Shown piece by piece: positions 1-64,000 of a DNA stretch of 64,000 nucleotides (positions are counted from its first letter, which is position 1; each line of letters begins with the position of its first letter). The translations under genes and the position numbers were made by a program. Source of the stretch: Rhodanobacteraceae bacterium (GTDB lineage: Bacteria > Pseudomonadota > Gammaproteobacteria > Xanthomonadales > Rhodanobacteraceae); assembly GCA_016790075.1 (NCBI GenBank), contig JAEUPP010000032.1, forward strand, positions 1 through 64,000. The letters are read 5' to 3'. The notes under the pieces are model-generated. The model made no database searches. It had not been told where the DNA came from and saw only the letters and a program-made list of their open reading frames with translations.

Positions 1-2
1 CA

Positions 3-182
3 GCGATTGTTGAACAAGTAGAGAAGAACGCGAGTCGCTGGCCGATGCGGGTCAAGGCCATTGGCTCACGTTACTGGCGTGTTGTAGGCGAGGCGCAAGA
101 CTTGGCCGATACCGCCAGAGCGCTAGGCCAGCGCTGGCTGCCGGGTATTGGATTTGCGAGGTCGCTAGGAAAGGTTCGGTGA
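3..182 (+). CDS. 3' end of an unknown gene (5' end outside window)
   Basis: An open frame enters from the left edge and runs 59 codons to TGA at 180-182. The peptide is basic and ends in FARSLGKVR. It contains a hydrophobic/aromatic stretch (MRVKAIGSRYWRVVGEA) followed by a likely helix (DLADTARALGQRW). I do not recognise the family. The other two plus-strand frames stop early, which gives modest support for coding. A REP-like palindrome starts at the stop codon, as often happens just after genes. It could also be a random open frame. Confidence 0.35.
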   Translation, partial: AIVEQVEKNASRWPMRVKAIGSRYWRVVGEAQDLADTARALGQRWLPGIGFARSLGKVR

Positions 183-198
183 TCCCGACGGTCGGGAT
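182..198. repeat. REP-like palindrome
   Basis: ATCCCGAC and GTCGGGAT flank a single G, giving a perfect 8-base inverted repeat directly after the stop codon of the partial gene. No T-run follows, so it looks more like a REP-type palindrome than a classical terminator. Confidence 0.45.
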
Positions 199-319
199 TC
201 TTGAAGCGCGCAAGCGAGGATCTACTGTGGGCGAAGCGAAATTTTCCGTTCGTTGAAACGCGCCGAAAAGGCCGTTGCCCCGTCGTAGAACAATCGCGGG
301 GTAGTGGAGGATAGAGTTA

Positions 320-391
320 TGAGTGTCCCAGGTTTCTTCCCAGATTTCCTGAGTGTCCCAGGTTTCCAGGCTTCTTGTCCCTGGTTTCCGG
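320..391. repeat. Tandem imperfect repeats, TGAGTGTCCCAGGTTTC type
   Basis: The 17-mer TGAGTGTCCCAGGTTTC occurs at 320-336 and again at 350-366, a period of 30. A degenerate third copy (TGTCCCTGGTTTCCGG) lies at 376-391, at the 3' end of the 166-residue gene on the other strand. Motifs of this kind are often dispersed intergenic repeats. The rest of 183-395 holds no gene I can support. Confidence 0.5.
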
Positions 392-395
392 TTTC

Positions 396-896
396 TCAAC
401 GCACTTGCTGCCGTACCAATTGGTTCAGTTGTGTGTTGTTTTCCAACGCCCGGATTTTCGGGTTGCCGAGCAGGCTGGTGTAGTCGCCTTCCTGGATAGC
501 CTTAAGAACAGCGGGATCCTGAAGGATGGCTTGGATCTGCGGGTCGGACTGCAGGCTCATGATCGATTGCAGCGTCGCTGGATCCTGCATCAGTTGCTTT
601 TGTAGTGATTGGATGTCCTGGGTCAAGGCATCGCCACGCGCCGACGAATTCCCGGGCGAGCCCGCCGCCGTGGAAGCAGCACCGTCGTAGACGATCTGCG
701 CAATGTTCTCTTGCGTGATACGCAGGGTGCCGAGGACGGGCGAGCGCACGATGTACACGCCGTGGTCGATGCTCAGGACTTCACCCTCAATGCGGCTGCC
801 GTCCTTTAGCTCTATCGTCGGTCCCGCCAACACGTTCGTGGTGAGGGCGAGCAGGGCTGCAGCGAGACAGCCCTTCAGGACCTGTTTCATGTTCAT
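396..896 (-). CDS. Secreted protein with DP-x-I/V-L helical repeats, function unknown
   Basis: 166 residues. An N-terminal signal peptide (MNMKQVLKGCLAAALLALTT, cleavage likely after VLAG) is followed by a small beta-rich segment around residues 26-70 (ELKDGSRIEGEVLSIDHGVY, LGTLRITQENIAQI). It resembles other periplasmic proteins that begin DGSxIxG. Residues about 95-160 are glutamine-rich helices repeating DPATLQSI, DPQIQAILQDPAVL and NPKIRAL, which look like STI1/Sti1-type DP repeats. GGAG lies about 9 bases before the ATG. The gene faces away from the plus-strand gene at 1382. A role as a periplasmic scaffold or chaperone-binding protein is a guess. Confidence 0.75.
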   Translation of the reverse strand: MNMKQVLKGCLAAALLALTTNVLAGPTIELKDGSRIEGEVLSIDHGVYIVRSPVLGTLRITQENIAQIVYDGAASTAAGSPGNSSARGDALTQDIQSLQKQLMQDPATLQSIMSLQSDPQIQAILQDPAVLKAIQEGDYTSLLGNPKIRALENNTQLNQLVRQQVR

Positions 897-1381
897 CGGC
901 TGTGTCTCCAGGACGTGGGCGTGGTCCGATCGTACTCCGAGCGGAACAAAGTAGCAGGCGGAAAAGAGTGAATCTGGTCTGCAAATTCGGTTCAGCCAGG
1001 GAAAGTGGTTGAAACGCGTTCTCTACGGAACCGCTGACGTTTCGCGCAAAGGCACAGTCCTCCCGCTGGACAAGTTCAGCCCTGGTATCGAAACCTCGGA
1101 CTCATTGCTGATTTCCGTTTGCAGGTGTGTTTATCGGGTGCTTCGGCAGCTGTCAAAGCACCACGCATGTATACGCTGCCCAAGTTGTTCATGCTGGAAG
1201 AAACCGCACCGGGGCCGGCGGGTGCCACAGCAGATCCTCGGCTTCTGTCATTGCGGTTGTGCGGCGGAATGTCGCGGTGCGGCCCCTGCTCAACCCCGGC
1301 GGCCTGGTGTTGCGTTGGACTTTGCCGGCGTGTCGATGACAAGCCGGTTTCTTGTCCATTATTTTCCAAAAGGAATTTGCT
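897..1381. other. Divergent intergenic region, no gene supported
   Basis: 485 bases between two divergently transcribed small secreted-protein genes. Overlapping open frames exist, but none has a signal, motif or ribosome binding site that supports it. Both genes must draw their promoters from here. I could not pick a convincing -35/-10 pair. Confidence 0.4.
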
Positions 1382-1771
1382 ATGAACTTGCGTCATGTGC
1401 TGTGCCTGTTGCTGTTCACCGTGTTCTCCTCGGGCGCCTATGCGCGCCAGCCGCATACGCCGCCGACTGCTGCGCCGCCGGTGCGGTCTGCCACTGTCTA
1501 TCCGATCGTTGTCTCGTTTATCAGCATCGGCGAGGGCGTGTCCTACCCGTCGGTCATGCAGTTCAACACCCTGGTTGCTGAGTTCGAGCATACCTGGGGC
1601 GTGGCTGCGCAACGCGTGGTCTCTCCCTGGGGGCGCGAAGGCGAATTCGACGTCTGCTTTACCCTCGGCGGACTTCCAGCCGCCGCACGCGCCGAACTTG
1701 TTGATCAGCTGCGGCTGCTCGATGCAGAGCCTCTGGTCGCAGTAGCCGAAGATGTGGCCTGCGCGGACTGA
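1382..1771 (+). CDS. Small secreted protein, function unknown
   Basis: 129 residues. The start at 1382 is chosen because AAGGAA precedes it by a short spacer and the protein then opens with a clean signal peptide (MNLRHVLCLLLFTVFSSGAYA). A short Pro-rich linker follows, then a compact domain (YPIVVSFISIGEGVSYPSVM, FDVCFTLGGLPAAARAELVD) with two cysteines. The charged and aromatic residues suggest a folded periplasmic domain rather than a lipoprotein, since there is no lipobox. I do not recognise the family. It converges on glmS, with a hairpin between the two. Confidence 0.75.
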   Translation: MNLRHVLCLLLFTVFSSGAYARQPHTPPTAAPPVRSATVYPIVVSFISIGEGVSYPSVMQFNTLVAEFEHTWGVAAQRVVSPWGREGEFDVCFTLGGLPAAARAELVDQLRLLDAEPLVAVAEDVACAD

Positions 1772-1790
1772 AACGTCTGATGGGCAGGAC

Positions 1791-1815
1791 GACCGCCGCT
1801 GCAGTGGCGGCGGTC
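1791..1815. terminator. Hairpin between convergent genes
   Basis: GACCGCCGC (1791-1799) and GCGGCGGTC (1807-1815) form a perfect 9-bp stem with a 7-base loop, between the ends of the small secreted-protein gene and glmS. There is no clear T-run, so it may act as a bidirectional RNA-end stabiliser or a weak terminator. Confidence 0.5.
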
Positions 1816-1899
1816 GCTCTTGCTGGCTTCGCTGTGCCCGCCGGACGGAGCGTTGTCCGTGTCCGGATTCCTGCCTTCGCTGGGGTGGTTACGCTTCGA

Positions 1900-3732
1900 C
1901 TACTCGACCGTTACCGACTTGGCCAGATTGCGCGGTTGATCGACGTCGGTGCCCTTCAGAACAGCCACGTGGTAGGCCAGCAGTTGCAATGGGATATTGA
2001 ACACGATCGGTGAGATGAAATTTCCGCCCGCATCGACATGCAGCACGGCACCGCGCTTGTCGTCCAGCTTGACCTCCACGTCGCGGTCGGCAATGACGAA
2101 CAGTTCACCGCCGCGTGCGCGCACTTCCTCAAGATTGGACTTGAGCTTCTCCAGCAGTTGGTTGTTCGGTGCGACCGCGATCACCGGCATGTCCTCGTCC
2201 ACCAGCGCGAGTGGGCCGTGCTTGAGTTCGCCGGCGGGATAGGCCTCCGCATGGATGTAGGAGATTTCCTTGAGCTTGAGTGCTGCCTCGATGGCTATCG
2301 GATAGCTCGCGCCGCGCCCGAGGAACAGCGCGTGGTGCTTGTCGACGAAACGCTCGGCCAGGGTGGCGATGGCCGGTTCCAGCGCCAGGGCATCGGCGAC
2401 GACGCGGGGCAGTGTAGCCAGCTGCGCGACCAGGCGCTGGTACTTGGCCTCGGGCATACCGTTGAGCCGGGCCAGCTCCAGCGTCAACAGCGCGAGCGCC
2501 GCGAGCTGGGTGGTAAAAGCCTTGGTCGAAGCTACTCCAATTTCCGGACCGGCGCGGGTCATGAGCACCAGATCGGATTCGCGCACCAGGGATGACTCGG
2601 GGACGTTGCAGACTGCGAGTGCGCTGAGATAACGCTCGTCGCGGCCGCTGCGCAGGGCGGCCAGCGTATCGGCGGTTTCACCGGATTGCGACACCGCCAC
2701 GAACAACGTGCCGTTGGGGACGACGGTCTTGCGGTAGCGATATTCGCTGGCGACTTCGACGGCGCAGGGCAGGTTGGCCAGGCCTTCGATCCAGTACTTG
2801 GCGACCATACCGGCGTGATAGCTGGTACCGCAGGCGACGATGTGGACATGCCGGACGTTGCGCAGCACCGCTTCCGCGTCGACGCCGAATACGTTGGGCA
2901 GGATGCGCGCTTCGGCGATACGGCCTTCCAGCGTACGGGCAACGGCTTCCGGCTGCTCGTGGATTTCCTTGAGCATGTAGTGCCGGTACTCGCCGCGTTC
3001 TACCGCATCGGCGGTAAGGTCGGTTTCGCGCTCGGCCCGGTTCACTGGCTTGCCCTGCGCATCCATCACGCGGTAGCCGTCGCGGCTGATTTCGACGATA
3101 TCGCCTTCGTCGAGATAGACGAACCGGTTGGTAACGCGAAGCAGGGCCTGTACGTCCGATCCGAGGAAGTGCTCGCCCAGGCCTATGCCGACAACCAGCG
3201 GGCTGCCGCGGCGGGCGCCGACGATGCGATCAGAATGCGCCAGGGAAAGCACTGCAATGGCATAGGCGCCGTGCAGACGATGGGTCGCGCTGACGACGGC
3301 TTCAATCAGCGACAGGCCGGATTCCAGCAGCGAATCGATCAGATGGGCGATGACTTCGCTGTCGGTTTCCGAAGTGAACTCATAGCCCTTGGCGGTCAGC
3401 TCATCGCGCAGCTCGACATGATTTTCAATAATTCCATTGTGTGCAACAGATACGCGGTCGGCGGATACGTGCGGGTGCGCGTTGTGCGTGCTGGGGACAC
3501 CGTGTGTTGCCCAGCGTGTGTGCGCAATGCCGATCCTGGCGGCTACCGGTTCGGTGACCAGGAGTTGTTCGAGTTCACGCACTTTGCCTTTGGTACGGCG
3601 GCGGTGCAGGGCATTGCCTTCCAGTACGGCGAGGCCGGCGGAGTCATAGCCGCGATATTCCAATGCCTGCAACCCGGCGATCAGGATGGGCCCGATCTCG
3701 CGATTCGCTACAGCTCCTACGATGCCGCACAT
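1900..3732 (-). CDS. glmS: Glutamine--fructose-6-phosphate aminotransferase (isomerizing)
   Basis: Converts fructose-6-phosphate and glutamine to glucosamine-6-phosphate, the entry step to UDP-GlcNAc. The 610-residue length is typical. The start is fixed by MCGIVGAV, whose Cys2 becomes the N-terminal nucleophile of the glutaminase domain. AAGGAG lies 6 bases upstream. The open frame extends further up but without homology. Two SIS isomerase domains follow (GTSYHAGM, SQSGETADT, ASTKAFTTQ), and the C-terminus NLAKSVTVE is the canonical GlmS end. It is the last gene of the minus-strand operon that starts with the NRPS/PKS gene, 43 bases after the VanZ-like gene. This placement suggests it boosts amino-sugar supply for the polysaccharide. 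No glmS ribozyme is expected in this group and none is seen. Confidence 0.97.
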   Translation of the reverse strand: MCGIVGAVANREIGPILIAGLQALEYRGYDSAGLAVLEGNALHRRRTKGKVRELEQLLVTEPVAARIGIAHTRWATHGVPSTHNAHPHVSADRVSVAHNGIIENHVELRDELTAKGYEFTSETDSEVIAHLIDSLLESGLSLIEAVVSATHRLHGAYAIAVLSLAHSDRIVGARRGSPLVVGIGLGEHFLGSDVQALLRVTNRFVYLDEGDIVEISRDGYRVMDAQGKPVNRAERETDLTADAVERGEYRHYMLKEIHEQPEAVARTLEGRIAEARILPNVFGVDAEAVLRNVRHVHIVACGTSYHAGMVAKYWIEGLANLPCAVEVASEYRYRKTVVPNGTLFVAVSQSGETADTLAALRSGRDERYLSALAVCNVPESSLVRESDLVLMTRAGPEIGVASTKAFTTQLAALALLTLELARLNGMPEAKYQRLVAQLATLPRVVADALALEPAIATLAERFVDKHHALFLGRGASYPIAIEAALKLKEISYIHAEAYPAGELKHGPLALVDEDMPVIAVAPNNQLLEKLKSNLEEVRARGGELFVIADRDVEVKLDDKRGAVLHVDAGGNFISPIVFNIPLQLLAYHVAVLKGTDVDQPRNLAKSVTVE

Positions 3733-3775
3733 GTCGGTCTCCTTGTGATGTGTCGATAGTGTTGGTGGGCGAGGT

Positions 3776-4165
3776 TCATGCGGCGTTGGACAGGCGTGGC
3801 CACAGCGCACCGGCCATGACGCCGAGCAGTAGCCCGACGGCGTCGCGGGCCAGGTCGTCGTAGTCCGCATAACGTCCGGGAACCCAGATCTGTATCAGTT
3901 CGGATACCACCGCGACGGCAATGCCGATGGCAAACACCATCGCCACAGAAAAAAGACGCGAGCGGCCCGTAGCGCGCAAGGTCGCTGTCCATGTCCAGGC
4001 TACAAGACAAAATAAAGGTATATGTAAAAAATTTAACAATGGCTGCCATTCGGGGTTTTCGCTCAGGGGAACGAGCAAGCCGAGCGAGCCAAGCACACTG
4101 ATGAAGATGGCCAGCCGCGTGAGCGGAGCCGCCTGCCGGTGCCGATTGGCTGGCGAATCAGGCAT
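3776..4165 (-). CDS. VanZ-like membrane protein
   Basis: 129 residues with about four hydrophobic segments (around LAIFISVLGSLGLLVPLS, LLNFLHIPLFCLVAWTW, VAMVFAIGIAVAVVSELIQ and DAVGLLLGVMAGALW). The motif pattern N-FLHIPLF, then SELIQIWVPGRYADYDDLARDAVG, is characteristic of the VanZ-like family, often found in polysaccharide and exosortase-type loci. The biochemical role is unknown. Its ATG lies inside the end of galE (8-base overlap), which implies translational coupling, and glmS follows. Confidence 0.85.
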   Translation of the reverse strand: MPDSPANRHRQAAPLTRLAIFISVLGSLGLLVPLSENPEWQPLLNFLHIPLFCLVAWTWTATLRATGRSRLFSVAMVFAIGIAVAVVSELIQIWVPGRYADYDDLARDAVGLLLGVMAGALWPRLSNAA

Positions 4166-5153
4166 TGCGTCGGGCCGTCAGACGGTGTTCCCAGGCCAAT
4201 GCGCTGCGCGCAATCAGATCAAGGTCATCCAGTTCCGGTTTCCAGCCCAGCACTTGGCGGATCCGAGTGCATTGTGCAATGAGTTCCGGTGGATCGCCCG
4301 CACGGCGGGGTTCTTCGATACAGGGTACCGCCGTGCCGTGTGCGCGGGTCATCGCTGCAAGCACCTCGCGTACGCTGTAACCATGGCCATAGCCGGCATT
4401 GAGTACGGCCGAGGTGCCGCCGTCGCGCAGATAGCGCAGCGCGGCCAGATGGGCGGATGCGAGATCCTCGACATGGATGTAGTCGCGTACGCCGGTGCCG
4501 TCGGGCGTGGGATAGTCGGTGCCGTAGATGGACACATGCGGACGCACACCGATGGCCGCCTCCGCGGCGACCTTCATCAGCAGGGTCGCTTTTGCCGTCG
4601 ACTGGCCGATGCGTTGCCGACGATCGCAGCCCGCGACATTGAAATAGCGCAGCGCGACATAGCGCAGATCGGAGCTGGCGGCAAGGTCGCGCAGCATCCA
4701 TTCGCTCATCAGTTTCGATGTGCCGTAGGGATTGATCGGCATGGTCGGGCTTTCTTCGCTGGCGCTGCCGCCAGGTGGAATGCCGTAGACCGCCGCTGTG
4801 GAGGAGAAGACCACCTGCTTCACCCCACTGTGGAGACAGCACGCGAGCAGGTTGCGCGTTGCGCCGGTGTTGTTGCCGTAATAGCGCAGTGGATCCGCGA
4901 CTGATTCGGGCACGATGGTGCGCGCGGCGAAGTGCATGACCGTCTCGATGTGATGGGCGCGCAGCAGATCGCTTACCAGGGCGAAATCGCCGACATCACC
5001 CACGACCAGCTCGCCGCCGAGGACAGCCTCGCGGAAGCCGGTGCTGAGGTTGTCGAGCACGACGACGCGCTCGCCGGCCTCGATCAGTTGCGCAACGACG
5101 TGGCTGCCGATATAGCCTGCGCCGCCAGTGACCAGGACTGCATGTTTCTTCAT
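4158..5153 (-). CDS. galE: UDP-glucose 4-epimerase
   Basis: 331 residues of an extended short-chain dehydrogenase. It has the N-terminal NAD site TGGAGYIGSH, the SSTAAVYG catalytic strand and YGTSK as the YxxxK pair. It interconverts UDP-Glc and UDP-Gal, and in some members the HexNAc forms. The start is placed at MKKHAVLVTGG (5153). Upstream in-frame codons give non-homologous sequence. The ribosome binding site is weak (ACGAG). It lies 28 bases after the propeller gene and overlaps the VanZ-like gene, so it is part of the operon led by the megasynthase. The N-acetyl versus non-acetyl preference cannot be read with confidence. Confidence 0.92.
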   Translation of the reverse strand: MKKHAVLVTGGAGYIGSHVVAQLIEAGERVVVLDNLSTGFREAVLGGELVVGDVGDFALVSDLLRAHHIETVMHFAARTIVPESVADPLRYYGNNTGATRNLLACCLHSGVKQVVFSSTAAVYGIPPGGSASEESPTMPINPYGTSKLMSEWMLRDLAASSDLRYVALRYFNVAGCDRRQRIGQSTAKATLLMKVAAEAAIGVRPHVSIYGTDYPTPDGTGVRDYIHVEDLASAHLAALRYLRDGGTSAVLNAGYGHGYSVREVLAAMTRAHGTAVPCIEEPRRAGDPPELIAQCTRIRQVLGWKPELDDLDLIARSALAWEHRLTARRNA

Positions 5154-5181
5154 TGTCGAATCTCGTTCATGAGGCGCCGGT

Positions 5182-6846
5182 TCAGGTCGACCAGCGCGAT
5201 GCCAGGTATTTGCCGTCCAGCACATCCAGATCGGCATGCCGGGCATAGGTATGGCAACCGCGCAGGCCGGGTGCCCAGTCGGGTTCGAGCACACCCAGAG
5301 GACGTTCCTGGTACTGGTCTGGTGTCAGCGTCACGATTTCGTGGAAGACGATGGCACGGCCATATTCCGCGGCGCAGTCCTGGCCGGGGCGGATCAGGCG
5401 GCCTGTGTGTTCAAACACCGGGCCGGCCGGACGCGCCCGGCGCACATCCGTGCACACGGGGTTCTGGGCATGGGGTTGCCACGGCCCCGCGGGCGAGGGC
5501 GCATGAAAAAGGAACAGTTCGTTCCATTCCCGGCCTTCGTCATCGAACGGCGTTTCCGCGACGCAGGCGAACATCCACCAGCGTCCGTCGCGTTCGAACA
5601 ACGTCGGGTCGACCATGCGCCAGCCGTGCAGGAGTGTGACCGAGTGCGTCCAGCGGTTTGGGAAATGTTCGCAATTCCACAAGTCAACACGGCCAGCCAG
5701 AGCGGACTCCACGACCAGGAAGGTCCGGCCTTGCCAGTGGAGCAAGTGCGGATAGGACAGGTGATGGGGCTGGCGCAGCACGGTGTGAGTCGCCGCTACA
5801 TCGAGTTGTCCGTCGAGCTCCAGCGCCTGGATTTCGCCGCGTCCGGTGGCGTAGTCATAGGCTTCGACCAGCACGAAATCCCGCCCTTCATGGCGCCACG
5901 GTGCCGGGTCTGCCCAGAACCAGCCACGCGGCGGCCGCAGCCGGCGCAGGCTGCCGGGTGTCGGTCGAGCCGGATCGAGCGGTTGTGCGGCTCGACGTAC
6001 GGCAATGTGCCAGTGCTCGCGCAGGAATGGCCGGCCGAGGTGGCGCCGGACACCGCGTGCGAGCACGCGCAGACCCAGCAAGAGGGTTCCTAGGGCGCCG
6101 GGCCTGAACCCGCTTTGTGCCGGGGTCTGGCGCCGGATCTGCCCGTTGGCCAGACGGCGCAAGGCGCGCGTCAGCTGGGCGGGAACTTTTTGCAGTTGGT
6201 ACGCGCGGTGACGGGTGAAGCTGATCTGAGCTACGGAGATTTCACCGGGTTCCAGCAGGATCCAGGCATCGGCCTGGCTGTCATGTACGCGCAGCCCGGT
6301 CGTGGCGCTGGAATGTCCGGCGCGGAAGTCCTCCAGCATCCAGCTGCCGCAGCGCAGCGACGACATTGCGTCGGATTCGAGAGTCCAGGCGCCGAATCTG
6401 GCGGCACGGGCGAAACGGCCATCGGGGGGCGGTAGGCCTACCAGCAACAGCAGATCCGGCTGCAGGTCATCCAGCAATTTCAGCAATGTGTCGGTGGCGG
6501 CGGTGCGACCGGCGGCCAGCGTGATGCCGTCGACGCGCTGCAGCGCGGCACCAGTGGGCAGCAGGGGGGCGGGCTGCAGAATCTGGCGTAATGGTCCGGC
6601 GATAGCCTGGTCCCAGCGCAGGTAGCGATCGAAGGCCCCGGTACCGTGTGAATCCGGGGCAGGGGCCAGATCAGTGCTGCACCAGGTGAGCTGCAGGAAT
6701 TCGCAGTCGCACAAGGCGTGCAGGCTTTCAGCGAGCCAACGCGGACCCGTGTCCTGGCCGCTCAACACAACGACCACACGCAGCGGTGCGCTGGCGACTT
6801 CGGGAAACAGACGCGAGCGTCCTGCCTGTGGCGTGCAATCAGCCAT
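5182..6846 (-). CDS. Formyltransferase-like plus beta-propeller protein, GINT1-N-like
   Basis: 554 residues in two parts. Residues about 20-240 look like a degenerate formyltransferase N-domain (VVVVLSGQDTGPRWLAESL, LQPDLLLLVGLP, FGAWTLESDAM, STATTGL-like region). Residues about 290-554 form a glycosidase-like five-bladed propeller with repeated acidic and aromatic motifs (GWFWADPAPW, FVLVEAYDY, LSYPHLL, RMVDPTLFERDGRWWMF). This combination resembles bacterial relatives of the N-terminal domain of plant glucosamine inositolphosphorylceramide transferase. They occur in polysaccharide and natural-product clusters, and a transferase role is assumed rather than proven. It overlaps the hydrolase gene upstream by 8 bases. 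It is a candidate for moving a formyl, sugar or peptide group in this locus. Confidence 0.6.
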   Translation of the reverse strand: MADCTPQAGRSRLFPEVASAPLRVVVVLSGQDTGPRWLAESLHALCDCEFLQLTWCSTDLAPAPDSHGTGAFDRYLRWDQAIAGPLRQILQPAPLLPTGAALQRVDGITLAAGRTAATDTLLKLLDDLQPDLLLLVGLPPPDGRFARAARFGAWTLESDAMSSLRCGSWMLEDFRAGHSSATTGLRVHDSQADAWILLEPGEISVAQISFTRHRAYQLQKVPAQLTRALRRLANGQIRRQTPAQSGFRPGALGTLLLGLRVLARGVRRHLGRPFLREHWHIAVRRAAQPLDPARPTPGSLRRLRPPRGWFWADPAPWRHEGRDFVLVEAYDYATGRGEIQALELDGQLDVAATHTVLRQPHHLSYPHLLHWQGRTFLVVESALAGRVDLWNCEHFPNRWTHSVTLLHGWRMVDPTLFERDGRWWMFACVAETPFDDEGREWNELFLFHAPSPAGPWQPHAQNPVCTDVRRARPAGPVFEHTGRLIRPGQDCAAEYGRAIVFHEIVTLTPDQYQERPLGVLEPDWAPGLRGCHTYARHADLDVLDGKYLASRWST

Positions 6847-7645
6847 GTGTTGGCCTCGGAAACGCCGCCTGAACCCAGGCCAGCACGGACTCGATCAGGC
6901 GATCACGGTCGTCGGGATCGAAGAACAGATGATCGCATTCCGGCCAGTGTTGCAGGGTGATCCGTTCATCGCCGGATTGCGGACCGAACGTAGTGTGGAA
7001 TTGTCTACGATGCAGCATGTAGTTTGCGGCACCGCCAGTGTAGAGCGCGAACAGGCGCACATCGCGCTGCAGCAGCTGCGCGAGTTGTTCGCGTTCGGTG
7101 CCGATGGCGGGCCAGTCGCGGTAGTCGTTCACGGTCGGACGAGGGGCTGCCGCTGCCGGCGGACTGAGCTGCTGCCTGAACATGGCCCACCAGCGTGACG
7201 GCGGGCGCAGTGCGGCCAGACGCAACTGTCCGACGCGATACCAGAAACCCGGTCGCGCGAGGCCGTCGAGCAGGAGCAGCCCCTGCACGCGTGCATCTGT
7301 GCCGGCGATCTGCCAGGCATGGTCAGCAGCACTGCAGATGCCGCCGAGCACGAAGCGCGTGCAGCCGGTTGCCGCCTGGACACGATCCAGGACGTCAGTG
7401 TGGATCTCGTGGCGTGTGCGGTCGGCGGCGGCCAGGGCATCGCCGATGCCGGGCGCATCCCAGCGCAGAGCCACATAGCCAGCTGCGGTCAGCCGGCGGG
7501 CGAGTTCCACGTACAGGCGAAAAGGCCCGGTGCGATGAATCATGCCGGCGTTGAGCAGGACCAGGGCCGTATCGCTTCGTCTGTCTTGTGGAAGATGCAG
7601 CAAGCCGAAGCGCTGCCCGCCCAGATCGAGAATCTGTTCGTTCAC
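6839..7645 (-). CDS. Exosortase-A-system-type hydrolase 1 (alpha/beta hydrolase, Cys nucleophile)
   Basis: 268 residues of the alpha/beta-hydrolase fold. The nucleophile elbow reads GGICSAAD, so the nucleophile is probably cysteine rather than serine, as in dienelactone hydrolase. The likely catalytic His is in WPECDHLFF. Features such as LLNAGMIHRTGPFRLYVELA and LRWDAPGIGD match the family known from exosortase A loci as hydrolase 1 (TIGR03100-like). The start is GTG at 7645, overlapping the stop of the preceding gene (GTGA), with GGAG about 10 bases upstream. Directly downstream of the megasynthase and its partner hydrolase, it is a good candidate for releasing or editing the carrier-bound product. 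Substrate unknown. Confidence 0.75.
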   Translation of the reverse strand: MNEQILDLGGQRFGLLHLPQDRRSDTALVLLNAGMIHRTGPFRLYVELARRLTAAGYVALRWDAPGIGDALAAADRTRHEIHTDVLDRVQAATGCTRFVLGGICSAADHAWQIAGTDARVQGLLLLDGLARPGFWYRVGQLRLAALRPPSRWWAMFRQQLSPPAAAAPRPTVNDYRDWPAIGTEREQLAQLLQRDVRLFALYTGGAANYMLHRRQFHTTFGPQSGDERITLQHWPECDHLFFDPDDRDRLIESVLAWVQAAFPRPTHG

Positions 7646-8406
7646 GATGCGGATCTCCCGGCCTGCGCCAGTGTTGCTGCGATCTCGGCGATCGCCTGGG
7701 CCGGAAACGGTGCACTGATGTCGATTTGATCGGCCCAGTCCGCCAGTGCCGCGGGCAGCGGGATGTTTCGCACCGGTTCGATCGGTTCCGGTACGGACCG
7801 GTCCAGCACGATGCAGTCAGCAGGCAATTCGGCCAGTGTGCGGGGGTAGATACTGGCGCTGAACGTCGGACCAAGGCGAAAGCCCATCAAGCTGCCGGCT
7901 GCAACCGGACGTTGCGTGCCGCTGCGCTGGAATGGGAAGCGCCGCGTGGAACGGCGTTCTTCGCTATCGCGGCGCTGCAGGACCTGCAGCCATTGGGCGC
8001 CGGAGTGGACCGGTTGCCACAGCACCAGTGGCAGTTGCTGCAGCCGGGCCAGCGGCGCGGCTATCAGTGCGCCGGCGCGAATACCCATGATGGTGACGGG
8101 GATATCGGGCAGCAATTGGCGCAAATGCGCCAGCGCAAATTCCGCATCGGTGTCAGCGCTGTCCAAGTCGAGAGACTGGCTGTCACCGCTGGAGTCGCCG
8201 CTGCCGGCATAGTCAAAGCGTAGGCTGGCGATGCCGTGTGTAGCGAGCGACTGGGCGAGCAAAGCAAACAACCGATGGCTGCGCGGGTGTTCATGCAGCA
8301 TCGGCGGACACAGCAGGTAGGCCTGCCGCGGCGCCTCGATCGGGCGTTGCAGCACGGCGAAGAGGTTTTCTCCGCCGGCGTTGAGGTACATCGGTATCTG
8401 CCGCAT
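7642..8406 (-). CDS. Exosortase-A-system-type hydrolase 2, nucleophile replaced
   Basis: 254 residues. The alpha/beta-hydrolase core is recognisable (LLCPPMLHEHPRSHRLFALL, LRFDYAGSGDSSGD). At the nucleophile elbow the sequence reads IMGIRAGALIA, with arginine where Ser or Cys is expected, as I recall for the family called exosortase A system-associated hydrolase 2 (TIGR03101-like). It may therefore be non-catalytic or use other chemistry, perhaps working as a partner of hydrolase 1. Its ATG shares a base with the stop codon of the megasynthase gene (TGATG), so the two are translationally coupled. The C-terminal third is degenerate. Confidence 0.72.
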   Translation of the reverse strand: MRQIPMYLNAGGENLFAVLQRPIEAPRQAYLLCPPMLHEHPRSHRLFALLAQSLATHGIASLRFDYAGSGDSSGDSQSLDLDSADTDAEFALAHLRQLLPDIPVTIMGIRAGALIAAPLARLQQLPLVLWQPVHSGAQWLQVLQRRDSEERRSTRRFPFQRSGTQRPVAAGSLMGFRLGPTFSASIYPRTLAELPADCIVLDRSVPEPIEPVRNIPLPAALADWADQIDISAPFPAQAIAEIAATLAQAGRSAS

Positions 8407-11400
8407 CAGGAGGGGCTACCTTGCAGACCGAACAGACGGCTGAGGCGGCCACGCCACCCGCCGCGCGATACCTGTTCGGGCGCCGGTGAGGTCGTTGCGG
8501 TTGCCGGCAGTTCATTGGCCAGAGCTTGCAGGCTGTTGTTGGCCAGGTTCAGCAGGTTCAGGCGAACCCCGGTCTGTGCCTCGATGCGCGTCAGCAGCCG
8601 CAACGCCAGCAGCGAATGCCCGCCGACATCGAAGAAATTGTCATCTGGCCCGACTGACGCGTGGCCGACCAGCTCGCGGCACAGCGCGACCAGCAAGGCC
8701 TCGCGTGGGTCCAACTGGCACGGATCGATGGACGGCGTAGCGTTTGTCTGCGCCGCGGGCGCAGGCAATGCGTGGCGGTTGATCTTGCCGTTCGGCAGCA
8801 GGGGCAAGGATTCGAGCGCGACGATGTGCTGCGGCAGCATGTAGCCAGGCAGATGGTCACGCAGGTGCGCGCGCACGAACGCGTCGTTGGGCGTCCGGCC
8901 CTGTGTGCCGACGACGTAGGCAACCAGTTGCGGGTCCGCGGGTGAGTCTTCCCGCAGCATGACGACGCAGTTGCTGACGGCCTCGTGAGTCAGCAGGCAG
9001 GCCTCGATTTCACCGGGCTCGATGCGGAAACCACGCAATTTCACCTGGAAGTCCAGCCGCCCCAGGTGTTCGAGCTGACCGTCATGGCACCAGCGGCCGC
9101 GATCGCCGGTGCGATACAGGCGGGCGTTCCTGCCTGCTGCAAGCTCGCCCGTCTGAAACGGATCGCTGATAAAGCGTTCGGCACTGAGTTCGGGCTGGTG
9201 CAGATAACCCAGGCTGACACCGTCGCCGCCGATCCAGATTTCGCCTGGCACGCCGATGGGGCAGGGCTGACGGTAGCGGTCGAGCACATGGACCTGCGTG
9301 TTGCGGATGGGAAGCCCTATGCGTATGCCTGCCGACGGATTTTCCACACGCCATAGCGTCGACCACACCGTCGTTTCGGTCGGGCCGTACAGATTCCACA
9401 CGCTGCCGGCGCGCTTGAGCAGGGCTTGTGCGAGATCGGGCGCCAGTGGTTCGCCGCCGACCAGCGCACGAAAACGGGGCGAGCCGCGCCAGCCGGCGTC
9501 GATCAGCAGACGCCAGGTGGTGGGTGTTGCCTGCATTACGGTCGCGCGTGTGTGTTCCAGCACGCGGCGCAGGGCTGCGCCGTCGGCAGCCGACTCGCGC
9601 GTGGCCAGTTCCACACGGGCGCCGCAGTACAGCGGCAGCAGCAATTCCAGAACGGCGATATCGAATGACAGCGTCGTCACGGCGACCAGGGTGTCGCTGG
9701 GCTTCAGGCCGGGCTCCACCGCCATGCTGCGCAGGAAGTTCACTACTGCACGATGCGGTACGACCACACCTTTGGGCTGGCCGGTGGAGCCGGACGTATA
9801 GATGACATAGGCCGGATCCTCCGCGCTTGCATCGCGTGCGGGGTCTGGCGGCAATGCCACAGCGGGCTGTGTCTGGTAGCTGGTGTCCTGATCCAGCAGT
9901 AGCGTAGCTGCGGCCGGCCAGGCGACGACATCGGCCTGCGCGGTTTCCGTGATCAGCAGCGCCAGTTGTGCGTGCCGCGCCATATGCTTGAGGCGCTCAC
10001 GCGGATAAGTCGGGTCCAGCGGCACATACGCGGCGCCGGCTTTCAGGGTCGCCAGCACGGCTACCAGCATCTGCGGCGTGCGTTGCAGGCACAGGCCGAC
10101 CAGCGCGCCGCGCTGAATGCCGCGTTCGCGCAGCGCGCGGGCGAGGCGATTGGCAGCAGCTTCCAGTTCGGCATAGCTGAGGCGTTCGTCCCCGGCGCTG
10201 ATCGCGATCGCGTCGGGCTGCTGCCGCGCCTGCGCAGCGAGCAGGTTGCCAATGCATTCGGCGTCCGGGTTCGGCTGCAAGGCTGGTTGGCTCAGCAATT
10301 CAAGCCGCGTGCGTTCCTCTGGCGACAGCAACGGCAACTTGCACAGGGGCTGGCTCTGCGTCTCCGCGCGGGCGAGTACTTCGTGCAGCAGCGTCTGGAA
10401 TCGGCCGGCGATCAGCGCGGCGCTGGCGGGCTCCAGCACATCCGTATTGAAGGTAAATACGGCGATGAGTTTCGTGGCCGTTTCCACACACCACAGGGAA
10501 AGGTCCTGGGCCGCGGCGTGCAGCGGAATGGTCACGCGTTCGTGGCTCAGATTGCCCCAGTGGGTCGGCCGTTCGCGCACATCCTGGAACGAGAACAGCG
10601 CCTGTGTCAGCGTTGGGCGGCTGTTGTCGCGTGGAATCTTCAGCTCGCGTACCAGGTGTTCCATTGGCACGTCCGGACAGGCGTAGGCATCGACCACCAT
10701 GCCGCGTGTACTGGCCATCCATTCCCGCAGTGTGGCCTCGGGCTGGTAGCGCGAGCGCAGCGGCAGCGCATTGACGAAGAAGCCCATGACCGGTTCGAGC
10801 TCCGGGCGTTCGCGCGCGCGCACCGGTGTGCCGATGATGATGTCGTCCTGCTGGCTCAGGCGATGCAGCAGCAAGGCGAAAACCGACAGCAGCGTCACGA
10901 ACAGGGTGTTGCCCTGGCGTGCACTGAGCGCGTGCAATGCATCGAGCGTGTGGCGATCGAAATGGACATAGTGCGAGGCGCCGCGACCGGACATCGCCGG
11001 CGGGCGTGGCCGGTCCAGCGGCAGTTCCAGCGGCGGCGGCAACGGACTGAGCATCTTGCGCCAGTGCGCCATCTGCCGGGCCAGCTCGGGGCCGCTCATC
11101 CAGTCGGTGTGCCAGGCGGCAAAATCGCCGTAGCGCACCTGCAGTTCCGGCAGTGCGACCGGCCTGTCCTGCCGGCATGCGTCGTATAGCGCGGCCAGGT
11201 CGCTGTACAGCAGGTCGAAGGACCAGCCGTCCCAGATCAGATGATGCGCCATGAAGAAAAACACATGTTCCTCGGGCGCCATCCGGAACAGCGCCATGCG
11301 GAACAACGGGCCACGGGCAAGATCGAAGGGAGCTACGAGCTGTTCGGCGATGTAAGCCTGCAACGCTGCCTCGGCCTGGTCGCGCGGCAGCGCCGAGAGA

Positions 11401-14400
11401 TCGCTCCAGGGCAGTAGCAGTTCGACCGATGCCAGCACGCGCTGGCGATCGCCGCTGGCATCCGACTCGATTACCGTACGCAGCACGTCCTGCCGCTGCA
11501 GCAGCTGTTGCAGCGCACGTTCAAAGGCTGGCCGGTTGAAGTCGCCACGCAGCCGGTGCGCCGATGGAACGTTGTGGACTATGGTTCCCGGGCTCAGTTG
11601 TTCCAGAAACCACAGGCGCTGCTGCATCATCGACAGTGGTGCGGTGGTGCCGTCGGCGCGGCGTGGAATCGGTTCCAGCGGAGTACTGATGTTGCTCGCT
11701 GCCTTGGGCCCGAACAAGGCAACCGCGAGCGCGTTCGGCGTGGCTGCCTCGAAAATCGTGCGCAGGCCCGGGCGCACACCCAGCACCTCGTTCAGGCGTG
11801 CCGACAACTTGGCGGCCAGCAGCGAGTGCCCGCCCAGCTCGAAGAAATGCTGGTGCGGTTCGACGCGAGAGCGGCGCAGGACTTCGGCCATGCAGCGCGC
11901 GACGATCTGTACCGGGTCGTCCTGTGGCGGAGTCTCCGCTGCTACAGGGGATGCTGCTGCCGCGGCGACATAGGGCGGGGCATCCGTATCCGGTGCGGGC
12001 AGGGCTTTGCGGTTGGTCTTGCCGTTGGGCAGCAGCGGGATTTCCTGCAGTGCAACCACGTGCTGGGGCAGCATGTAGTCCGGCAGGCGCTGCGCCAGAT
12101 GGGCGCGCAGCGCATTCAGTCCGGGGCAGTCGCCCGCCGCGACTACATACGCCACCAGGCGCACGTCGGCGGCATCGAAGGCGTGAGCATTGACGACGCA
12201 GCGCAGCACCTGCGGATGGGTCAGCAGCAGGGATTCGATCTCGCCGAGTTCGATGCGATTGCCACGGACCTTGACCTGCTGATCGGCCCGGCCGAGATAC
12301 TCGATGGCGCCGTCGTCCAGCCAGCGCCCCAGATCACCGGTGCGGTACAGGCGTCCGTCGGCAACGAAGGGATCTTGCAGGAAACGCTCGGCGGTCAGTT
12401 CCGGTCGCGCTACATAGCCCAGGCCGACCTGTACACCGCCGATATACAGTTCACCGACCTCACCGATTGCAACCGGCCGCTGCGCGTCATCGAGGACGTA
12501 CATGCGCGTATTGGCGATCGGCCGACCAATCGGGATGATCCGCCGCGGATCGTCCGGACGGCATTCCCAGAACGTGACATCGACGGCCGCTTCGGTTGGC
12601 CCGTACAGGTTGGCCAGGCGGACTCCGGGCAGGCAGGCGAAGAAACGGTCGACCGCATCGATAGGCAAGGCCTCGCCCGAGCAGATCACGCGGCGCAGGT
12701 TGCGGCAGCGCTCCAGGCCGGGCTCTTCCAGGAACAGGCGCAGCATCGACGGCACGAAATGCAGCACGGTGATGGACTCGGCCGCGATCAGATCAGCCAG
12801 GTAGCTGCTGTCGCGGTGTCCTTCCGGCCGGGCGATGACCAGCGTAGCGCCACTCATCAGCGGCCAGAAGAACTCCCAGACCGAAACGTCGAAGCTGTAA
12901 GGCGTCTTCTGCAGCACGCGGTCGCGCGCACCGAGCTGGTATTCCTGCTGCATCCACTGCAGCCGGTTGACGATGCCGCGATGGGCATTGGCCGCACCTT
13001 TGGGCCGCCCGGTCGAGCCGGAGGTAAAAATCACATAGGCCATGTCGTCGGCGCTGCCAACCAGCGCCTCGGCCCCGATGGCCTGGTGTTCGTCCAGCTC
13101 GGGCGCTGTGTCCAGGAACAACAGCCATGCCTCCGCCGGAAACGCGTCGCCGGCGCGTTTGTGTTCAAGGCCGCGGGTGACGATGACGCCCAGTGAGGCA
13201 TCCTCGCACATGCCCTGCAGTCGCTCGGGCGGGTAGCTGGGATCCAGCGGCACATAGGCGCCGCCACTGTAGATAACGCCTAGCAGCGCGGCGACCAGTT
13301 CGACGCTGCGTTCGAGGCAAACCCCGACCAGCACGCCAGGACCGACGCCGCGCTCGCGCAGCCGGTGCGCGATGGCCCAGGCCAGGCGATCAAGTTCAGC
13401 ATAAGTAACCGACCGCCCCTCGAAGCGCAGCGCCGTCGATGCGGCGTGCTGGCTTGCGCCACGCTGCAACAGATCGCCTAGCCGCAGTGGCGATTCGTAG
13501 GCGACCTGGGTGGCATTCCATTGGGCGATAGTTCGCGCGTCGCGGTCATCGTGCACGGCTGCCGGTGCCACCGTTGCGACCGGAACACCTGTCAGTTCAG
13601 TCAGCACGTCGCGCAGCGCATTGACTAGTTCGTCTGCGCGTTGTGGGCTGAAGAACTCGGTGCTGTAGTGCAGATCCAGGGTCAGCGTGTCGGCGGTTTC
13701 GTAGAAATTGAAGATCAGTTCGCTGAGCAGGCCGGGCTTGCGGGTTTCATGAATCTCTGCGGCGAGCGGCGCGAATTGGCTCAGGTCAATGCGCGGGTTG
13801 AGATTGAAGAAGACGCCGGTCAATGGTGGCCGATCGCCGTGGCTGGGCAGGCCCAGCGCGCGCGCCAGCGTGCCTTGCGTGATCAGCGGGTGTTCCAGCG
13901 CATCCATCAGCTGGGCGCGCACCTGCGGCAGCAGCGCCAGCACATCAGATGCGTCGGCGCAGCGCAGCCGGATCGGCAGATCGAGCACGCCGTCGCCGAT
14001 CAGTGCCTCGTAACGGCCAAGGCTCTGGCTGGCAAATGGGACACTCAGTACAAAATCGTTTTGTGTACTCAGTCGCCGGATCATCGTGGCTACCGCGGAC
14101 AACAGCAGCTGGAACAGGGTCGCACGCTGTTGCCGTGCCAGCTGCTGCAGGGCGCGATACAGCTCCCCGTCGATTGGCGTCTTGCGCGTATCGGCGGTGA
14201 ACTCGCGGCGTTGCGGCGGGCTGCGGTCCCCCAGGTTCAACGCTGGCGGAACGTCGCAGAATTGCCGGCGCCAGTAGCGCAGCGATTCTTCGCCTTGTGG
14301 CCCGGCCATACGCGACTGTTCGTCTGATGCGAAGACGCAAGGCGACTGTGCGGCGGGGAACTGCGGCGCCTGACCCTGACAGCGCGCGCGATAGGCCTGT

Positions 14401-17400
14401 GCCAGTTCACGCAGCAGAACGCTGGACGCCCATCCGTCGAAGACCAGATGGCTGGCGACCAGGTGGATCGCCACCCGATTGCTGCTCAATTGCAGCAGGC
14501 TCAGCTCGATCAGCGGGGCTGCATCGAGCTGGAAGCGGTGTTGGCCGGCTTCATGGCAGTAGCGTTCCAGCGCGGCCTGTGGGTCTGCCTGTGCGCGCAG
14601 ATCGATCGCCTTGAACCGTGGCGTAATGCGCCTGTCCACGCGCTGCAGTGGTTCGCTCGCGTCGAAGCCCAGCCGGAATGCATCGTGCCGGGTCATTGCA
14701 TCGTGCAGAGCCTGCTCCAGCGCTGGCAGATTGATGTCGCCCTGCAGGCTCAGGCACAGGGTTTCGTTGAGCGCGCGCAGTGCATCCGCAGCGTAGCTCG
14801 CCGCCAGCCAGCGTTCGGTCTGTCCTGTGGTGAGCGGCCCCTGAGTGTCCGCGCCGGGTTCGTCACCCGGAGTTCCGTCGGGCGGCGGCAGGCCGTCACG
14901 GCGCGTGATGAAGCCTCGCGCCATCAAGGTGCCCAGCGATTCGATGAATACGTCGGCGATGCGGGTTATCTCGGCCTCGCCCATCGCCTCGGTGACGAAG
15001 TGGCCGAACTGCTCGTACAGGTGCAGGCCGTGATAACGCGCCAGATAGTAGAAGAGGCTGACATATTTCTGCTCGTCGTCCCAGATCAGTCGCCACAGCG
15101 ACGCACAGTGCACGGCCTTGACCGGCGCGTTGCGTGCAATGAATGCGGCATTGAGCCGGTCGACCAGCCGCTGAGTGCGGGCGTTCAGATCGTCGTAGAA
15201 GGCCTGTCCGCGTTGCTTCAGGTATTGCAAGGTGGCTTGCGCCGCTGCCAGGGCCAGGGGATGGCGCACAAAGGTACCGGCGAAATAGGTGACGCCGGCC
15301 TCCGGGTAAGAATCGTCGCCGTACTGCCAGTGGCCGCCGTCCAGTGCGTCCAGCCAGTGCGCCGCGCCAGCGATAGCCGCGAAAGGCAGGCCGCCGCCGA
15401 TGATCTTGCCGTAGGTGCAGATGTCAGCGCGCACACCGTAGAACTGCTGTGCGCCAGCCGGTGCGAGGCGGAAACCGGTCACCACCTCATCGAAGATCAG
15501 CGCGCAGCCGGCCGTGTCGCAGATCTCGCGCAGCTGTTGTACAAATTGCCTCGGTTGGAGGGTTGGATACTTGTTCTGGACCGGCTCTATCATGATGGCC
15601 GCGAGTTCGTGCCCGCGCTCGCGCAGTACGCGCAGCGAATCGTCGCTCGCGTAGTCGAGAACCAGCACATTCTCCACCGCGCTGGCGAGAATGCCGGGTG
15701 CGGCCGAAATCGAACGCAGCTGACGCGTGCCGCGGACGATCACCTCGTCGAAAATGCCGTGATAGGAGTTGGTGAAGATGGCAATGGTCTTGCGCCCGGT
15801 AACTGTGCGGGCGATGCGCATCGCACCCATTACTGCTTCGGAACCGGTATTGCAGAAACCGACACGCGCCATGCCAGTCATTTCGCACAGCAGCTCTGCC
15901 ACTTCCGCGGCGAGCGGGTGCTGCGGACCGACCTCGATGCCCGCCTCCAGCTGCGCCTGCATGGCCGCACGCACGGACGGCACCTGATAGCCGAGCAGAT
16001 TGGCACCGAAGGCCGACAGCAGGTCGATGTAGGCATTGCCGTCGAGATCCCACATCCGCGCGCCGTCGGATCGCTGCACGACGATCGGATAGACCAGGTC
16101 CTTCCACAGCGGGTTGAAGCCGGTCACGACGCGGGGGTCGGCCATGCGCGCCCGATGCTGCTGGCTGAACGCGCGTGACTTGCCGCTGCGCGAGAGATAG
16201 CGTTCAGTGAAGTCGGCTAGCCAGGCACGTTGCGCCGGGCTCAGCTCCGACTGCGGTTTGACTGTGATACGCGCAGACGCGCCGAACGGCGCTTCACGCA
16301 GGTTCGGCGTGGTTTCCGCAGGCGTGGTTTCCGCAGGTGCCGCAGCAGTGCCTGCAACGGTGGGCAGTGCGGAGACTGACGCAGTCGCCACCGCCTTGGC
16401 GGGAGCGGCGGTCTGGCCGGACAGCAGGGCAAGGTGCTGCGCCATCAGCGCCGTCTGCTGCTGGATCAGTTCAACCAGGGGATTGCCAGCCAGCAGCGGT
16501 GCTGCGCTGGCCGCTGTCGTTGCATGTACGACCGACGCTGGCGCTGCAGGTAGCGGCACCGGTGTGGTGGAAGCCGGTGCAAACCGTTCCGGTGGAAGTT
16601 CACTATGGAAAAATGCTACAAGCCGGCTGACGCGATCGAGATCTTCCATCAGGCGCCGGAGGCGTAGCTTGATGCCAAAGACACGCTCCAGCTCAAGACT
16701 GGCCTGGGTCAATGACAAGGAGTCGAAGCCTTGTTCGATCAGGCCCTGATCGCGGTTGATTTCAGCGCTGGACATGCCCGAGACATTGCTCAGCAGGCGT
16801 AGCACTTCCTGTTCGATCAGGGGACGACGATCACTCACGCGGGATTCCTCTGCCGACGCAACAGCGACGGCATCATGCGACTGGAGTGGAGACTGGATCG
16901 TTGCAGCGGGCGCTGCGGGGCGGCGGAACCAGAAGCGGGTATCGGCGAACGGGTAGGTCGGCAACGAGGCACGGGCTGCGTTGCGCGGCAGCGGCCAGCG
17001 CAGCGGGACGCCGGCGCGCCACACGGCACCAAGTGCGTTCAGCGCATGCCATGGCGCGTCGCTGGCCTGGTCCGCGCGCCCCAACAGCGGGATGCAACGA
17101 GCCGGTCGCCCTTGCGCATCACGTTGTGAACGCAACAGAGCGGAAAGTGCCTGAGCTGGCCCGACTTCGACGAAGACCGTATCCGCGTGCTGCAGTTCGG
17201 CGCTGATCGCCGGGCCGAACTGGACACAGGCGCGGACCTGACGTGCCCAGTAGTCCGGATCGACCGCCTCGTCGGCGCGCAGATGCTGGCCGCTGACGCA
17301 GGAGTACAGCGGAATACCCGGTGCCTGCAGCGTCAGGCGCAGCAGCGTCTGCGCCACGGCGGGAAGGGCAGCGTCCATGTGTGCGCTGTGGAAAGCGTGG

Positions 17401-20400
17401 CTGACCTGCAGGCGTTTGCAGCCAATCGACGCGTTGCCCAGCCGTTCGGCCAATGCGGTTATGGCAGCGACGGAACCGGCGACCACGGTCGATTCGGGCG
17501 CGTTGACGGCAGCGATTTCGAGATCGCCGTCCAGCCAGGCGGAAACGCTCTCGGCGGTCGCACGTACCGCCAGCATGGCGCCGCCCGGTTGCGCATGCAT
17601 TGCCGTCCCGCGCGCACAGACCGCGGTGGCCGCATCGGCCAGCGACAGCACGCCGGCCCGGCACGCTGCTGCGTATTCACCGATGCTGTGACCGATCAGG
17701 CTTGCCGGAACCAGGCCCAGACTATCCAGCCATGCGGTCAATGCATACGACACACAGAACAGTGCTGGCTGCGCGTAACGGGTCTGGTTCAGCAGCGCAG
17801 CGGCATCGCCATCATCGATGGCGCAGTCGATCAGCAGGCGGCGCAGGTCGACGTCGACATGCGGTTCGCAGGCGCCAAGCGCCGCATCGAGTGCGGCGCG
17901 AAACGCGACGATCTCGTGATAGAGCCCGGTCGCCATGCCCGGATGCTGCGAGCCCTGGCCAGGATACAAGTACACAAGTCGCGGTCCCTCCAGGGCAGGA
18001 GTGGCGCTGCGCAGGGCGCGTAACGCCACGGCGGCGTCGGCAGATCCACGCGCGGCCACGGACAGCCGATGCGGCAGATCGGCGCGGCCGCGTATCAGGC
18101 TGGCGGCGACACTCGCCAGGTTCTGTTCCGGGTGTAGTTCCAGCCAGTTCGCCAGATCCTGCGCACGCCGTAGCGCGGCTTCCGGCGTGCGCGCCGACAG
18201 CGGCAGCAGCTCGACGCCGTGGGCGGGCTGCGCCAGCGGGCGCGTTGGCGGTGCTTCCTGCAGCACCAGGTGTGCATTGGTACCGCCGACACCGAAGGAA
18301 CTCACTGCGGCGTAGCGCGGCACTTCGGTACGCGGCCACGGCACCGCTTGCGCGCTGACGCGAAACGGTGTTGCGCCAAAATCGATCTGTGGATTGGGGC
18401 GGCGGAAATGCAGCGTCGGCGGAATGATCTGGTGGTGCAGGCTAAGGCTTGCCTTGATCAACCCCAGTACACCGGCAGCGGCGATGGTATGTCCGATATT
18501 TCCCTTCAGCGATCCCAGCACGCAATAGCCGTGGCCGGCGCTGTCGTGCTCAAACGCGCGTGTCAGTGCGGCGACCTCGATCGGGTCGCCGAGGGCGGTG
18601 CCGGTGCCGTGGGCTTCCACATAACCCAGTTGGCTGGCTCGCACCTGCGCGTGGTCCAGCGCCATGCGGATCGCCGCGCTCTGGCCACGCACGCTGGGCG
18701 CGGTAAAGCTGGCTTTCTCCCCACCGTCGTTGTTGAGGCCAATGCCGCGGATCAGCGCATACACCGTATCGCCATCGGCTTGTGCATCGGCGAGCCGTTT
18801 CAATACGACCAGGCCCGCGCCGCTGGAGAACACGGTACCGCTGGCATCGGCATCGAAAGGCCGGCAATGGCCGTCCGCCGATTCCATGCCGCCTTCCAGG
18901 TGCAGGTAGCCACCCGCCTCAGGGACGATGACGGTAGCGCCGCCGGCGAGAGCGACATCGCACTGCCCGGCAAGTAATGCCTGCGCCGCCTGAGCCACCG
19001 CGACCAGGCCGGTGGAGCAAGCGGTGTGTACGCTGACGGCGGGCCCGTTGAGGTTCAGCCGATGGGCAATTCGCGTGGCGACGTAGTCTTTCTCGCTGGC
19101 CAGCATGGCCACGAACTCGCCACTCTGGCTGATGAGTTCGGGCTGCGCGGCACGTAAGGCGCCCAGATAACTGTTGTTGGCGGTACCGGCGTAGACACCG
19201 ATACACGTGTCCGCGTCGAGCGGGTCGACTCCGGCATGTTCGAGTGCTGTCCAGGCAAGCTCCAGCAGCACGCGTTGCTGGGGGTCGATCAGGGTGGCCT
19301 CGCGCGCCGGAATGCCGAAGAACTCGGCATCGAATCGGTCGGCGGCAGCGAGGACACCACGCGCTGCGACGAAGTTGGGTCGCTGGCGTAGATCCATTGG
19401 CACCGATGGATCCAGTTCGTCAGCAGCAAAGTGGCGTATGCCCTCGCGGCCGTCGAGCAGGTTGCTCCAGAACTCATCGACCGAGTCCCCACCGGGCGTA
19501 CGCGTCGCCATTCCGACGATGGCGATGGCGTCATTGTCGCCATCCGGCCGGATGCGCGGGTTGGCTCTGGGGGAGGCGGATTCAAACAGCATCGCCTGGC
19601 CGGCGATGGTGGGGTGGTCGTAGACGTCGGCCACGCTCAGCCGGCGGATGCCGTGCTGCTGCAGGCGCGCCAGAAAACGCAACACCAGCAGAGAGCGGGC
19701 GCCGGCCTCGAACAGGTTGGCGCGATCCGACAGCGTGGGTTGTCCTAGCAGTTCGCGCCAGAGCTCGCCGACCAGATTCCGTTGCGCATGAGGCGCGAGC
19801 GGAGCGGTGGCCGATGTGGTCTCGTCGATCAGCGGCAAAGGCAATGCGCGCCGATCGATCTTTCCACTGGGCGTCAGGGGTAGCTGGTCCAGACGCTGAT
19901 AGCGGACCGGCTGCATGTAGTCGGGCAGTCGCTCGCGCAGATCGGCGCGCAAACGCTGTTCTAGCGTGTCCAGGTCAGCCTGCGCAGTCGCTGGACTGGC
20001 CACGATCCAGGCCATGAGCTGGCGCCCTGCACCCGCAAGTTCGACCGCGCCGACGGCGGCATCCTTGAGTTGCGGATGCGCCAGCAGCGCGACTTCGATT
20101 TCGCCGGGTTCGATGCGATAACCGTCGATCTTGAGCTGCTGGTCGCAGCGGCCGAGGTAAACCAGCGTGCCATCCGCGCTGCGTTGAACGCGGTCCCCGG
20201 TGCGGTACCAACGCTCTCCCGGTGCATCTTGCTGCACGCAGAAACGTTCGGCGCTCAGCTCGGCCTGGCCGAGATAACCATGCGCCAGTGTGTCGCCGCC
20301 GAGCAGCAGCTCACCCTCGTCGGTATCACCGTCGTCGAGGGCGCGCAGGCGGATGTGTACATGCGGCAGTGCCTGGCCTATGGGGGGAATGACCGGCCAG

Positions 20401-21353
20401 CGGCCGGGATCGCCATCGAGTTCGTAGGCCGTGACGACATGGGTTTCGGTAGGGCCATAGTGATTGTGCAATACAGAATTAGGCAACTTTTTGAAAAAGT
20501 TTCTAATTGCCGGCGTTATCTGCAGCTGTTCGCCGGCGCTGATCACATCACGCAAAGGCGGGTGCGGGTGCCCGGCACAGGCATCGGCCAGCATCTGCAG
20601 GGCGACATAGGGCAGGAACAGCCGCTCCAGCCGATGCTGGCACAAGGACTGTGCCAGCAATTGCGGATCGCGGCGTTGTGCCTCGGTGAGCAGCACCAGG
20701 CAACCGCCACAGGCGACGGTGGAAAGAATCTCCTGGAAATGCACGTCGAAAGACAGTGGTGCAAATTGCAGGGTGCGTGCGGCTGTGCCCAGTCGCGGGT
20801 GGGCGGCGTGCCAGGCGATCAGGTGCCGCAGCGGTCGCTCACCCATGGCCACGCCCTTGGGGCGGCCGGTTGACCCCGAGGTGAACAGCACGTAGCGCAG
20901 ATCGTCCGCGGCGGCGAAGGGCGAGGGCTCAGCCGCGGCCGGACTGTCGAGGCTCGGCAAGGGGCCGAGCACGACCTCAAGCGCCGACGTTTCACCGACC
21001 ACGGCGCGTGGCCGGCTCTCGTCGAGCATGAAGCGCAGGCGATCGGCGGGGTAGGCCAGATCCAGGGGGACGTAGGCCACGTCCGCATGGATCGCCGCGA
21101 GGATTGCAACGATGGTACCCGGTGAGCGTGTTGCCGCGATGCCGATCCGGTCGCCCGGCTGCAACCCGGCGCGGCCGATACGCTCCGCCAGTTGCACGAC
21201 CTCGTGTGCCAGTGCCGTATAGCTCATTTCCCCGTCGGACCAGCGCAAGGCGCAGCCGTCCGGCCAGCGCCGCACTGCGCGCATCAGCCAATGCGAAAGG
21301 GCGGGCGATTCGCCCGCCGCGATGTCGTCAAATGCGCCTGTCATGTTCGTCAC
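8406..21353 (-). CDS. Hybrid NRPS/PKS megasynthase with aminotransferase domain
   Basis: 4315 residues. Domains in order, active residue in brackets: loading A (about 1-510), PCP (Ser554), KS (about 606-1030; Cys779 in TACSTG, EAHGTG, KGNIGH), AT (about 1128-1430; Ser1223 in GHSIGE, HAFHS malonyl motif), ACP (Ser1545), class-III aminotransferase (about 1700-2140; PLP Lys1983), C (His2302), A, PCP (Ser3177), C (His3371), A, PCP (Ser4247). No KR, E or TE domain. Aligning by eye to the ten GrsA pocket positions gives DVQFIAHVVK (Pro), DVWHISLVDK (Ser) and DILQLGLVWK (Gly), starting near residues 203, 2822 and 3898. The KS-AT-ACP-AMT order matches iturin/mycosubtilin synthases, where a beta-keto thioester becomes a beta-amine. 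The start is GTG at 21353; an in-frame ATG at 21344 is an alternative. Two hydrolase genes follow without a gap. Confidence 0.95.
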   Translation of the reverse strand: MTNMTGAFDDIAAGESPALSHWLMRAVRRWPDGCALRWSDGEMSYTALAHEVVQLAERIGRAGLQPGDRIGIAATRSPGTIVAILAAIHADVAYVPLDLAYPADRLRFMLDESRPRAVVGETSALEVVLGPLPSLDSPAAAEPSPFAAADDLRYVLFTSGSTGRPKGVAMGERPLRHLIAWHAAHPRLGTAARTLQFAPLSFDVHFQEILSTVACGGCLVLLTEAQRRDPQLLAQSLCQHRLERLFLPYVALQMLADACAGHPHPPLRDVISAGEQLQITPAIRNFFKKLPNSVLHNHYGPTETHVVTAYELDGDPGRWPVIPPIGQALPHVHIRLRALDDGDTDEGELLLGGDTLAHGYLGQAELSAERFCVQQDAPGERWYRTGDRVQRSADGTLVYLGRCDQQLKIDGYRIEPGEIEVALLAHPQLKDAAVGAVELAGAGRQLMAWIVASPATAQADLDTLEQRLRADLRERLPDYMQPVRYQRLDQLPLTPSGKIDRRALPLPLIDETTSATAPLAPHAQRNLVGELWRELLGQPTLSDRANLFEAGARSLLVLRFLARLQQHGIRRLSVADVYDHPTIAGQAMLFESASPRANPRIRPDGDNDAIAIVGMATRTPGGDSVDEFWSNLLDGREGIRHFAADELDPSVPMDLRQRPNFVAARGVLAAADRFDAEFFGIPAREATLIDPQQRVLLELAWTALEHAGVDPLDADTCIGVYAGTANNSYLGALRAAQPELISQSGEFVAMLASEKDYVATRIAHRLNLNGPAVSVHTACSTGLVAVAQAAQALLAGQCDVALAGGATVIVPEAGGYLHLEGGMESADGHCRPFDADASGTVFSSGAGLVVLKRLADAQADGDTVYALIRGIGLNNDGGEKASFTAPSVRGQSAAIRMALDHAQVRASQLGYVEAHGTGTALGDPIEVAALTRAFEHDSAGHGYCVLGSLKGNIGHTIAAAGVLGLIKASLSLHHQIIPPTLHFRRPNPQIDFGATPFRVSAQAVPWPRTEVPRYAAVSSFGVGGTNAHLVLQEAPPTRPLAQPAHGVELLPLSARTPEAALRRAQDLANWLELHPEQNLASVAASLIRGRADLPHRLSVAARGSADAAVALRALRSATPALEGPRLVYLYPGQGSQHPGMATGLYHEIVAFRAALDAALGACEPHVDVDLRRLLIDCAIDDGDAAALLNQTRYAQPALFCVSYALTAWLDSLGLVPASLIGHSIGEYAAACRAGVLSLADAATAVCARGTAMHAQPGGAMLAVRATAESVSAWLDGDLEIAAVNAPESTVVAGSVAAITALAERLGNASIGCKRLQVSHAFHSAHMDAALPAVAQTLLRLTLQAPGIPLYSCVSGQHLRADEAVDPDYWARQVRACVQFGPAISAELQHADTVFVEVGPAQALSALLRSQRDAQGRPARCIPLLGRADQASDAPWHALNALGAVWRAGVPLRWPLPRNAARASLPTYPFADTRFWFRRPAAPAATIQSPLQSHDAVAVASAEESRVSDRRPLIEQEVLRLLSNVSGMSSAEINRDQGLIEQGFDSLSLTQASLELERVFGIKLRLRRLMEDLDRVSRLVAFFHSELPPERFAPASTTPVPLPAAPASVVHATTAASAAPLLAGNPLVELIQQQTALMAQHLALLSGQTAAPAKAVATASVSALPTVAGTAAAPAETTPAETTPNLREAPFGASARITVKPQSELSPAQRAWLADFTERYLSRSGKSRAFSQQHRARMADPRVVTGFNPLWKDLVYPIVVQRSDGARMWDLDGNAYIDLLSAFGANLLGYQVPSVRAAMQAQLEAGIEVGPQHPLAAEVAELLCEMTGMARVGFCNTGSEAVMGAMRIARTVTGRKTIAIFTNSYHGIFDEVIVRGTRQLRSISAAPGILASAVENVLVLDYASDDSLRVLRERGHELAAIMIEPVQNKYPTLQPRQFVQQLREICDTAGCALIFDEVVTGFRLAPAGAQQFYGVRADICTYGKIIGGGLPFAAIAGAAHWLDALDGGHWQYGDDSYPEAGVTYFAGTFVRHPLALAAAQATLQYLKQRGQAFYDDLNARTQRLVDRLNAAFIARNAPVKAVHCASLWRLIWDDEQKYVSLFYYLARYHGLHLYEQFGHFVTEAMGEAEITRIADVFIESLGTLMARGFITRRDGLPPPDGTPGDEPGADTQGPLTTGQTERWLAASYAADALRALNETLCLSLQGDINLPALEQALHDAMTRHDAFRLGFDASEPLQRVDRRITPRFKAIDLRAQADPQAALERYCHEAGQHRFQLDAAPLIELSLLQLSSNRVAIHLVASHLVFDGWASSVLLRELAQAYRARCQGQAPQFPAAQSPCVFASDEQSRMAGPQGEESLRYWRRQFCDVPPALNLGDRSPPQRREFTADTRKTPIDGELYRALQQLARQQRATLFQLLLSAVATMIRRLSTQNDFVLSVPFASQSLGRYEALIGDGVLDLPIRLRCADASDVLALLPQVRAQLMDALEHPLITQGTLARALGLPSHGDRPPLTGVFFNLNPRIDLSQFAPLAAEIHETRKPGLLSELIFNFYETADTLTLDLHYSTEFFSPQRADELVNALRDVLTELTGVPVATVAPAAVHDDRDARTIAQWNATQVAYESPLRLGDLLQRGASQHAASTALRFEGRSVTYAELDRLAWAIAHRLRERGVGPGVLVGVCLERSVELVAALLGVIYSGGAYVPLDPSYPPERLQGMCEDASLGVIVTRGLEHKRAGDAFPAEAWLLFLDTAPELDEHQAIGAEALVGSADDMAYVIFTSGSTGRPKGAANAHRGIVNRLQWMQQEYQLGARDRVLQKTPYSFDVSVWEFFWPLMSGATLVIARPEGHRDSSYLADLIAAESITVLHFVPSMLRLFLEEPGLERCRNLRRVICSGEALPIDAVDRFFACLPGVRLANLYGPTEAAVDVTFWECRPDDPRRIIPIGRPIANTRMYVLDDAQRPVAIGEVGELYIGGVQVGLGYVARPELTAERFLQDPFVADGRLYRTGDLGRWLDDGAIEYLGRADQQVKVRGNRIELGEIESLLLTHPQVLRCVVNAHAFDAADVRLVAYVVAAGDCPGLNALRAHLAQRLPDYMLPQHVVALQEIPLLPNGKTNRKALPAPDTDAPPYVAAAAASPVAAETPPQDDPVQIVARCMAEVLRRSRVEPHQHFFELGGHSLLAAKLSARLNEVLGVRPGLRTIFEAATPNALAVALFGPKAASNISTPLEPIPRRADGTTAPLSMMQQRLWFLEQLSPGTIVHNVPSAHRLRGDFNRPAFERALQQLLQRQDVLRTVIESDASGDRQRVLASVELLLPWSDLSALPRDQAEAALQAYIAEQLVAPFDLARGPLFRMALFRMAPEEHVFFFMAHHLIWDGWSFDLLYSDLAALYDACRQDRPVALPELQVRYGDFAAWHTDWMSGPELARQMAHWRKMLSPLPPPLELPLDRPRPPAMSGRGASHYVHFDRHTLDALHALSARQGNTLFVTLLSVFALLLHRLSQQDDIIIGTPVRARERPELEPVMGFFVNALPLRSRYQPEATLREWMASTRGMVVDAYACPDVPMEHLVRELKIPRDNSRPTLTQALFSFQDVRERPTHWGNLSHERVTIPLHAAAQDLSLWCVETATKLIAVFTFNTDVLEPASAALIAGRFQTLLHEVLARAETQSQPLCKLPLLSPEERTRLELLSQPALQPNPDAECIGNLLAAQARQQPDAIAISAGDERLSYAELEAAANRLARALRERGIQRGALVGLCLQRTPQMLVAVLATLKAGAAYVPLDPTYPRERLKHMARHAQLALLITETAQADVVAWPAAATLLLDQDTSYQTQPAVALPPDPARDASAEDPAYVIYTSGSTGQPKGVVVPHRAVVNFLRSMAVEPGLKPSDTLVAVTTLSFDIAVLELLLPLYCGARVELATRESAADGAALRRVLEHTRATVMQATPTTWRLLIDAGWRGSPRFRALVGGEPLAPDLAQALLKRAGSVWNLYGPTETTVWSTLWRVENPSAGIRIGLPIRNTQVHVLDRYRQPCPIGVPGEIWIGGDGVSLGYLHQPELSAERFISDPFQTGELAAGRNARLYRTGDRGRWCHDGQLEHLGRLDFQVKLRGFRIEPGEIEACLLTHEAVSNCVVMLREDSPADPQLVAYVVGTQGRTPNDAFVRAHLRDHLPGYMLPQHIVALESLPLLPNGKINRHALPAPAAQTNATPSIDPCQLDPREALLVALCRELVGHASVGPDDNFFDVGGHSLLALRLLTRIEAQTGVRLNLLNLANNSLQALANELPATATTSPAPEQVSRGGWRGRLSRLFGLQGSPS

Positions 21354-21488
21354 AACCCCCGCCGCCGGGTAACCAGCGGATCCCCTTTACGAAACACGAC
21401 ACCCGTCACGGGCATCGAGAAACTTATGCAAAAAAATAAAATTAAAAATTTAAATAATGGGTGTTGACGATTTGCCTGCCTGCCGGGT
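21354..21488 (-). promoter_or_regulatory. AT-rich leader upstream of the megasynthase gene
   Basis: 135 bases between the uronate epimerase gene and the megasynthase. A strongly AT-rich run (about 21426-21460) interrupts otherwise GC-rich DNA, as expected of a promoter or H-NS-type target. I could not assign exact -35/-10 boxes. The gap suggests the megasynthase operon can be transcribed separately from the two sugar genes upstream. Confidence 0.35.
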
Positions 21489-22496
<1,008 letters not shown>

Positions 22497-22722
22497 TGCG
22501 AGAATCCTTCTTGCTGGGGCAATGGAACGAAAGCAGTCTCGGCGGCTGAGTGTCGGCCCGGGGGAGCAGCGTGCCCTCCATCCTCATGCTTGCGATCGCG
22601 AATTATCGGTAGATCAGCAGAAAATGCGCAACACATCACAGTTTCCGGGGCGGCGTGTATTCCATGCAGAAATCGCTTGGAGCGGCGGAAGTCCACCTGG
22701 CAGCTCTTCTGCAAGTCCGCGC

Positions 22723-24015
<1,293 letters not shown>

Positions 24016-24219
24016 TGCCGATCACTCCCTTGAAGGCGGCGCAGTCTAGCAGCGGATTTGCCGCGGACTGATGCATTGATAGCGGATTTTTGCACCCAAA
24101 ACCCTCATGATAGTACGCTGCCGTATTTTTCGCTTCTCCTTCCCCGTAATTCACCAGGCCGATCTCTCCGTCCAACGGGCGGCGGGGGACTGCGGCATAT
24201 AGACATAGGATTTTGTTAG
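24016..24219. promoter_or_regulatory. Divergent promoter region of the polysaccharide locus
   Basis: 204 bases between the UDP-HexNAc dehydrogenase gene (minus) and the initiating sugar transferase gene (plus), so promoters for both directions must lie here. A direct repeat AGCGGATTT occurs at 24051-24059 and 24081-24089, exactly 30 bases apart, and could be a regulator site. AGGA at 24207-24210 serves as ribosome binding site for the plus-strand gene. No convincing sigma-70 pair is visible. Confidence 0.4.
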
Positions 24220-25626
24220 ATGCGCTCGCTAAGTGATGCGTTTCACCCGACCCGGCGATGGATCGTGCTGTTGGCTGCTGCCGAGTGGGTCGTGTTGCTG
24301 CTGGTTTTCTACGCTGCCGCCTGGTTGCGCTTTCTTGGCGATACCGAGCTGATGGCTCAGGCTTTTGGTGATGTCGGCAAGCGAGCGCTGGTCTTTGCCT
24401 CGATACAGGTCGCGGCGATGGTCGCGATGGGCATGTACGTGGCGCACAGCCGCGAAGGACTGAATGGATATGCCGTGCGGGCGCTGGTCGCCTTCGTCGG
24501 CGGCGGACTGGTCCTGATTGCACTGCAGTACGCAATGCCCTTCAACCCTATCGGCCGTGGCGTATTGTTTCCTGCCTTGTTTTTGGGCTTTTGTGCGATC
24601 GTGCTGATGCGGATGCTGGCCGCGTGGGGGGTGCGCGCAGACTTGCTGCAGCGGCGTGTACTGGTTATTGGCGCCGGGAACAAGGCTGCCCTGATCGAAT
24701 CGAAACTCGGCAGCACGCGTTGCTGGCGCACCATGACCATCCTCGGCTATGTGCCCTTGGCGGGTGATGCGGAGCGCATCGCACCAGAGCAGCAGATCGC
24801 TGCTCCGGACGGCATTCTGGCGCTGGCAAGAAGCCTCGACATCGATGAACTGGTGATCGCGCCGGATGACCGGCGCGGCACCCTGCCGATGGACGACCTG
24901 ATGCAATGCCGTCTGGAAGGCATGGTGCTGAATGAGGTCGGTACCTTTCTCGAAAACGAAACCGGCCGCATCCAGTTCAGTGTGGTCAATCCGTCCTGGG
25001 TCCTGTTCGCCGAGGGGTTCGATAGTGGTGCCGTACGGGCAGCCAGCAAACGTCTGTTTGATGTCACTGCGGCGGCGATACTGTTGCTGCTGACATTGCC
25101 TGTCATGCTGCTCACCGCACTCCTGATCCTGCTGGAAAGCGGTTTCCGCGGTCCGATTTTCTACCGCCAGGAGCGCGTCGGCCAGGCCGGCCGCTGCTTC
25201 CAAGTCTTGAAGTTCCGCAGCATGCGTACTGATGCCGAGAAAGACGGCGTCGCGCGCTGGGCCAGCAGCAACGACGATCGCGTGACGCGTGTGGGGCGGG
25301 TCATACGCAAGCTACGCATCGACGAACTGCCGCAGGTGATCAATGTCTTCAGCGGCGAAATGAGTTTCGTCGGGCCGCGGCCGGAGCGGCCGCCATTTGT
25401 CGACCAGTTGTCCCAATCGATTCCGTACTACGCGCTGCGTCATGCGGTCAAGCCGGGAATTACCGGCTGGGCCCAGTTGCGCTATGCCTACGGAGCCTCC
25501 GTGGAGGACGCCAGGGAAAAGCTCAAGTACGACCTCTACTACGTCAAGAACCACAGCTTCATGTTCGATCTGCTGGTACTGCTGCAAACCGTCGAGGTCA
25601 TACTGTTCGGCAAAGGCGCGCGTTGA
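24220..25626 (+). CDS. Undecaprenyl-phosphate sugar-phosphate transferase (EPS-initiating)
   Basis: 468 residues. About four or five N-terminal membrane segments lead to a CoA-binding-like domain (RRVLVIGAGNKAALIESKLG, about 145-250). A further membrane segment (AAAILLLLTLPVMLLTALLIL) follows, then the bacterial sugar transferase domain (YRQERVGQAGRCFQVLKFRS, KLRIDELPQVINV, MSFVGPRPERP). It matches the exosortase-associated WcaJ/EpsB-type family (TIGR03013-like). It transfers the first sugar-1-phosphate to undecaprenyl phosphate at the inner membrane. It is convergent with the J-domain gene, with only 9 bases between their ends. The transferred sugar is unknown. Confidence 0.9.
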   Translation: MRSLSDAFHPTRRWIVLLAAAEWVVLLLVFYAAAWLRFLGDTELMAQAFGDVGKRALVFASIQVAAMVAMGMYVAHSREGLNGYAVRALVAFVGGGLVLIALQYAMPFNPIGRGVLFPALFLGFCAIVLMRMLAAWGVRADLLQRRVLVIGAGNKAALIESKLGSTRCWRTMTILGYVPLAGDAERIAPEQQIAAPDGILALARSLDIDELVIAPDDRRGTLPMDDLMQCRLEGMVLNEVGTFLENETGRIQFSVVNPSWVLFAEGFDSGAVRAASKRLFDVTAAAILLLLTLPVMLLTALLILLESGFRGPIFYRQERVGQAGRCFQVLKFRSMRTDAEKDGVARWASSNDDRVTRVGRVIRKLRIDELPQVINVFSGEMSFVGPRPERPPFVDQLSQSIPYYALRHAVKPGITGWAQLRYAYGASVEDAREKLKYDLYYVKNHSFMFDLLVLLQTVEVILFGKGAR

Positions 25627-25635
25627 TGCGCACGG

Positions 25636-26277
25636 TTACGGGTGCCGTACCGGCGCGCGTTCCGACGCCACCGGCAAGGGGCGCAGCGGGGAGCTGTACC
25701 AGTCGACCACGTGGCCGCGTGCAAAGCGGACATGCGAGGGGCCGTATTCCCATACCTCGTGGCTTTGCAAGATCGGTGGGCCGAGCAGGCGGTGAACCTG
25801 ATCGGCGCTGTCGCCTTGTTTCAGAGTGGCGGTCGCCCGCGTCGTACCCGATGTCAGGAGGTTCTCCGGCGTATCAGGAACGGATGGTTCTGCCGACGGG
25901 ATTTCGCTGGTGGTCCACGGTAGCGCGACCAGCAGCGCGATCAGCGCAGCCGACAGTCCTACCGCGAGGTACGCCGGGCGGTGTCGTTTTTCCCGCATTG
26001 TCGATGCGGTCGCTGCGAAAGAGTGCGGCGCTGGTATCGGGTTCGCATGTCCCGGCAGCCGGCCGTATCGACGTTCAAACGCGCGCAGTCGCCGGTATGC
26101 GGCCGTTGCCTCGTGCAGATCGTCCGCGGCTTGCGGGAATGACTCGCTCGCGCGATCCGGATGCGAGGCACTTATCACGCGACGCCAGGCCTGTTCCAGC
26201 GTTGTGGGCGTGCAGTCCGGTGCGACACCCAGGCGTGCGTAGTCGGCGAGGTAATCCGTTGCTGGACTGGACGACAC
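25636..26277 (-). CDS. Membrane-anchored J-domain-like protein with BamE-like C-terminus
   Basis: 213 residues, GTG start with AGGAGAG 8 bases upstream. The N-terminus (about 12-70) reads YARLGVAPDCTPTTLEQAW followed by SASHPDRASES, including the HPD tripeptide that defines J-domains. A basic linker leads to one membrane segment (AYLAVGLSAALIALLVALPW, about 100-122). The C-terminus (GDSADQVHRLLGPP, VWEYGPSHVRFARGHVVDWY) has the SmpA/OmlA/BamE-like pattern. The topology would be J-domain in the cytoplasm and C-terminus in the periplasm. It sits between the initiating transferase and the main EPS operon but points the other way. Its role may be recruiting DnaK to the export machinery, or it may be unrelated. 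Confidence 0.7.
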   Translation of the reverse strand: MSSSPATDYLADYARLGVAPDCTPTTLEQAWRRVISASHPDRASESFPQAADDLHEATAAYRRLRAFERRYGRLPGHANPIPAPHSFAATASTMREKRHRPAYLAVGLSAALIALLVALPWTTSEIPSAEPSVPDTPENLLTSGTTRATATLKQGDSADQVHRLLGPPILQSHEVWEYGPSHVRFARGHVVDWYSSPLRPLPVASERAPVRHP

Positions 26278-26449
26278 GGCGCGGAACTCTCCTGGACCAG
26301 CCGAAAAACTGTGACGGACTTCTCATTATGTGCGGGCCTACACTATGATTCCAGCCCGCCCTGCGGCTCGTCCGCAAGACTACGCATCCTGCCTGGATGT
26401 GAGTCGTCAAACCGACCCTACCGTCCTATCTGTCTCGCAGGAGGCTGTC

Positions 26450-27076
26450 TTGTCCTGGTTGTTGCGATGTGCGCTTGCCGTGCTTGTGGTGTTCCCGTGG
26501 TCGCTGGTCCAGGCCGAGGAACCGGCGGCACCGGCCACATCGCCGGAAGCGGCGAATACGGGCGAACAGCTGTATCGGATCGGGGTGGACGATCGCCTGC
26601 AGGTATCGGTCTGGCGCAATCCGGATCTGAGCGTCACGGTGCCGGTACGCCCGGACGGCAGGATCTCGGTGCCGTTGGTCGGCGATGTACTTGCTGGTGG
26701 CCGCGCGCCGCACGAAGTGGCTGCCGATATCGAGCGTCAGCTGGCGGTCTACGTGCGCGATCCCAAGGTCGTGGTCATTCTGACGGAACTGCGCAGTCAT
26801 GAATTCATCTCCCGCGTGCGCGTCACGGGAGCTGTGCGGCAACCTGTATCCATTCCGTATCGGCAGGGCATGACGGTACTCGATGCGGTGCTCCAGGCCG
26901 GTGGCGTAAGCGATTTCGCGGCCGCCGATCGCACCCGTCTTTACCGTAAGCGTCCCGGCAGCAAGACTGAGACACTGCCGGTTCGCCTTGGCGCGATTCT
27001 GCGCAATGGTGATCTCGATACCAACGTCGACGTGCAGCCTGGCGACGTCATCACCGTGCCCGAGCGCGCTCTGTGA
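26450..27076 (+). CDS. Polysaccharide export protein (Wza-like, exosortase-type short form)
   Basis: 208 residues. A TTG start at 26450 is chosen because AGGAGG (26439-26444) lies 5 bases before it and a proper signal peptide follows (MSWLLRCALAVLVVFPWSLV, cleaved near VQA). Earlier ATGs give implausible N-termini. The Poly_export domain (YRIGVDDRLQVSVWRNPDLS, VRPDGRISVPLVGDV) is followed by one SLBB domain (VRVTGAVRQPVSIPYRQGMT). There is no lipobox cysteine and no C-terminal Wza helix, so another protein must form the outer-membrane pore. The barrel at 29347 is a candidate. First gene of a 13-gene run. The next gene starts within its stop codon (GTGA). Confidence 0.88.
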   Translation: MSWLLRCALAVLVVFPWSLVQAEEPAAPATSPEAANTGEQLYRIGVDDRLQVSVWRNPDLSVTVPVRPDGRISVPLVGDVLAGGRAPHEVAADIERQLAVYVRDPKVVVILTELRSHEFISRVRVTGAVRQPVSIPYRQGMTVLDAVLQAGGVSDFAAADRTRLYRKRPGSKTETLPVRLGAILRNGDLDTNVDVQPGDVITVPERAL

Positions 27077-28635
27077 ACATGAGCGCCTTGCCCGGCCCGT
27101 CGCGCGATCCGACAGCGGCCCTGCTGGGCCTTCTGCCGGTAGTACGTGCTGAATTGCGGCGGCGGGTACTCGGGCTGTCGATCGGTTTTGCGGTCATCGC
27201 ACTGGCGATTCTCACGGTCGGCATTCTGTGGCCAAAAAAATACGTTTCCTCCACCACCATCCTGGTTGGCGAAGACAACATCATTGCGCCGCTGATGGAG
27301 GGCCGGGCGGTGCCGACCGGGGTCGCTGATCGCGCGCGTATTGCCCGTGAGGTGATATTCAGCCGCAAGCTGATGGGCGAGATTCTGAAATCCGGAGGCT
27401 GGGCCGAATCCTATCCGGACCCGCTCGCGCAGGAGCGGGCGATTCAGGAGATCAAGCAGCGCACGACCATCAGCAGCCCGGGCGCGAATCTGATCAAGAT
27501 CAGCTACACCGATTCGCGTCCCGAGCGCACGTTCAACGTGACCCGGCGCTACGCCGAATTGTTCATCGAGGCGAGCCTGGCCGCGAAGGAACACGAAAGC
27601 CGCGAGGCCTACGAGTTCATTGCCTCGCGCGTCGAGGAGTATCACCGCAAGCTCACTGACGCGGAAGACAAACTGAAGCGATACCGCGGCGAGAATCTCG
27701 AAGCGCGTCCGGGCAGCGATGCCGATGTGCGTACGCGCGTATCCGAGATTCGCTCGCGCATCGAACGTTCGCGCACCGAGCTGGCCGAGCTGCAGATGCG
27801 CCAGACCGCGTTGAACAGCCAGATCAGCGGTGAGGCCGAGATTTCGGACGTGCGCAGCCGTTCATCGCAGTACCGCGCGCGCCTGGGCGAACTGCAGTCC
27901 GAGCTGGACCGGCTGCGTCTGGACTATACCGACGAATACCCCGATGTCGTTCGCACACGTCACCAGATCGAAGATCTGCAGGCAGCGCTGCAGCGCGAGG
28001 AGCTCGAAGAGGCCCGCAACAGGGGGGCTGGCGGCAATGCGGTGGCAACAAATCCACTTTACCAACAATTGCGCGCCGACCTGGCCAAGGTCGGCGGCGA
28101 TATGGCTGCCTTGCGTGCGCGCATCAGCGAGAACGAAGCCCTGCTCAACGCCGAGCTGGACCGGGGGCGACGTGTAGCGGACTCCGAATCGACCCTGGCC
28201 GAGCTGACGCGCGACCACGAAGTCAATCGCGACATCTACCAGGACCTGCTGCGCCGGCGCGAGAACGCACGCGTCTCCATGAATCTGGATGCCGAGAGGC
28301 GTGGCCTGACTTTCCGTATCCAGGAACCGGCTGCGCTGCCCCTGCAGCCTACTGGTCTGCGCCTGATGCATTTTGCCCTGGGCGGGCTGGTGCTTGGCTG
28401 CATGATTCCACTCGGGCTGCTGATTGCCGTGCTGCGTGTCGATCCGCGTGCGCGCAGCGCGCACGTGCTGGCAGAAGTCTTGCCGGTACCGGTGCTGGTC
28501 AGCATTCCCGAATACCGCACCGTATCGGACCGACGTGCGGATCTGTTCCGCTTCGGCGCAGCGGGGCTGATCACGTTGGTGGTGTTCGCCGTCTACGCAA
28601 TGGTCGCGGCCAGTCGTGGGAGTTTCCTGCCATGA
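27073..28635 (+). CDS. Polysaccharide chain-length determinant (Wzz-like, exosortase type)
   Basis: 520 residues. An N-terminal membrane segment (VLGLSIGFAVIALAILTVGI, about 34-53) precedes a Wzz domain and a long coiled coil (about 170-410, e.g. RSRTELAELQMRQTALNSQI). A Pro-rich motif before the second membrane segment (EPAALPLQPTGL, then ALGGLVLGCMIPLGLLIAVL) and a third hydrophobic C-terminal segment complete it. It matches the exosortase-A-locus chain-length family (TIGR03007-like). It sets polymer length at the inner membrane together with the kinase-like protein encoded next, so Wzc function is split over two genes. It starts at GTG 27073 or ATG 27079. Confidence 0.9.
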   Translation: MNMSALPGPSRDPTAALLGLLPVVRAELRRRVLGLSIGFAVIALAILTVGILWPKKYVSSTTILVGEDNIIAPLMEGRAVPTGVADRARIAREVIFSRKLMGEILKSGGWAESYPDPLAQERAIQEIKQRTTISSPGANLIKISYTDSRPERTFNVTRRYAELFIEASLAAKEHESREAYEFIASRVEEYHRKLTDAEDKLKRYRGENLEARPGSDADVRTRVSEIRSRIERSRTELAELQMRQTALNSQISGEAEISDVRSRSSQYRARLGELQSELDRLRLDYTDEYPDVVRTRHQIEDLQAALQREELEEARNRGAGGNAVATNPLYQQLRADLAKVGGDMAALRARISENEALLNAELDRGRRVADSESTLAELTRDHEVNRDIYQDLLRRRENARVSMNLDAERRGLTFRIQEPAALPLQPTGLRLMHFALGGLVLGCMIPLGLLIAVLRVDPRARSAHVLAEVLPVPVLVSIPEYRTVSDRRADLFRFGAAGLITLVVFAVYAMVAASRGSFLP

Positions 28636-29345
28636 ACGACGCCTCGCAGAGCCCTCAGCAGGCGCTGGTGCCGCAGGGCAGCGATGTGCGACCGCTGTCG
28701 GCGGCGCAGCTCGAAGTACGCCGCATCGTCCGCCACGACATGGCGGACCCGCGTCCGGCCGACGCGTTCCGCGATTTGCGTACTCAACTGCTGTCGCGTG
28801 CCAATGGCGCCAGCGTGGTCACCCTGGTGGCGCCGGTCAGTCGCGGCAGCGGCGGCAGCTATGTTGCGCTCAATCTGGCGGCTGCGCTGGCTTTTGACGA
28901 GACCCGCAGCGCAGTGCTCATCGATTGCAATCTGCGTTCGCCGGTATTGCATGAACGTCTCGGCGTCGAGCCGGCCAGTGGTGGACTGGTGGACTATCTC
29001 GAAGGCCGTGTCGGTGCCTTGCGTGAAATCGTCTACGCAACGGGTGTTCCGCGCCTGTACCTGGTTCCTGCCGGAGCGCGGCGCGAAGCCAGCGGCGACC
29101 TGCTCGGGTCAGCGCGCATGCGCGCTCTGCTCGATTCGCTGCGCGGTGACTCCACTGGTGTCACTGTGGTGCTGGATTCGGCAGCCGTCGCGTCGGCACC
29201 CGATGCACGTATTCTTTCCGATCTGGCCGAGCTCTCGGTGCTGGTGGCTGGATACGGCCGCGATACCCCGGACGCGGTGCGCGAATCCTGTGGTGTCATG
29301 GATCGTGCACGCCTGGCTGGTGTGGTGTTCAATCGTGTTCCGTAG
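28632..29345 (+). CDS. BY-kinase-like (CpsD/CapB) protein with degenerate nucleotide site
   Basis: 237 residues with the P-loop fold of bacterial tyrosine kinases. The Walker A position (about 66-83) reads VSRGSGGSYVALNLA and lacks the GKS/T lysine. The A'-like strand keeps an aspartate (VLIDCNLRSP). The Walker B region reads VVLDSAAVASAPDA rather than the usual D-x-PP. There is no C-terminal tyrosine cluster. Exosortase-locus homologues often have GxGRS in place of GKS, so part of this is family-typical. The further loss suggests weak or no kinase activity, perhaps a structural partner of the chain-length protein. ATG overlaps the preceding stop (ATGA). Confidence 0.8.
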   Translation: MNDASQSPQQALVPQGSDVRPLSAAQLEVRRIVRHDMADPRPADAFRDLRTQLLSRANGASVVTLVAPVSRGSGGSYVALNLAAALAFDETRSAVLIDCNLRSPVLHERLGVEPASGGLVDYLEGRVGALREIVYATGVPRLYLVPAGARREASGDLLGSARMRALLDSLRGDSTGVTVVLDSAAVASAPDARILSDLAELSVLVAGYGRDTPDAVRESCGVMDRARLAGVVFNRVP

Positions 29346-29346
29346 C

Positions 29347-30675
29347 ATGCAAGCCCCGGTGGCTACGAAACACCTGATGCTGGCAGTGTTCATCGCCGCG
29401 GCGTTGAACACGTCGGTGCATGCGGCGCGGCTGAACTACCGCCTTGGTCTTTCGGCTGAGCACAGCGACAACATCGCGCGTTCGTCGACAACCCCGGTCT
29501 CGGATACCGTGCTGGCGCCATGGCTAGGGTTCGCTGTTACGCAGGATAGTGAAGCGCTCTCCCTGCAGGCCGCGGGTGATCTGGAATACCGACGCTATCT
29601 CGATGCTAGCTTCGGGCCCGAGCTGCGCGCACGTGCCGGCCTGCGCGGCAATTGGAATATCGTTCCGCAGCGCTTGTCCTGGGCGTTTGAAGACGTCGTC
29701 AGCGATCAGCCGATCAACAGCTTCGCCGCGGATCAGCCGGATAACCGCCAGCGTGCCAACGTACTGGTCACCGGACCGACCCTGGCCCTGCGACCTTCGC
29801 CACGCACCCGTCTGCTGACCGAGCTGCGCTACGTCAATACCCACGCCGAGCGCACCACCGAGTTCAATAGCGATCGACTGAATGCCGCGGTGCGTGGATT
29901 GCTCAATCTCAGTCCGCGCCGTGTCGTTTCGATGAATATTGAAGTAGGTGATATTCGCTTTGATACACCGTCGCGGCAGAACGGCGACTACCGTCGCCAT
30001 GATGGTTTCATGCGCTACAACCAGCGAGGCAGTCGCGGCGAGTGGTCGATGGACGCCGGAGCGACGCGGCTGCGTTTCGACGCGACCTCCAGCCATGCGG
30101 CCGGTACGGAAACATCGCCGCTGCTGCGCTTGCGCGGGAGCTTCGAACTGACCGATATCAGCCGTATCGAGGCCTCGTTGCAGCGTCAGTCCAGCGATGC
30201 GGCACAGGATCTGCTCGACAGCGCACCCAAGGTCGAGGACTACGATCTGCCGATCGGGCTACCGGATCTGCGCAGCGGCGCCGTGAGCGCTGATGTCTTC
30301 GAGGAGTCGGGCATTAGCCTGGGCCTGTCCCGGCGCAGCGAATCGCTATACCTGCGCCTGGACGGGTATCGGCGTGAACAGGCGTATCAGCGTAGCGGTG
30401 GACTGGACCAGTCCTCGCGCGGCCTGCGTGCCGCCATGACGCGCCAGTTGCGCACGAATCTGTCCCTGGGCCTGTTTGCAACGGCCGAGTGGCGTGACTT
30501 CGACACCTTGGGCCGTGACGATCGCGACACGCGTCTGGGGCTGCTCGGCAACTGGCGTTGGTCGCGCAGACTCGGCGTGTCGGCGGAACTCAGCCGCAGC
30601 GTGCGCCGCAGTACCGATCCCACGCAACCGTACGACGACAACCGGCTGGTCGTATCGATCAGCTATGTGCGCTGA
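29347..30675 (+). CDS. Outer-membrane beta-barrel protein of the EPS locus
   Basis: 442 residues starting at ATG 29347, one base after the kinase-like gene, with no strong ribosome binding site (probably coupled). A signal peptide (KHLMLAVFIAAALNTSVHA) is followed by alternating amphipathic strands throughout (LNYRLGLSAEHSDNIARS, DLEYRRYLDASFGPEL, RRLGVSAELSRSVRRS) ending in SISYVR. It resembles the exosortase-associated outer-membrane proteins of TIGR03016 type. It is a likely exit channel or barrel partner for the short Wza-like protein. Its reading frame stays open well upstream inside the kinase-like gene; that part is not the protein. Confidence 0.82.
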   Translation: MQAPVATKHLMLAVFIAAALNTSVHAARLNYRLGLSAEHSDNIARSSTTPVSDTVLAPWLGFAVTQDSEALSLQAAGDLEYRRYLDASFGPELRARAGLRGNWNIVPQRLSWAFEDVVSDQPINSFAADQPDNRQRANVLVTGPTLALRPSPRTRLLTELRYVNTHAERTTEFNSDRLNAAVRGLLNLSPRRVVSMNIEVGDIRFDTPSRQNGDYRRHDGFMRYNQRGSRGEWSMDAGATRLRFDATSSHAAGTETSPLLRLRGSFELTDISRIEASLQRQSSDAAQDLLDSAPKVEDYDLPIGLPDLRSGAVSADVFEESGISLGLSRRSESLYLRLDGYRREQAYQRSGGLDQSSRGLRAAMTRQLRTNLSLGLFATAEWRDFDTLGRDDRDTRLGLLGNWRWSRRLGVSAELSRSVRRSTDPTQPYDDNRLVVSISYVR

Positions 30676-30684
30676 GGATCACTG

Positions 30685-31479
30685 ATGCCCTCGAGCCAGA
30701 CCCTGGTCCTGATGTATCACGGACTGTCCGGAAGACATGCGGCGCCGGAATCGGCCGATCCGCACTACACGCTGCCGACCGTGCGCTTCTGTGCACAGCT
30801 GGATGCCTTGACCGCTGCCGGTTTCGGCGTCGGCTGCCTGCGTGATCGCGAGCGCCCGGAAACCTCCCGCGACGTGGTGCTGACCTTCGACGACGGCGAC
30901 CTGAGCAACTACACCGAGGCGTTTCCGGCGCTGCTCGAACGCGGCCTGAGTGCGGACTTTTTTGTCAATCCGGAACGCGTGGGGCGGCCGGGGTTCTGCA
31001 CCTGGCTGCAGCTGCGCGAGATGGCCGATGCCGGTATGAGCATTCAGTCGCATGGTATGACCCATACCTATTTCACCCATCTCGATCGCCGTGCGCTGAC
31101 GGATGAACTGCGCCGGTCGAAGTCGGCGATCGAGGAGCAGATCGCGCAACCCGTGACGCTGCTCGCACCGCCCGGTGGCCGTTGTCCGCGGGGTCTCGCG
31201 GCGCTGGCGCAGGCGCAGGGTTATCGCACGGTGCTTGGATCGGTGCCGGGTGTCGCCATGCCGCCGTTCGCGGATGGGCGGATCCTGCCGCGTGTGGCGC
31301 TGACAGCTGCGCATGACGTCGCCAGCGTGTTGCATTGGGCCCAGGGCGGGGCCGCTGCATTGCGCGGACTGCGGACACGCTATGCAGCATTGGCGCTGGC
31401 CAAGCGGCTATTTGGTGACCGCGGTTACGAACGCTTGCGCGAAGCCTTGCTTTCGCGCCGCGCATCGGTGACGCCATGA
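30685..31479 (+). CDS. Polysaccharide deacetylase (NodB domain)
   Basis: 264 residues of CE4-type fold. It has LVLMYHGLSG near the N-terminus, the metal/catalytic TFDDGD motif, the HxxxH-like motif in IQSHGMTHTYF, and LLAPPGGRCPRG as the later RxxW/PxG region. No signal peptide is seen, so it probably acts in the cytoplasm or on lipid-linked intermediates. It removes N- or O-acetyl groups from the glycan, which would create free amines on HexNAc residues. GAGG lies about 7 bases before the ATG. Its stop overlaps the following glycosyltransferase gene (ATGA). Confidence 0.88.
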   Translation: MPSSQTLVLMYHGLSGRHAAPESADPHYTLPTVRFCAQLDALTAAGFGVGCLRDRERPETSRDVVLTFDDGDLSNYTEAFPALLERGLSADFFVNPERVGRPGFCTWLQLREMADAGMSIQSHGMTHTYFTHLDRRALTDELRRSKSAIEEQIAQPVTLLAPPGGRCPRGLAALAQAQGYRTVLGSVPGVAMPPFADGRILPRVALTAAHDVASVLHWAQGGAAALRGLRTRYAALALAKRLFGDRGYERLREALLSRRASVTP

Positions 31480-32645
31480 GCCAGTGGCTGGCCGTAGCGG
31501 TGTTGTGGATTTCGCTCGCCCTGGTGGCCTATACCTATGTCGGTTATCCCGTACTGATCGCCTTGCTGGCGCGCCTGCGTCCGCGCCCACTCAAGCGGGT
31601 CCCCTGGGAGCCGACAGTTACCGTGTGCATCGCCATGCACAACGGTCTGGCTGAACTCGACCGCAAACTCGATGGTCTGCTCGGACACGACTACCCGGCG
31701 GATCGGCTCTCGATCATCGTGGTGTCCGATGGATCGACGGATGGCAGTGCGGAGCATCTGCAAGCGCGTGCGGGGCCGCGTGTACAGGCCATCATCGAGC
31801 CGCAGCGCCGCGGCAAGACGGCCTGCCTGCGGCGGGCCATCGAGGCGGCTACCGGCGAGGTGCTGCTGTTCACCGACATGCGCCAACGCCTCGAACCGGG
31901 CAGCGTGCGCGCGCTGTGCGCCGCCCTGGCCAGCGGCGAGGTCAAGGCCGTCAGCGGCGCGTTGCGATTTGAATCGGCTGACGGCTACGCCGCATCGGTC
32001 GATGCGTACTGGCGTTACGAGTCCGCGCTTCGTCGCAACGAGGCGCGCAGCGGTTCGGTGGTTGGCGTGACCGGTGCCATCTATGCCGTTCGCCGCCACG
32101 ACATGCCGCTGCCGCCGCCCGGATTGGTGCTGGATGACGTATGGGTGCCCATGCAGATAGCCGCGCGCGGCGGCCGGGTCGATATCGAACCGGGTGCGAT
32201 AGCCTGGGATCGGCCATCGCAGAACGCGTCGGCGGAAGCGGCGCGCAAGCGCCGGACCTTGGCGGGCAACTGGCAATTGCTGAGGCTGTGGCCGGGATTG
32301 CTGATGCCCGGGCGGCATCCGCTGTGGTGGCGCTTTCTCAGCCACAAATTTCTGCGCCTGCTGATGCCGATGGCGCTGGTCACAGCGTTTGTCGCCAACG
32401 TGATTCTTTGCCGTGCAGGGTTTTTATACTTTTCCCTGCTGTGTGCGCAGGTGCTGGCCTACATCGGCGCGCTGGCCGGAATAGCGTTGCCGGCATTGCG
32501 GCGTCAGTTGCCGTTGCGGCTCGCGGCGGCGTTTGTCGAGATGAATCTCTACGCGCTCGCCGGCTTCATCGATTTCCTCAGGCAGCGTGATGCGCATCTG
32601 TGGCAGACATCGGCCGCGGCTGGTTCGGGCGAGGGAAAACCGTGA
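31476..32645 (+). CDS. Family 2 glycosyltransferase, membrane-bound
   Basis: 389 residues. One N-terminal membrane segment (WLAVAVLWISLALVAYTYVG) is followed by a GT-A domain (VTVCIAMHNGLAELDRKL, IIVVSDGSTDGS as the nucleotide-binding DxS/DGS region, GEVLLFTDMRQRL as the DxD-like site). C-terminal membrane segments follow (about 285-370). Usual cellulose-synthase-like GT2 layout. It adds a sugar to the lipid-linked repeat at the cytoplasmic face. The LFTDMRQ site in place of the common FTDAN is a small deviation. The next gene begins in its stop (GTGA). Confidence 0.88.
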   Translation: MSQWLAVAVLWISLALVAYTYVGYPVLIALLARLRPRPLKRVPWEPTVTVCIAMHNGLAELDRKLDGLLGHDYPADRLSIIVVSDGSTDGSAEHLQARAGPRVQAIIEPQRRGKTACLRRAIEAATGEVLLFTDMRQRLEPGSVRALCAALASGEVKAVSGALRFESADGYAASVDAYWRYESALRRNEARSGSVVGVTGAIYAVRRHDMPLPPPGLVLDDVWVPMQIAARGGRVDIEPGAIAWDRPSQNASAEAARKRRTLAGNWQLLRLWPGLLMPGRHPLWWRFLSHKFLRLLMPMALVTAFVANVILCRAGFLYFSLLCAQVLAYIGALAGIALPALRRQLPLRLAAAFVEMNLYALAGFIDFLRQRDAHLWQTSAAAGSGEGKP

Positions 32646-33898
32646 GCATTCCGTCCCAACCGCCGCATCGCGTGCTGTATGTGGTCTCGCTGTTTCCGTG
32701 CTGGTCGGAAACCTTCATCGTGCGCGAGATCGAGCAACTGGTGGCGCGCGGCGTCGACGTACGCATCCTGTCGCTCAAGCCGCCCAGTGAACCTCTGGTG
32801 CAGGCGCGTGCCGCCGCGCTGATGGACAGGGTCATCGGCCCGCGCGGGCTGCTGGCTGAACTGCCGACGGTCGTGGGTGAAAGCTTGCGCCAGCCCGTGG
32901 GCGTACTGGGTAGTGTCTTGCGCCTGGTCGGCGGACTCTGGTCGCAGCCGGTCGCGCTGGGCAAGAGCCTGGTCGCGCTATGGCGTGGACTGGCTGCGCT
33001 GCCCAGCCTGCGTGCGTTTGGTCCGGAGCTGATTCACGCCCATTGGGCGACCTATCCCTCCACCGTGGCCTGGGCCCTGGCGCGCCTGTTGCGCTTGCCG
33101 TTTTCGTTTACCTGCCATGCACACGACATCTTTGTCGAAGATCACCTGCTGCGCCGCAAGCTCTCGGATGCGGCGCTGGCAGTGACGATCTCGCAGTACA
33201 ACGTGCGTTATCTCGCACCCTGGGGCGCTGCGGCACTCGGCGAGCGCCTGCAGGTAATCCATTGCGGTGTGGACTTTGCCGAACTGCCCGAGCAGATCGA
33301 GGGACGTATGCCCCGGCGTATCGTCAGTGTCGGCCGTCTTGATCCCATCAAGGGATTCGACGTGCTGGTGCCGGCGCTCGGCCAGTTGCGTCAACGCGGC
33401 GTCGAGTTCGAATGCACGGTGATCGGCGAAGGCCCGCAGCGCAGCCAGCTGGAAGCACAGCGTGCGGCGCTGGGTCTGGAAGCGGCGCTGCAACTGCCCG
33501 GCGCGCAGCCGCAGGAGCTGGTACGTGCGGCGATTGCGCAAGCCTGTGTCTTTGTCATGCCTAGCGTGCTGACGCCCGAAGGCAACCAGGACGGTATTCC
33601 GGTGGCGCTGATGGAAGCCATGGCCAGTGGCGCGGCGGTGATCAGCACGCGCGTGTCCGGGATTCCGGAACTGATCGAGCATGACGTCAGTGGCCTGCTG
33701 GTGCCGGCGGGTGACGAGACTGCGTTGGCCGATGCGCTGCAGCGCCTGCTGACGGATGCGGATCTGCGCCGCCGGCTGGGTGTGGCGGCGCGCGCGCGGG
33801 TGAAAGCGGAATTCGATGCCTCGACGGAAGCGGCGCGGTTGCTCACGCTGTTCCGAAAAACTGTGGACAAATGGAGAAGTGGCGCTGATGCACGCTGA
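32642..33898 (+). CDS. Family 4 glycosyltransferase (WcaL/AmsK-like)
   Basis: 418 residues of GT-B fold. GTG start at 32642 overlaps the preceding stop. It has VSLFPCWSETFIVREIEQL at the N-terminus, typical of colanic-acid WcaL-type enzymes. The C-terminal GT4 signature is intact (SVGRLDPIKGFDVLVPAL, then VMPSVLTPEGNQDGIPVAL with the E-x7-E motif and MEAMASGAAVISTRVSGIPE). It retains anomeric stereochemistry by class. Donor sugar unknown. Overlaps the next gene by 11 bases. Confidence 0.9.
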   Translation: MSIPSQPPHRVLYVVSLFPCWSETFIVREIEQLVARGVDVRILSLKPPSEPLVQARAAALMDRVIGPRGLLAELPTVVGESLRQPVGVLGSVLRLVGGLWSQPVALGKSLVALWRGLAALPSLRAFGPELIHAHWATYPSTVAWALARLLRLPFSFTCHAHDIFVEDHLLRRKLSDAALAVTISQYNVRYLAPWGAAALGERLQVIHCGVDFAELPEQIEGRMPRRIVSVGRLDPIKGFDVLVPALGQLRQRGVEFECTVIGEGPQRSQLEAQRAALGLEAALQLPGAQPQELVRAAIAQACVFVMPSVLTPEGNQDGIPVALMEAMASGAAVISTRVSGIPELIEHDVSGLLVPAGDETALADALQRLLTDADLRRRLGVAARARVKAEFDASTEAARLLTLFRKTVDKWRSGADAR

Positions 33899-35024
33899 GC
33901 GGATTCTTGTCGTAACCGACGAAATGGAGGTCGGCGGCAGCCAGCGTCAGATCGTGCATCTGCTGCGTGGCGTCAAGGCCTGCGGCCGCCACGCGAGCCT
34001 GCTGTATTTTCGCCGGCCGTCATTTCTGCTGGATGCACTGCGCGAAGTGGCAGTCGATGTGCATCAGATCGACAAGAAAGGCCGCATCGACCTGCGCTTC
34101 CTGTGGCGGTTGATCCGCTTCCTGCGTGCTGGCCGGTTCGATGTCGTGCACTGTTTTTCGATCACGGCGGAAATGTGGGTGCGGCTCGCATTGACTGCGG
34201 TCGCTCATACCCGATTGATCTCGTCGGTTCGCGGCCTGGGCCTGGACGGTCCCGACTGGCACTGGCGTGCACGGCGCTGGGTCATACGCGGATCGGCTGC
34301 GGTAATTTCCAACAGCGGCGCAGGTGCCGAACTGGTTGCGCAACGCTGCGGGATACCAGTTCAGGCGATCGACGTCGTGCACAACGGATTGCCGTTGCCG
34401 CCGCCGCCATCGGTCGAGCAGCGCGCCCAGGCCCGCGCAACGCTGACGCTACCGCCCCAGCGGCTGCTGCTGCTGTTTGTCGGCCGGCTGGTCGCGGCCA
34501 AGAATATCGGTCTGCTGCTGCGCGCCCTGGCTCTGTTGCCAAGCGCACAGCGCCCGCTGACCTGGCTGGCCGGCGAAGGGCCGGAACGGGCTGAGCTGGA
34601 GCATGCGATCCGCGCGCAGGGGCTGGAGCGCGACGTGCATCTGCTGGGCGAACGCAGTGACACCGCCGTGTTGATGTGCGCCGCGGACATGCTCGTACTG
34701 TGTTCGCGCGAGGAAGGGCTGTCCAACGTGATCCTCGAAGCCATGGGCAGCGCGCTTGCCGTGGTCGCGACCGCGGTCGGCGGCAGCACGGAGCTCGTCG
34801 AAGACGGTGTCAGCGGGAAACTGGTAGCCAATGACGATGCAGCGTCGCTGGCCGAGGCGCTGCGACGCCTGGCGAGTGATGCCGCGGCCCGCGAGGCACT
34901 GGGGCGCGCTGCGCGGGAGCGAGTCGAGCAACGATTTACGGTGGAGGCCATGGTGCGGCACACGTTGAGTATTTACGACCGCTGCGTGCAACGTCGCGTC
35001 AACCGCGTGGAGGCGTTGCCATGA
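33888..35024 (+). CDS. Family 4 glycosyltransferase
   Basis: 378 residues. Start at ATG 33888 (MHAERILVVTDEMEVGGSQR), with GGAG upstream. Earlier in-frame codons overlap the previous gene. GT-B domains with the GGSQRQIVHLL acceptor loop, LLFVGRLVAAKNIGLLLRAL, VLCSREEGLSNVILEAMGSA (E-x7-E) and GGSTELVEDGVSGKLV. A retaining hexosyltransferase by family. Donor unknown. Confidence 0.9.
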   Translation: MHAERILVVTDEMEVGGSQRQIVHLLRGVKACGRHASLLYFRRPSFLLDALREVAVDVHQIDKKGRIDLRFLWRLIRFLRAGRFDVVHCFSITAEMWVRLALTAVAHTRLISSVRGLGLDGPDWHWRARRWVIRGSAAVISNSGAGAELVAQRCGIPVQAIDVVHNGLPLPPPPSVEQRAQARATLTLPPQRLLLLFVGRLVAAKNIGLLLRALALLPSAQRPLTWLAGEGPERAELEHAIRAQGLERDVHLLGERSDTAVLMCAADMLVLCSREEGLSNVILEAMGSALAVVATAVGGSTELVEDGVSGKLVANDDAASLAEALRRLASDAAAREALGRAARERVEQRFTVEAMVRHTLSIYDRCVQRRVNRVEALP

Positions 35025-36835
35025 GTTCCGAAACCCGCGCGTTGCGCGACATCCTCGGCCAGCGGACTACGCCATCGGCGGCCGTAGGGCGTTTTCTGAC
35101 CGGTGTGTCACCGAGTGTGGACGCGGGGCAACTTGATCCAGGGCTGCGGGGTGTATCAGGCGCCATGCCGTTGTGGGCGGCGGACTCGGTGCGGCAGTTT
35201 GAAGACAGGGGAAAAGTTGTCGCCGGGCTGTTCGATCTGGTGGTAGGCGATCCGTCCGAACTGTGCCAGCCGGGCGCCGTTGCCCCCTGGCAAAAATGGC
35301 GCGGACGTTTTGTCTTCGTGCAATACGACACGGTCAGTGGTGAATGGCTCGCGGTGTGTGACCATTTCGCGACCTTGCCGCTCTATTACAGCCGGCATCA
35401 GGACAATTTGCTGCTGTCCAATACCTTGGCGCCGCTGCTGCGCACGCCCTGGTGTGCACGCCGTCCGGATGCGGCGGCACTTTTCCACTATCTTAATTTT
35501 GCCTGCATTCCCGCACCGTTGACCGTGGTGCCCGAAGTACGGCGTCTGCCGCCGGCCGGGCTGCTGCGCTGGCGTGGCGGCGACGTCAGCGTCGAACGCT
35601 GGTGGCGCCCGCCCTATGCAGAAGACCTGGATGGACACCCTGAAACGCTGGCCGGCGAGCTGCGCGAGCGCATCGTGGCCAGTGTGCAGCGTTACCGCCC
35701 GGCCAAAGGCGCGAACTGGGGGTGTTTCCTCAGCGGTGGCACCGACAGCTCCAGCGTGGTCAGCATCCTGGCCCGGCAGCACGCCGACGACACGGTGCAC
35801 AGCTATTCCATCGGTTTCGCCGAAGCCGGTTACGATGAGCTGGGCTTCGCACGCATCGCGGCCGACGCGTGTGGTGCGCAGGGACACTTCGGCAGCGTCG
35901 ACGAAGCCGAGACTCTGGCGGTGCTGCCGCGCCTGACCGAACTGTTTGACCAACCCTTCGGCAATGCATCGGCAGTGCCCACGCGCGCCTGTGCCGGCAT
36001 GGCCGCACAGGATGGCCGCCATATTCTGCTGGCCGGCGACGGCGGCGACGAGGTGTTCGGCGGCAATGAGCGTTACGCGAAAGATCTGATCATGCAGTCG
36101 TTCTATCGACTGCCGTCACCGGTCAAGGCGCTAGGACGCGCACTGGGCCGGGTGCTGGGCGGCGGACGGGTACGCCTGTTCAATCGCATCGACAATTTCG
36201 CACGGCGTGGCAGCCTGCCCAATCCGGATCGCTTCTACACTGACGATGCCTTTGCTTCAGAGCATTTTGATGCGTTGCTGAATCCCGCGTTCGCCCGTTC
36301 GCTGCAGCCGGACCTGTCGCTGGCCTTTATGCGCGAGCTGTATGCCGGCTGCGATGCCCGTGCGGAGCTGCATCGCCTGATGGCACTGGATCTCGACATG
36401 GCTATTGCGCAGAACGACCTGATCAAGGTCGACGGCGCTTGCCGGCATGCCGGAGTAGGCGTGCGTTTTCCCTTCCTCGACCCCGATCTTGTCGCCTATA
36501 CGGGGCGCCTGAGGGCGCATTGGAAAGTGCGCGGACTGGATAAACGCCATCTGTTCAAGCGGGCCATGCAGACGGTTCTGCCCGAGGTGATACTCAGGAA
36601 ACCCAAACAGGGGTTCGGCCTGCCCATCAGCGTCTGGATGGCCGAACGACCCGCTTTCCGCGACTGGCTGCACGATCTGCTGCTGTCGGATCGCAGCGCA
36701 CAGCGCGGCTGGTTCGAGCCCGGCTTCATCCGCACCCTGTTCGACCGTCATGTGGCCGGCGGCTGGGACTATTCGGCGCCGTTGTGGCAATTGGCAATAT
36801 TGGAATTGTGGATGAGGCGCCATCTCGATGGTTGA
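35021..36835 (+). CDS. Asparagine-synthetase-like amide ligase lacking the glutaminase cysteine
   Basis: 604 residues. The C-terminal AMP-forming synthetase domain is intact, with GCFLSGGTDSSSVVSIL (PP-loop), LLAGDGGDEVFGGNERY and RKPKQGFGLPISVW. The N-terminus reads MSSETRALRD instead of the MCGI that places Cys at position 2, so it cannot release ammonia from glutamine. Parts of the glutaminase fold remain (VCDHFATLPLYYS, LLLSNTLAPLL). It may use ammonia supplied otherwise, or join a carboxylate to another amine, as beta-lactam synthetase does. ATG overlaps the preceding stop and the gene overlaps the next glycosyltransferase by 8 bases. A complete glutamine-hydrolysing paralogue lies one gene away. 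Confidence 0.85.
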   Translation: MSSETRALRDILGQRTTPSAAVGRFLTGVSPSVDAGQLDPGLRGVSGAMPLWAADSVRQFEDRGKVVAGLFDLVVGDPSELCQPGAVAPWQKWRGRFVFVQYDTVSGEWLAVCDHFATLPLYYSRHQDNLLLSNTLAPLLRTPWCARRPDAAALFHYLNFACIPAPLTVVPEVRRLPPAGLLRWRGGDVSVERWWRPPYAEDLDGHPETLAGELRERIVASVQRYRPAKGANWGCFLSGGTDSSSVVSILARQHADDTVHSYSIGFAEAGYDELGFARIAADACGAQGHFGSVDEAETLAVLPRLTELFDQPFGNASAVPTRACAGMAAQDGRHILLAGDGGDEVFGGNERYAKDLIMQSFYRLPSPVKALGRALGRVLGGGRVRLFNRIDNFARRGSLPNPDRFYTDDAFASEHFDALLNPAFARSLQPDLSLAFMRELYAGCDARAELHRLMALDLDMAIAQNDLIKVDGACRHAGVGVRFPFLDPDLVAYTGRLRAHWKVRGLDKRHLFKRAMQTVLPEVILRKPKQGFGLPISVWMAERPAFRDWLHDLLLSDRSAQRGWFEPGFIRTLFDRHVAGGWDYSAPLWQLAILELWMRRHLDG

Positions 36836-37970
36836 ATCTGTACCTGCGCTGCGCGTGCTGATGCTGCTGGAAGGGCATTTTCCGGCAGTCGGTGGCGCTG
36901 AGCGCCAGCTTGCCACCTTGTCCCAGGCCCTGCAGGCGCGCGGCCATCGCGTGCGCCTGGTCCTGCCGCGCCTGAACGACACGGATGCCGCAGGGGCAGG
37001 GCGCCATGGCCGGTTGCCCCTGTACCGGATCAGTTACCCGCGCTGGCGCGTGGTCGGTACGCTGGCCATGCTGGCGCGCCTGCTCCTGCTGTTGTGGCGA
37101 TGGCGCAAACGCTACGACGCGATTCATGTTCACATCGCCCATAACATGGGCGCGGTGGCGGCCGTGATGGGACGCATCCTCGGCAAACCCGTGGTGGTGA
37201 AATTCTCCGGCTGGTGGGAGCTGGAGCGGGGCTGCCTGAATCCACGCGGTGGCATCGGGGCGCGTATCGCGCGCTGGATGCTGCGTCGCGCGAGCGCGGT
37301 ACAGGCGATCAGCCAGCGCTTCGCTACCGATCTGCGTCGCTTTGGTTTTTCGTCGGCGCGAATACACTGCGTACCGAACGGGGTGGACACATCTCGCTTT
37401 GAGGACATTTCAAGACCCGACAGCGGCGGCGGCCCCAACACCGTGGTATTCGTCGGCCGGCTTGTGGTCGAGAAGGGCCTGGATACGCTGCTGCGAGCCT
37501 GGGCGCGGGTCTTTGACAGCAGCAGCGCCTGGCGCCTGCGGCTGGTCGGTGCTGGTGCGCAGGAAGCGGAGCTGCGTGAGCTTGCGCACAGCCTCGACGT
37601 CAGCCGCTCGGTCGACTTCGTCGGTGCCAGCACCCAGGTCGAGCGCCATCTCGCGGAGGCAGACGTCGGTGTACTGCCGTCGCGTTTTGAAGGATTGTCC
37701 AACACCTTGCTCGAGTACATGGCGGCCGGACTGCCGGGCATCGTGTCGCGCATCAGCGGCAGTGAGGACTTCATCATCCCGGCTCACAATGGCTGGCTGT
37801 TCGAGCCCGACGATGTGGATGGTCTGGCTGCGGCGCTGCGCGATATGGCCGACATGCCCCACTCGCAGCGTCGTGCCTTGGGGGCGGCGGCGCGCCGTGA
37901 CGTGTTGGCCCGCGCTTCGTTGGATGCGGTGGTGACGCGACTGCTCGGCTTGTATTCGCGTAGCGCCTGA
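36828..37970 (+). CDS. Family 4 glycosyltransferase
   Basis: 380 residues. GT-B fold with FPAVGGAERQLATLSQAL, VFVGRLVVEKGLDTLLRAWA, LPSRFEGLSNTLLEYMAAG (E-x7-E) and SEDFIIPAHNGWLFEPDD. The N-terminal half has a hydrophobic basic stretch (ARLLLLLWRWRKRY) that may help membrane association. It sits between the two asparagine-synthetase-like genes. Donor unknown. Confidence 0.9.
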   Translation: MVESVPALRVLMLLEGHFPAVGGAERQLATLSQALQARGHRVRLVLPRLNDTDAAGAGRHGRLPLYRISYPRWRVVGTLAMLARLLLLLWRWRKRYDAIHVHIAHNMGAVAAVMGRILGKPVVVKFSGWWELERGCLNPRGGIGARIARWMLRRASAVQAISQRFATDLRRFGFSSARIHCVPNGVDTSRFEDISRPDSGGGPNTVVFVGRLVVEKGLDTLLRAWARVFDSSSAWRLRLVGAGAQEAELRELAHSLDVSRSVDFVGASTQVERHLAEADVGVLPSRFEGLSNTLLEYMAAGLPGIVSRISGSEDFIIPAHNGWLFEPDDVDGLAAALRDMADMPHSQRRALGAAARRDVLARASLDAVVTRLLGLYSRSA

Positions 37971-37989
37971 CAGGGAGGTTGTTGAACGC

Positions 37990-39852
37990 ATGTGCGGAAT
38001 CATCGGAATCGTCAGTGCGGGCGTACAGCCCGTTCCACCTCGTGCCATCGGCGAGGCCATGAACGCCGCGATCGTGCATCGCGGGCCGGATGACAGTGGT
38101 CTGTATCGTGACGACCAGGCCATGCTGGGCATGCGCCGTCTCGCCATCATCGATATCGCCGGCGGCCATCAGCCTGTGCATAGCGACGACGGCCAGGTGC
38201 AACTGGTTTTCAACGGCGAGATCTACAACTACCGTGAACTGCGCGCCGAGCTGTTGAAGCTGGGCCATGTATTTCACAGTGCTTCGGATTCCGAAGTCAT
38301 ATTGCGCGGCTATCTGCAGTGGGGTGAGGCGACGATTGCCCGGCTGGAGGGCATGTTCGCGTTCGCGCTGTGGGATCGTCGTGACCAACGCCTGCTGCTG
38401 GCACGTGATCGCCTCGGCAAGAAACCCCTGTTCCTGTGGCAGACAGGCCAGCACCTGGCGTTTGCGAGTGAGCTGAAGTCACTGCTGGTCGTTCCCGGGT
38501 TTGCGCGCGAGGTTGATCACTCGGTGCTGCCGGCCTACCTGGCCTTTGGTTATGTGCCGACACCGCGGGCGATTTTCCGTGATGTCAGCAAGCTGCCGCC
38601 GGGGCATTATGCTTTGTACAGGAGTGGAAAATTAGAACTCAAGCGCTATTGGCAGCTGGACTTTTCGCCGACGTTTGCAGGTGACGAGTCCGAGGCCCAG
38701 GAGCAACTGGCGCAATTGCTGGCGCGCGCGGTGTCGGATCGACTCGTCGCGGACGTGCCATTCGGCGCGTTCCTTAGCGGAGGGCTGGATTCGAGCGTCG
38801 TTGTCGCATTGATGGCACGGCATATGAGCCAGCCGGTCAAGACCTTCTCGATCGGATTTCGCGAAGCCCGCTACAGTGAACTCTCCGGCGCGCGGCGTGT
38901 CGCCGATCATCTGCGCACCGAACATCACGAACTCGTGGTCGAACCCGATGCGACGCGCCTCATCGAAAACCTGGTCTGGCATCTGGATGAACCCTTCGCC
39001 GACTCGTCCGCACTGCCGACCTTCCTCGTGTCGGAGCTGGCTGGGCAGCACGTGAAGATGGTGCTCTCGGGCGACGGCGGCGACGAGGCCTTTGCCGGCT
39101 ACGATCGTTATCTGCGGTTCCTGCAGCTCGAGCGCCTGGGCTTGCTGAAGAAACCCCTCGCGCTGGGGCTCGCGGTGGCCGGCCGTGTCTTGCCGGGTTT
39201 GCGCGGGTTTCGCCTGCGCCGCATCGCGCAGCGCCTGCGTGAGGGATTCCCGGACAGCTACCTCAGTGGCGTCGCCTTGTCACGTCCAGAGCAGATGGCA
39301 GCAATGCTTGGAACCTCCGCCAGCGAAGGCTACCGCGCGCTGCATCCGCTGTTCGACCCGGCTGACCCGCGGCCGGTGCTGGATCGCATTGTCGATGCCG
39401 ACATCCGCAGCTATCTGCTCGACGATATCCTGGTCAAGCTCGACCGCATGAGCATGGCCGCGTCGATCGAAGGCCGTGCGCCGCTGCTTGATCATCGTGT
39501 GGTCGAGTTTGCCGTGCGCCTGCCGGTATCGATGCGTATCCGTGACGGCCGCGGCAAGCACCTGTTGCGCGAAGTCGCCAGACGCTGGCTGCCGTCGGAT
39601 GTACTGGACAAACCCAAGCAGGGTTTTGCGATTCCGTTGCCCGAATGGTTCCGCGGTTCGCTCGGACAGATGGCCGGGGATACGTTCGCCAGCCGTGTGT
39701 TCCGCGAGCGCGGCTGGCTGGCTCCGACGGCGATTGACGCGCTGTTGCAGGCGCATCGTTGCGGTAACGCCGATCATGCGGAACCGCTGTGGCAAGCGCT
39801 GTGCCTGGAGCTGTGGGCGCGCCGTTTCGTTGATGCCGCCGGCATGCCTTGA
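37990..39852 (+). CDS. Glutamine-dependent amidotransferase, asparagine synthase family (exosortase type)
   Basis: 620 residues. N-terminal glutaminase with MCGIIGIVS (Cys2 nucleophile), AIVHRGPDDSG and FNGEIYNYRELR. C-terminal synthetase with GAFLSGGLDSSVVVAL, LSGDGGDEAFAGYDRY and LDKPKQGFAIPLPEW. It matches the exosortase A-associated amidotransferase group (TIGR03108-like). In polysaccharide loci such enzymes amidate uronic acid carboxyls, which fits the two uronate-forming enzymes encoded at 21489 and 22723. GGAGG precedes the ATG. The substrate is inferred. An asparagine-making role is less likely in this setting. Confidence 0.88.
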   Translation: MCGIIGIVSAGVQPVPPRAIGEAMNAAIVHRGPDDSGLYRDDQAMLGMRRLAIIDIAGGHQPVHSDDGQVQLVFNGEIYNYRELRAELLKLGHVFHSASDSEVILRGYLQWGEATIARLEGMFAFALWDRRDQRLLLARDRLGKKPLFLWQTGQHLAFASELKSLLVVPGFAREVDHSVLPAYLAFGYVPTPRAIFRDVSKLPPGHYALYRSGKLELKRYWQLDFSPTFAGDESEAQEQLAQLLARAVSDRLVADVPFGAFLSGGLDSSVVVALMARHMSQPVKTFSIGFREARYSELSGARRVADHLRTEHHELVVEPDATRLIENLVWHLDEPFADSSALPTFLVSELAGQHVKMVLSGDGGDEAFAGYDRYLRFLQLERLGLLKKPLALGLAVAGRVLPGLRGFRLRRIAQRLREGFPDSYLSGVALSRPEQMAAMLGTSASEGYRALHPLFDPADPRPVLDRIVDADIRSYLLDDILVKLDRMSMAASIEGRAPLLDHRVVEFAVRLPVSMRIRDGRGKHLLREVARRWLPSDVLDKPKQGFAIPLPEWFRGSLGQMAGDTFASRVFRERGWLAPTAIDALLQAHRCGNADHAEPLWQALCLELWARRFVDAAGMP

Positions 39853-41099
39853 TGCTCAGGCTGCTGCTCGCCGTGCTGATTGTGTATACGCCCAATCAGC
39901 TGCATTTTCCGTCCGAGTTGGGGCTGCCAGGGCTCAACGTCGTCAATTTGCTGTTTCTGCTGGCCATCCTGTTCCTGGTATCGGCCGGACGCTGGGGCGG
40001 CTTGACTGCGCCGCGGCTCGGGTCTCCGATACGCGTCTATTTCGCCATGATGACCCTGGGCACGCTAATAGCCTTGGTAGTGCGACCCAAGGTAGTCATG
40101 GAGGACATTACCTATCTGAAAACGGTAATGTTTTACCCTTTGTATTATTTTCTTTTTTATTACGCTGTGCGCGATCTGCGTACGGCGCGGCAACTGATTC
40201 TCGGGATTCTTGCCATCGCCGTGATCGCCGGTCTGGAGGCATGGTCGGAAGCCATGGCCTATGGTATCGGCAGCTATGTGGAAAGCCATCGCGCCGCAGG
40301 GCCGTTCGGGCCCGACTTTCGTTCGGCCAATCGTGCTGGCGTGTTCTACGCCATGTTTATTCCAGTGCTTTTTGCCCCGGTCCTGTTCCTGCAGAAACGT
40401 ATGCTGTGGCGGCTGATGTCGCTCGGCGGCGTGCTGATTCTGGCCGGTGCCGTGCTGTTCACCTATTCACGCCAGTCCTATTTCATCGCCTTGTTGGGCA
40501 TTGCCTTGTTGTCGATCAGGCGCGGCCTCGGTACGGCAGCGCTGGGGTTGGCGGCCTTCCTGGTAATCCTGCCGTTCCTGCCGGAAGGGGCTACGCAACG
40601 GGTGGAGGAAACCCAGCAGGTGGGCAAACATGGCGAGGAGGCTTTCGATGAAAGTACGGAAAGCCGCTGGGATATCTGGGCGGGCGCCGTTGCCATGTGG
40701 GGCGAGAATCCGATCGGCATCGGGTTGAACCGGTTCAAGGGCATGATCGGTGGCTATTCCAGCTACGCCGGCAAGGATGCGCACAACTTCTATGTGCTCA
40801 CGCTGGCCGAATCGGGCGTGCAAGGACTGGTCAGTCTGCTCTTGCTGATGTTTGCGATCTGGCGTCACGGAGGCAGATTGGTCCGTGCGGCGCTGGACAG
40901 CGAAGGCATGGCGTTGGCGCAGGGATTTCGCGTCGCGGCGCTGTGCATGGCCCTGGGCAATATCTATGGCAGTCCGTTCACCGAGGGCGCGGTGATGGGC
41001 GTGTTCTGGGCGCTGGCGGCGCTGCTGGAACGCTATGCGCAAATGCGTCTGGGAGAGAACCAGTCGATGCAGATTTCCCCCACGGCGGTAGCCGCATGA
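39852..41099 (+). CDS. O-antigen polymerase/ligase-like membrane protein (Wzy candidate)
   Basis: 415 residues with about ten membrane segments and the O-antigen ligase signature region (SYSRQSYF-like FTYSRQSYFIALLGIALLS, then the periplasmic loop SRWDIWAGAVAMWGENPIGI and DAHNFYVLTLAESGVQGL). This pattern (R-x-x-x-W..., H-N-x-x-L) is the Wzy_C/WaaL fold. In this operon it most likely polymerises the lipid-linked repeat in the periplasm. Attachment to lipid A is less likely. Its ATG shares a base with the stop before it. Confidence 0.87.
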   Translation: MLRLLLAVLIVYTPNQLHFPSELGLPGLNVVNLLFLLAILFLVSAGRWGGLTAPRLGSPIRVYFAMMTLGTLIALVVRPKVVMEDITYLKTVMFYPLYYFLFYYAVRDLRTARQLILGILAIAVIAGLEAWSEAMAYGIGSYVESHRAAGPFGPDFRSANRAGVFYAMFIPVLFAPVLFLQKRMLWRLMSLGGVLILAGAVLFTYSRQSYFIALLGIALLSIRRGLGTAALGLAAFLVILPFLPEGATQRVEETQQVGKHGEEAFDESTESRWDIWAGAVAMWGENPIGIGLNRFKGMIGGYSSYAGKDAHNFYVLTLAESGVQGLVSLLLLMFAIWRHGGRLVRAALDSEGMALAQGFRVAALCMALGNIYGSPFTEGAVMGVFWALAALLERYAQMRLGENQSMQISPTAVAA

Positions 41100-42652
41100 G
41101 TCGCCAGGCGCAGGGTAGCGCTCTGAGCTTGTCGGCGCTCAATCTGATCAGCAAGGTACTGGCTGTGGGCAAGACCATGCTGATCGCGGCTCTGTTTGGC
41201 GCAGGGGCCACACTGGACGCGTTCTGGGTGGCGTACTCGCTGCCGTTGTTGCTGCCAGCCTTGCTCACGACCGTCGTTACCGTCGCCTTCGTGCCGCGTT
41301 TCATGAGCAGTCTTGAGGGGCGCAGCGGGCCGGAGGTCTGGCGCGGCGCCAATACCTTGTTCACGCTGATCTTCACCCTGTCGCTGATCGCGGCGGTGAG
41401 CATGAGCATTCATGCCTCGTCACTGGTCGCCTGGCTTGCTCCCGGGCTTGCGCCGGGTACCCACGCCAAAGCCGTTCAACTTACACGCGTGCTGTTGCCC
41501 TGCGTGCCGTTGCTCACGCTGTCGGCGATTCTGTCGGCGATAAGCAACGCCAAGGAGCGCTTTCTGCTGCCAGCGCTCGAAGGTGTCATCACCAACATTA
41601 CGGTGATGCTGTTTGCCGTGTCGTTCGCCCGATCGCTCGGCGTCGATGCACTGACCTATGGCGTACTGGCGGGCTTCGTCCTGCAGGCGCTGGTTCTGAT
41701 TCGCGGCAACTGGGCGATGTTGCGCGAGAATGTCCGTCCCGCCTTTGCGTTTCGGCATCCCGACTTTCGCGCACCCGCCGCGCATCTGTTGCCGCTGCTG
41801 GTCGGGTCGGCAGGCTCGGTAACGACCGGCCTGGTCAATCAGTATTTTCTGTCGAACGGCGGCGAAGGTGCGATTTCGGCGATGGCCTACGCTGGCATGT
41901 TTGCCTTCCTGCCGGTCGAGGTATTTGCGCAGGCGGTGATTACCGCATTCTATCCGGCGCTGGGACGGCATTTTGCCCAGGGCGACAAGGCCGCAGCTGC
42001 CGACAGTTTCGCCGAGGGCGTACGCTTCGTGCTGTTCCTGACCTTGCCCTGTGCCGTACTGCTGGCGGTATTTTCCGAACCGCTGATGGTGTTGCTGCTT
42101 GAGCGCGGCTCGTTCCGCCCCGAGGACACGGCGCTGACCGCGCAACTCACCGCGACGTTGTCATTGGGACTGATCTTCCGTGCGTTCGCGTTCTTCAACT
42201 ACCGCGTATTGCATGCGGCCTTGAAACCTTGGTTGCAGGTGAGCATAGGACTCCTCGGCGTTGCGACGCATCTGATGCTGTGTTCCTTCTGGGGCAAGGC
42301 GTATGGCGCCCCTGGCGTTGCGCTCGCTGCGTCGCTGTCTATGTTGCAGTCGGCGCTGTTGTCCTTGCTGGCCGCGGCCTGGGTTCTCGGATTGCGTTGG
42401 CATGTGCGCCTTGCGCGCGAGCTATTGCGGCTGGTGCTGATTAGCGGACTGATGCTCGCCCTCGCATTGTGGGTACGCGGCTGGGTCTGGCCCGTTGACC
42501 TGCCTGCAAGACCAATGGCTGCCCTGGTGGCAATTGCCGCGGCGGCCGGAGTAGGGGCAACCACTCTCGTCGTTGCCGGCGTATTGCGTCAACCCGATTT
42601 GCTCTGGCTCTGGGCAGGACTGCGTGCACGACTGTTGCGAAGGGCACATTGA
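41096..42652 (+). CDS. MurJ/MviN-like lipid-linked oligosaccharide flippase (Wzx candidate)
   Basis: 518 residues, 13-14 membrane segments. MurJ family features are LNLISKVLAVGKTMLIAALF at the N-terminus, AFVPRFM, ISNAKERFLLPALEG and MLLLERGSFRPEDTA, plus the FAFFNYRVLHAAL stretch. In exosortase-type EPS operons this family is the likely flippase for undecaprenyl-linked repeats. A housekeeping MurJ would normally sit elsewhere. Start ATG 41096 overlaps the previous stop (ATGA). It is the last gene of the overlapping run. Confidence 0.88.
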   Translation: MSRQAQGSALSLSALNLISKVLAVGKTMLIAALFGAGATLDAFWVAYSLPLLLPALLTTVVTVAFVPRFMSSLEGRSGPEVWRGANTLFTLIFTLSLIAAVSMSIHASSLVAWLAPGLAPGTHAKAVQLTRVLLPCVPLLTLSAILSAISNAKERFLLPALEGVITNITVMLFAVSFARSLGVDALTYGVLAGFVLQALVLIRGNWAMLRENVRPAFAFRHPDFRAPAAHLLPLLVGSAGSVTTGLVNQYFLSNGGEGAISAMAYAGMFAFLPVEVFAQAVITAFYPALGRHFAQGDKAAAADSFAEGVRFVLFLTLPCAVLLAVFSEPLMVLLLERGSFRPEDTALTAQLTATLSLGLIFRAFAFFNYRVLHAALKPWLQVSIGLLGVATHLMLCSFWGKAYGAPGVALAASLSMLQSALLSLLAAAWVLGLRWHVRLARELLRLVLISGLMLALALWVRGWVWPVDLPARPMAALVAIAAAAGVGATTLVVAGVLRQPDLLWLWAGLRARLLRRAH

Positions 42653-42702
42653 GTCCAAGCAGGAATTGTTGCTATTTCCCCAGGGGTTGACATCTTCCAG
42701 AA

Positions 42703-42745
42703 ATTGCTCGCGAGCAATCCGCATTCAACCGGTTTTTTCCGGTTG
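42703..42745. terminator. Palindrome and T-loop hairpin after the EPS operon
   Basis: ATTGCTCG/CGAGCAAT is a perfect 16-base palindrome at 42703-42718. Eight bases on, CAACCGG (42726-42732) and CCGGTTG (42739-42745) pair around six Ts. The second is terminator-like, though its T-run is in the loop. Lying just after the flippase gene and before the propeller gene, the pair may end the operon transcript or be a regulator site for the downstream gene. Confidence 0.45.
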
Positions 42746-42871
42746 CTGGGCGGTATCGAGGCAGGCCGGTTTTGTGACGGCATTCGCACTTTGGCTTAGT
42801 CTGACAATTTACTGTCCCTTCACCAGCAGATCGATGATCGATCCAGCGTTGAAGCCGAAGGGAGAGTAGTA

Positions 42872-44227
42872 ATGGCTTTATTCGACACGGGAAACTTTGC
42901 AGCCCGTGTGTTCTTGGCACTGGCTGGTTGCGCTGGAATCCTGCTGCCGGTGGTACCTGTCAAGGCGGACAGTGGCGCAGGCGTTTCGCTATTCGTCGCA
43001 GATCGCATCATGCTGGCGGAGTTCGAGGCAAGCGACATGCAGGGGCCTTGCGCGGGCTTCTACACCGCCGGATTTGCTCCGGTAGCGGGCCAGGTCACAG
43101 CCAGTTCACCGCAGTCTGGGCGTCCTGCCAAAGGCGTGCCGCTGCAGGACCCGAATTTCCGCACCTGCGTTGTCCGTGCCACCAATCACGCTGCGGAACC
43201 GCCCTCGGGCTTCTCGCGCAACGACTATTCGCGACGTCAGGCTTTCAATGCGGACAACAGTCGTTTCATCGTCTATTCCGAGAACGGCTTCTGGCATCTG
43301 TACGACGCGCGTAGCCTGGCCCATGTGCGCGTGTTGAGCGGCCCGGCCGGTGATGCGGAGCCGCAGTGGCATCCCACCGATCCACGCCAGCTCTATTACA
43401 TCCCGACGAATGGCGGTACCCGCTTGAATCGGCTGGATGTCGAAACCAACCAGACGACGATAGCCGCGGACTTCACTGGGCGCTTGCCGTGGACCGGCGT
43501 CGCGCACATCTGGACAAAATCGGAAGGCAGCCCGTCCGCCGATGGCCGCTACTGGTGTTTCCAGGCGGAGACGTCGAGCTTTGGCATTCGCGGCGTGTTT
43601 ACCTACGACCTGCAGACGAATCAGATTCTCGGCACGCGTACGCTGACGGCACGTCCGGATCACGTCAGTATGTCCGCTTCCGGCCGCTGGTGCGTGGTTT
43701 CCAACCTGGATGGCGCGGGCGGCACCGTGGCCTGGAACCGCACGTTTACTACCTCGCGACAGTTGCATACGAGTTCGGAGCATTCGGATCTCGCACTCGG
43801 GCCAACCGGAGACGATTATTTCGTCTTTGTCGACTACCAGAGCAACGGCGGTGACTTGACTATGGTCAACGTCGACACGGGTGCGCGCACTGCCTTGTTC
43901 CCGACCTATATCGAAGGCACCGCGACGGCCTACCACATCTCCGGGAAGAACTTTGCCAAGCCCGGCTGGTTCCTGCTGTCGACCTATGCCCGCGTCGGTG
44001 CCGAAAAGTGGTTGCACGAACGCGTCATGGCGGTAGAGCTGTCGCCTGCTCCCTCGATCATCAATCTCGCCCATCACCACAGTGCCGCAAACGGCTACTG
44101 GACCGAGCCACATGCCTCGGTCAGCCGCGACTTCAGCCGCGTCCTGTTCACCTCGAACTGGGGCAGTACCTCCGACACCGACGTCGATGCCTACATGGTC
44201 CAGGTTCCGCGGAACATTCTGCAGTGA
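42872..44227 (+). CDS. Secreted TolB/WD-like beta-propeller protein of the EPS locus
   Basis: 451 residues, AGGGAGAG upstream of ATG. A signal peptide (about 1-32, ending VVPVKA) is followed by repeated propeller blades (SRFIVYSENGFWHLYDARSL, EPQWHPTDPRQLYYIPTNGG, GRYWCFQAETSSF, SRDFSRVLFTSNWGS). It ends DVDAYMVQVPRNILQ. The blades with QWHP and WTEPHAS resemble oligogalacturonide-lyase-type propellers, and the locus makes uronates, so a lyase or polymer-binding role is possible but unproven. It follows the flippase by 219 bases that hold hairpins. A decayed duplicate of its last 16 codons is found at 47824-47871. Confidence 0.72.
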   Translation: MALFDTGNFAARVFLALAGCAGILLPVVPVKADSGAGVSLFVADRIMLAEFEASDMQGPCAGFYTAGFAPVAGQVTASSPQSGRPAKGVPLQDPNFRTCVVRATNHAAEPPSGFSRNDYSRRQAFNADNSRFIVYSENGFWHLYDARSLAHVRVLSGPAGDAEPQWHPTDPRQLYYIPTNGGTRLNRLDVETNQTTIAADFTGRLPWTGVAHIWTKSEGSPSADGRYWCFQAETSSFGIRGVFTYDLQTNQILGTRTLTARPDHVSMSASGRWCVVSNLDGAGGTVAWNRTFTTSRQLHTSSEHSDLALGPTGDDYFVFVDYQSNGGDLTMVNVDTGARTALFPTYIEGTATAYHISGKNFAKPGWFLLSTYARVGAEKWLHERVMAVELSPAPSIINLAHHHSAANGYWTEPHASVSRDFSRVLFTSNWGSTSDTDVDAYMVQVPRNILQ

Positions 44228-44279
44228 GCGCAGTGTCCGGCGCTTCCTGCAAGCACTGACCGGCAGCGTCTTCGCGGGC

Positions 44280-44510
44280 TACTCGGTGCCGGTAGCCCCT
44301 ACGCCAAAGCCTGGCCCGTGCTTCCAGTCGGGCCTATGGGCTTTGGTGCCCGATCCGGGTTCGTGTGCGCCGGGAGACTGGCAAAGAAATCCTGCACGGT
44401 GTGTTGGTAGCGCTGTGCCTGCAGCCCGCAAATCCTCACGGCGCGCCGACAGGGCATAGCTCGCACAGTAGTGCTGGCCGCGGTCGCAGCGCCAGCAGAC
44501 CATCTGCTGG
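44280..44510 (-). pseudogene. Relic of a Cys-rich small protein of the kind found beside insertion sequences
   Basis: The minus strand encodes CWRCDRGQHYCASYALSARR followed by EDLRAAG, then shifts frame to QRYQHTVQDFFASL. The CxxC...G..YC...RR...LR.AG.RYQ pattern is one I associate with short ORFs next to transposase genes. Here the start is missing and a frameshift separates the halves, so it looks decayed. The recall of the family is from memory. The rest of 44228-44766 has no gene I can support. Confidence 0.35.
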
Positions 44511-44766
44511 ATCAGGCGGTGAACACAGTGAAATGTCGCATCCGACAGCGCAGCAAATCATTTAGCTAGAACGATTCCGCTACCGTAGCGTGCGGAATGC
44601 ACTAGTTCCAATTCGCTTCCCGGCCGATGCTATTCGTCTGCCCGAATCGCCAAAAAAGGGCAGCACGTCAAATGTTTCTCAGGGCGGGCAGTCTCGGAAA
44701 GAGACTCTGGAACGATGCTGCCCGGTTCAAGCCGGTTGGTACAAATTCAGCGTAGGAATCCTATAC

Positions 44767-47682
44767 GTGAATGTCTTCGTTGTAAATATTCTCTGTGCAC
44801 TATCCGTATGTTTGCCCGGCCTTGCTTTCGCGAGGGGCGGTGCATCGCTGACCAGTGTGAACTCACAAGGAATAACTGAAACCCGAGGTGCCACGTCGCT
44901 GGGTATTGTCGTACCCGAAGTGGTGCAAGTCAGCATGGCAAATTTGCCGCCGGTAGCTAACTGGAAGCCCGGTGATCCTTTGGTAGAAATACCCCGTATT
45001 CATTGGGGCTTGAAACCCAACGCTGCGCCAGAACCGGTCAACTTGACGTCCGTGGATGACCCGCTGGTGCCGCTGCAATTCGTGCACTCCCTGCGCAGTG
45101 ATAGGACATTTACGGCACCAATCATCAATATCGATGGCAGTACCTCGCAAGCGTCGCCACCAGACCCGTCGGGCGATGTAGGCACCTTACATTTTGTGCA
45201 GGCGGTCAACGGCAATGGCTCGGACATCCGGATCTACCGTAAAGCCGACGGAAGTTTTGTACGCAGTTTTTCGCTCGCTTCCCTGGGCGGGACTGGTGCA
45301 TGTGGTTCTGGCTTCGGCGATCCGATCATATTGTTCGACGAGTTGTCCAATCGCTGGGTATTTACCGAATTCTCGACGCAATCGGGAAATTCGCTCTGTG
45401 TGTATGTAAGTGATACCGACGATCTCGAAGCGGCAACGGTTACTTGGTACAAGTACACGTTTACGATGCCGGCATTCCCGGATTACCCGAAATATGCGGT
45501 CTGGTCGGATGCCTACTATGTGGGTGCGAACGAAAACGCCACCAATGACTCAAAGCCGGTCTATGCGTTGGAACGAACCAAAATGTTGCTGGGTCAACCG
45601 GCGAGCTTTCAGCGCCTTACGGTGCCAAATCTCGCGGGCTTTGGATTTCAGTTGGTCACCCCGGCTGATGTCGATGGCTCGGTAGCGCCGCCAGCGGGTT
45701 CACCGGGAATCTTCCTCCGGCATCGTGATGACGAAGTACATAACGCTTCCAACAACAACCCGGATAGCGACTATCTCGACCTGTGGCAACTCCATGTCGA
45801 TTTCGCGACACCAGCCAATACGGTATTGACCGGACCCGTTGCACTTCCGATCGCCGAGTTCAGCTCAAATCTGAATGGGTTGATGGTCTTTAACGCGTTC
45901 CCCCAGCCCAACGGCCAGAAACTCGATCCGCTGCGCGAGCCACTGATGAACCGCGTTGCCTACCGCAACTTCGGTGGTTACGAATCCATCGTCGGTACGA
46001 TGACTACGGATATTGATGGAAACGATACCGGAGGCATTCGCTGGTTCGAGCTGCGTCGTACCGGAGGGATGGCTCAAGCCTGGAAACTGTTCCAGCAAGG
46101 AACTTGGGCCGGGTCCGCGAATCCGCAGGACGGGGCTGACCGTTGGATGGGCAGTATCGCGATGGATAAGTCCGGCAACATCGCTATGGGTTATGCGATC
46201 GTCCGCGATGTGCCGGCGATATACCCATCACTAGCTTATGTCGGGCGCCGTGACGGCGAACCACAGGGAACAATGACTACGGCCGAAACGACCTTGGTCG
46301 CTGGTGCGGGCAATCATCCCAACGAGCGTTGGGGTGACTATTTCCAGATGAGCGTCGATCCGGTCGATGGCTGCACATTCTGGTTTACCGGTGAGTACAT
46401 GCCGGGAGTCAACAAAGGAACCCGTATTGGGGCATTTCGCTTTGACGGTTGTGGTACGCCGAGCTTCACTTTTAACGCCAATAACCTCGAACAAAGTGTT
46501 TGCACGGCAGCGGGGACCGTGGCGCTGACGCCGGTGAGCGTAAACGTCAATGCCATTGGGGGTTTTTCAACGCCGGTTTCATTGGCATTTGCGAATGCAT
46601 TGCCAGCAGGGTTTTCGGGAACATTGACACCGTCGGTAGTGGCCCCGAGCGGTGCCAGTACACTGACCATGAGCGTAGCCAATACTGCCGCAGCCGGATC
46701 ACGCGTTATGGCTGTCAATGGAACAGCCGGTGCACAAAGCAAGCTTCTCAACCTCACGGTGAACGTCGCCACGCAGTTGCCGGTTGCGACAACGCTGCTT
46801 CAGCCGGCCAATAACAGCCAAGGCGTCAGTGTCGCGGCTGTGTTGAGTTGGACGCCAGTTGCTCAGGCCAGTAGCTATGTTGTTGAAATAGCGACAGACT
46901 CCACATTTTCTAATATTGTTAGGACACTTGCCGCGAGTGGGACAAGCGTGGCAATTACTTCGCCACTTAGCCCGAGCACGGCCTATTTCTGGCGTGTGCG
47001 AGCACAAAATACCTGCGGTTTTGGCGTCAATTCGGCTGTTTTCACCTTCCGGACTGCCGCCGCCCAGGGTGCTTGTGACGTGGGTCAGGTTGCTACCCCG
47101 GTGTTTAGCAGCGACGTGGAAGGGGATACCAGTGCGTGGGCAACAACTGGCAGTACCGGGGCATCCACATGGTCGGTCAGTACGGCGCGTCCGTTTGGTG
47201 GAAGCAAGTCGTGGCTAGCGGTTGATCTTTCCAGCACATCAGATCAACGTCTGATATCGCCGCCGATTGCCTTGCCTGCGGGACAGAATCCGTTGACATT
47301 GAGTTTTCAGAGCGATCTCAATTTGGAAGCGGACGGTGATACTGCATGCTGGGACGGTGGATTGCTTGAGATCTCATCCGACAACGGCGCAAATTGGACG
47401 CAAGTGCCGGGTGCCAATTTGCTAACCGACCCCTATACCGGGTTGGCGAGCGATGGGCCAGCTGCCGGCATGCCGATGTGGTGCGGAGTCCGGCCCTATC
47501 TAAAATCGGTGGTCGATTTGAACGCCTACGCAGGGCAGACGGTGCGGCTACGCTTCCGCGTGTCCAGTGACGGAGGTTTCGGGTCCGAGCCGCATGGTTG
47601 GTATGTCGACGATATCGTCGTGCAAGGTTGCAGCAGCGTGACCGACGCAATATTCCGCAACGGATTCGATCCTGCGGCGTAG
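44767..47682 (+). CDS. Large secreted propeller/FnIII protein with C-terminal IFRNGFD motif
   Basis: 971 residues from GTG 44767, chosen because AGGA precedes it and a signal peptide follows (VNVFVVNILCALSVCLPGLAFA). Longer in-frame starts give a non-signal N-terminus. Residues about 110-590 look like a large beta-propeller with Asp/Asn-rich loops (FGDPIILFDELSNRWVF, HPNERWGDYFQMSVDPVDG). Then come an Ig-like segment, an FnIII-like domain (LLQPANNSQGVSVAAVLSW, TAYFWRVRAQNTCG), and a jelly-roll/MAM-like domain (EGDTSAWATTGSTGASTW, EPHGWYVDDIVVQGC). It ends DAIFRNGFDPAA. Codon third positions look less GC-rich than its neighbours. Probably a surface or secreted protein. Function unknown. Confidence 0.8.
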   Translation: MNVFVVNILCALSVCLPGLAFARGGASLTSVNSQGITETRGATSLGIVVPEVVQVSMANLPPVANWKPGDPLVEIPRIHWGLKPNAAPEPVNLTSVDDPLVPLQFVHSLRSDRTFTAPIINIDGSTSQASPPDPSGDVGTLHFVQAVNGNGSDIRIYRKADGSFVRSFSLASLGGTGACGSGFGDPIILFDELSNRWVFTEFSTQSGNSLCVYVSDTDDLEAATVTWYKYTFTMPAFPDYPKYAVWSDAYYVGANENATNDSKPVYALERTKMLLGQPASFQRLTVPNLAGFGFQLVTPADVDGSVAPPAGSPGIFLRHRDDEVHNASNNNPDSDYLDLWQLHVDFATPANTVLTGPVALPIAEFSSNLNGLMVFNAFPQPNGQKLDPLREPLMNRVAYRNFGGYESIVGTMTTDIDGNDTGGIRWFELRRTGGMAQAWKLFQQGTWAGSANPQDGADRWMGSIAMDKSGNIAMGYAIVRDVPAIYPSLAYVGRRDGEPQGTMTTAETTLVAGAGNHPNERWGDYFQMSVDPVDGCTFWFTGEYMPGVNKGTRIGAFRFDGCGTPSFTFNANNLEQSVCTAAGTVALTPVSVNVNAIGGFSTPVSLAFANALPAGFSGTLTPSVVAPSGASTLTMSVANTAAAGSRVMAVNGTAGAQSKLLNLTVNVATQLPVATTLLQPANNSQGVSVAAVLSWTPVAQASSYVVEIATDSTFSNIVRTLAASGTSVAITSPLSPSTAYFWRVRAQNTCGFGVNSAVFTFRTAAAQGACDVGQVATPVFSSDVEGDTSAWATTGSTGASTWSVSTARPFGGSKSWLAVDLSSTSDQRLISPPIALPAGQNPLTLSFQSDLNLEADGDTACWDGGLLEISSDNGANWTQVPGANLLTDPYTGLASDGPAAGMPMWCGVRPYLKSVVDLNAYAGQTVRLRFRVSSDGGFGSEPHGWYVDDIVVQGCSSVTDAIFRNGFDPAA

Positions 47683-47687
47683 TAGGC

Positions 47688-47718
47688 AGCCCCCGGCTAA
47701 GCCAGGGGCTCCCTTTTT
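47688..47718 (+). terminator. Rho-independent terminator
   Basis: AGCCCC (47688-47693) pairs with GGGGCT (47705-47710), with GGC/GCC pairing inside the loop, followed by TTTTT at 47714-47718. It lies directly after the stop codon of the large secreted-protein gene. Confidence 0.75.
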
Positions 47719-47755
47719 GACTTGTTAGTCGCATTCGGCCGTGTTAACGGCCGCC

Positions 47756-47788
47756 AAGAAGAAAGCCGTCGATGGCGGCTTTCTTCTT
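47756..47788. terminator. Strong 13-bp hairpin, possibly bidirectional terminator
   Basis: AAGAAGAAAGCCG (47756-47768) and CGGCTTTCTTCTT (47776-47788) are perfectly complementary around a 7-base loop, with a T-rich 3' arm. A further CGGCCG...CGGCCG pair lies just upstream (about 47736-47753). Stacked with the terminator at 47688 it isolates the large secreted-protein gene from what follows. Confidence 0.6.
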
Positions 47789-47823
47789 TCTGCGACATGT
47801 AAAAAATTATCTGTCGACCTGCA

Positions 47824-47871
47824 GACGTCGACGGCTGCATGGTCCGGGTTCCGCGCAACATTCCGCAGTGA
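47824..47871 (+). pseudogene. Decayed duplicate of the 3' end of the EPS propeller gene
   Basis: Codons for DVDGCMVRVPRNIPQ plus TGA match the last 15 codons and stop of the gene at 42872-44227 (DVDAYMVQVPRNILQ). By eye, 42 of 48 bases agree with 44180-44227, and similarity continues a few bases past the stop. No upstream portion survives. It marks a past duplication or recombination flanking the 44767-47682 gene. Confidence 0.65.
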
Positions 47872-48004
47872 GAGCAATGTCGGAAGGAATCGAACAGTCG
47901 TAGAGGTTTGCTGGCAAGCGCAGTTCAGGTGTTGGATGCACTCCAGCTTTCTGACTGCCGACGGTTCCCTCAGGCACTCACCGGCTTCACAGGATGGCGC
48001 GGCA

Positions 48005-48145
48005 GGCAGGGTCGGTGGGTTCTCGCTGCACGCCGACCTCGCCGCCGAGACGCATGAAAGCCAGAAGCTCGAACGCTTGTGCCGCTACTTCGCGCGCCCG
48101 GCAATCAGCCAGAAGCGGCTATCGATCTCGCCGCAGGGCCGGGGC
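48005..48145 (+). mobile_element. IS91-family transposase relic
   Basis: The frame encodes RVGGFSLHADLAAE, ESQKLERLCRYFARPAISQK and RLSISPQG. This matches the conserved C-terminal block of IS91/IS801-type Y2 transposases (usual form GFSLHAGV...KLE.LCRYIARPA...RL). The catalytic two-tyrosine region and the rest of the element are absent. Similarity fades after about 48145, in what looks like a frameshift. The frame stays open into the diguanylate cyclase gene, which is probably chance. Confidence 0.7.
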
Positions 48146-48259
48146 CGTCAGCAGAACGCGCGAGCCTTGCCTTGCGCTTCGACGATCGAGCGTCTCCGGC
48201 TTGCGAGCCGGCGCCACTTTCGTCCAGACTCTGGACCCAACGCTCGACCCGGGAAAAGC

Positions 48260-51097
48260 GTGCTTAGGGTACTTGCCGCAGCCTGCTTGCATGCCGCAAT
48301 GGCAACCGGTGCAGCGCCGGAAGTTGCGAGCTATCGGGTTGAGCAATACACCGCCGTCGACGGCCTCGATTCCGAATCGTTGCTGCATGTGTCGCGCCTG
48401 GCCGATGGCCGGATTGCGATCGTCGGCGTGCGCGGCGAGCCACGCATTTTCGACGGCTATCGGTTTGAGGCGCCGTGGCGCGACGCGACAGCGCCGGCCA
48501 AATTCGATGGGGGATTTGCCACCGCCGCTGTGGGCGACGACCTGTGGGTCGCCAGCCAGCGCACCGGCTTGCACCGCATCGGCCGCAGCGGCACCGAGCA
48601 GATCGAGCTGCCTGACGACGCCAATCCTGCGCTCATCGTGTTGGGGAAAGAGGGGCAAGACTTGCTTGTGCCCAGCTCGCAGGGCGTGTTTCGGGTTGCG
48701 CTCGACAGCACGCGCCGGGTGCGCCGCGTGTCGCCGCCAACCCCGTTTCTGAGCGTCGCGGAAACCCCCGACGGCAAGCTGTACGCCGCCGGCGCCGGGG
48801 GCTTGGTGCAGTTGCACGAGGGCGAGGCGCGCCCGGTACTGCCATGGCTGAGCGGCGTCCACATTTGGTCGCTGCATGTGGATCGGCGCGGGCGCTTGAT
48901 GGTCGCCACGCGTGGTCTGGGTCTGGTCATTCTTGGTCCTGACGGGGCCGAACGCATCGGCGTGGAACAGGGCTTGCCGCACAGCGTGGTTCGCGCGGTG
49001 GCCGAGGTCGGCGAGCACTTGTGGTTGGCCACCGCCGGCGGCGGCCTGGCGCGTGTTTCGCCGGATCGCCGGGTCGAGGTGTTCAACACCGCGCACGGCT
49101 TGTCGAGCGATACCCTGACCTGGGTGACCGCCGACGAACGTGGCGTCCTGTGGGTGACCACGGCCGGCGCGGGCCTGAACCGGCTGTGGCCAAGCCCGTT
49201 CTCCAACTTCACCGATGCCGTTGGGCAGCGCGGTGGCTTTCACTATTCCCTGCTTCGCGACCGCAGCGACCGGCTCTGGATTGGTTCCAACCAAGGCCTT
49301 GCGCAACTGGTCGACGGCATCAAAGTTCCGATGGGAGCGCCGGGCCCTGGTCAGGCCAGCACCGTGCTGGGCATGGTCGAGATCGACGACGGCTTCTTGC
49401 TGAGCACGCGCCGCGGTCTGTTTCACTACCAGCCGCCGGCAAGGTTTCGACCCGTGGCGGAGGAACGCAACTGGCCTGCGCCGATCTTGTTCCACTCAGC
49501 CCGGCATGGCGTCCTGGTCGGCCAGGCACAGCAGCTTTATCGGTATCGCGGCGGACGCTTCGAAGCCATGTTCCAAGCCGCGGATGGCAGCGATCCAGCG
49601 CGGCGCTGGCCGAGCCAGGCCACACTGCGCACGCTGCACGAGGACGCCGAACTCGGCCTGTTGCTCGGCACCAGCCACGGCGCGTTCCGTAGCGATGGTG
49701 AGCGCCTCGAAGCGGTTGGGCCGGAACGCGCGGCGCACGGCTTCTGGCGCGATGGAGAGCGCTTGTTCATTACCGGGAGCAAACTCGGTGTGTACACGCG
49801 CGACAGCTATTTCGAACTGCCGCTGCGAACCGACAAGGGCCCGAATGCGACCTTGTTCTCGATGTGGGGTGATGACCGCGACGGGGTCTGGATCACGTCG
49901 CACGAGGGCCTGTTGCGCCTCTCGCGCCGGCGCCTGAGCGCGGCGCGCCCCGGTGCAACCTTGCCCGCCACCGTATTCGGACGTGGCGAAGGCTTGCCGT
50001 CGACCGAATTCGAGGGCGGACACCAGTCGATGCTGGCCGAACCCGATGGCAGTCTGCTCTTCACCAGCACCGGTGGCGTCACGCGGCTTGACCCGCGCCA
50101 AGTGGGTGGGGGAGCGGACGCCGATGCGGCACTGTCTCCGCTGCGTCTCGTCCTCAGCGGGATCGAAGACGATGTGCGCAGCTACGCGGCCGAAACGGGC
50201 GTGATCTTGCCTCCCGGGACGCGCCGCGTTGCGATCAAGTTCGCCGCGCTCCCGGCCGCACGCAGCGCATCGGCACGGCTGCGTTACCGGCTGCATCCGG
50301 TCGAGGACCAGTATCGCCCTGATCGGAGCCAAGGCCAGGCGATCTACGGCGCACTGCAGCCCGGACGCTACCGCTTCGATCTTGAAGCCGAGGTGGCCGG
50401 CGTTGCGACGGAACAAGCACGATTGAGCTACGCGTTCGAGATCGCACCGCGACCGCTCGAGCGGCGCGACGTGCAACTTGCGCTGGGCCTGGGAGTGATC
50501 GCGCTGATCGCCTTGCTGCCCACCCTTCACATCCGTTCGCTGCGCGCGCAGCGGCGGCGTCTGATTGCCGCGGTCGCCGAGCGTACCGCGGAACTCGAGC
50601 GTCTGGCCCGCACCGACGTGCTGACCGGCCTGTTGAACCGGCGCAGTTTGGAAGAGGCGCTGGCGGATGTGTTGCAGCGGCCGGCGCCGGTCGGCCTGAT
50701 CCTGATCGACGTCGACCACTTCAAGAAATACAACGACCATTTCGGCCACCAGGCTGGGGACCGCTGTCTGCGCAGCGTGGCGGATGCGCTCAGCCACACG
50801 GTTGCGGGGTTTCCGGAGGCCTATCCGCGTCTGGTGGCGCGCTTCGGTGGCGAGGAATTCGTGGTGCTGTGCGCTGCCGCCGATCTCGCCGCACTCAGTG
50901 ACCGCGCCGAGCGCCTGCGAGCGGCTGTCGAAGCGCTGGCACTCGAACATCCATCAGCCCCCGGGGGCACGGTCACCTTGAGCCTTGGGTACACCCTGAT
51001 CCAGACCCAGGAGCGCGGCGAACTTGCACTCAGTCGCGCCGATCAAGCGCTCTACCGTGCAAAAGCCGGTGGACGCAACCGTGCCCAGGGCGCTTGA
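48260..51097 (+). CDS. Reg_prop sensor diguanylate cyclase
   Basis: 945 residues from GTG 48260, placed there because a signal-like stretch follows ([20 protein letters not shown]). The frame stays open upstream through the transposase relic, so the start is uncertain. The periplasmic part has repeated two-component-regulator-type propeller blades ([67 protein letters not shown]) and a Y_Y_Y-like domain (about 620-730). One membrane segment (about 735-757) leads to a GGDEF domain ([48 protein letters not shown] near 863). GGEEF is an active-type site. The RxxD inhibitory site is missing. It makes c-di-GMP, a common activator of EPS synthesis. Confidence 0.88.
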
Positions 51098-51290
51098 TCC
51101 AGGCCAAAGGCGCGCCAATGCGTCGACGGCACTCAGCGATCTTCATGTCCATAGCGGCAAGCCGTTCGCGACAGGCCGCCGCGGCTGTGAAGCATCTGCC
51201 AGTCCACGGGTGGCATCTGAGGGAAGTAACGAAACAGGGTGGGCCAGTGTCCGCCAGCCCCCCCCGCTTGCGTTCAATGCGGCGGCTCGA

Positions 51291-54130
<2,840 letters not shown>

Positions 54131-54682
54131 ATGAATCGCGCCATACATATCTCGCTTGTCGCTGCTTTGAGTTTTTCCGCTCAGTTGGCGCATGCAGCCA
54201 GCTTTCAATTGACAAGCAAGTCCGTTAAGCCGGGAGCCACGCTTTCCGCCGAGCACTACTGGAACAGCTTCGGTTGCACGGGCAAGAACGTGATGCCCGA
54301 CCTTGTTTGGCACGGTGCGCCAGCGGGTACCAAGAGCTTCGCCGTCACGTTCTACGACAAGGATGCGCCTACCGGCAGCGGCTTCTGGCACTGGGTGGCC
54401 TACGACATCTCGGCCGACACGACCATGCTGCCGGGTGGCGTTGATGGTGGCACGCTGCCCGCCGGTGCGGTGGAAGGCAATACGGATCTAAGCAAGCCCG
54501 GTTTTTTTGGTCCCTGCCCACCAGTCGGACGTCAACATCGCTATGTATACACCGTGCACGCGCTAAAAGTGGACAAGCTGCCTGTCGAGAAGGGGGCTAG
54601 CCCTGCGCTGATCGGATTCTTTATCTGGCAGAACGCCATCGCCAAGGCGACGTTCGAGGTAAAGGCCGGGCCGCGCAAATAG
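54131..54682 (+). CDS. YbhB/YbcL (PEBP, Raf-kinase-inhibitor-like) family, secreted
   Basis: 183 residues. A signal peptide (MNRAIHISLVAALSFSAQLA, cleaved near AHAAS) precedes the PEBP fold. Motifs are NVMPDLVWHGAPAGTKSFAV, DKDAPTGSGFWHWVAYDI (the DPDAP..GFWHW signature) and GPCPPVGRQHRYVYTVHAL (GPxPPxGxHRY). Ligand unknown. Bacterial members bind small anions and some are periplasmic. AAAGGA precedes the ATG. Confidence 0.93.
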   Translation: MNRAIHISLVAALSFSAQLAHAASFQLTSKSVKPGATLSAEHYWNSFGCTGKNVMPDLVWHGAPAGTKSFAVTFYDKDAPTGSGFWHWVAYDISADTTMLPGGVDGGTLPAGAVEGNTDLSKPGFFGPCPPVGRQHRYVYTVHALKVDKLPVEKGASPALIGFFIWQNAIAKATFEVKAGPRK

Positions 54683-54804
54683 CACCGATGCGTTGTGCTT
54701 GAGCTACCGACCTGTCGCGAAGAATCCATGTAAACACTCGTACGCGCTAACGAATATCGGCAAACACCAGCGTGTGATCCGAAGGCCGTACGAGAAGGAG
54801 CCAG

Positions 54805-55749
54805 ATGATGATGCGCATCGTGCTGATGACATTGCGGCACCTTGTCCGGCACCGGTCCGCCGTCTTGATTCTGTGCGCTGCGGCGTTGTCTGGGCCGAGC
54901 CCGGCGCAGGTTCTGCCGCCACATGCGCCCATGCGCATTCTGATCGTCAGTGACGAGGTCAATCCACATGGCTTGAGCGCTGCGCAGTTAACGCAACCCG
55001 GTGAGCTTTCGGCGACCCTGCTCACCGTTGCGGCGTTGAATCGCTCACCCTTGCCCGAATCGGTGCTGGAGCTGCCGACCGACAGCCTGGATCAGGTTAC
55101 GTCGCGCCTGACCCGGGCGCGCAGCGACCCCACGGCCTATGACGTGCTGATTTATTTTTCGCATCGAATTCCGAACTTGCCGAATGCCGCCAGCTTGCAG
55201 ACCGCGTTTGTCTCGGCGGTGCAGCAGTTTCTGCGCGATGGTGGCGGTGTGATCAGTTTTCACCATGGCATTTACCGTCTGCCTGGTAAAGAGGCCATGC
55301 AGTCTGTGCTCGGGGGCGAAGCTGTTGGGGAGGTGCTCTGGAACACGCTCCAAGGCCAGAACGTGATCAATGTCGCCCCCTCGCATTTCATCACCCAGAA
55401 CGGCCTCAGCTACAGCATGCAGGTCGCTTTCGCCGACCTGGGGCTAGGCATTGGTGCGGGCAACTATGCGGCCTTCAACAATGCCCCGGATGAGCGTTAC
55501 CCGCAGCTGACACTACTTCCGGGAAGCGGTCGGCACCAGATCCTGTTTGCCAGCAACTATGCGCTTGGTGATGGCACGCATGTGCTTGGGTACGTCTATC
55601 GTCAGCCGGACTGGGCCGGGAAGGTGGTGATGTATCAGCCCGGCGAGTATCAGCCGAATGCACTCAGTCCCGGAAACAATTTGCAAATTCTGCTGAATGC
55701 CATCCTGTATTCGCGTGATTGGATTCACACGCACGGCTTCGAGGGGTAA
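54805..55749 (+). CDS. Secreted ThuA-like domain protein
   Basis: 314 residues. AAGGAG at 54795-54800 precedes three consecutive ATGs, so the exact start is 54805, 54808 or 54811. A signal/anchor region (about 10-35) leads to a glutamine-amidotransferase-like ThuA fold (MRILIVSDEVNPHG, YDVLIYFSHRIPN, RDGGGVISFHHGIYRLPGKE). It ends IHTHGFEG. ThuA-like proteins occur in trehalose and other sugar metabolism. The activity of secreted members is unknown. Confidence 0.75.
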   Translation: MMMRIVLMTLRHLVRHRSAVLILCAAALSGPSPAQVLPPHAPMRILIVSDEVNPHGLSAAQLTQPGELSATLLTVAALNRSPLPESVLELPTDSLDQVTSRLTRARSDPTAYDVLIYFSHRIPNLPNAASLQTAFVSAVQQFLRDGGGVISFHHGIYRLPGKEAMQSVLGGEAVGEVLWNTLQGQNVINVAPSHFITQNGLSYSMQVAFADLGLGIGAGNYAAFNNAPDERYPQLTLLPGSGRHQILFASNYALGDGTHVLGYVYRQPDWAGKVVMYQPGEYQPNALSPGNNLQILLNAILYSRDWIHTHGFEG

Positions 55750-56418
55750 GTCGCCAGACCAGCGCCAGGCCGGCGTGGCAATGCGCGGCCGAGCGAGCGA
55801 CTGGCGCTCCCGCAATTTCGTTCAATACAAAATTTGCTCTGATCGCAATACTCTCCGCCCGATCCGCTAAAACAGGAATGCAGCAGGCGAAAAACCATTC
55901 GCCCAGCGTTTCCGTTGCCATGGCAGCCCTTGAACGGCCAGGCAGCGATATCGGACACGCTTGCCGTACCTTGGCGTCGCATCAAGTTGAACGCGGAATC
56001 GCCAACGCACCACTGATGCAGGCCGCGCTGCTGTCCTGCTGGAATCGCCTCGGTGCAGGAACCTGGTCCGCGTCGCTTTGCCGCGCCGGTGGTGCTTACC
56101 GCACACATCGCCGGGGCGGCGCGGCTGCTGGCGAATCGCTATGCCTCGGCGCCGGTAATGGCCGGGCGCTATCACGCAACCGTGACACTCAAGGGCACGA
56201 GGGCGCAGGCTCTGGGTACAGACGGCGCACCAGTTTCGTCAGCATGCTGGTGCCGATGTCCGCCGGAGCGTGATGCCGGACTTTCGGTCGACCCATGGTT
56301 GCCCCAGCCCTGTTCCGCGCGACGCGGCGCATGCTGCCACCGTTTTGGCTCAACTCGCCCGCACGCCGCCTTCCTCTGCGATTAGACTTCGCGGCCTTGT
56401 TCTGGTTTCGGTGGCAGC
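55750..56418. other. 669-base stretch without a supported gene
   Basis: Several frames are open in both directions between the ThuA-like gene and the DUF5916-like gene, but none has a start with a ribosome binding site, a known motif or a consistent codon pattern. It may hold decayed coding sequence. It must include the promoter for the gene at 56419. Confidence 0.3.
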
Positions 56419-58629
56419 ATGCGATTCGTCTGGCTCTTTCTGTTGTTGATGTCCATGCCACTGGCAGCTGCGAGCCTGACCATCGATGGCAGGCTCGACG
56501 AGAGTCAGTGGCAGAGTGCGCAAGTATTCGAGGAGTTCGTTGTCGTCGAACCGTTCACGCGCGCTGCACCGAGCTACCCGACCACTGTCCGGATCTTGGC
56601 CTTGCCTGAGGGCATCGCAATCGGTTTCTACAACGTGCAGCCACGCGGTGTGCCACGGCAGCGAGAGCTGACCGCACGCGATTCCGACATGTCCGGGGAC
56701 CGGGTCAACGCGTACATCGACTTCAACGCCGATGGTGAGGTGGCCTACAACTTTACGGTTTCGCTGGCCGGTTCGGTCCAGGACGGAACCATCACGAACG
56801 AAAACCAGTTCAGCACCGACTGGGACGGCGACTGGCAGCACGCGGCCTTTGAGGGCGAGGACTTCTGGTCGGCCGAGATGTTGTTGCCCTGGACGGTGGC
56901 CGCAATGAAAAACAGCGGGACACCGCGCCGCACGGTAGCCGTGATGTTCGATCGCGTACTGGGCGCCCAGGCCGAGCGCAGTGGTTATCCGGCGGCTACC
57001 TTCCGGCGCCCGCGCTACGTATCGGAGTTCGTGCGTATCGAAATCGATCAGTACGAACAGTCGCTGTTTCGTGTTTTTCCGTATGCAACGGCTGCCGCCG
57101 ATCTGAAGAACGACCGACAGACGTTCAACGCAGGCGCTGACCTGTATTGGAAACCAAGCGGAGATTTTCAATTGACCGCGGCGTTGGCGCCAGACTTCGG
57201 TCAAGTCGAGGCCGACGAACTGGTCGTGAATTTCGACGCGATCGAGACTTTTTTCTCTGACCGGCGCCCATTTTTTACGGAAAACCAGGGACTGTTCGAT
57301 CTGCGCACACCGGATAGCGGTTTGTTGATCTATACCCGGCGCATCGGTGGTCCGCGTGACGATGGTTCCGGGCTGGCGAACGAGATCGACGCGGCGGTCA
57401 AGGCCAACGGCAGCGCCCTGGGGTTCGACTACGGCGCGCTGGTAGCACAGGAATCGGACTATGCCGACGACCTGGGCAGCTTGTTCTACGGCCAGCGTGT
57501 ACTGCGCACCGGAGAGCAACTGAGTGTTGGCTATCTGGGCACGCTGGTCGACAGGCCTTTTCTTGATCGTCAGGCAACGGTCCATGCAATCGATGCCACA
57601 TGGCGCGCGAACGATCGCTGGCAGGTCACGGGGCAGGTGCTGGCATCGGATATCGACGACGAGAGGGACAGCCGTGGTACCGGCATCTGGACGCGCATCG
57701 ACTACACGCCGCGGCCATCGTTTCGGCAAGAGTGGGAGATCACGCACTTCGACCGCGAATTGAATTTCAACGACATGGGTTTCCAGCGCCGCGCCAGCCT
57801 CAACGAGATCGAGTGGACCGCCGAGTATCAGCAGACGTTGGATCACCAGCTGCTCCGCGGAGCGACCTGGCGCGGCGAATGGCAATGGCGCACCAATGAT
57901 CGTGGCGAGCGCATTCCCGGGGCTTTCATTTTCGACCGGGACTGGCAATACCGGAGCGGCGCGTCGATATCCTTGAACGCCTTCCTGGAAACCCGTGGCG
58001 TCAACGACCTGATCACGCGCGGCAACGGCAATGTCGCCATGCCGTTCCGCCAGTCCTACAGACTCGAATACAGCTCGCCGCGCCTGAAGCGGTGGCAGTT
58101 CGAACTCAACCTAAGGCCGTTCGAGGAGGGCCTCGGCGGACGCGCGCTTGAGATCGGTGGTGAAGCCACCTACACGGCCAGCGAGCAGTTGTCACTGGAT
58201 GGCTACATTTTCGCCACCGACAGTTCGGACTGGCTGGTGTGGCAACGAGGCAATCTGCTGGGACGGTTCGAACGCCGTATGGTCGACAGCGCCCTGAACA
58301 TCAACTGGTTTCCGCGACCCAAGCACGAATTGCGGGTCAAGCTGCAGTGGCTTGCAATCGCGGCGGAAAATGCACGCAGCGTGCGCGTCGACCGCCTTGG
58401 CGCCGCGATGCCCAGTGATGATCGTATCGACGACTTCAGCGTCAACAACTTCGGCTTGCAGTTGCGCTACCGCTACGAGTTTGCCCCGCAGTCGGATATT
58501 TTCGCTGTCTACGGGCGCGGTGGCTTCGTCGAGACGGATCGCCGCGAGGACTTCGACGACCTGCTGAGCGATGCACTGTCACTGCGAGATGCCGATCAAT
58601 TTCTCGTCAAGGTGCGCCGCCGCTTCTAG
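56419..58629 (+). CDS. DUF5916-like outer-membrane protein with CBM9-like N-terminus
   Basis: 736 residues. A signal peptide (MRFVWLFLLLMSMPLAAA) is followed by a CBM9-like domain (SLTIDGRLDESQWQSAQVFE, DRVNAYIDFNADGEVAYNF, about 20-200). A long series of amphipathic beta-strands then runs to a C-terminal RRRF. The motif DFGQVEADELVVNFDAIETF followed by FFSDRRPFFTENQGLFDL is characteristic of DUF5916-type proteins. It presumably sits in the outer membrane and binds or moves carbohydrate-like ligands. Function not established. Confidence 0.82.
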   Translation: MRFVWLFLLLMSMPLAAASLTIDGRLDESQWQSAQVFEEFVVVEPFTRAAPSYPTTVRILALPEGIAIGFYNVQPRGVPRQRELTARDSDMSGDRVNAYIDFNADGEVAYNFTVSLAGSVQDGTITNENQFSTDWDGDWQHAAFEGEDFWSAEMLLPWTVAAMKNSGTPRRTVAVMFDRVLGAQAERSGYPAATFRRPRYVSEFVRIEIDQYEQSLFRVFPYATAAADLKNDRQTFNAGADLYWKPSGDFQLTAALAPDFGQVEADELVVNFDAIETFFSDRRPFFTENQGLFDLRTPDSGLLIYTRRIGGPRDDGSGLANEIDAAVKANGSALGFDYGALVAQESDYADDLGSLFYGQRVLRTGEQLSVGYLGTLVDRPFLDRQATVHAIDATWRANDRWQVTGQVLASDIDDERDSRGTGIWTRIDYTPRPSFRQEWEITHFDRELNFNDMGFQRRASLNEIEWTAEYQQTLDHQLLRGATWRGEWQWRTNDRGERIPGAFIFDRDWQYRSGASISLNAFLETRGVNDLITRGNGNVAMPFRQSYRLEYSSPRLKRWQFELNLRPFEEGLGGRALEIGGEATYTASEQLSLDGYIFATDSSDWLVWQRGNLLGRFERRMVDSALNINWFPRPKHELRVKLQWLAIAAENARSVRVDRLGAAMPSDDRIDDFSVNNFGLQLRYRYEFAPQSDIFAVYGRGGFVETDRREDFDDLLSDALSLRDADQFLVKVRRRF

Positions 58630-58711
58630 CCTGCCTTTTCACACCCATTCGTAGCGAGGCCGCCGATACGCCGCTGAAGTGCGCCGCGGATTGTGCGCTG
58701 CGCGACGCAAA

Positions 58712-59827
58712 TCAGTCCGCCAGTTCATACGCCGCACTGCGCCCACCCCCGGGCGATTTCTTCAGCACGCCCATGTCCAGCAGCGACGTGATGTCGCGCA
58801 GCGCGGTGTCGGGGGAGCACTTGGCGATTGCAGCCCATTTACTGCTGGTGAGCTTGCCCTCGAAGCCATCGAGCAGACGATTGAGCAGATTCACTTGCCG
58901 CGCGTTCAACGGCGTGCCGGCCCAGCGCTGCCAGAAGCGCGCCTTGGCCAATACGGTATCCAGCGTGGCATGCGCGCTGGTGATGGCCCGCCCGAGCGTG
59001 GCGAGGAACCAGGACAGCCAGCCGGTCACGTCGAGCGTGCCTTTCTGGGTGCGTTCCAGGACATCGTAGTAATTCTTGCGTTCGCGCTGGATCTGCGCCG
59101 ACAGACTGTAGAAGCGTTGCGGACTGCCGTCGGCGCGCGCCAGAAACAGGTCGCCTACGGCCCGGGCGAGACGGCCGTTGCCGTCGTCGAAGGGGTGCAG
59201 CGTGACGAACCACAGGTGCGCCAGTCCTGCCTTGATCAGCAGAGGCTCGCCGGATGCTTCATTCGCCCACGCCAGGAAATGGGCCATTTCGGTGGCGAGT
59301 ACCCCCGCGGGTGGTGCCTGGGAATGCACCTTTCGGCGCCCCACCGGACCGGATACGACCTGCATGGGCCCAGCCGCATCGTCGCGCCAGTGACCAACGG
59401 TGATCTTGCTCATGCCGGAGTAGCCAGTGGGAAACAGCGCTGCGTGCCAGCCAAACAAGCGCCCGTCCGTGAGCGGTTCGGTGCAGTTTGATGTAGCGTC
59501 GAGGACGAGCTCCACCACCCCTTCAACATGCCTGTCCACAGGTGCTACGGCGCCGATTTCGACGCCCAGCCTGCGGGCGATGGACGAGCGCACGGACTCG
59601 ACGTTCAGCACTTCGCCCTCGATCGCGCTGGTCTTGACCACATCCTCGGTCAACGCCGCAAGGCTGGCCTGATCGCGCTGCGCCTGATGTGCATCAGCCA
59701 GGCGACCCAGCAACAGCCCCTGAGCGCGACTGACCTCAGTCAGCGATCCCGCCAGTGCGGACAAGTCATAGCGCCAGCGGGGCCACCCATCGGTCTGCCA
59801 GACGTGTCGGCCTTCTCCGCTATTCAT
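58712..59827 (-). CDS. Fic family protein (AMPylase fold), class II autoinhibited
   Basis: 371 residues, start at ATG 59827 (MNSGEGRHVWQTDGWPRW). The ribosome binding site is weak, and upstream in-frame sequence is not homologous. The N-terminal domain is DUF4172-like (about 1-90) and contains TSAIEGE, the [S/T]xxxE[G/N] inhibitory motif placed before the Fic core. The active site is HPFDDGNGRLAR, fully intact (HxFxDGNGRxxR). A C-terminal winged-helix segment (LTSSKWAAIAKCSPDTALRD) follows. It transfers AMP or another NMP to a protein target. Target unknown. Single gene, convergent with the barrel gene. Confidence 0.93.
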   Translation of the reverse strand: MNSGEGRHVWQTDGWPRWRYDLSALAGSLTEVSRAQGLLLGRLADAHQAQRDQASLAALTEDVVKTSAIEGEVLNVESVRSSIARRLGVEIGAVAPVDRHVEGVVELVLDATSNCTEPLTDGRLFGWHAALFPTGYSGMSKITVGHWRDDAAGPMQVVSGPVGRRKVHSQAPPAGVLATEMAHFLAWANEASGEPLLIKAGLAHLWFVTLHPFDDGNGRLARAVGDLFLARADGSPQRFYSLSAQIQRERKNYYDVLERTQKGTLDVTGWLSWFLATLGRAITSAHATLDTVLAKARFWQRWAGTPLNARQVNLLNRLLDGFEGKLTSSKWAAIAKCSPDTALRDITSLLDMGVLKKSPGGGRSAAYELAD

Positions 59828-60201
59828 GCGGAGATTGGAAGCCGTATTCGCCGCGGGGGCAAGGCATTCTCCGCGGGAAGTACGGCAAATGCGGCGTACA
59901 ACCGCCGCATCACGCACGCCGGCGCTGGGCTGCAATCGGGCGGTGTGGTCATCGGCACCGATGCCGTCGTGGTATCGATGCGCCTGGGCATAAGTCCAGC
60001 GACGGCGACGATGACCTATGCAACGGCGCCACACTCAGCCTGTCCGCGTTGGGCGCGGCACACGTCGTCGACTCGGGCTTGCCCGTGGCGGAACACGCGA
60101 GACACCCTTGACGAGGCGCGCCACGAAGCGCTGACCGACTGCCCCACGCATCGCGGACGCGTTCCACGCTGTGTGGGCCGTTTCAAATTTCCGCTATCCG
60201 G
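59828..60201. other. 374-base intergenic stretch, nothing recognised
   Basis: It lies between the Fic gene and the Tat-exported-protein gene, both minus strand. A plus-strand frame (LQSGGVVIGTDAVVVSMRLG) looks protein-like but has no start or family. It may be a fragment of former coding DNA. Confidence 0.25.
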
Positions 60202-61260
60202 CTACAGCACGCGTGTTCCGAGATAGTGATAGACCCCGGCATCTGTCCATGCATGCACGTGTACGGCCTGTCCGGCGAGAAAGCTCGGGATCACGCGCTG
60301 CGTGACCAGCTGCGTGTCGGCGTAGCTCAGGATGGGCTGCACGTTGAACAGCGTCGAGGCAGCGTAGCTCGCGGCGTTCGTGAAGATCAGGCGCGCCCGC
60401 GATTCATCCGCGTAGGCCAGATCCATATTCACCGTGAGAGGTGGGCCGCCATCGAGGCCATTGACCGGTGTGAGAAACCACTCCGGCAGCGTGGGCGTGG
60501 CGCTGGTCCGATAGGGGCGCTGATTCCAGATCAGCACCGGCACGCCGTCGACCGTGGCCCGTGTGATCGAATCCGCGTTGTTCACGGTGCCGGAGTAATG
60601 CTCGAACTCGTAGAACATCCAGCGGTCGCGATCATAGATCGCCTCCGCATTCGCCGCTGCGGCGTTGTGCGCCGACCATGAGGTGATGCCGTCGCTATTG
60701 ACGATCTCGCCACCGAACCCGTCCGGCATCGAACTGGCCGAGGTCCACGATTCCCCGGCACGCGGTACGCCACCGTAGACATCGCCCGAACCGATGCGGC
60801 CTTGCTTCCAGATGCGACTGCCGGCCAGCGAACCGCTGTAATGCAGGTGACAGCAGAAGTAGAAGCGGGGACGCGTACCGCTCAGCGTCACGTAGTTCTT
60901 GGGAAAGTCATTCGTCGAATACAGGTTCTGCAGCGAGCGGGTGCCACTGAAGGCGCGCGTCGTCGAAATCGTCTGCCCGGTACTGTTGGACAAATGGATG
61001 CGTCCCACCGGCGAAACGGCCGCACCCGGTGCCTGGGTCTCGAAATCTTCCAGGAATGCCGTCGACGACTTGCTGCCGAAACCCGTCACATTGAAGGTGT
61101 CAGTCACGATTCCCGGGAATTCGAAACCATTGGCGAAGACCACGTCGTCTCCGCGCAGTGCGTCCGCCTGCGCGGCCGGCGAGCGCGCGAGCAACGTGCC
61201 GCCGGCATAGGTCGCGCCGAGTGCCTGGCCGAGGGTGGTGAGAAAATGGCGTCGTTTCAT
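60202..61260 (-). CDS. Tat-exported protein, jelly-roll-like, with VFANGFE motif
   Basis: 352 residues. The start at 61260 gives MKRRHFLTTLGQALG, a twin-arginine signal (RRHFL), and cleavage probably follows AQA near residue 32. DDVVFANGFEFPG sits just after the signal. The remainder (about 50-352) is beta-rich with aromatic repeats (LEDFETQAPGAAVSPVG, YDRDRWMFYEFEHYSG, VNMDLAYADESRARLIF). This is consistent with a concanavalin-like or polysaccharide-lyase-type jelly roll, but no catalytic motif is clear. Export by Tat implies folding or cofactor binding before secretion. Confidence 0.72.
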   Translation of the reverse strand: MKRRHFLTTLGQALGATYAGGTLLARSPAAQADALRGDDVVFANGFEFPGIVTDTFNVTGFGSKSSTAFLEDFETQAPGAAVSPVGRIHLSNSTGQTISTTRAFSGTRSLQNLYSTNDFPKNYVTLSGTRPRFYFCCHLHYSGSLAGSRIWKQGRIGSGDVYGGVPRAGESWTSASSMPDGFGGEIVNSDGITSWSAHNAAAANAEAIYDRDRWMFYEFEHYSGTVNNADSITRATVDGVPVLIWNQRPYRTSATPTLPEWFLTPVNGLDGGPPLTVNMDLAYADESRARLIFTNAASYAASTLFNVQPILSYADTQLVTQRVIPSFLAGQAVHVHAWTDAGVYHYLGTRVL

Positions 61261-61531
61261 CGGTCGCGTCGTGGCAAGAGCAAACGTGGATGGTAGGGCT
61301 CGGCGTGCGGTGGAAGTGTGGTGCAGACCGCAGGGTGTGCGTTGCGGGGAAAACATCTCCGGCCGGCGGGTGACGTATTGCCGGAAATGTCATCGACGTC
61401 CTGGCACCGTTGCGCTCCGCCGGTCATGGATGACCGCCATCGCGATCACGCCCGCAGCGCTGCCAGCAGCTCTCGACAGCAGAAACACCGCGCAAAGCCG
61501 GGGCAGCGCTCGCCGCCCCGGCCGCAAGCGG

Positions 61532-61810
61532 CTACGGTCCCGGATGGAACCGCGCTTCCATCAAACCGCGCACGTCACGCGACAGGATCGCCAGCGCATC
61601 GAGCACGCCACTGTGCGACCGCGCATCGTGTGCTTCGAGCTGGGCCGTCGCCACCGTCTCGCTGAGCGACTGGATCGCCGCGACGCGCTCCAGAATCTCC
61701 TCCTGCAGCGCTTCGCGTTGCGCCGGCGTATCGAGCACATACGCAAACATCACCGGCGCCGATGACGACACGTAGCGGCGCAGCGGATAGAACGAACCCT
61801 GCGGTGTCAT
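61532..61810 (-). CDS. Small helical protein, possibly DUF3077/DUF6124-like
   Basis: 92 residues. GGAGG lies 7 bases before the ATG at 61810, which fixes the start (MTPQGSFYPLRRYVSSS). The body is helical and Ala/Glu-rich (PAQREALQEEILERVAAIQS, GVLDALAILSRDVRGLMEA). It resembles in plan the short DUF3077/DUF6124 proteins of Pseudomonas, but this is an impression only. The upstream region is full of inverted repeats (see 61930-62120). Confidence 0.65.
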   Translation of the reverse strand: MTPQGSFYPLRRYVSSSAPVMFAYVLDTPAQREALQEEILERVAAIQSLSETVATAQLEAHDARSHSGVLDALAILSRDVRGLMEARFHPGP

Positions 61811-61929
61811 GGCGCGTGCCTCCGGAAGAAAGCAACAACGCAAACAACGCAAACAACGGCGACAAAGCAACACGGACTCTGTCCGGCGCCGCAGAACGCA
61901 TACCGACTATCCATGGACAACTCCCTTTG

Positions 61930-62120
61930 CGTGGAGCCGCCACCCGGAACTACACGCAAGGGTGGCGAACGGTGTGCGGGTTAGCGGACCGGCGTAGGAC
62001 CGGCGAGCCTTGCGGCTCCCCACACACCGCCGCCAGAAATCGGCAGGCGACGCCACACAAAACGCCGGACGAAAAAAAACGCCGACGTTCGGTGCGGCGC
62101 TGTGTGCGCCTACGATGTCC
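61930..62120 (-). promoter_or_regulatory. Candidate structured leader upstream of the 92-residue protein
   Basis: Several complementary pairs lie close together. GCCACCC (61939-61945) pairs with GGGTGGC (61960-61966). GGTGTG (61971-61976) pairs with CACACC (62023-62028) and encloses GAGCC (62005-62009)/GGCTC (62014-62018). The 9-mer GGACCGGCG is repeated at 61986 and 61997. Transcribed on the minus strand this would be a long folded 5' leader for the gene starting at 61810. The rest of 61811-62336 shows no gene I can support. I know no named RNA family for it. Confidence 0.4.
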
Positions 62121-62336
62121 GGGCCGCTAATCCCGGTTGCCGAATTGGCGGCAACGGTGGGATTGTTGACTTGTTGATAGTTCGCGTCAAGAAGGCATAA
62201 ATGTACCAAACAGCTTCTGGCACTCCGCCGAAGTTTCGCGCCAGTTTTGCGCTCGGTTTCGATTCTGTTCGTGTTCCTTCAGAACGCATCTTCTTCGTGT
62301 GGTCTGGCACGCAGAGCCGCAACAGCTGTCCGTTCC

Positions 62337-63059
62337 TCAAGCGCGCGCATGCAGAGCGACGGAGTGGTTACTCGGGCCTGCCGGCATGAGATCGAGGTTC
62401 GGGCTGTTCGACACCACGTAGGCGAGAGGGCGCGTCAAGTTGAACGGAAAAAGTACAGGCAGCGAGTTCAGACTGGGCACTGAAACGGGCTTTCCGGCGT
62501 AGCACACGGCTGCCTCGATCAGCCATGCCGTCAGTTCGTCGTTGTAGATCTCCGTAGGCGCGAGCCGAGCAACACGCTTGCCTTTCTCAACCCGCTCTAC
62601 GGCTCCCCAGCTCGCCTGACTCTGAATGACCATGTTGGTCATGCGCCGGGTGCCTTCGCGCTCTCCATAGGTTTCGCTCATACGGCGATGAACTTCGGCG
62701 GACGCGCAGTCGCCCTGAATAGCGGACAGGCGGCCCACCAGCTCGGCCACCTTGCCAAAGAACGGATACGTCGCCACGGAAATACCCCAGCACAGTGCTG
62801 AGACGGGAATGTCGGGTTGTGCCATGTGGATGGCCACGCCGCGATCCGCGAAATCGACCAGTTCAGCGCGTGGCTCCAGCCATAGCCGATTCAGTACCGT
62901 GCGTGTTTTTTTCTTGGCTTCCGCGCCAAGCTCGGCTGCATCAAGCAGTGCATTCAGATCATCTAGCCCAGCTACGCCCGCACGAATGCCCAGTGCCGCA
63001 GTCGCCCACTCAAGCCGAATGAGCCGATCAAAACCTATTTTTGGGGCTGACGAATTCAT
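62337..63059 (-). CDS. BREX-associated protein downstream of pglZ (BrxA-like)
   Basis: 240 residues, ATG overlapping the stop of pglZ (ATGA), hence coupled. Features are FDRLIRLEWATAALGIRAG, KKTRTVLNRLWLEP, ISVATYPFFGKVAELVGRLS, HRRMSETYGEREGTRRMTN and SQASWGAVE. Position after pglZ is where type-3 BREX operons carry brxA, and the sequence fits my memory of that gene. The assignment rests mostly on position. It is a small helical protein needed for BREX defence in studied systems. It is the last gene of the defence operon. Confidence 0.6.
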   Translation of the reverse strand: MNSSAPKIGFDRLIRLEWATAALGIRAGVAGLDDLNALLDAAELGAEAKKKTRTVLNRLWLEPRAELVDFADRGVAIHMAQPDIPVSALCWGISVATYPFFGKVAELVGRLSAIQGDCASAEVHRRMSETYGEREGTRRMTNMVIQSQASWGAVERVEKGKRVARLAPTEIYNDELTAWLIEAAVCYAGKPVSVPSLNSLPVLFPFNLTRPLAYVVSNSPNLDLMPAGPSNHSVALHARA

Positions 63060-64000
63060 TCGGTACCAATCACATAACTGACTTTCACAAAGGGCACGAT
63101 CAACTCTTCGACCGATACCCCGCCGTGGACCACCACCTGCTCGCCCTCCGGCACAAAGGCGGTTCGTCCGCTTGCGAATAGGGGCATGAAGTTCGCGGGT
63201 AGTCCGGCGATGTCCAACCTAACTGTGGTGGGATAGGCCGCAGCGGAATCGGCCAGCAATGACTCACTCCGGTAGACCCGAACGCGCTCGCCGCGCGTCT
63301 CGGCAATGACGCCCTGGTTGGGTCTGCCGACGCCGGTGGACTCGATATTGCCGTGGTCCGCCGTGAGATAGATGTGGTAACCCTTGTCCAGCAGCAGCGA
63401 GAGCAGCCGATCGACGAAGCCGGTCGACAACCAGTTGTCGATCCACATCGCCACGTCTTTCTTCGACCGCTCCTTATGGAGTCGATCATCCACCTCATCG
63501 ATGACCAGGCCCACCACCTTCGGACGCCGGTCGTTCAAGTCCGCCTCAAGCACTTCTAGTTGATCGACTTGGCGCAGCGCGCGTCGATACATCACCTCAT
63601 TCGAGCTGACGCCTTCGTTCTGCCAGAACGTCTTCCACAAGGATTCCTCTTTGTCCGTCCGGTCGATGGAGTCGTCGAACTCTCGCGGTTTCAGGCCGGA
63701 GAATAGCGCCTGGCGCGACACCGATGTCACCGTCGGCAGCCATGCGAACGCGGTTCCTTCGTCAAACGCGAAGCGCTTGGTGGTAGCAATTAGGCGCTCC
63801 CGGATCTGCACCCACTGGTCGAGGGCCAGGCCGTCGAAGACCAGCAGAGCCACCTTGGTTTCCCCTGCGGATCGCCGATGGCGCAAGAAGCGCGGCACGT
63901 GGTGAACCATCACCGGGCCTTTGGTTACCGGCTGCAGAATCAGGTCGGCGTAGTGCCTGGCCGCGACCCAGTCTTGAAGATGCTCGTCTGATTGCGCCTG
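63056..64000 (-). CDS. pglZ: BREX type-3 PglZ, C-terminal part (5' end outside window)
   Basis: The frame is open from the right edge for 314 codons. The recognisable part is the PglZ alkaline-phosphatase-like domain. It includes VALLVFDGLALDQWVQIRER (metal-binding Asp after the strand), VTSVSRQALFSGLKP (the nucleophile Ser/Thr region), LTADHGNIESTGVGRPNQG (DHG metal motif) and AETRGERVRVY. The C-terminal FASGRTAFVPEGEQVVVHGG and SVEELIVPFVKV matches PglZ of BREX-3. The protein continues past the window, since 29 residues precede the first in-window GTG/ATG without a stop. Other BREX genes (brxC, pglX, brxHII) are expected further right. Confidence 0.85.
   Translation of the reverse strand, partial: QAQSDEHLQDWVAARHYADLILQPVTKGPVMVHHVPRFLRHRRSAGETKVALLVFDGLALDQWVQIRERLIATTKRFAFDEGTAFAWLPTVTSVSRQALFSGLKPREFDDSIDRTDKEESLWKTFWQNEGVSSNEVMYRRALRQVDQLEVLEADLNDRRPKVVGLVIDEVDDRLHKERSKKDVAMWIDNWLSTGFVDRLLSLLLDKGYHIYLTADHGNIESTGVGRPNQGVIAETRGERVRVYRSESLLADSAAAYPTTVRLDIAGLPANFMPLFASGRTAFVPEGEQVVVHGGVSVEELIVPFVKVSYVIGTE

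Follow-up and report, generated by a model that had tools for sequence, protein, structure and literature searches.

The large NRPS/PKS synthase encoded on a 64,000-nucleotide stretch of a Rhodanobacteraceae genome (contig JAEUPP010000032.1, positions 1 to 64,000; this whole stretch is referred to as the window) keeps conserved company with exopolysaccharide (EPS) genes, a pattern suggesting a product destined for the polysaccharide coat and not a free antibiotic. The synthase has the domain architecture and residues of an assembly line and is linked in the genome to EPS genes, while its product would be attached to a glycan. We consider it an even call that the enzyme is dedicated to supplying EPS decoration with a short acyl-peptide that bears an amine, acting like a greatly enlarged Dlt system.

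The synthase gene (8406..21353, minus strand) encodes 4315 aa and starts with GTG, with an ATG present at codon 4. A local domain scan gave the order A-PCP-KS-AT-ACP-AMT-C-A-PCP-C-A-PCP, and Pfam identified three AMP-binding, two Condensation, one KS (N and C parts), one AT and one class-III aminotransferase domain as well as four PP-binding stretches, with family E-values spanning 1e-39 to 1e-243 (KS N 3e-70, AT 1e-54, AMT 6e-50, PP-binding 4e-45, KS C 1e-39). Coordinates and domain order are those of the original prediction. With approximate boundaries, A1 lies at 19854..21296, KS (located by Pfam, domain scan and motifs) at 18264..19544, AT at 17034..17981, C1 at 13464..14756, A2 at 12009..13436, C2 at 10284..11660 and A3 at 8769..10256, while AMT occupies 14907..16292. 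Pfam found neither a thioesterase nor a reductase family at the C-terminus, and the ORF stops shortly past PCP3. We located the motifs TACSTG, EAHGTGT and NIGHT in KS, GHSIG and HAFH in AT, YGKIIGG in AMT and HHLIWDG in C2, and Ser is present in all four carrier domains; by its motifs AT is presumably malonyl-type. All active-site residues checked had been described as intact, and this holds for most motifs, but C1 reads SHLVFDG, with Ser in place of the first His and the second His retained, and PCP1 shows a small departure (GARS). Further NRPS genes occur elsewhere in the same genome (contigs C39, C66 and C10), with 17 of 19 condensation-domain matches located off the synthase contig.

The nine-residue codes of the adenylation domains would, by the usual assignments, select Pro for A1 (DVQFIAHVV), Ser for A2 (DVWHISLVD) and Gly for A3 (DILQLGLVW). 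A1 matches amino-acid adenylation domains best (linear gramicidin synthase, 409 bits), and its code is complete, in keeping with the earlier description of an iturin-like core with an amino-acid start. The predicted product is 3-amino-3-(pyrrolidin-2-yl)propanoyl-Ser-Gly, formed through one malonyl extension and a transamination. The closest solved relative of the AMT domain is that of mycosubtilin synthase (6KFU/6KFM; 384 bits for 6KFU), which takes its amine from Gln according to a passage of PMC3870968. The codes vary among 19 close relatives with an AMT identity of at least 52%. The first domain is Pro-like in 5 (G004, G061, G049, G035 and G010), Val-like in 11 (DALW or DAFW ... GGTF) and neither in 3 (G062, G050 and G030). 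In second position, 12 have a Gly-like domain (DILQ), 6 have the unassigned code DIMQVGGVY and G004 has a Ser-like domain; Ser-like second domains are also seen beyond this set in L120 and L153. A Gly-like third domain is present in G004, G020, G043 and G012 and is encoded by a separate gene in G030; in G063, G041, G018, G027 and G052 the third domain looks degenerate (first Asp missing) while C and PCP are retained, and the remaining close relatives have no third domain. We count this variation, together with the five degenerate-looking domains, against a dedicated supply to EPS.

Downstream of the synthase, whose stop overlaps the next start (TGATG), the minus strand encodes two alpha/beta hydrolases, hyd2 (7642..8406) and hyd1 (6839..7645), a GINT1_N-family protein (5182..6846), galE (4158..5294) and glmS (1900..3870). 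The ORFs from hyd2 to galE overlap in succession, and for this reason the synthase, hyd2, hyd1, GINT1-like and galE genes may form a single transcription unit. Both hydrolases are relatives rather than members of the curated families, hyd1 scoring 57.5 bits with TIGR03100 (cut-off 168) and hyd2 78 bits with TIGR03101 (cut-off 203); hyd1 has Cys104 at its nucleophile elbow, where hyd2 has Arg. The elbow Cys is conserved in 34 of 34 hyd1 sequences, and a Rhizobium assembly line carries a fused TE with the elbow GLCVNG. Both observations count towards supply to EPS, as does the scan of the eight genes on the synthase side (1900-24015), in which no exporter family turned up. The GINT1-like protein has a C-terminal GH43/62/130-like propeller and an N-terminal half that weakly resembles formyltransferases; in L102 (16137-18755) it carries a fused C-terminal stretch resembling a family-2 glycosyltransferase. 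Upstream of the synthase lie an NAD-dependent epimerase (21489..22496) and a TviB-like nucleotide-sugar dehydrogenase (22723..24015; 576 bits, cut-off 592) that exceeds the cut-off of the general NDP-sugar dehydrogenase family, both on the minus strand. The neighbours had been named as glmS, galE and a uronate epimerase. The first two score above cut-off (837 bits against 418 and 425 bits against 262, the galE start being probably further in), but family matches leave the substrate of the epimerase unsettled.

Facing these genes on the plus strand is the EPS operon. It begins with an EpsB_2 priming sugar transferase (24220..25626; TIGR03013 above cut-off), followed by an export protein (TIGR03027) and a chain-length protein (TIGR03007, ChnLen), both above cut-off (26330..28635). 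A beta-barrel protein, a deacetylase-like protein, glycosyltransferases and two AsnB-like proteins are encoded at 28684..39852, and a Wzy_C-type polymerase/ligase and a MurJ/Wzx-type flippase at 39849..42652, with Wzy_C and MurJ/Wzx above the Pfam cut-offs. The NCBIfam and Pfam matches confirm that the synthase faces a Wzx/Wzy-dependent EPS set, complete with priming transferase, flippase, polymerase, chain-length and export proteins. The first AsnB-like protein (35021-36835) lacks an N-terminal Cys and the second (37990-39852) starts MCGI; since only the second has this Cys, the two may use different amine sources. The ORF at 25623-26348 belongs to no family, has a low-complexity look and is probably not a gene. 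Beyond the operon, a 451-aa protein without a Pfam or NCBIfam family (42872-44227) recurs near EPS/synthase loci of relatives, with two copies each in G061 and G049. Adjoining the operon is also a 1030-aa protein (44590-47682) that has an InhA-like MAM domain and resembles myxosortase- and rhombosortase-dependent M36 proteins. After the locus comes a 1118-aa protein (47741-51097) with a terminal GGDEF diguanylate cyclase domain, possibly a c-di-GMP input.

The association between synthase and EPS genes was analysed by searching for the AMT domain in 119 genomes, comprising the genome of the window and its relatives. Matches at E<=1e-100 were found in 36, with 28 at an identity of at least 52% and 8 at 48% or below. 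All 28 genomes with a close synthase have TIGR03007 above cut-off, compared with 14 of the 91 others (Fisher p = 3.9e-17, ignoring shared ancestry); within the same family the counts are 27 of 27 with synthase and 7 of 44 without (p = 1.8e-13, again ignoring shared ancestry). The 14 relatives weigh against a dedicated supply to EPS, as they show that an XrtA-type EPS does not need the synthase. AMT and ChnLen share a contig in 25 of the 28 genomes; the distance between them ranges over 12-93 kb, with a median of 29 kb, and stays within 51 kb in all but one of the 25. In the other three (G033, G008 and G054) they lie on separate contigs, and a contig end falls at or close to AMT. We examined the neighbourhoods of 25 of the 27 other close members (all except G033 and G008) and found an EpsB_2 homologue within ~30 kb in 23. 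The exceptions are G054, where the contig ends and glycosyltransferase matches and a wzy-like match are present, and G030, where galE alone is found and ChnLen is 45 kb away. In the window's own family and order, homologues of the synthase thus occur mostly with EPS genes, as the original prediction required. The hyd1 gene adjoins a BBP2-type EPS gene in 14 loci, 16-28 kb from AMT, indicating that the parts have been kept together through rearrangement and favouring supply to EPS.

Synthases of lower identity fall into two groups, a contrast that we count in favour of supply to EPS. G085, G101 and G102 have a ChnLen-type gene at 53, 46 and 11 kb (that of G102 below cut-off) and group with the broad clade of the window in a midpoint-rooted tree of 73 of 82 loci, from which 9 with short KS or AMT were left out, as were six additional genomes and plasmid matches (G061 and L152, the latter from Dokdonella fugitiva, being one and the same locus). 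G045, G034, G001 and G003 belong to another clade, together with Paenibacillus-type synthases, and G002 was dropped from the tree. No EPS core was seen in the stretches of these five, which contig ends shorten to 23 kb in G034, 36 kb in G001 and 13 kb in G002. AsnB-like matches in G045 and G003 and a match resembling the 1030-aa protein in G003 are exceptions, and G001 has ChnLen above cut-off on a contig other than that of the synthase.

Two further candidates were considered in the genomes without a close synthase. Replacement of the synthase by a TIGR03098 ligase (ligase_PEP_1) as a general rule was set aside, since matches occur in just 3 of the 14 ChnLen-bearing relatives (G011, G036 and G099, with 355-392 bits against a cut-off of 592, each 28-34 kb from ChnLen on its contig). 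A general place of the TIGR03100 hydrolase among EPS genes was likewise not upheld: of eight such genomes, seven that have ChnLen above cut-off and G089, 6 had no match at E<=1e-8, which is weak evidence because hyd1 of the window itself scores just 57.5 bits. The matches present, two in G089 and one in G099, reached 35-42 bits, that of G099 lying off the ChnLen contig.

A scan of a species-genome collection with an AMT alignment yielded at least 80 loci, 32 of which were examined further. Among the matches listed, the A-PCP-KS-AT-ACP-AMT-C-A order is found in Proteobacteria, Bacteroidetes, cyanobacteria, Planctomycetes and others, and clear EPS genes lie near the synthase in Lysobacter, Pseudoxanthomonas, Rhodanobacter and some proteobacterial MAGs. 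In other phyla EPS genes were scored by tblastn with the proteins of the window, a procedure that can miss distant ones. In Variovorax VAI-C an export protein, a tyrosine autokinase, a sugar transferase and genes for polysaccharide biosynthesis follow downstream, and Rhizobium SL42 has an SLBB protein, an EPS transport family, glycosyltransferases and a pyruvyl transferase near the synthase; both represent pairing with other EPS types, which we count in favour of EPS supply. Among the Pfam families listed for pooled flanking proteins, those of family-2 glycosyltransferases match 7 of 67 proteins in Bacteroidetes and those of family-1 glycosyltransferases 7 of 52 in cyanobacteria, and no EPS core was found at the Bacteroidetes loci with the window's proteins as queries. 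The predicted association of synthase and EPS thus holds in the window's own family and order, but many homologues outside have no EPS operon within the part examined.

These outside homologues bear on the possibility that the product is a free, secreted small molecule, such as a signal or a siderophore-like or antimicrobial diamino-acyl peptide, with EPS merely co-regulated for surface or biofilm life, hyd1 hydrolysing the thioester and an unlinked exporter carrying the product out. We regard this reading as rather unlikely. Homologues without EPS genes nearby speak for it and, equally, against a dedicated supply to EPS. For the closest homologue among the matches listed, in an Aquabacterium MAG (77% AMT identity), Pfam matched 37 families in 39 ORFs flanking the synthase within ~30 kb, and none of the 25 listed is an EPS family. 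Nor was an EPS operon seen by tblastn in the stretch examined in two Xenophilus and in Lautropia, or in the stretch examined on the Variovorax WDL1 and RA8 plasmids and Spirosoma pSLIN02, where WDL1 has one GT1. TolC-family genes occur within the examined stretch in Variovorax WDL1 and RA8, and the AMT synthases of the other clade are, by architecture, of the lipopeptide kind. ChnLen is above cut-off in Aquabacterium and Lautropia, on a contig other than that of the synthase, and TIGR03007 gave no match at E<=1e-20 in either Xenophilus. A free product is harder to reconcile with a linkage that survives rearrangements within the order, with the adjacency of hyd1 to EPS genes and with a synthase side that has no exporter family. 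In addition, hyd2 and hyd1 follow the synthase in Aquabacterium and the two Xenophilus too, where EPS genes were unseen nearby, which we count towards supply to EPS.

The peptide could also be part of another envelope molecule, such as a lipid-linked primer, an outer-membrane lipopeptide or an LPS-type glycan, that draws on the same nucleotide sugars. Here glmS, galE, the epimerase and the dehydrogenase would act as the general sugar-nucleotide suppliers that they are, and Wzy_C is common to O-antigen ligases and polymerases; we nevertheless find this improbable given that XrtA-type chain-length and export proteins accompany the synthase in every one of the 28 genomes. Chance neighbourhood, or an island that merely hitch-hikes with no functional connection, to which the patchy linkage outside the order might point, is very improbable on the co-occurrence and linkage counts (uncorrected for shared ancestry) and on a gene order that is rearranged with its parts retained.

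Under the preferred reading, supply of an acyl-peptide to EPS, A1 would load Pro onto PCP1, as the codes suggest. KS-AT-ACP would then add one malonyl unit without reduction and AMT would convert the beta-keto group to a beta-amine, as expected of intact domains. The two C-A-PCP modules would append Ser and then Gly, leaving the 3-amino-3-(pyrrolidin-2-yl)propanoyl-Ser-Gly chain as a thioester on the last PCP. From there the Cys-elbow hyd1 may release or transfer the chain in trans, assisted by the nucleophile-less hyd2. In the least certain step the acyl-peptide would be joined to an amino sugar within the repeat unit ahead of Wzx/Wzy, giving an EPS with positive charges alongside its uronic acids. 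Counting against this, the locus has no enzyme of known specificity that links peptide and sugar. More tentatively, and with somewhat greater doubt than belief, we propose that NRPS/PKS lines are a standing part of an EPS pathway in which a Pro- or Val-derived beta,gamma-diamino acyl-peptide is put on the repeat by a Cys-nucleophile enzyme, yielding a zwitterionic peptidyl-EPS in many genera of the order and in some rhizobia and Variovorax with other EPS types. Genome mining now classes such synthases as orphan antibiotic-type clusters. If the proposal is right, a family of these clusters gains a function in the polysaccharide coat, EPS gains a new kind of decoration, a positively charged peptide containing a beta-amino acid, that can be tested for directly, and activity screens of culture broth miss the product, which is matrix-bound.

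Several known systems resemble the locus in part. The pairing of such a synthase with polysaccharide genes had been put forward as undescribed, and our literature search, mostly outside subscription journals, found no paper describing it; the A-initiated KS-AT-ACP-AMT order is, however, already known. An entry in Table 2 of PMC3870968 (2013) lists Pedobacter heparinus C6XWU5 as an orphan A-CP-KS-AT-CP-PLP1 with the predicted product Nrp-Mal-Gly-Pk, an opening domain order the same as that of the window synthase. The word 'polysaccharide' is absent from the main text of that paper. Pedobacter relatives from our scan fall in the broad clade of the window.

The EPS operon shares the EpsB_2, ChnLen and export families with XrtA/PEP-CTERM (EpsH) systems, which upholds part of the earlier description of exosortase-type polysaccharide genes. 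XrtA itself (TIGR03109), however, has no match in the genome of the window at E<=0.001 (it is above cut-off in 1 of the 119 genomes), and we therefore rejected the label of an exosortase locus. The genome differs further in that its best TIGR03098 ligase match is far below cut-off (243 bits against 592), as are the window's hydrolases with TIGR03100 and TIGR03101. The original interpretation is thus partly supported, being right at its core and too broad on the exosortase and on the novelty of the A-initiated order.

With iturin and mycosubtilin (MycA) synthases the enzyme shares the KS-AT-ACP-AMT-C-A-PCP order with a class-III AMT. Those synthases open with a fatty-acyl ligase, whereas the window synthase opens with an amino-acid adenylation domain and PCP, has no C-terminal TE for cyclising a long lipopeptide and sits in an EPS locus.

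The Dlt system, which D-alanylates teichoic acids, likewise uses an adenylation domain to load an amino acid on a carrier for a cell-surface polymer. No DltB-type MBOAT is among the Pfam and NCBIfam families listed for the scanned proteins, Pfam having covered part of the EPS operon. The window synthase shares the adenylation domain and carrier protein with Dlt, and transfer to a polymer would complete the parallel, with a multi-module line in place of the single adenylation domain and a Gram-negative EPS as the polymer.
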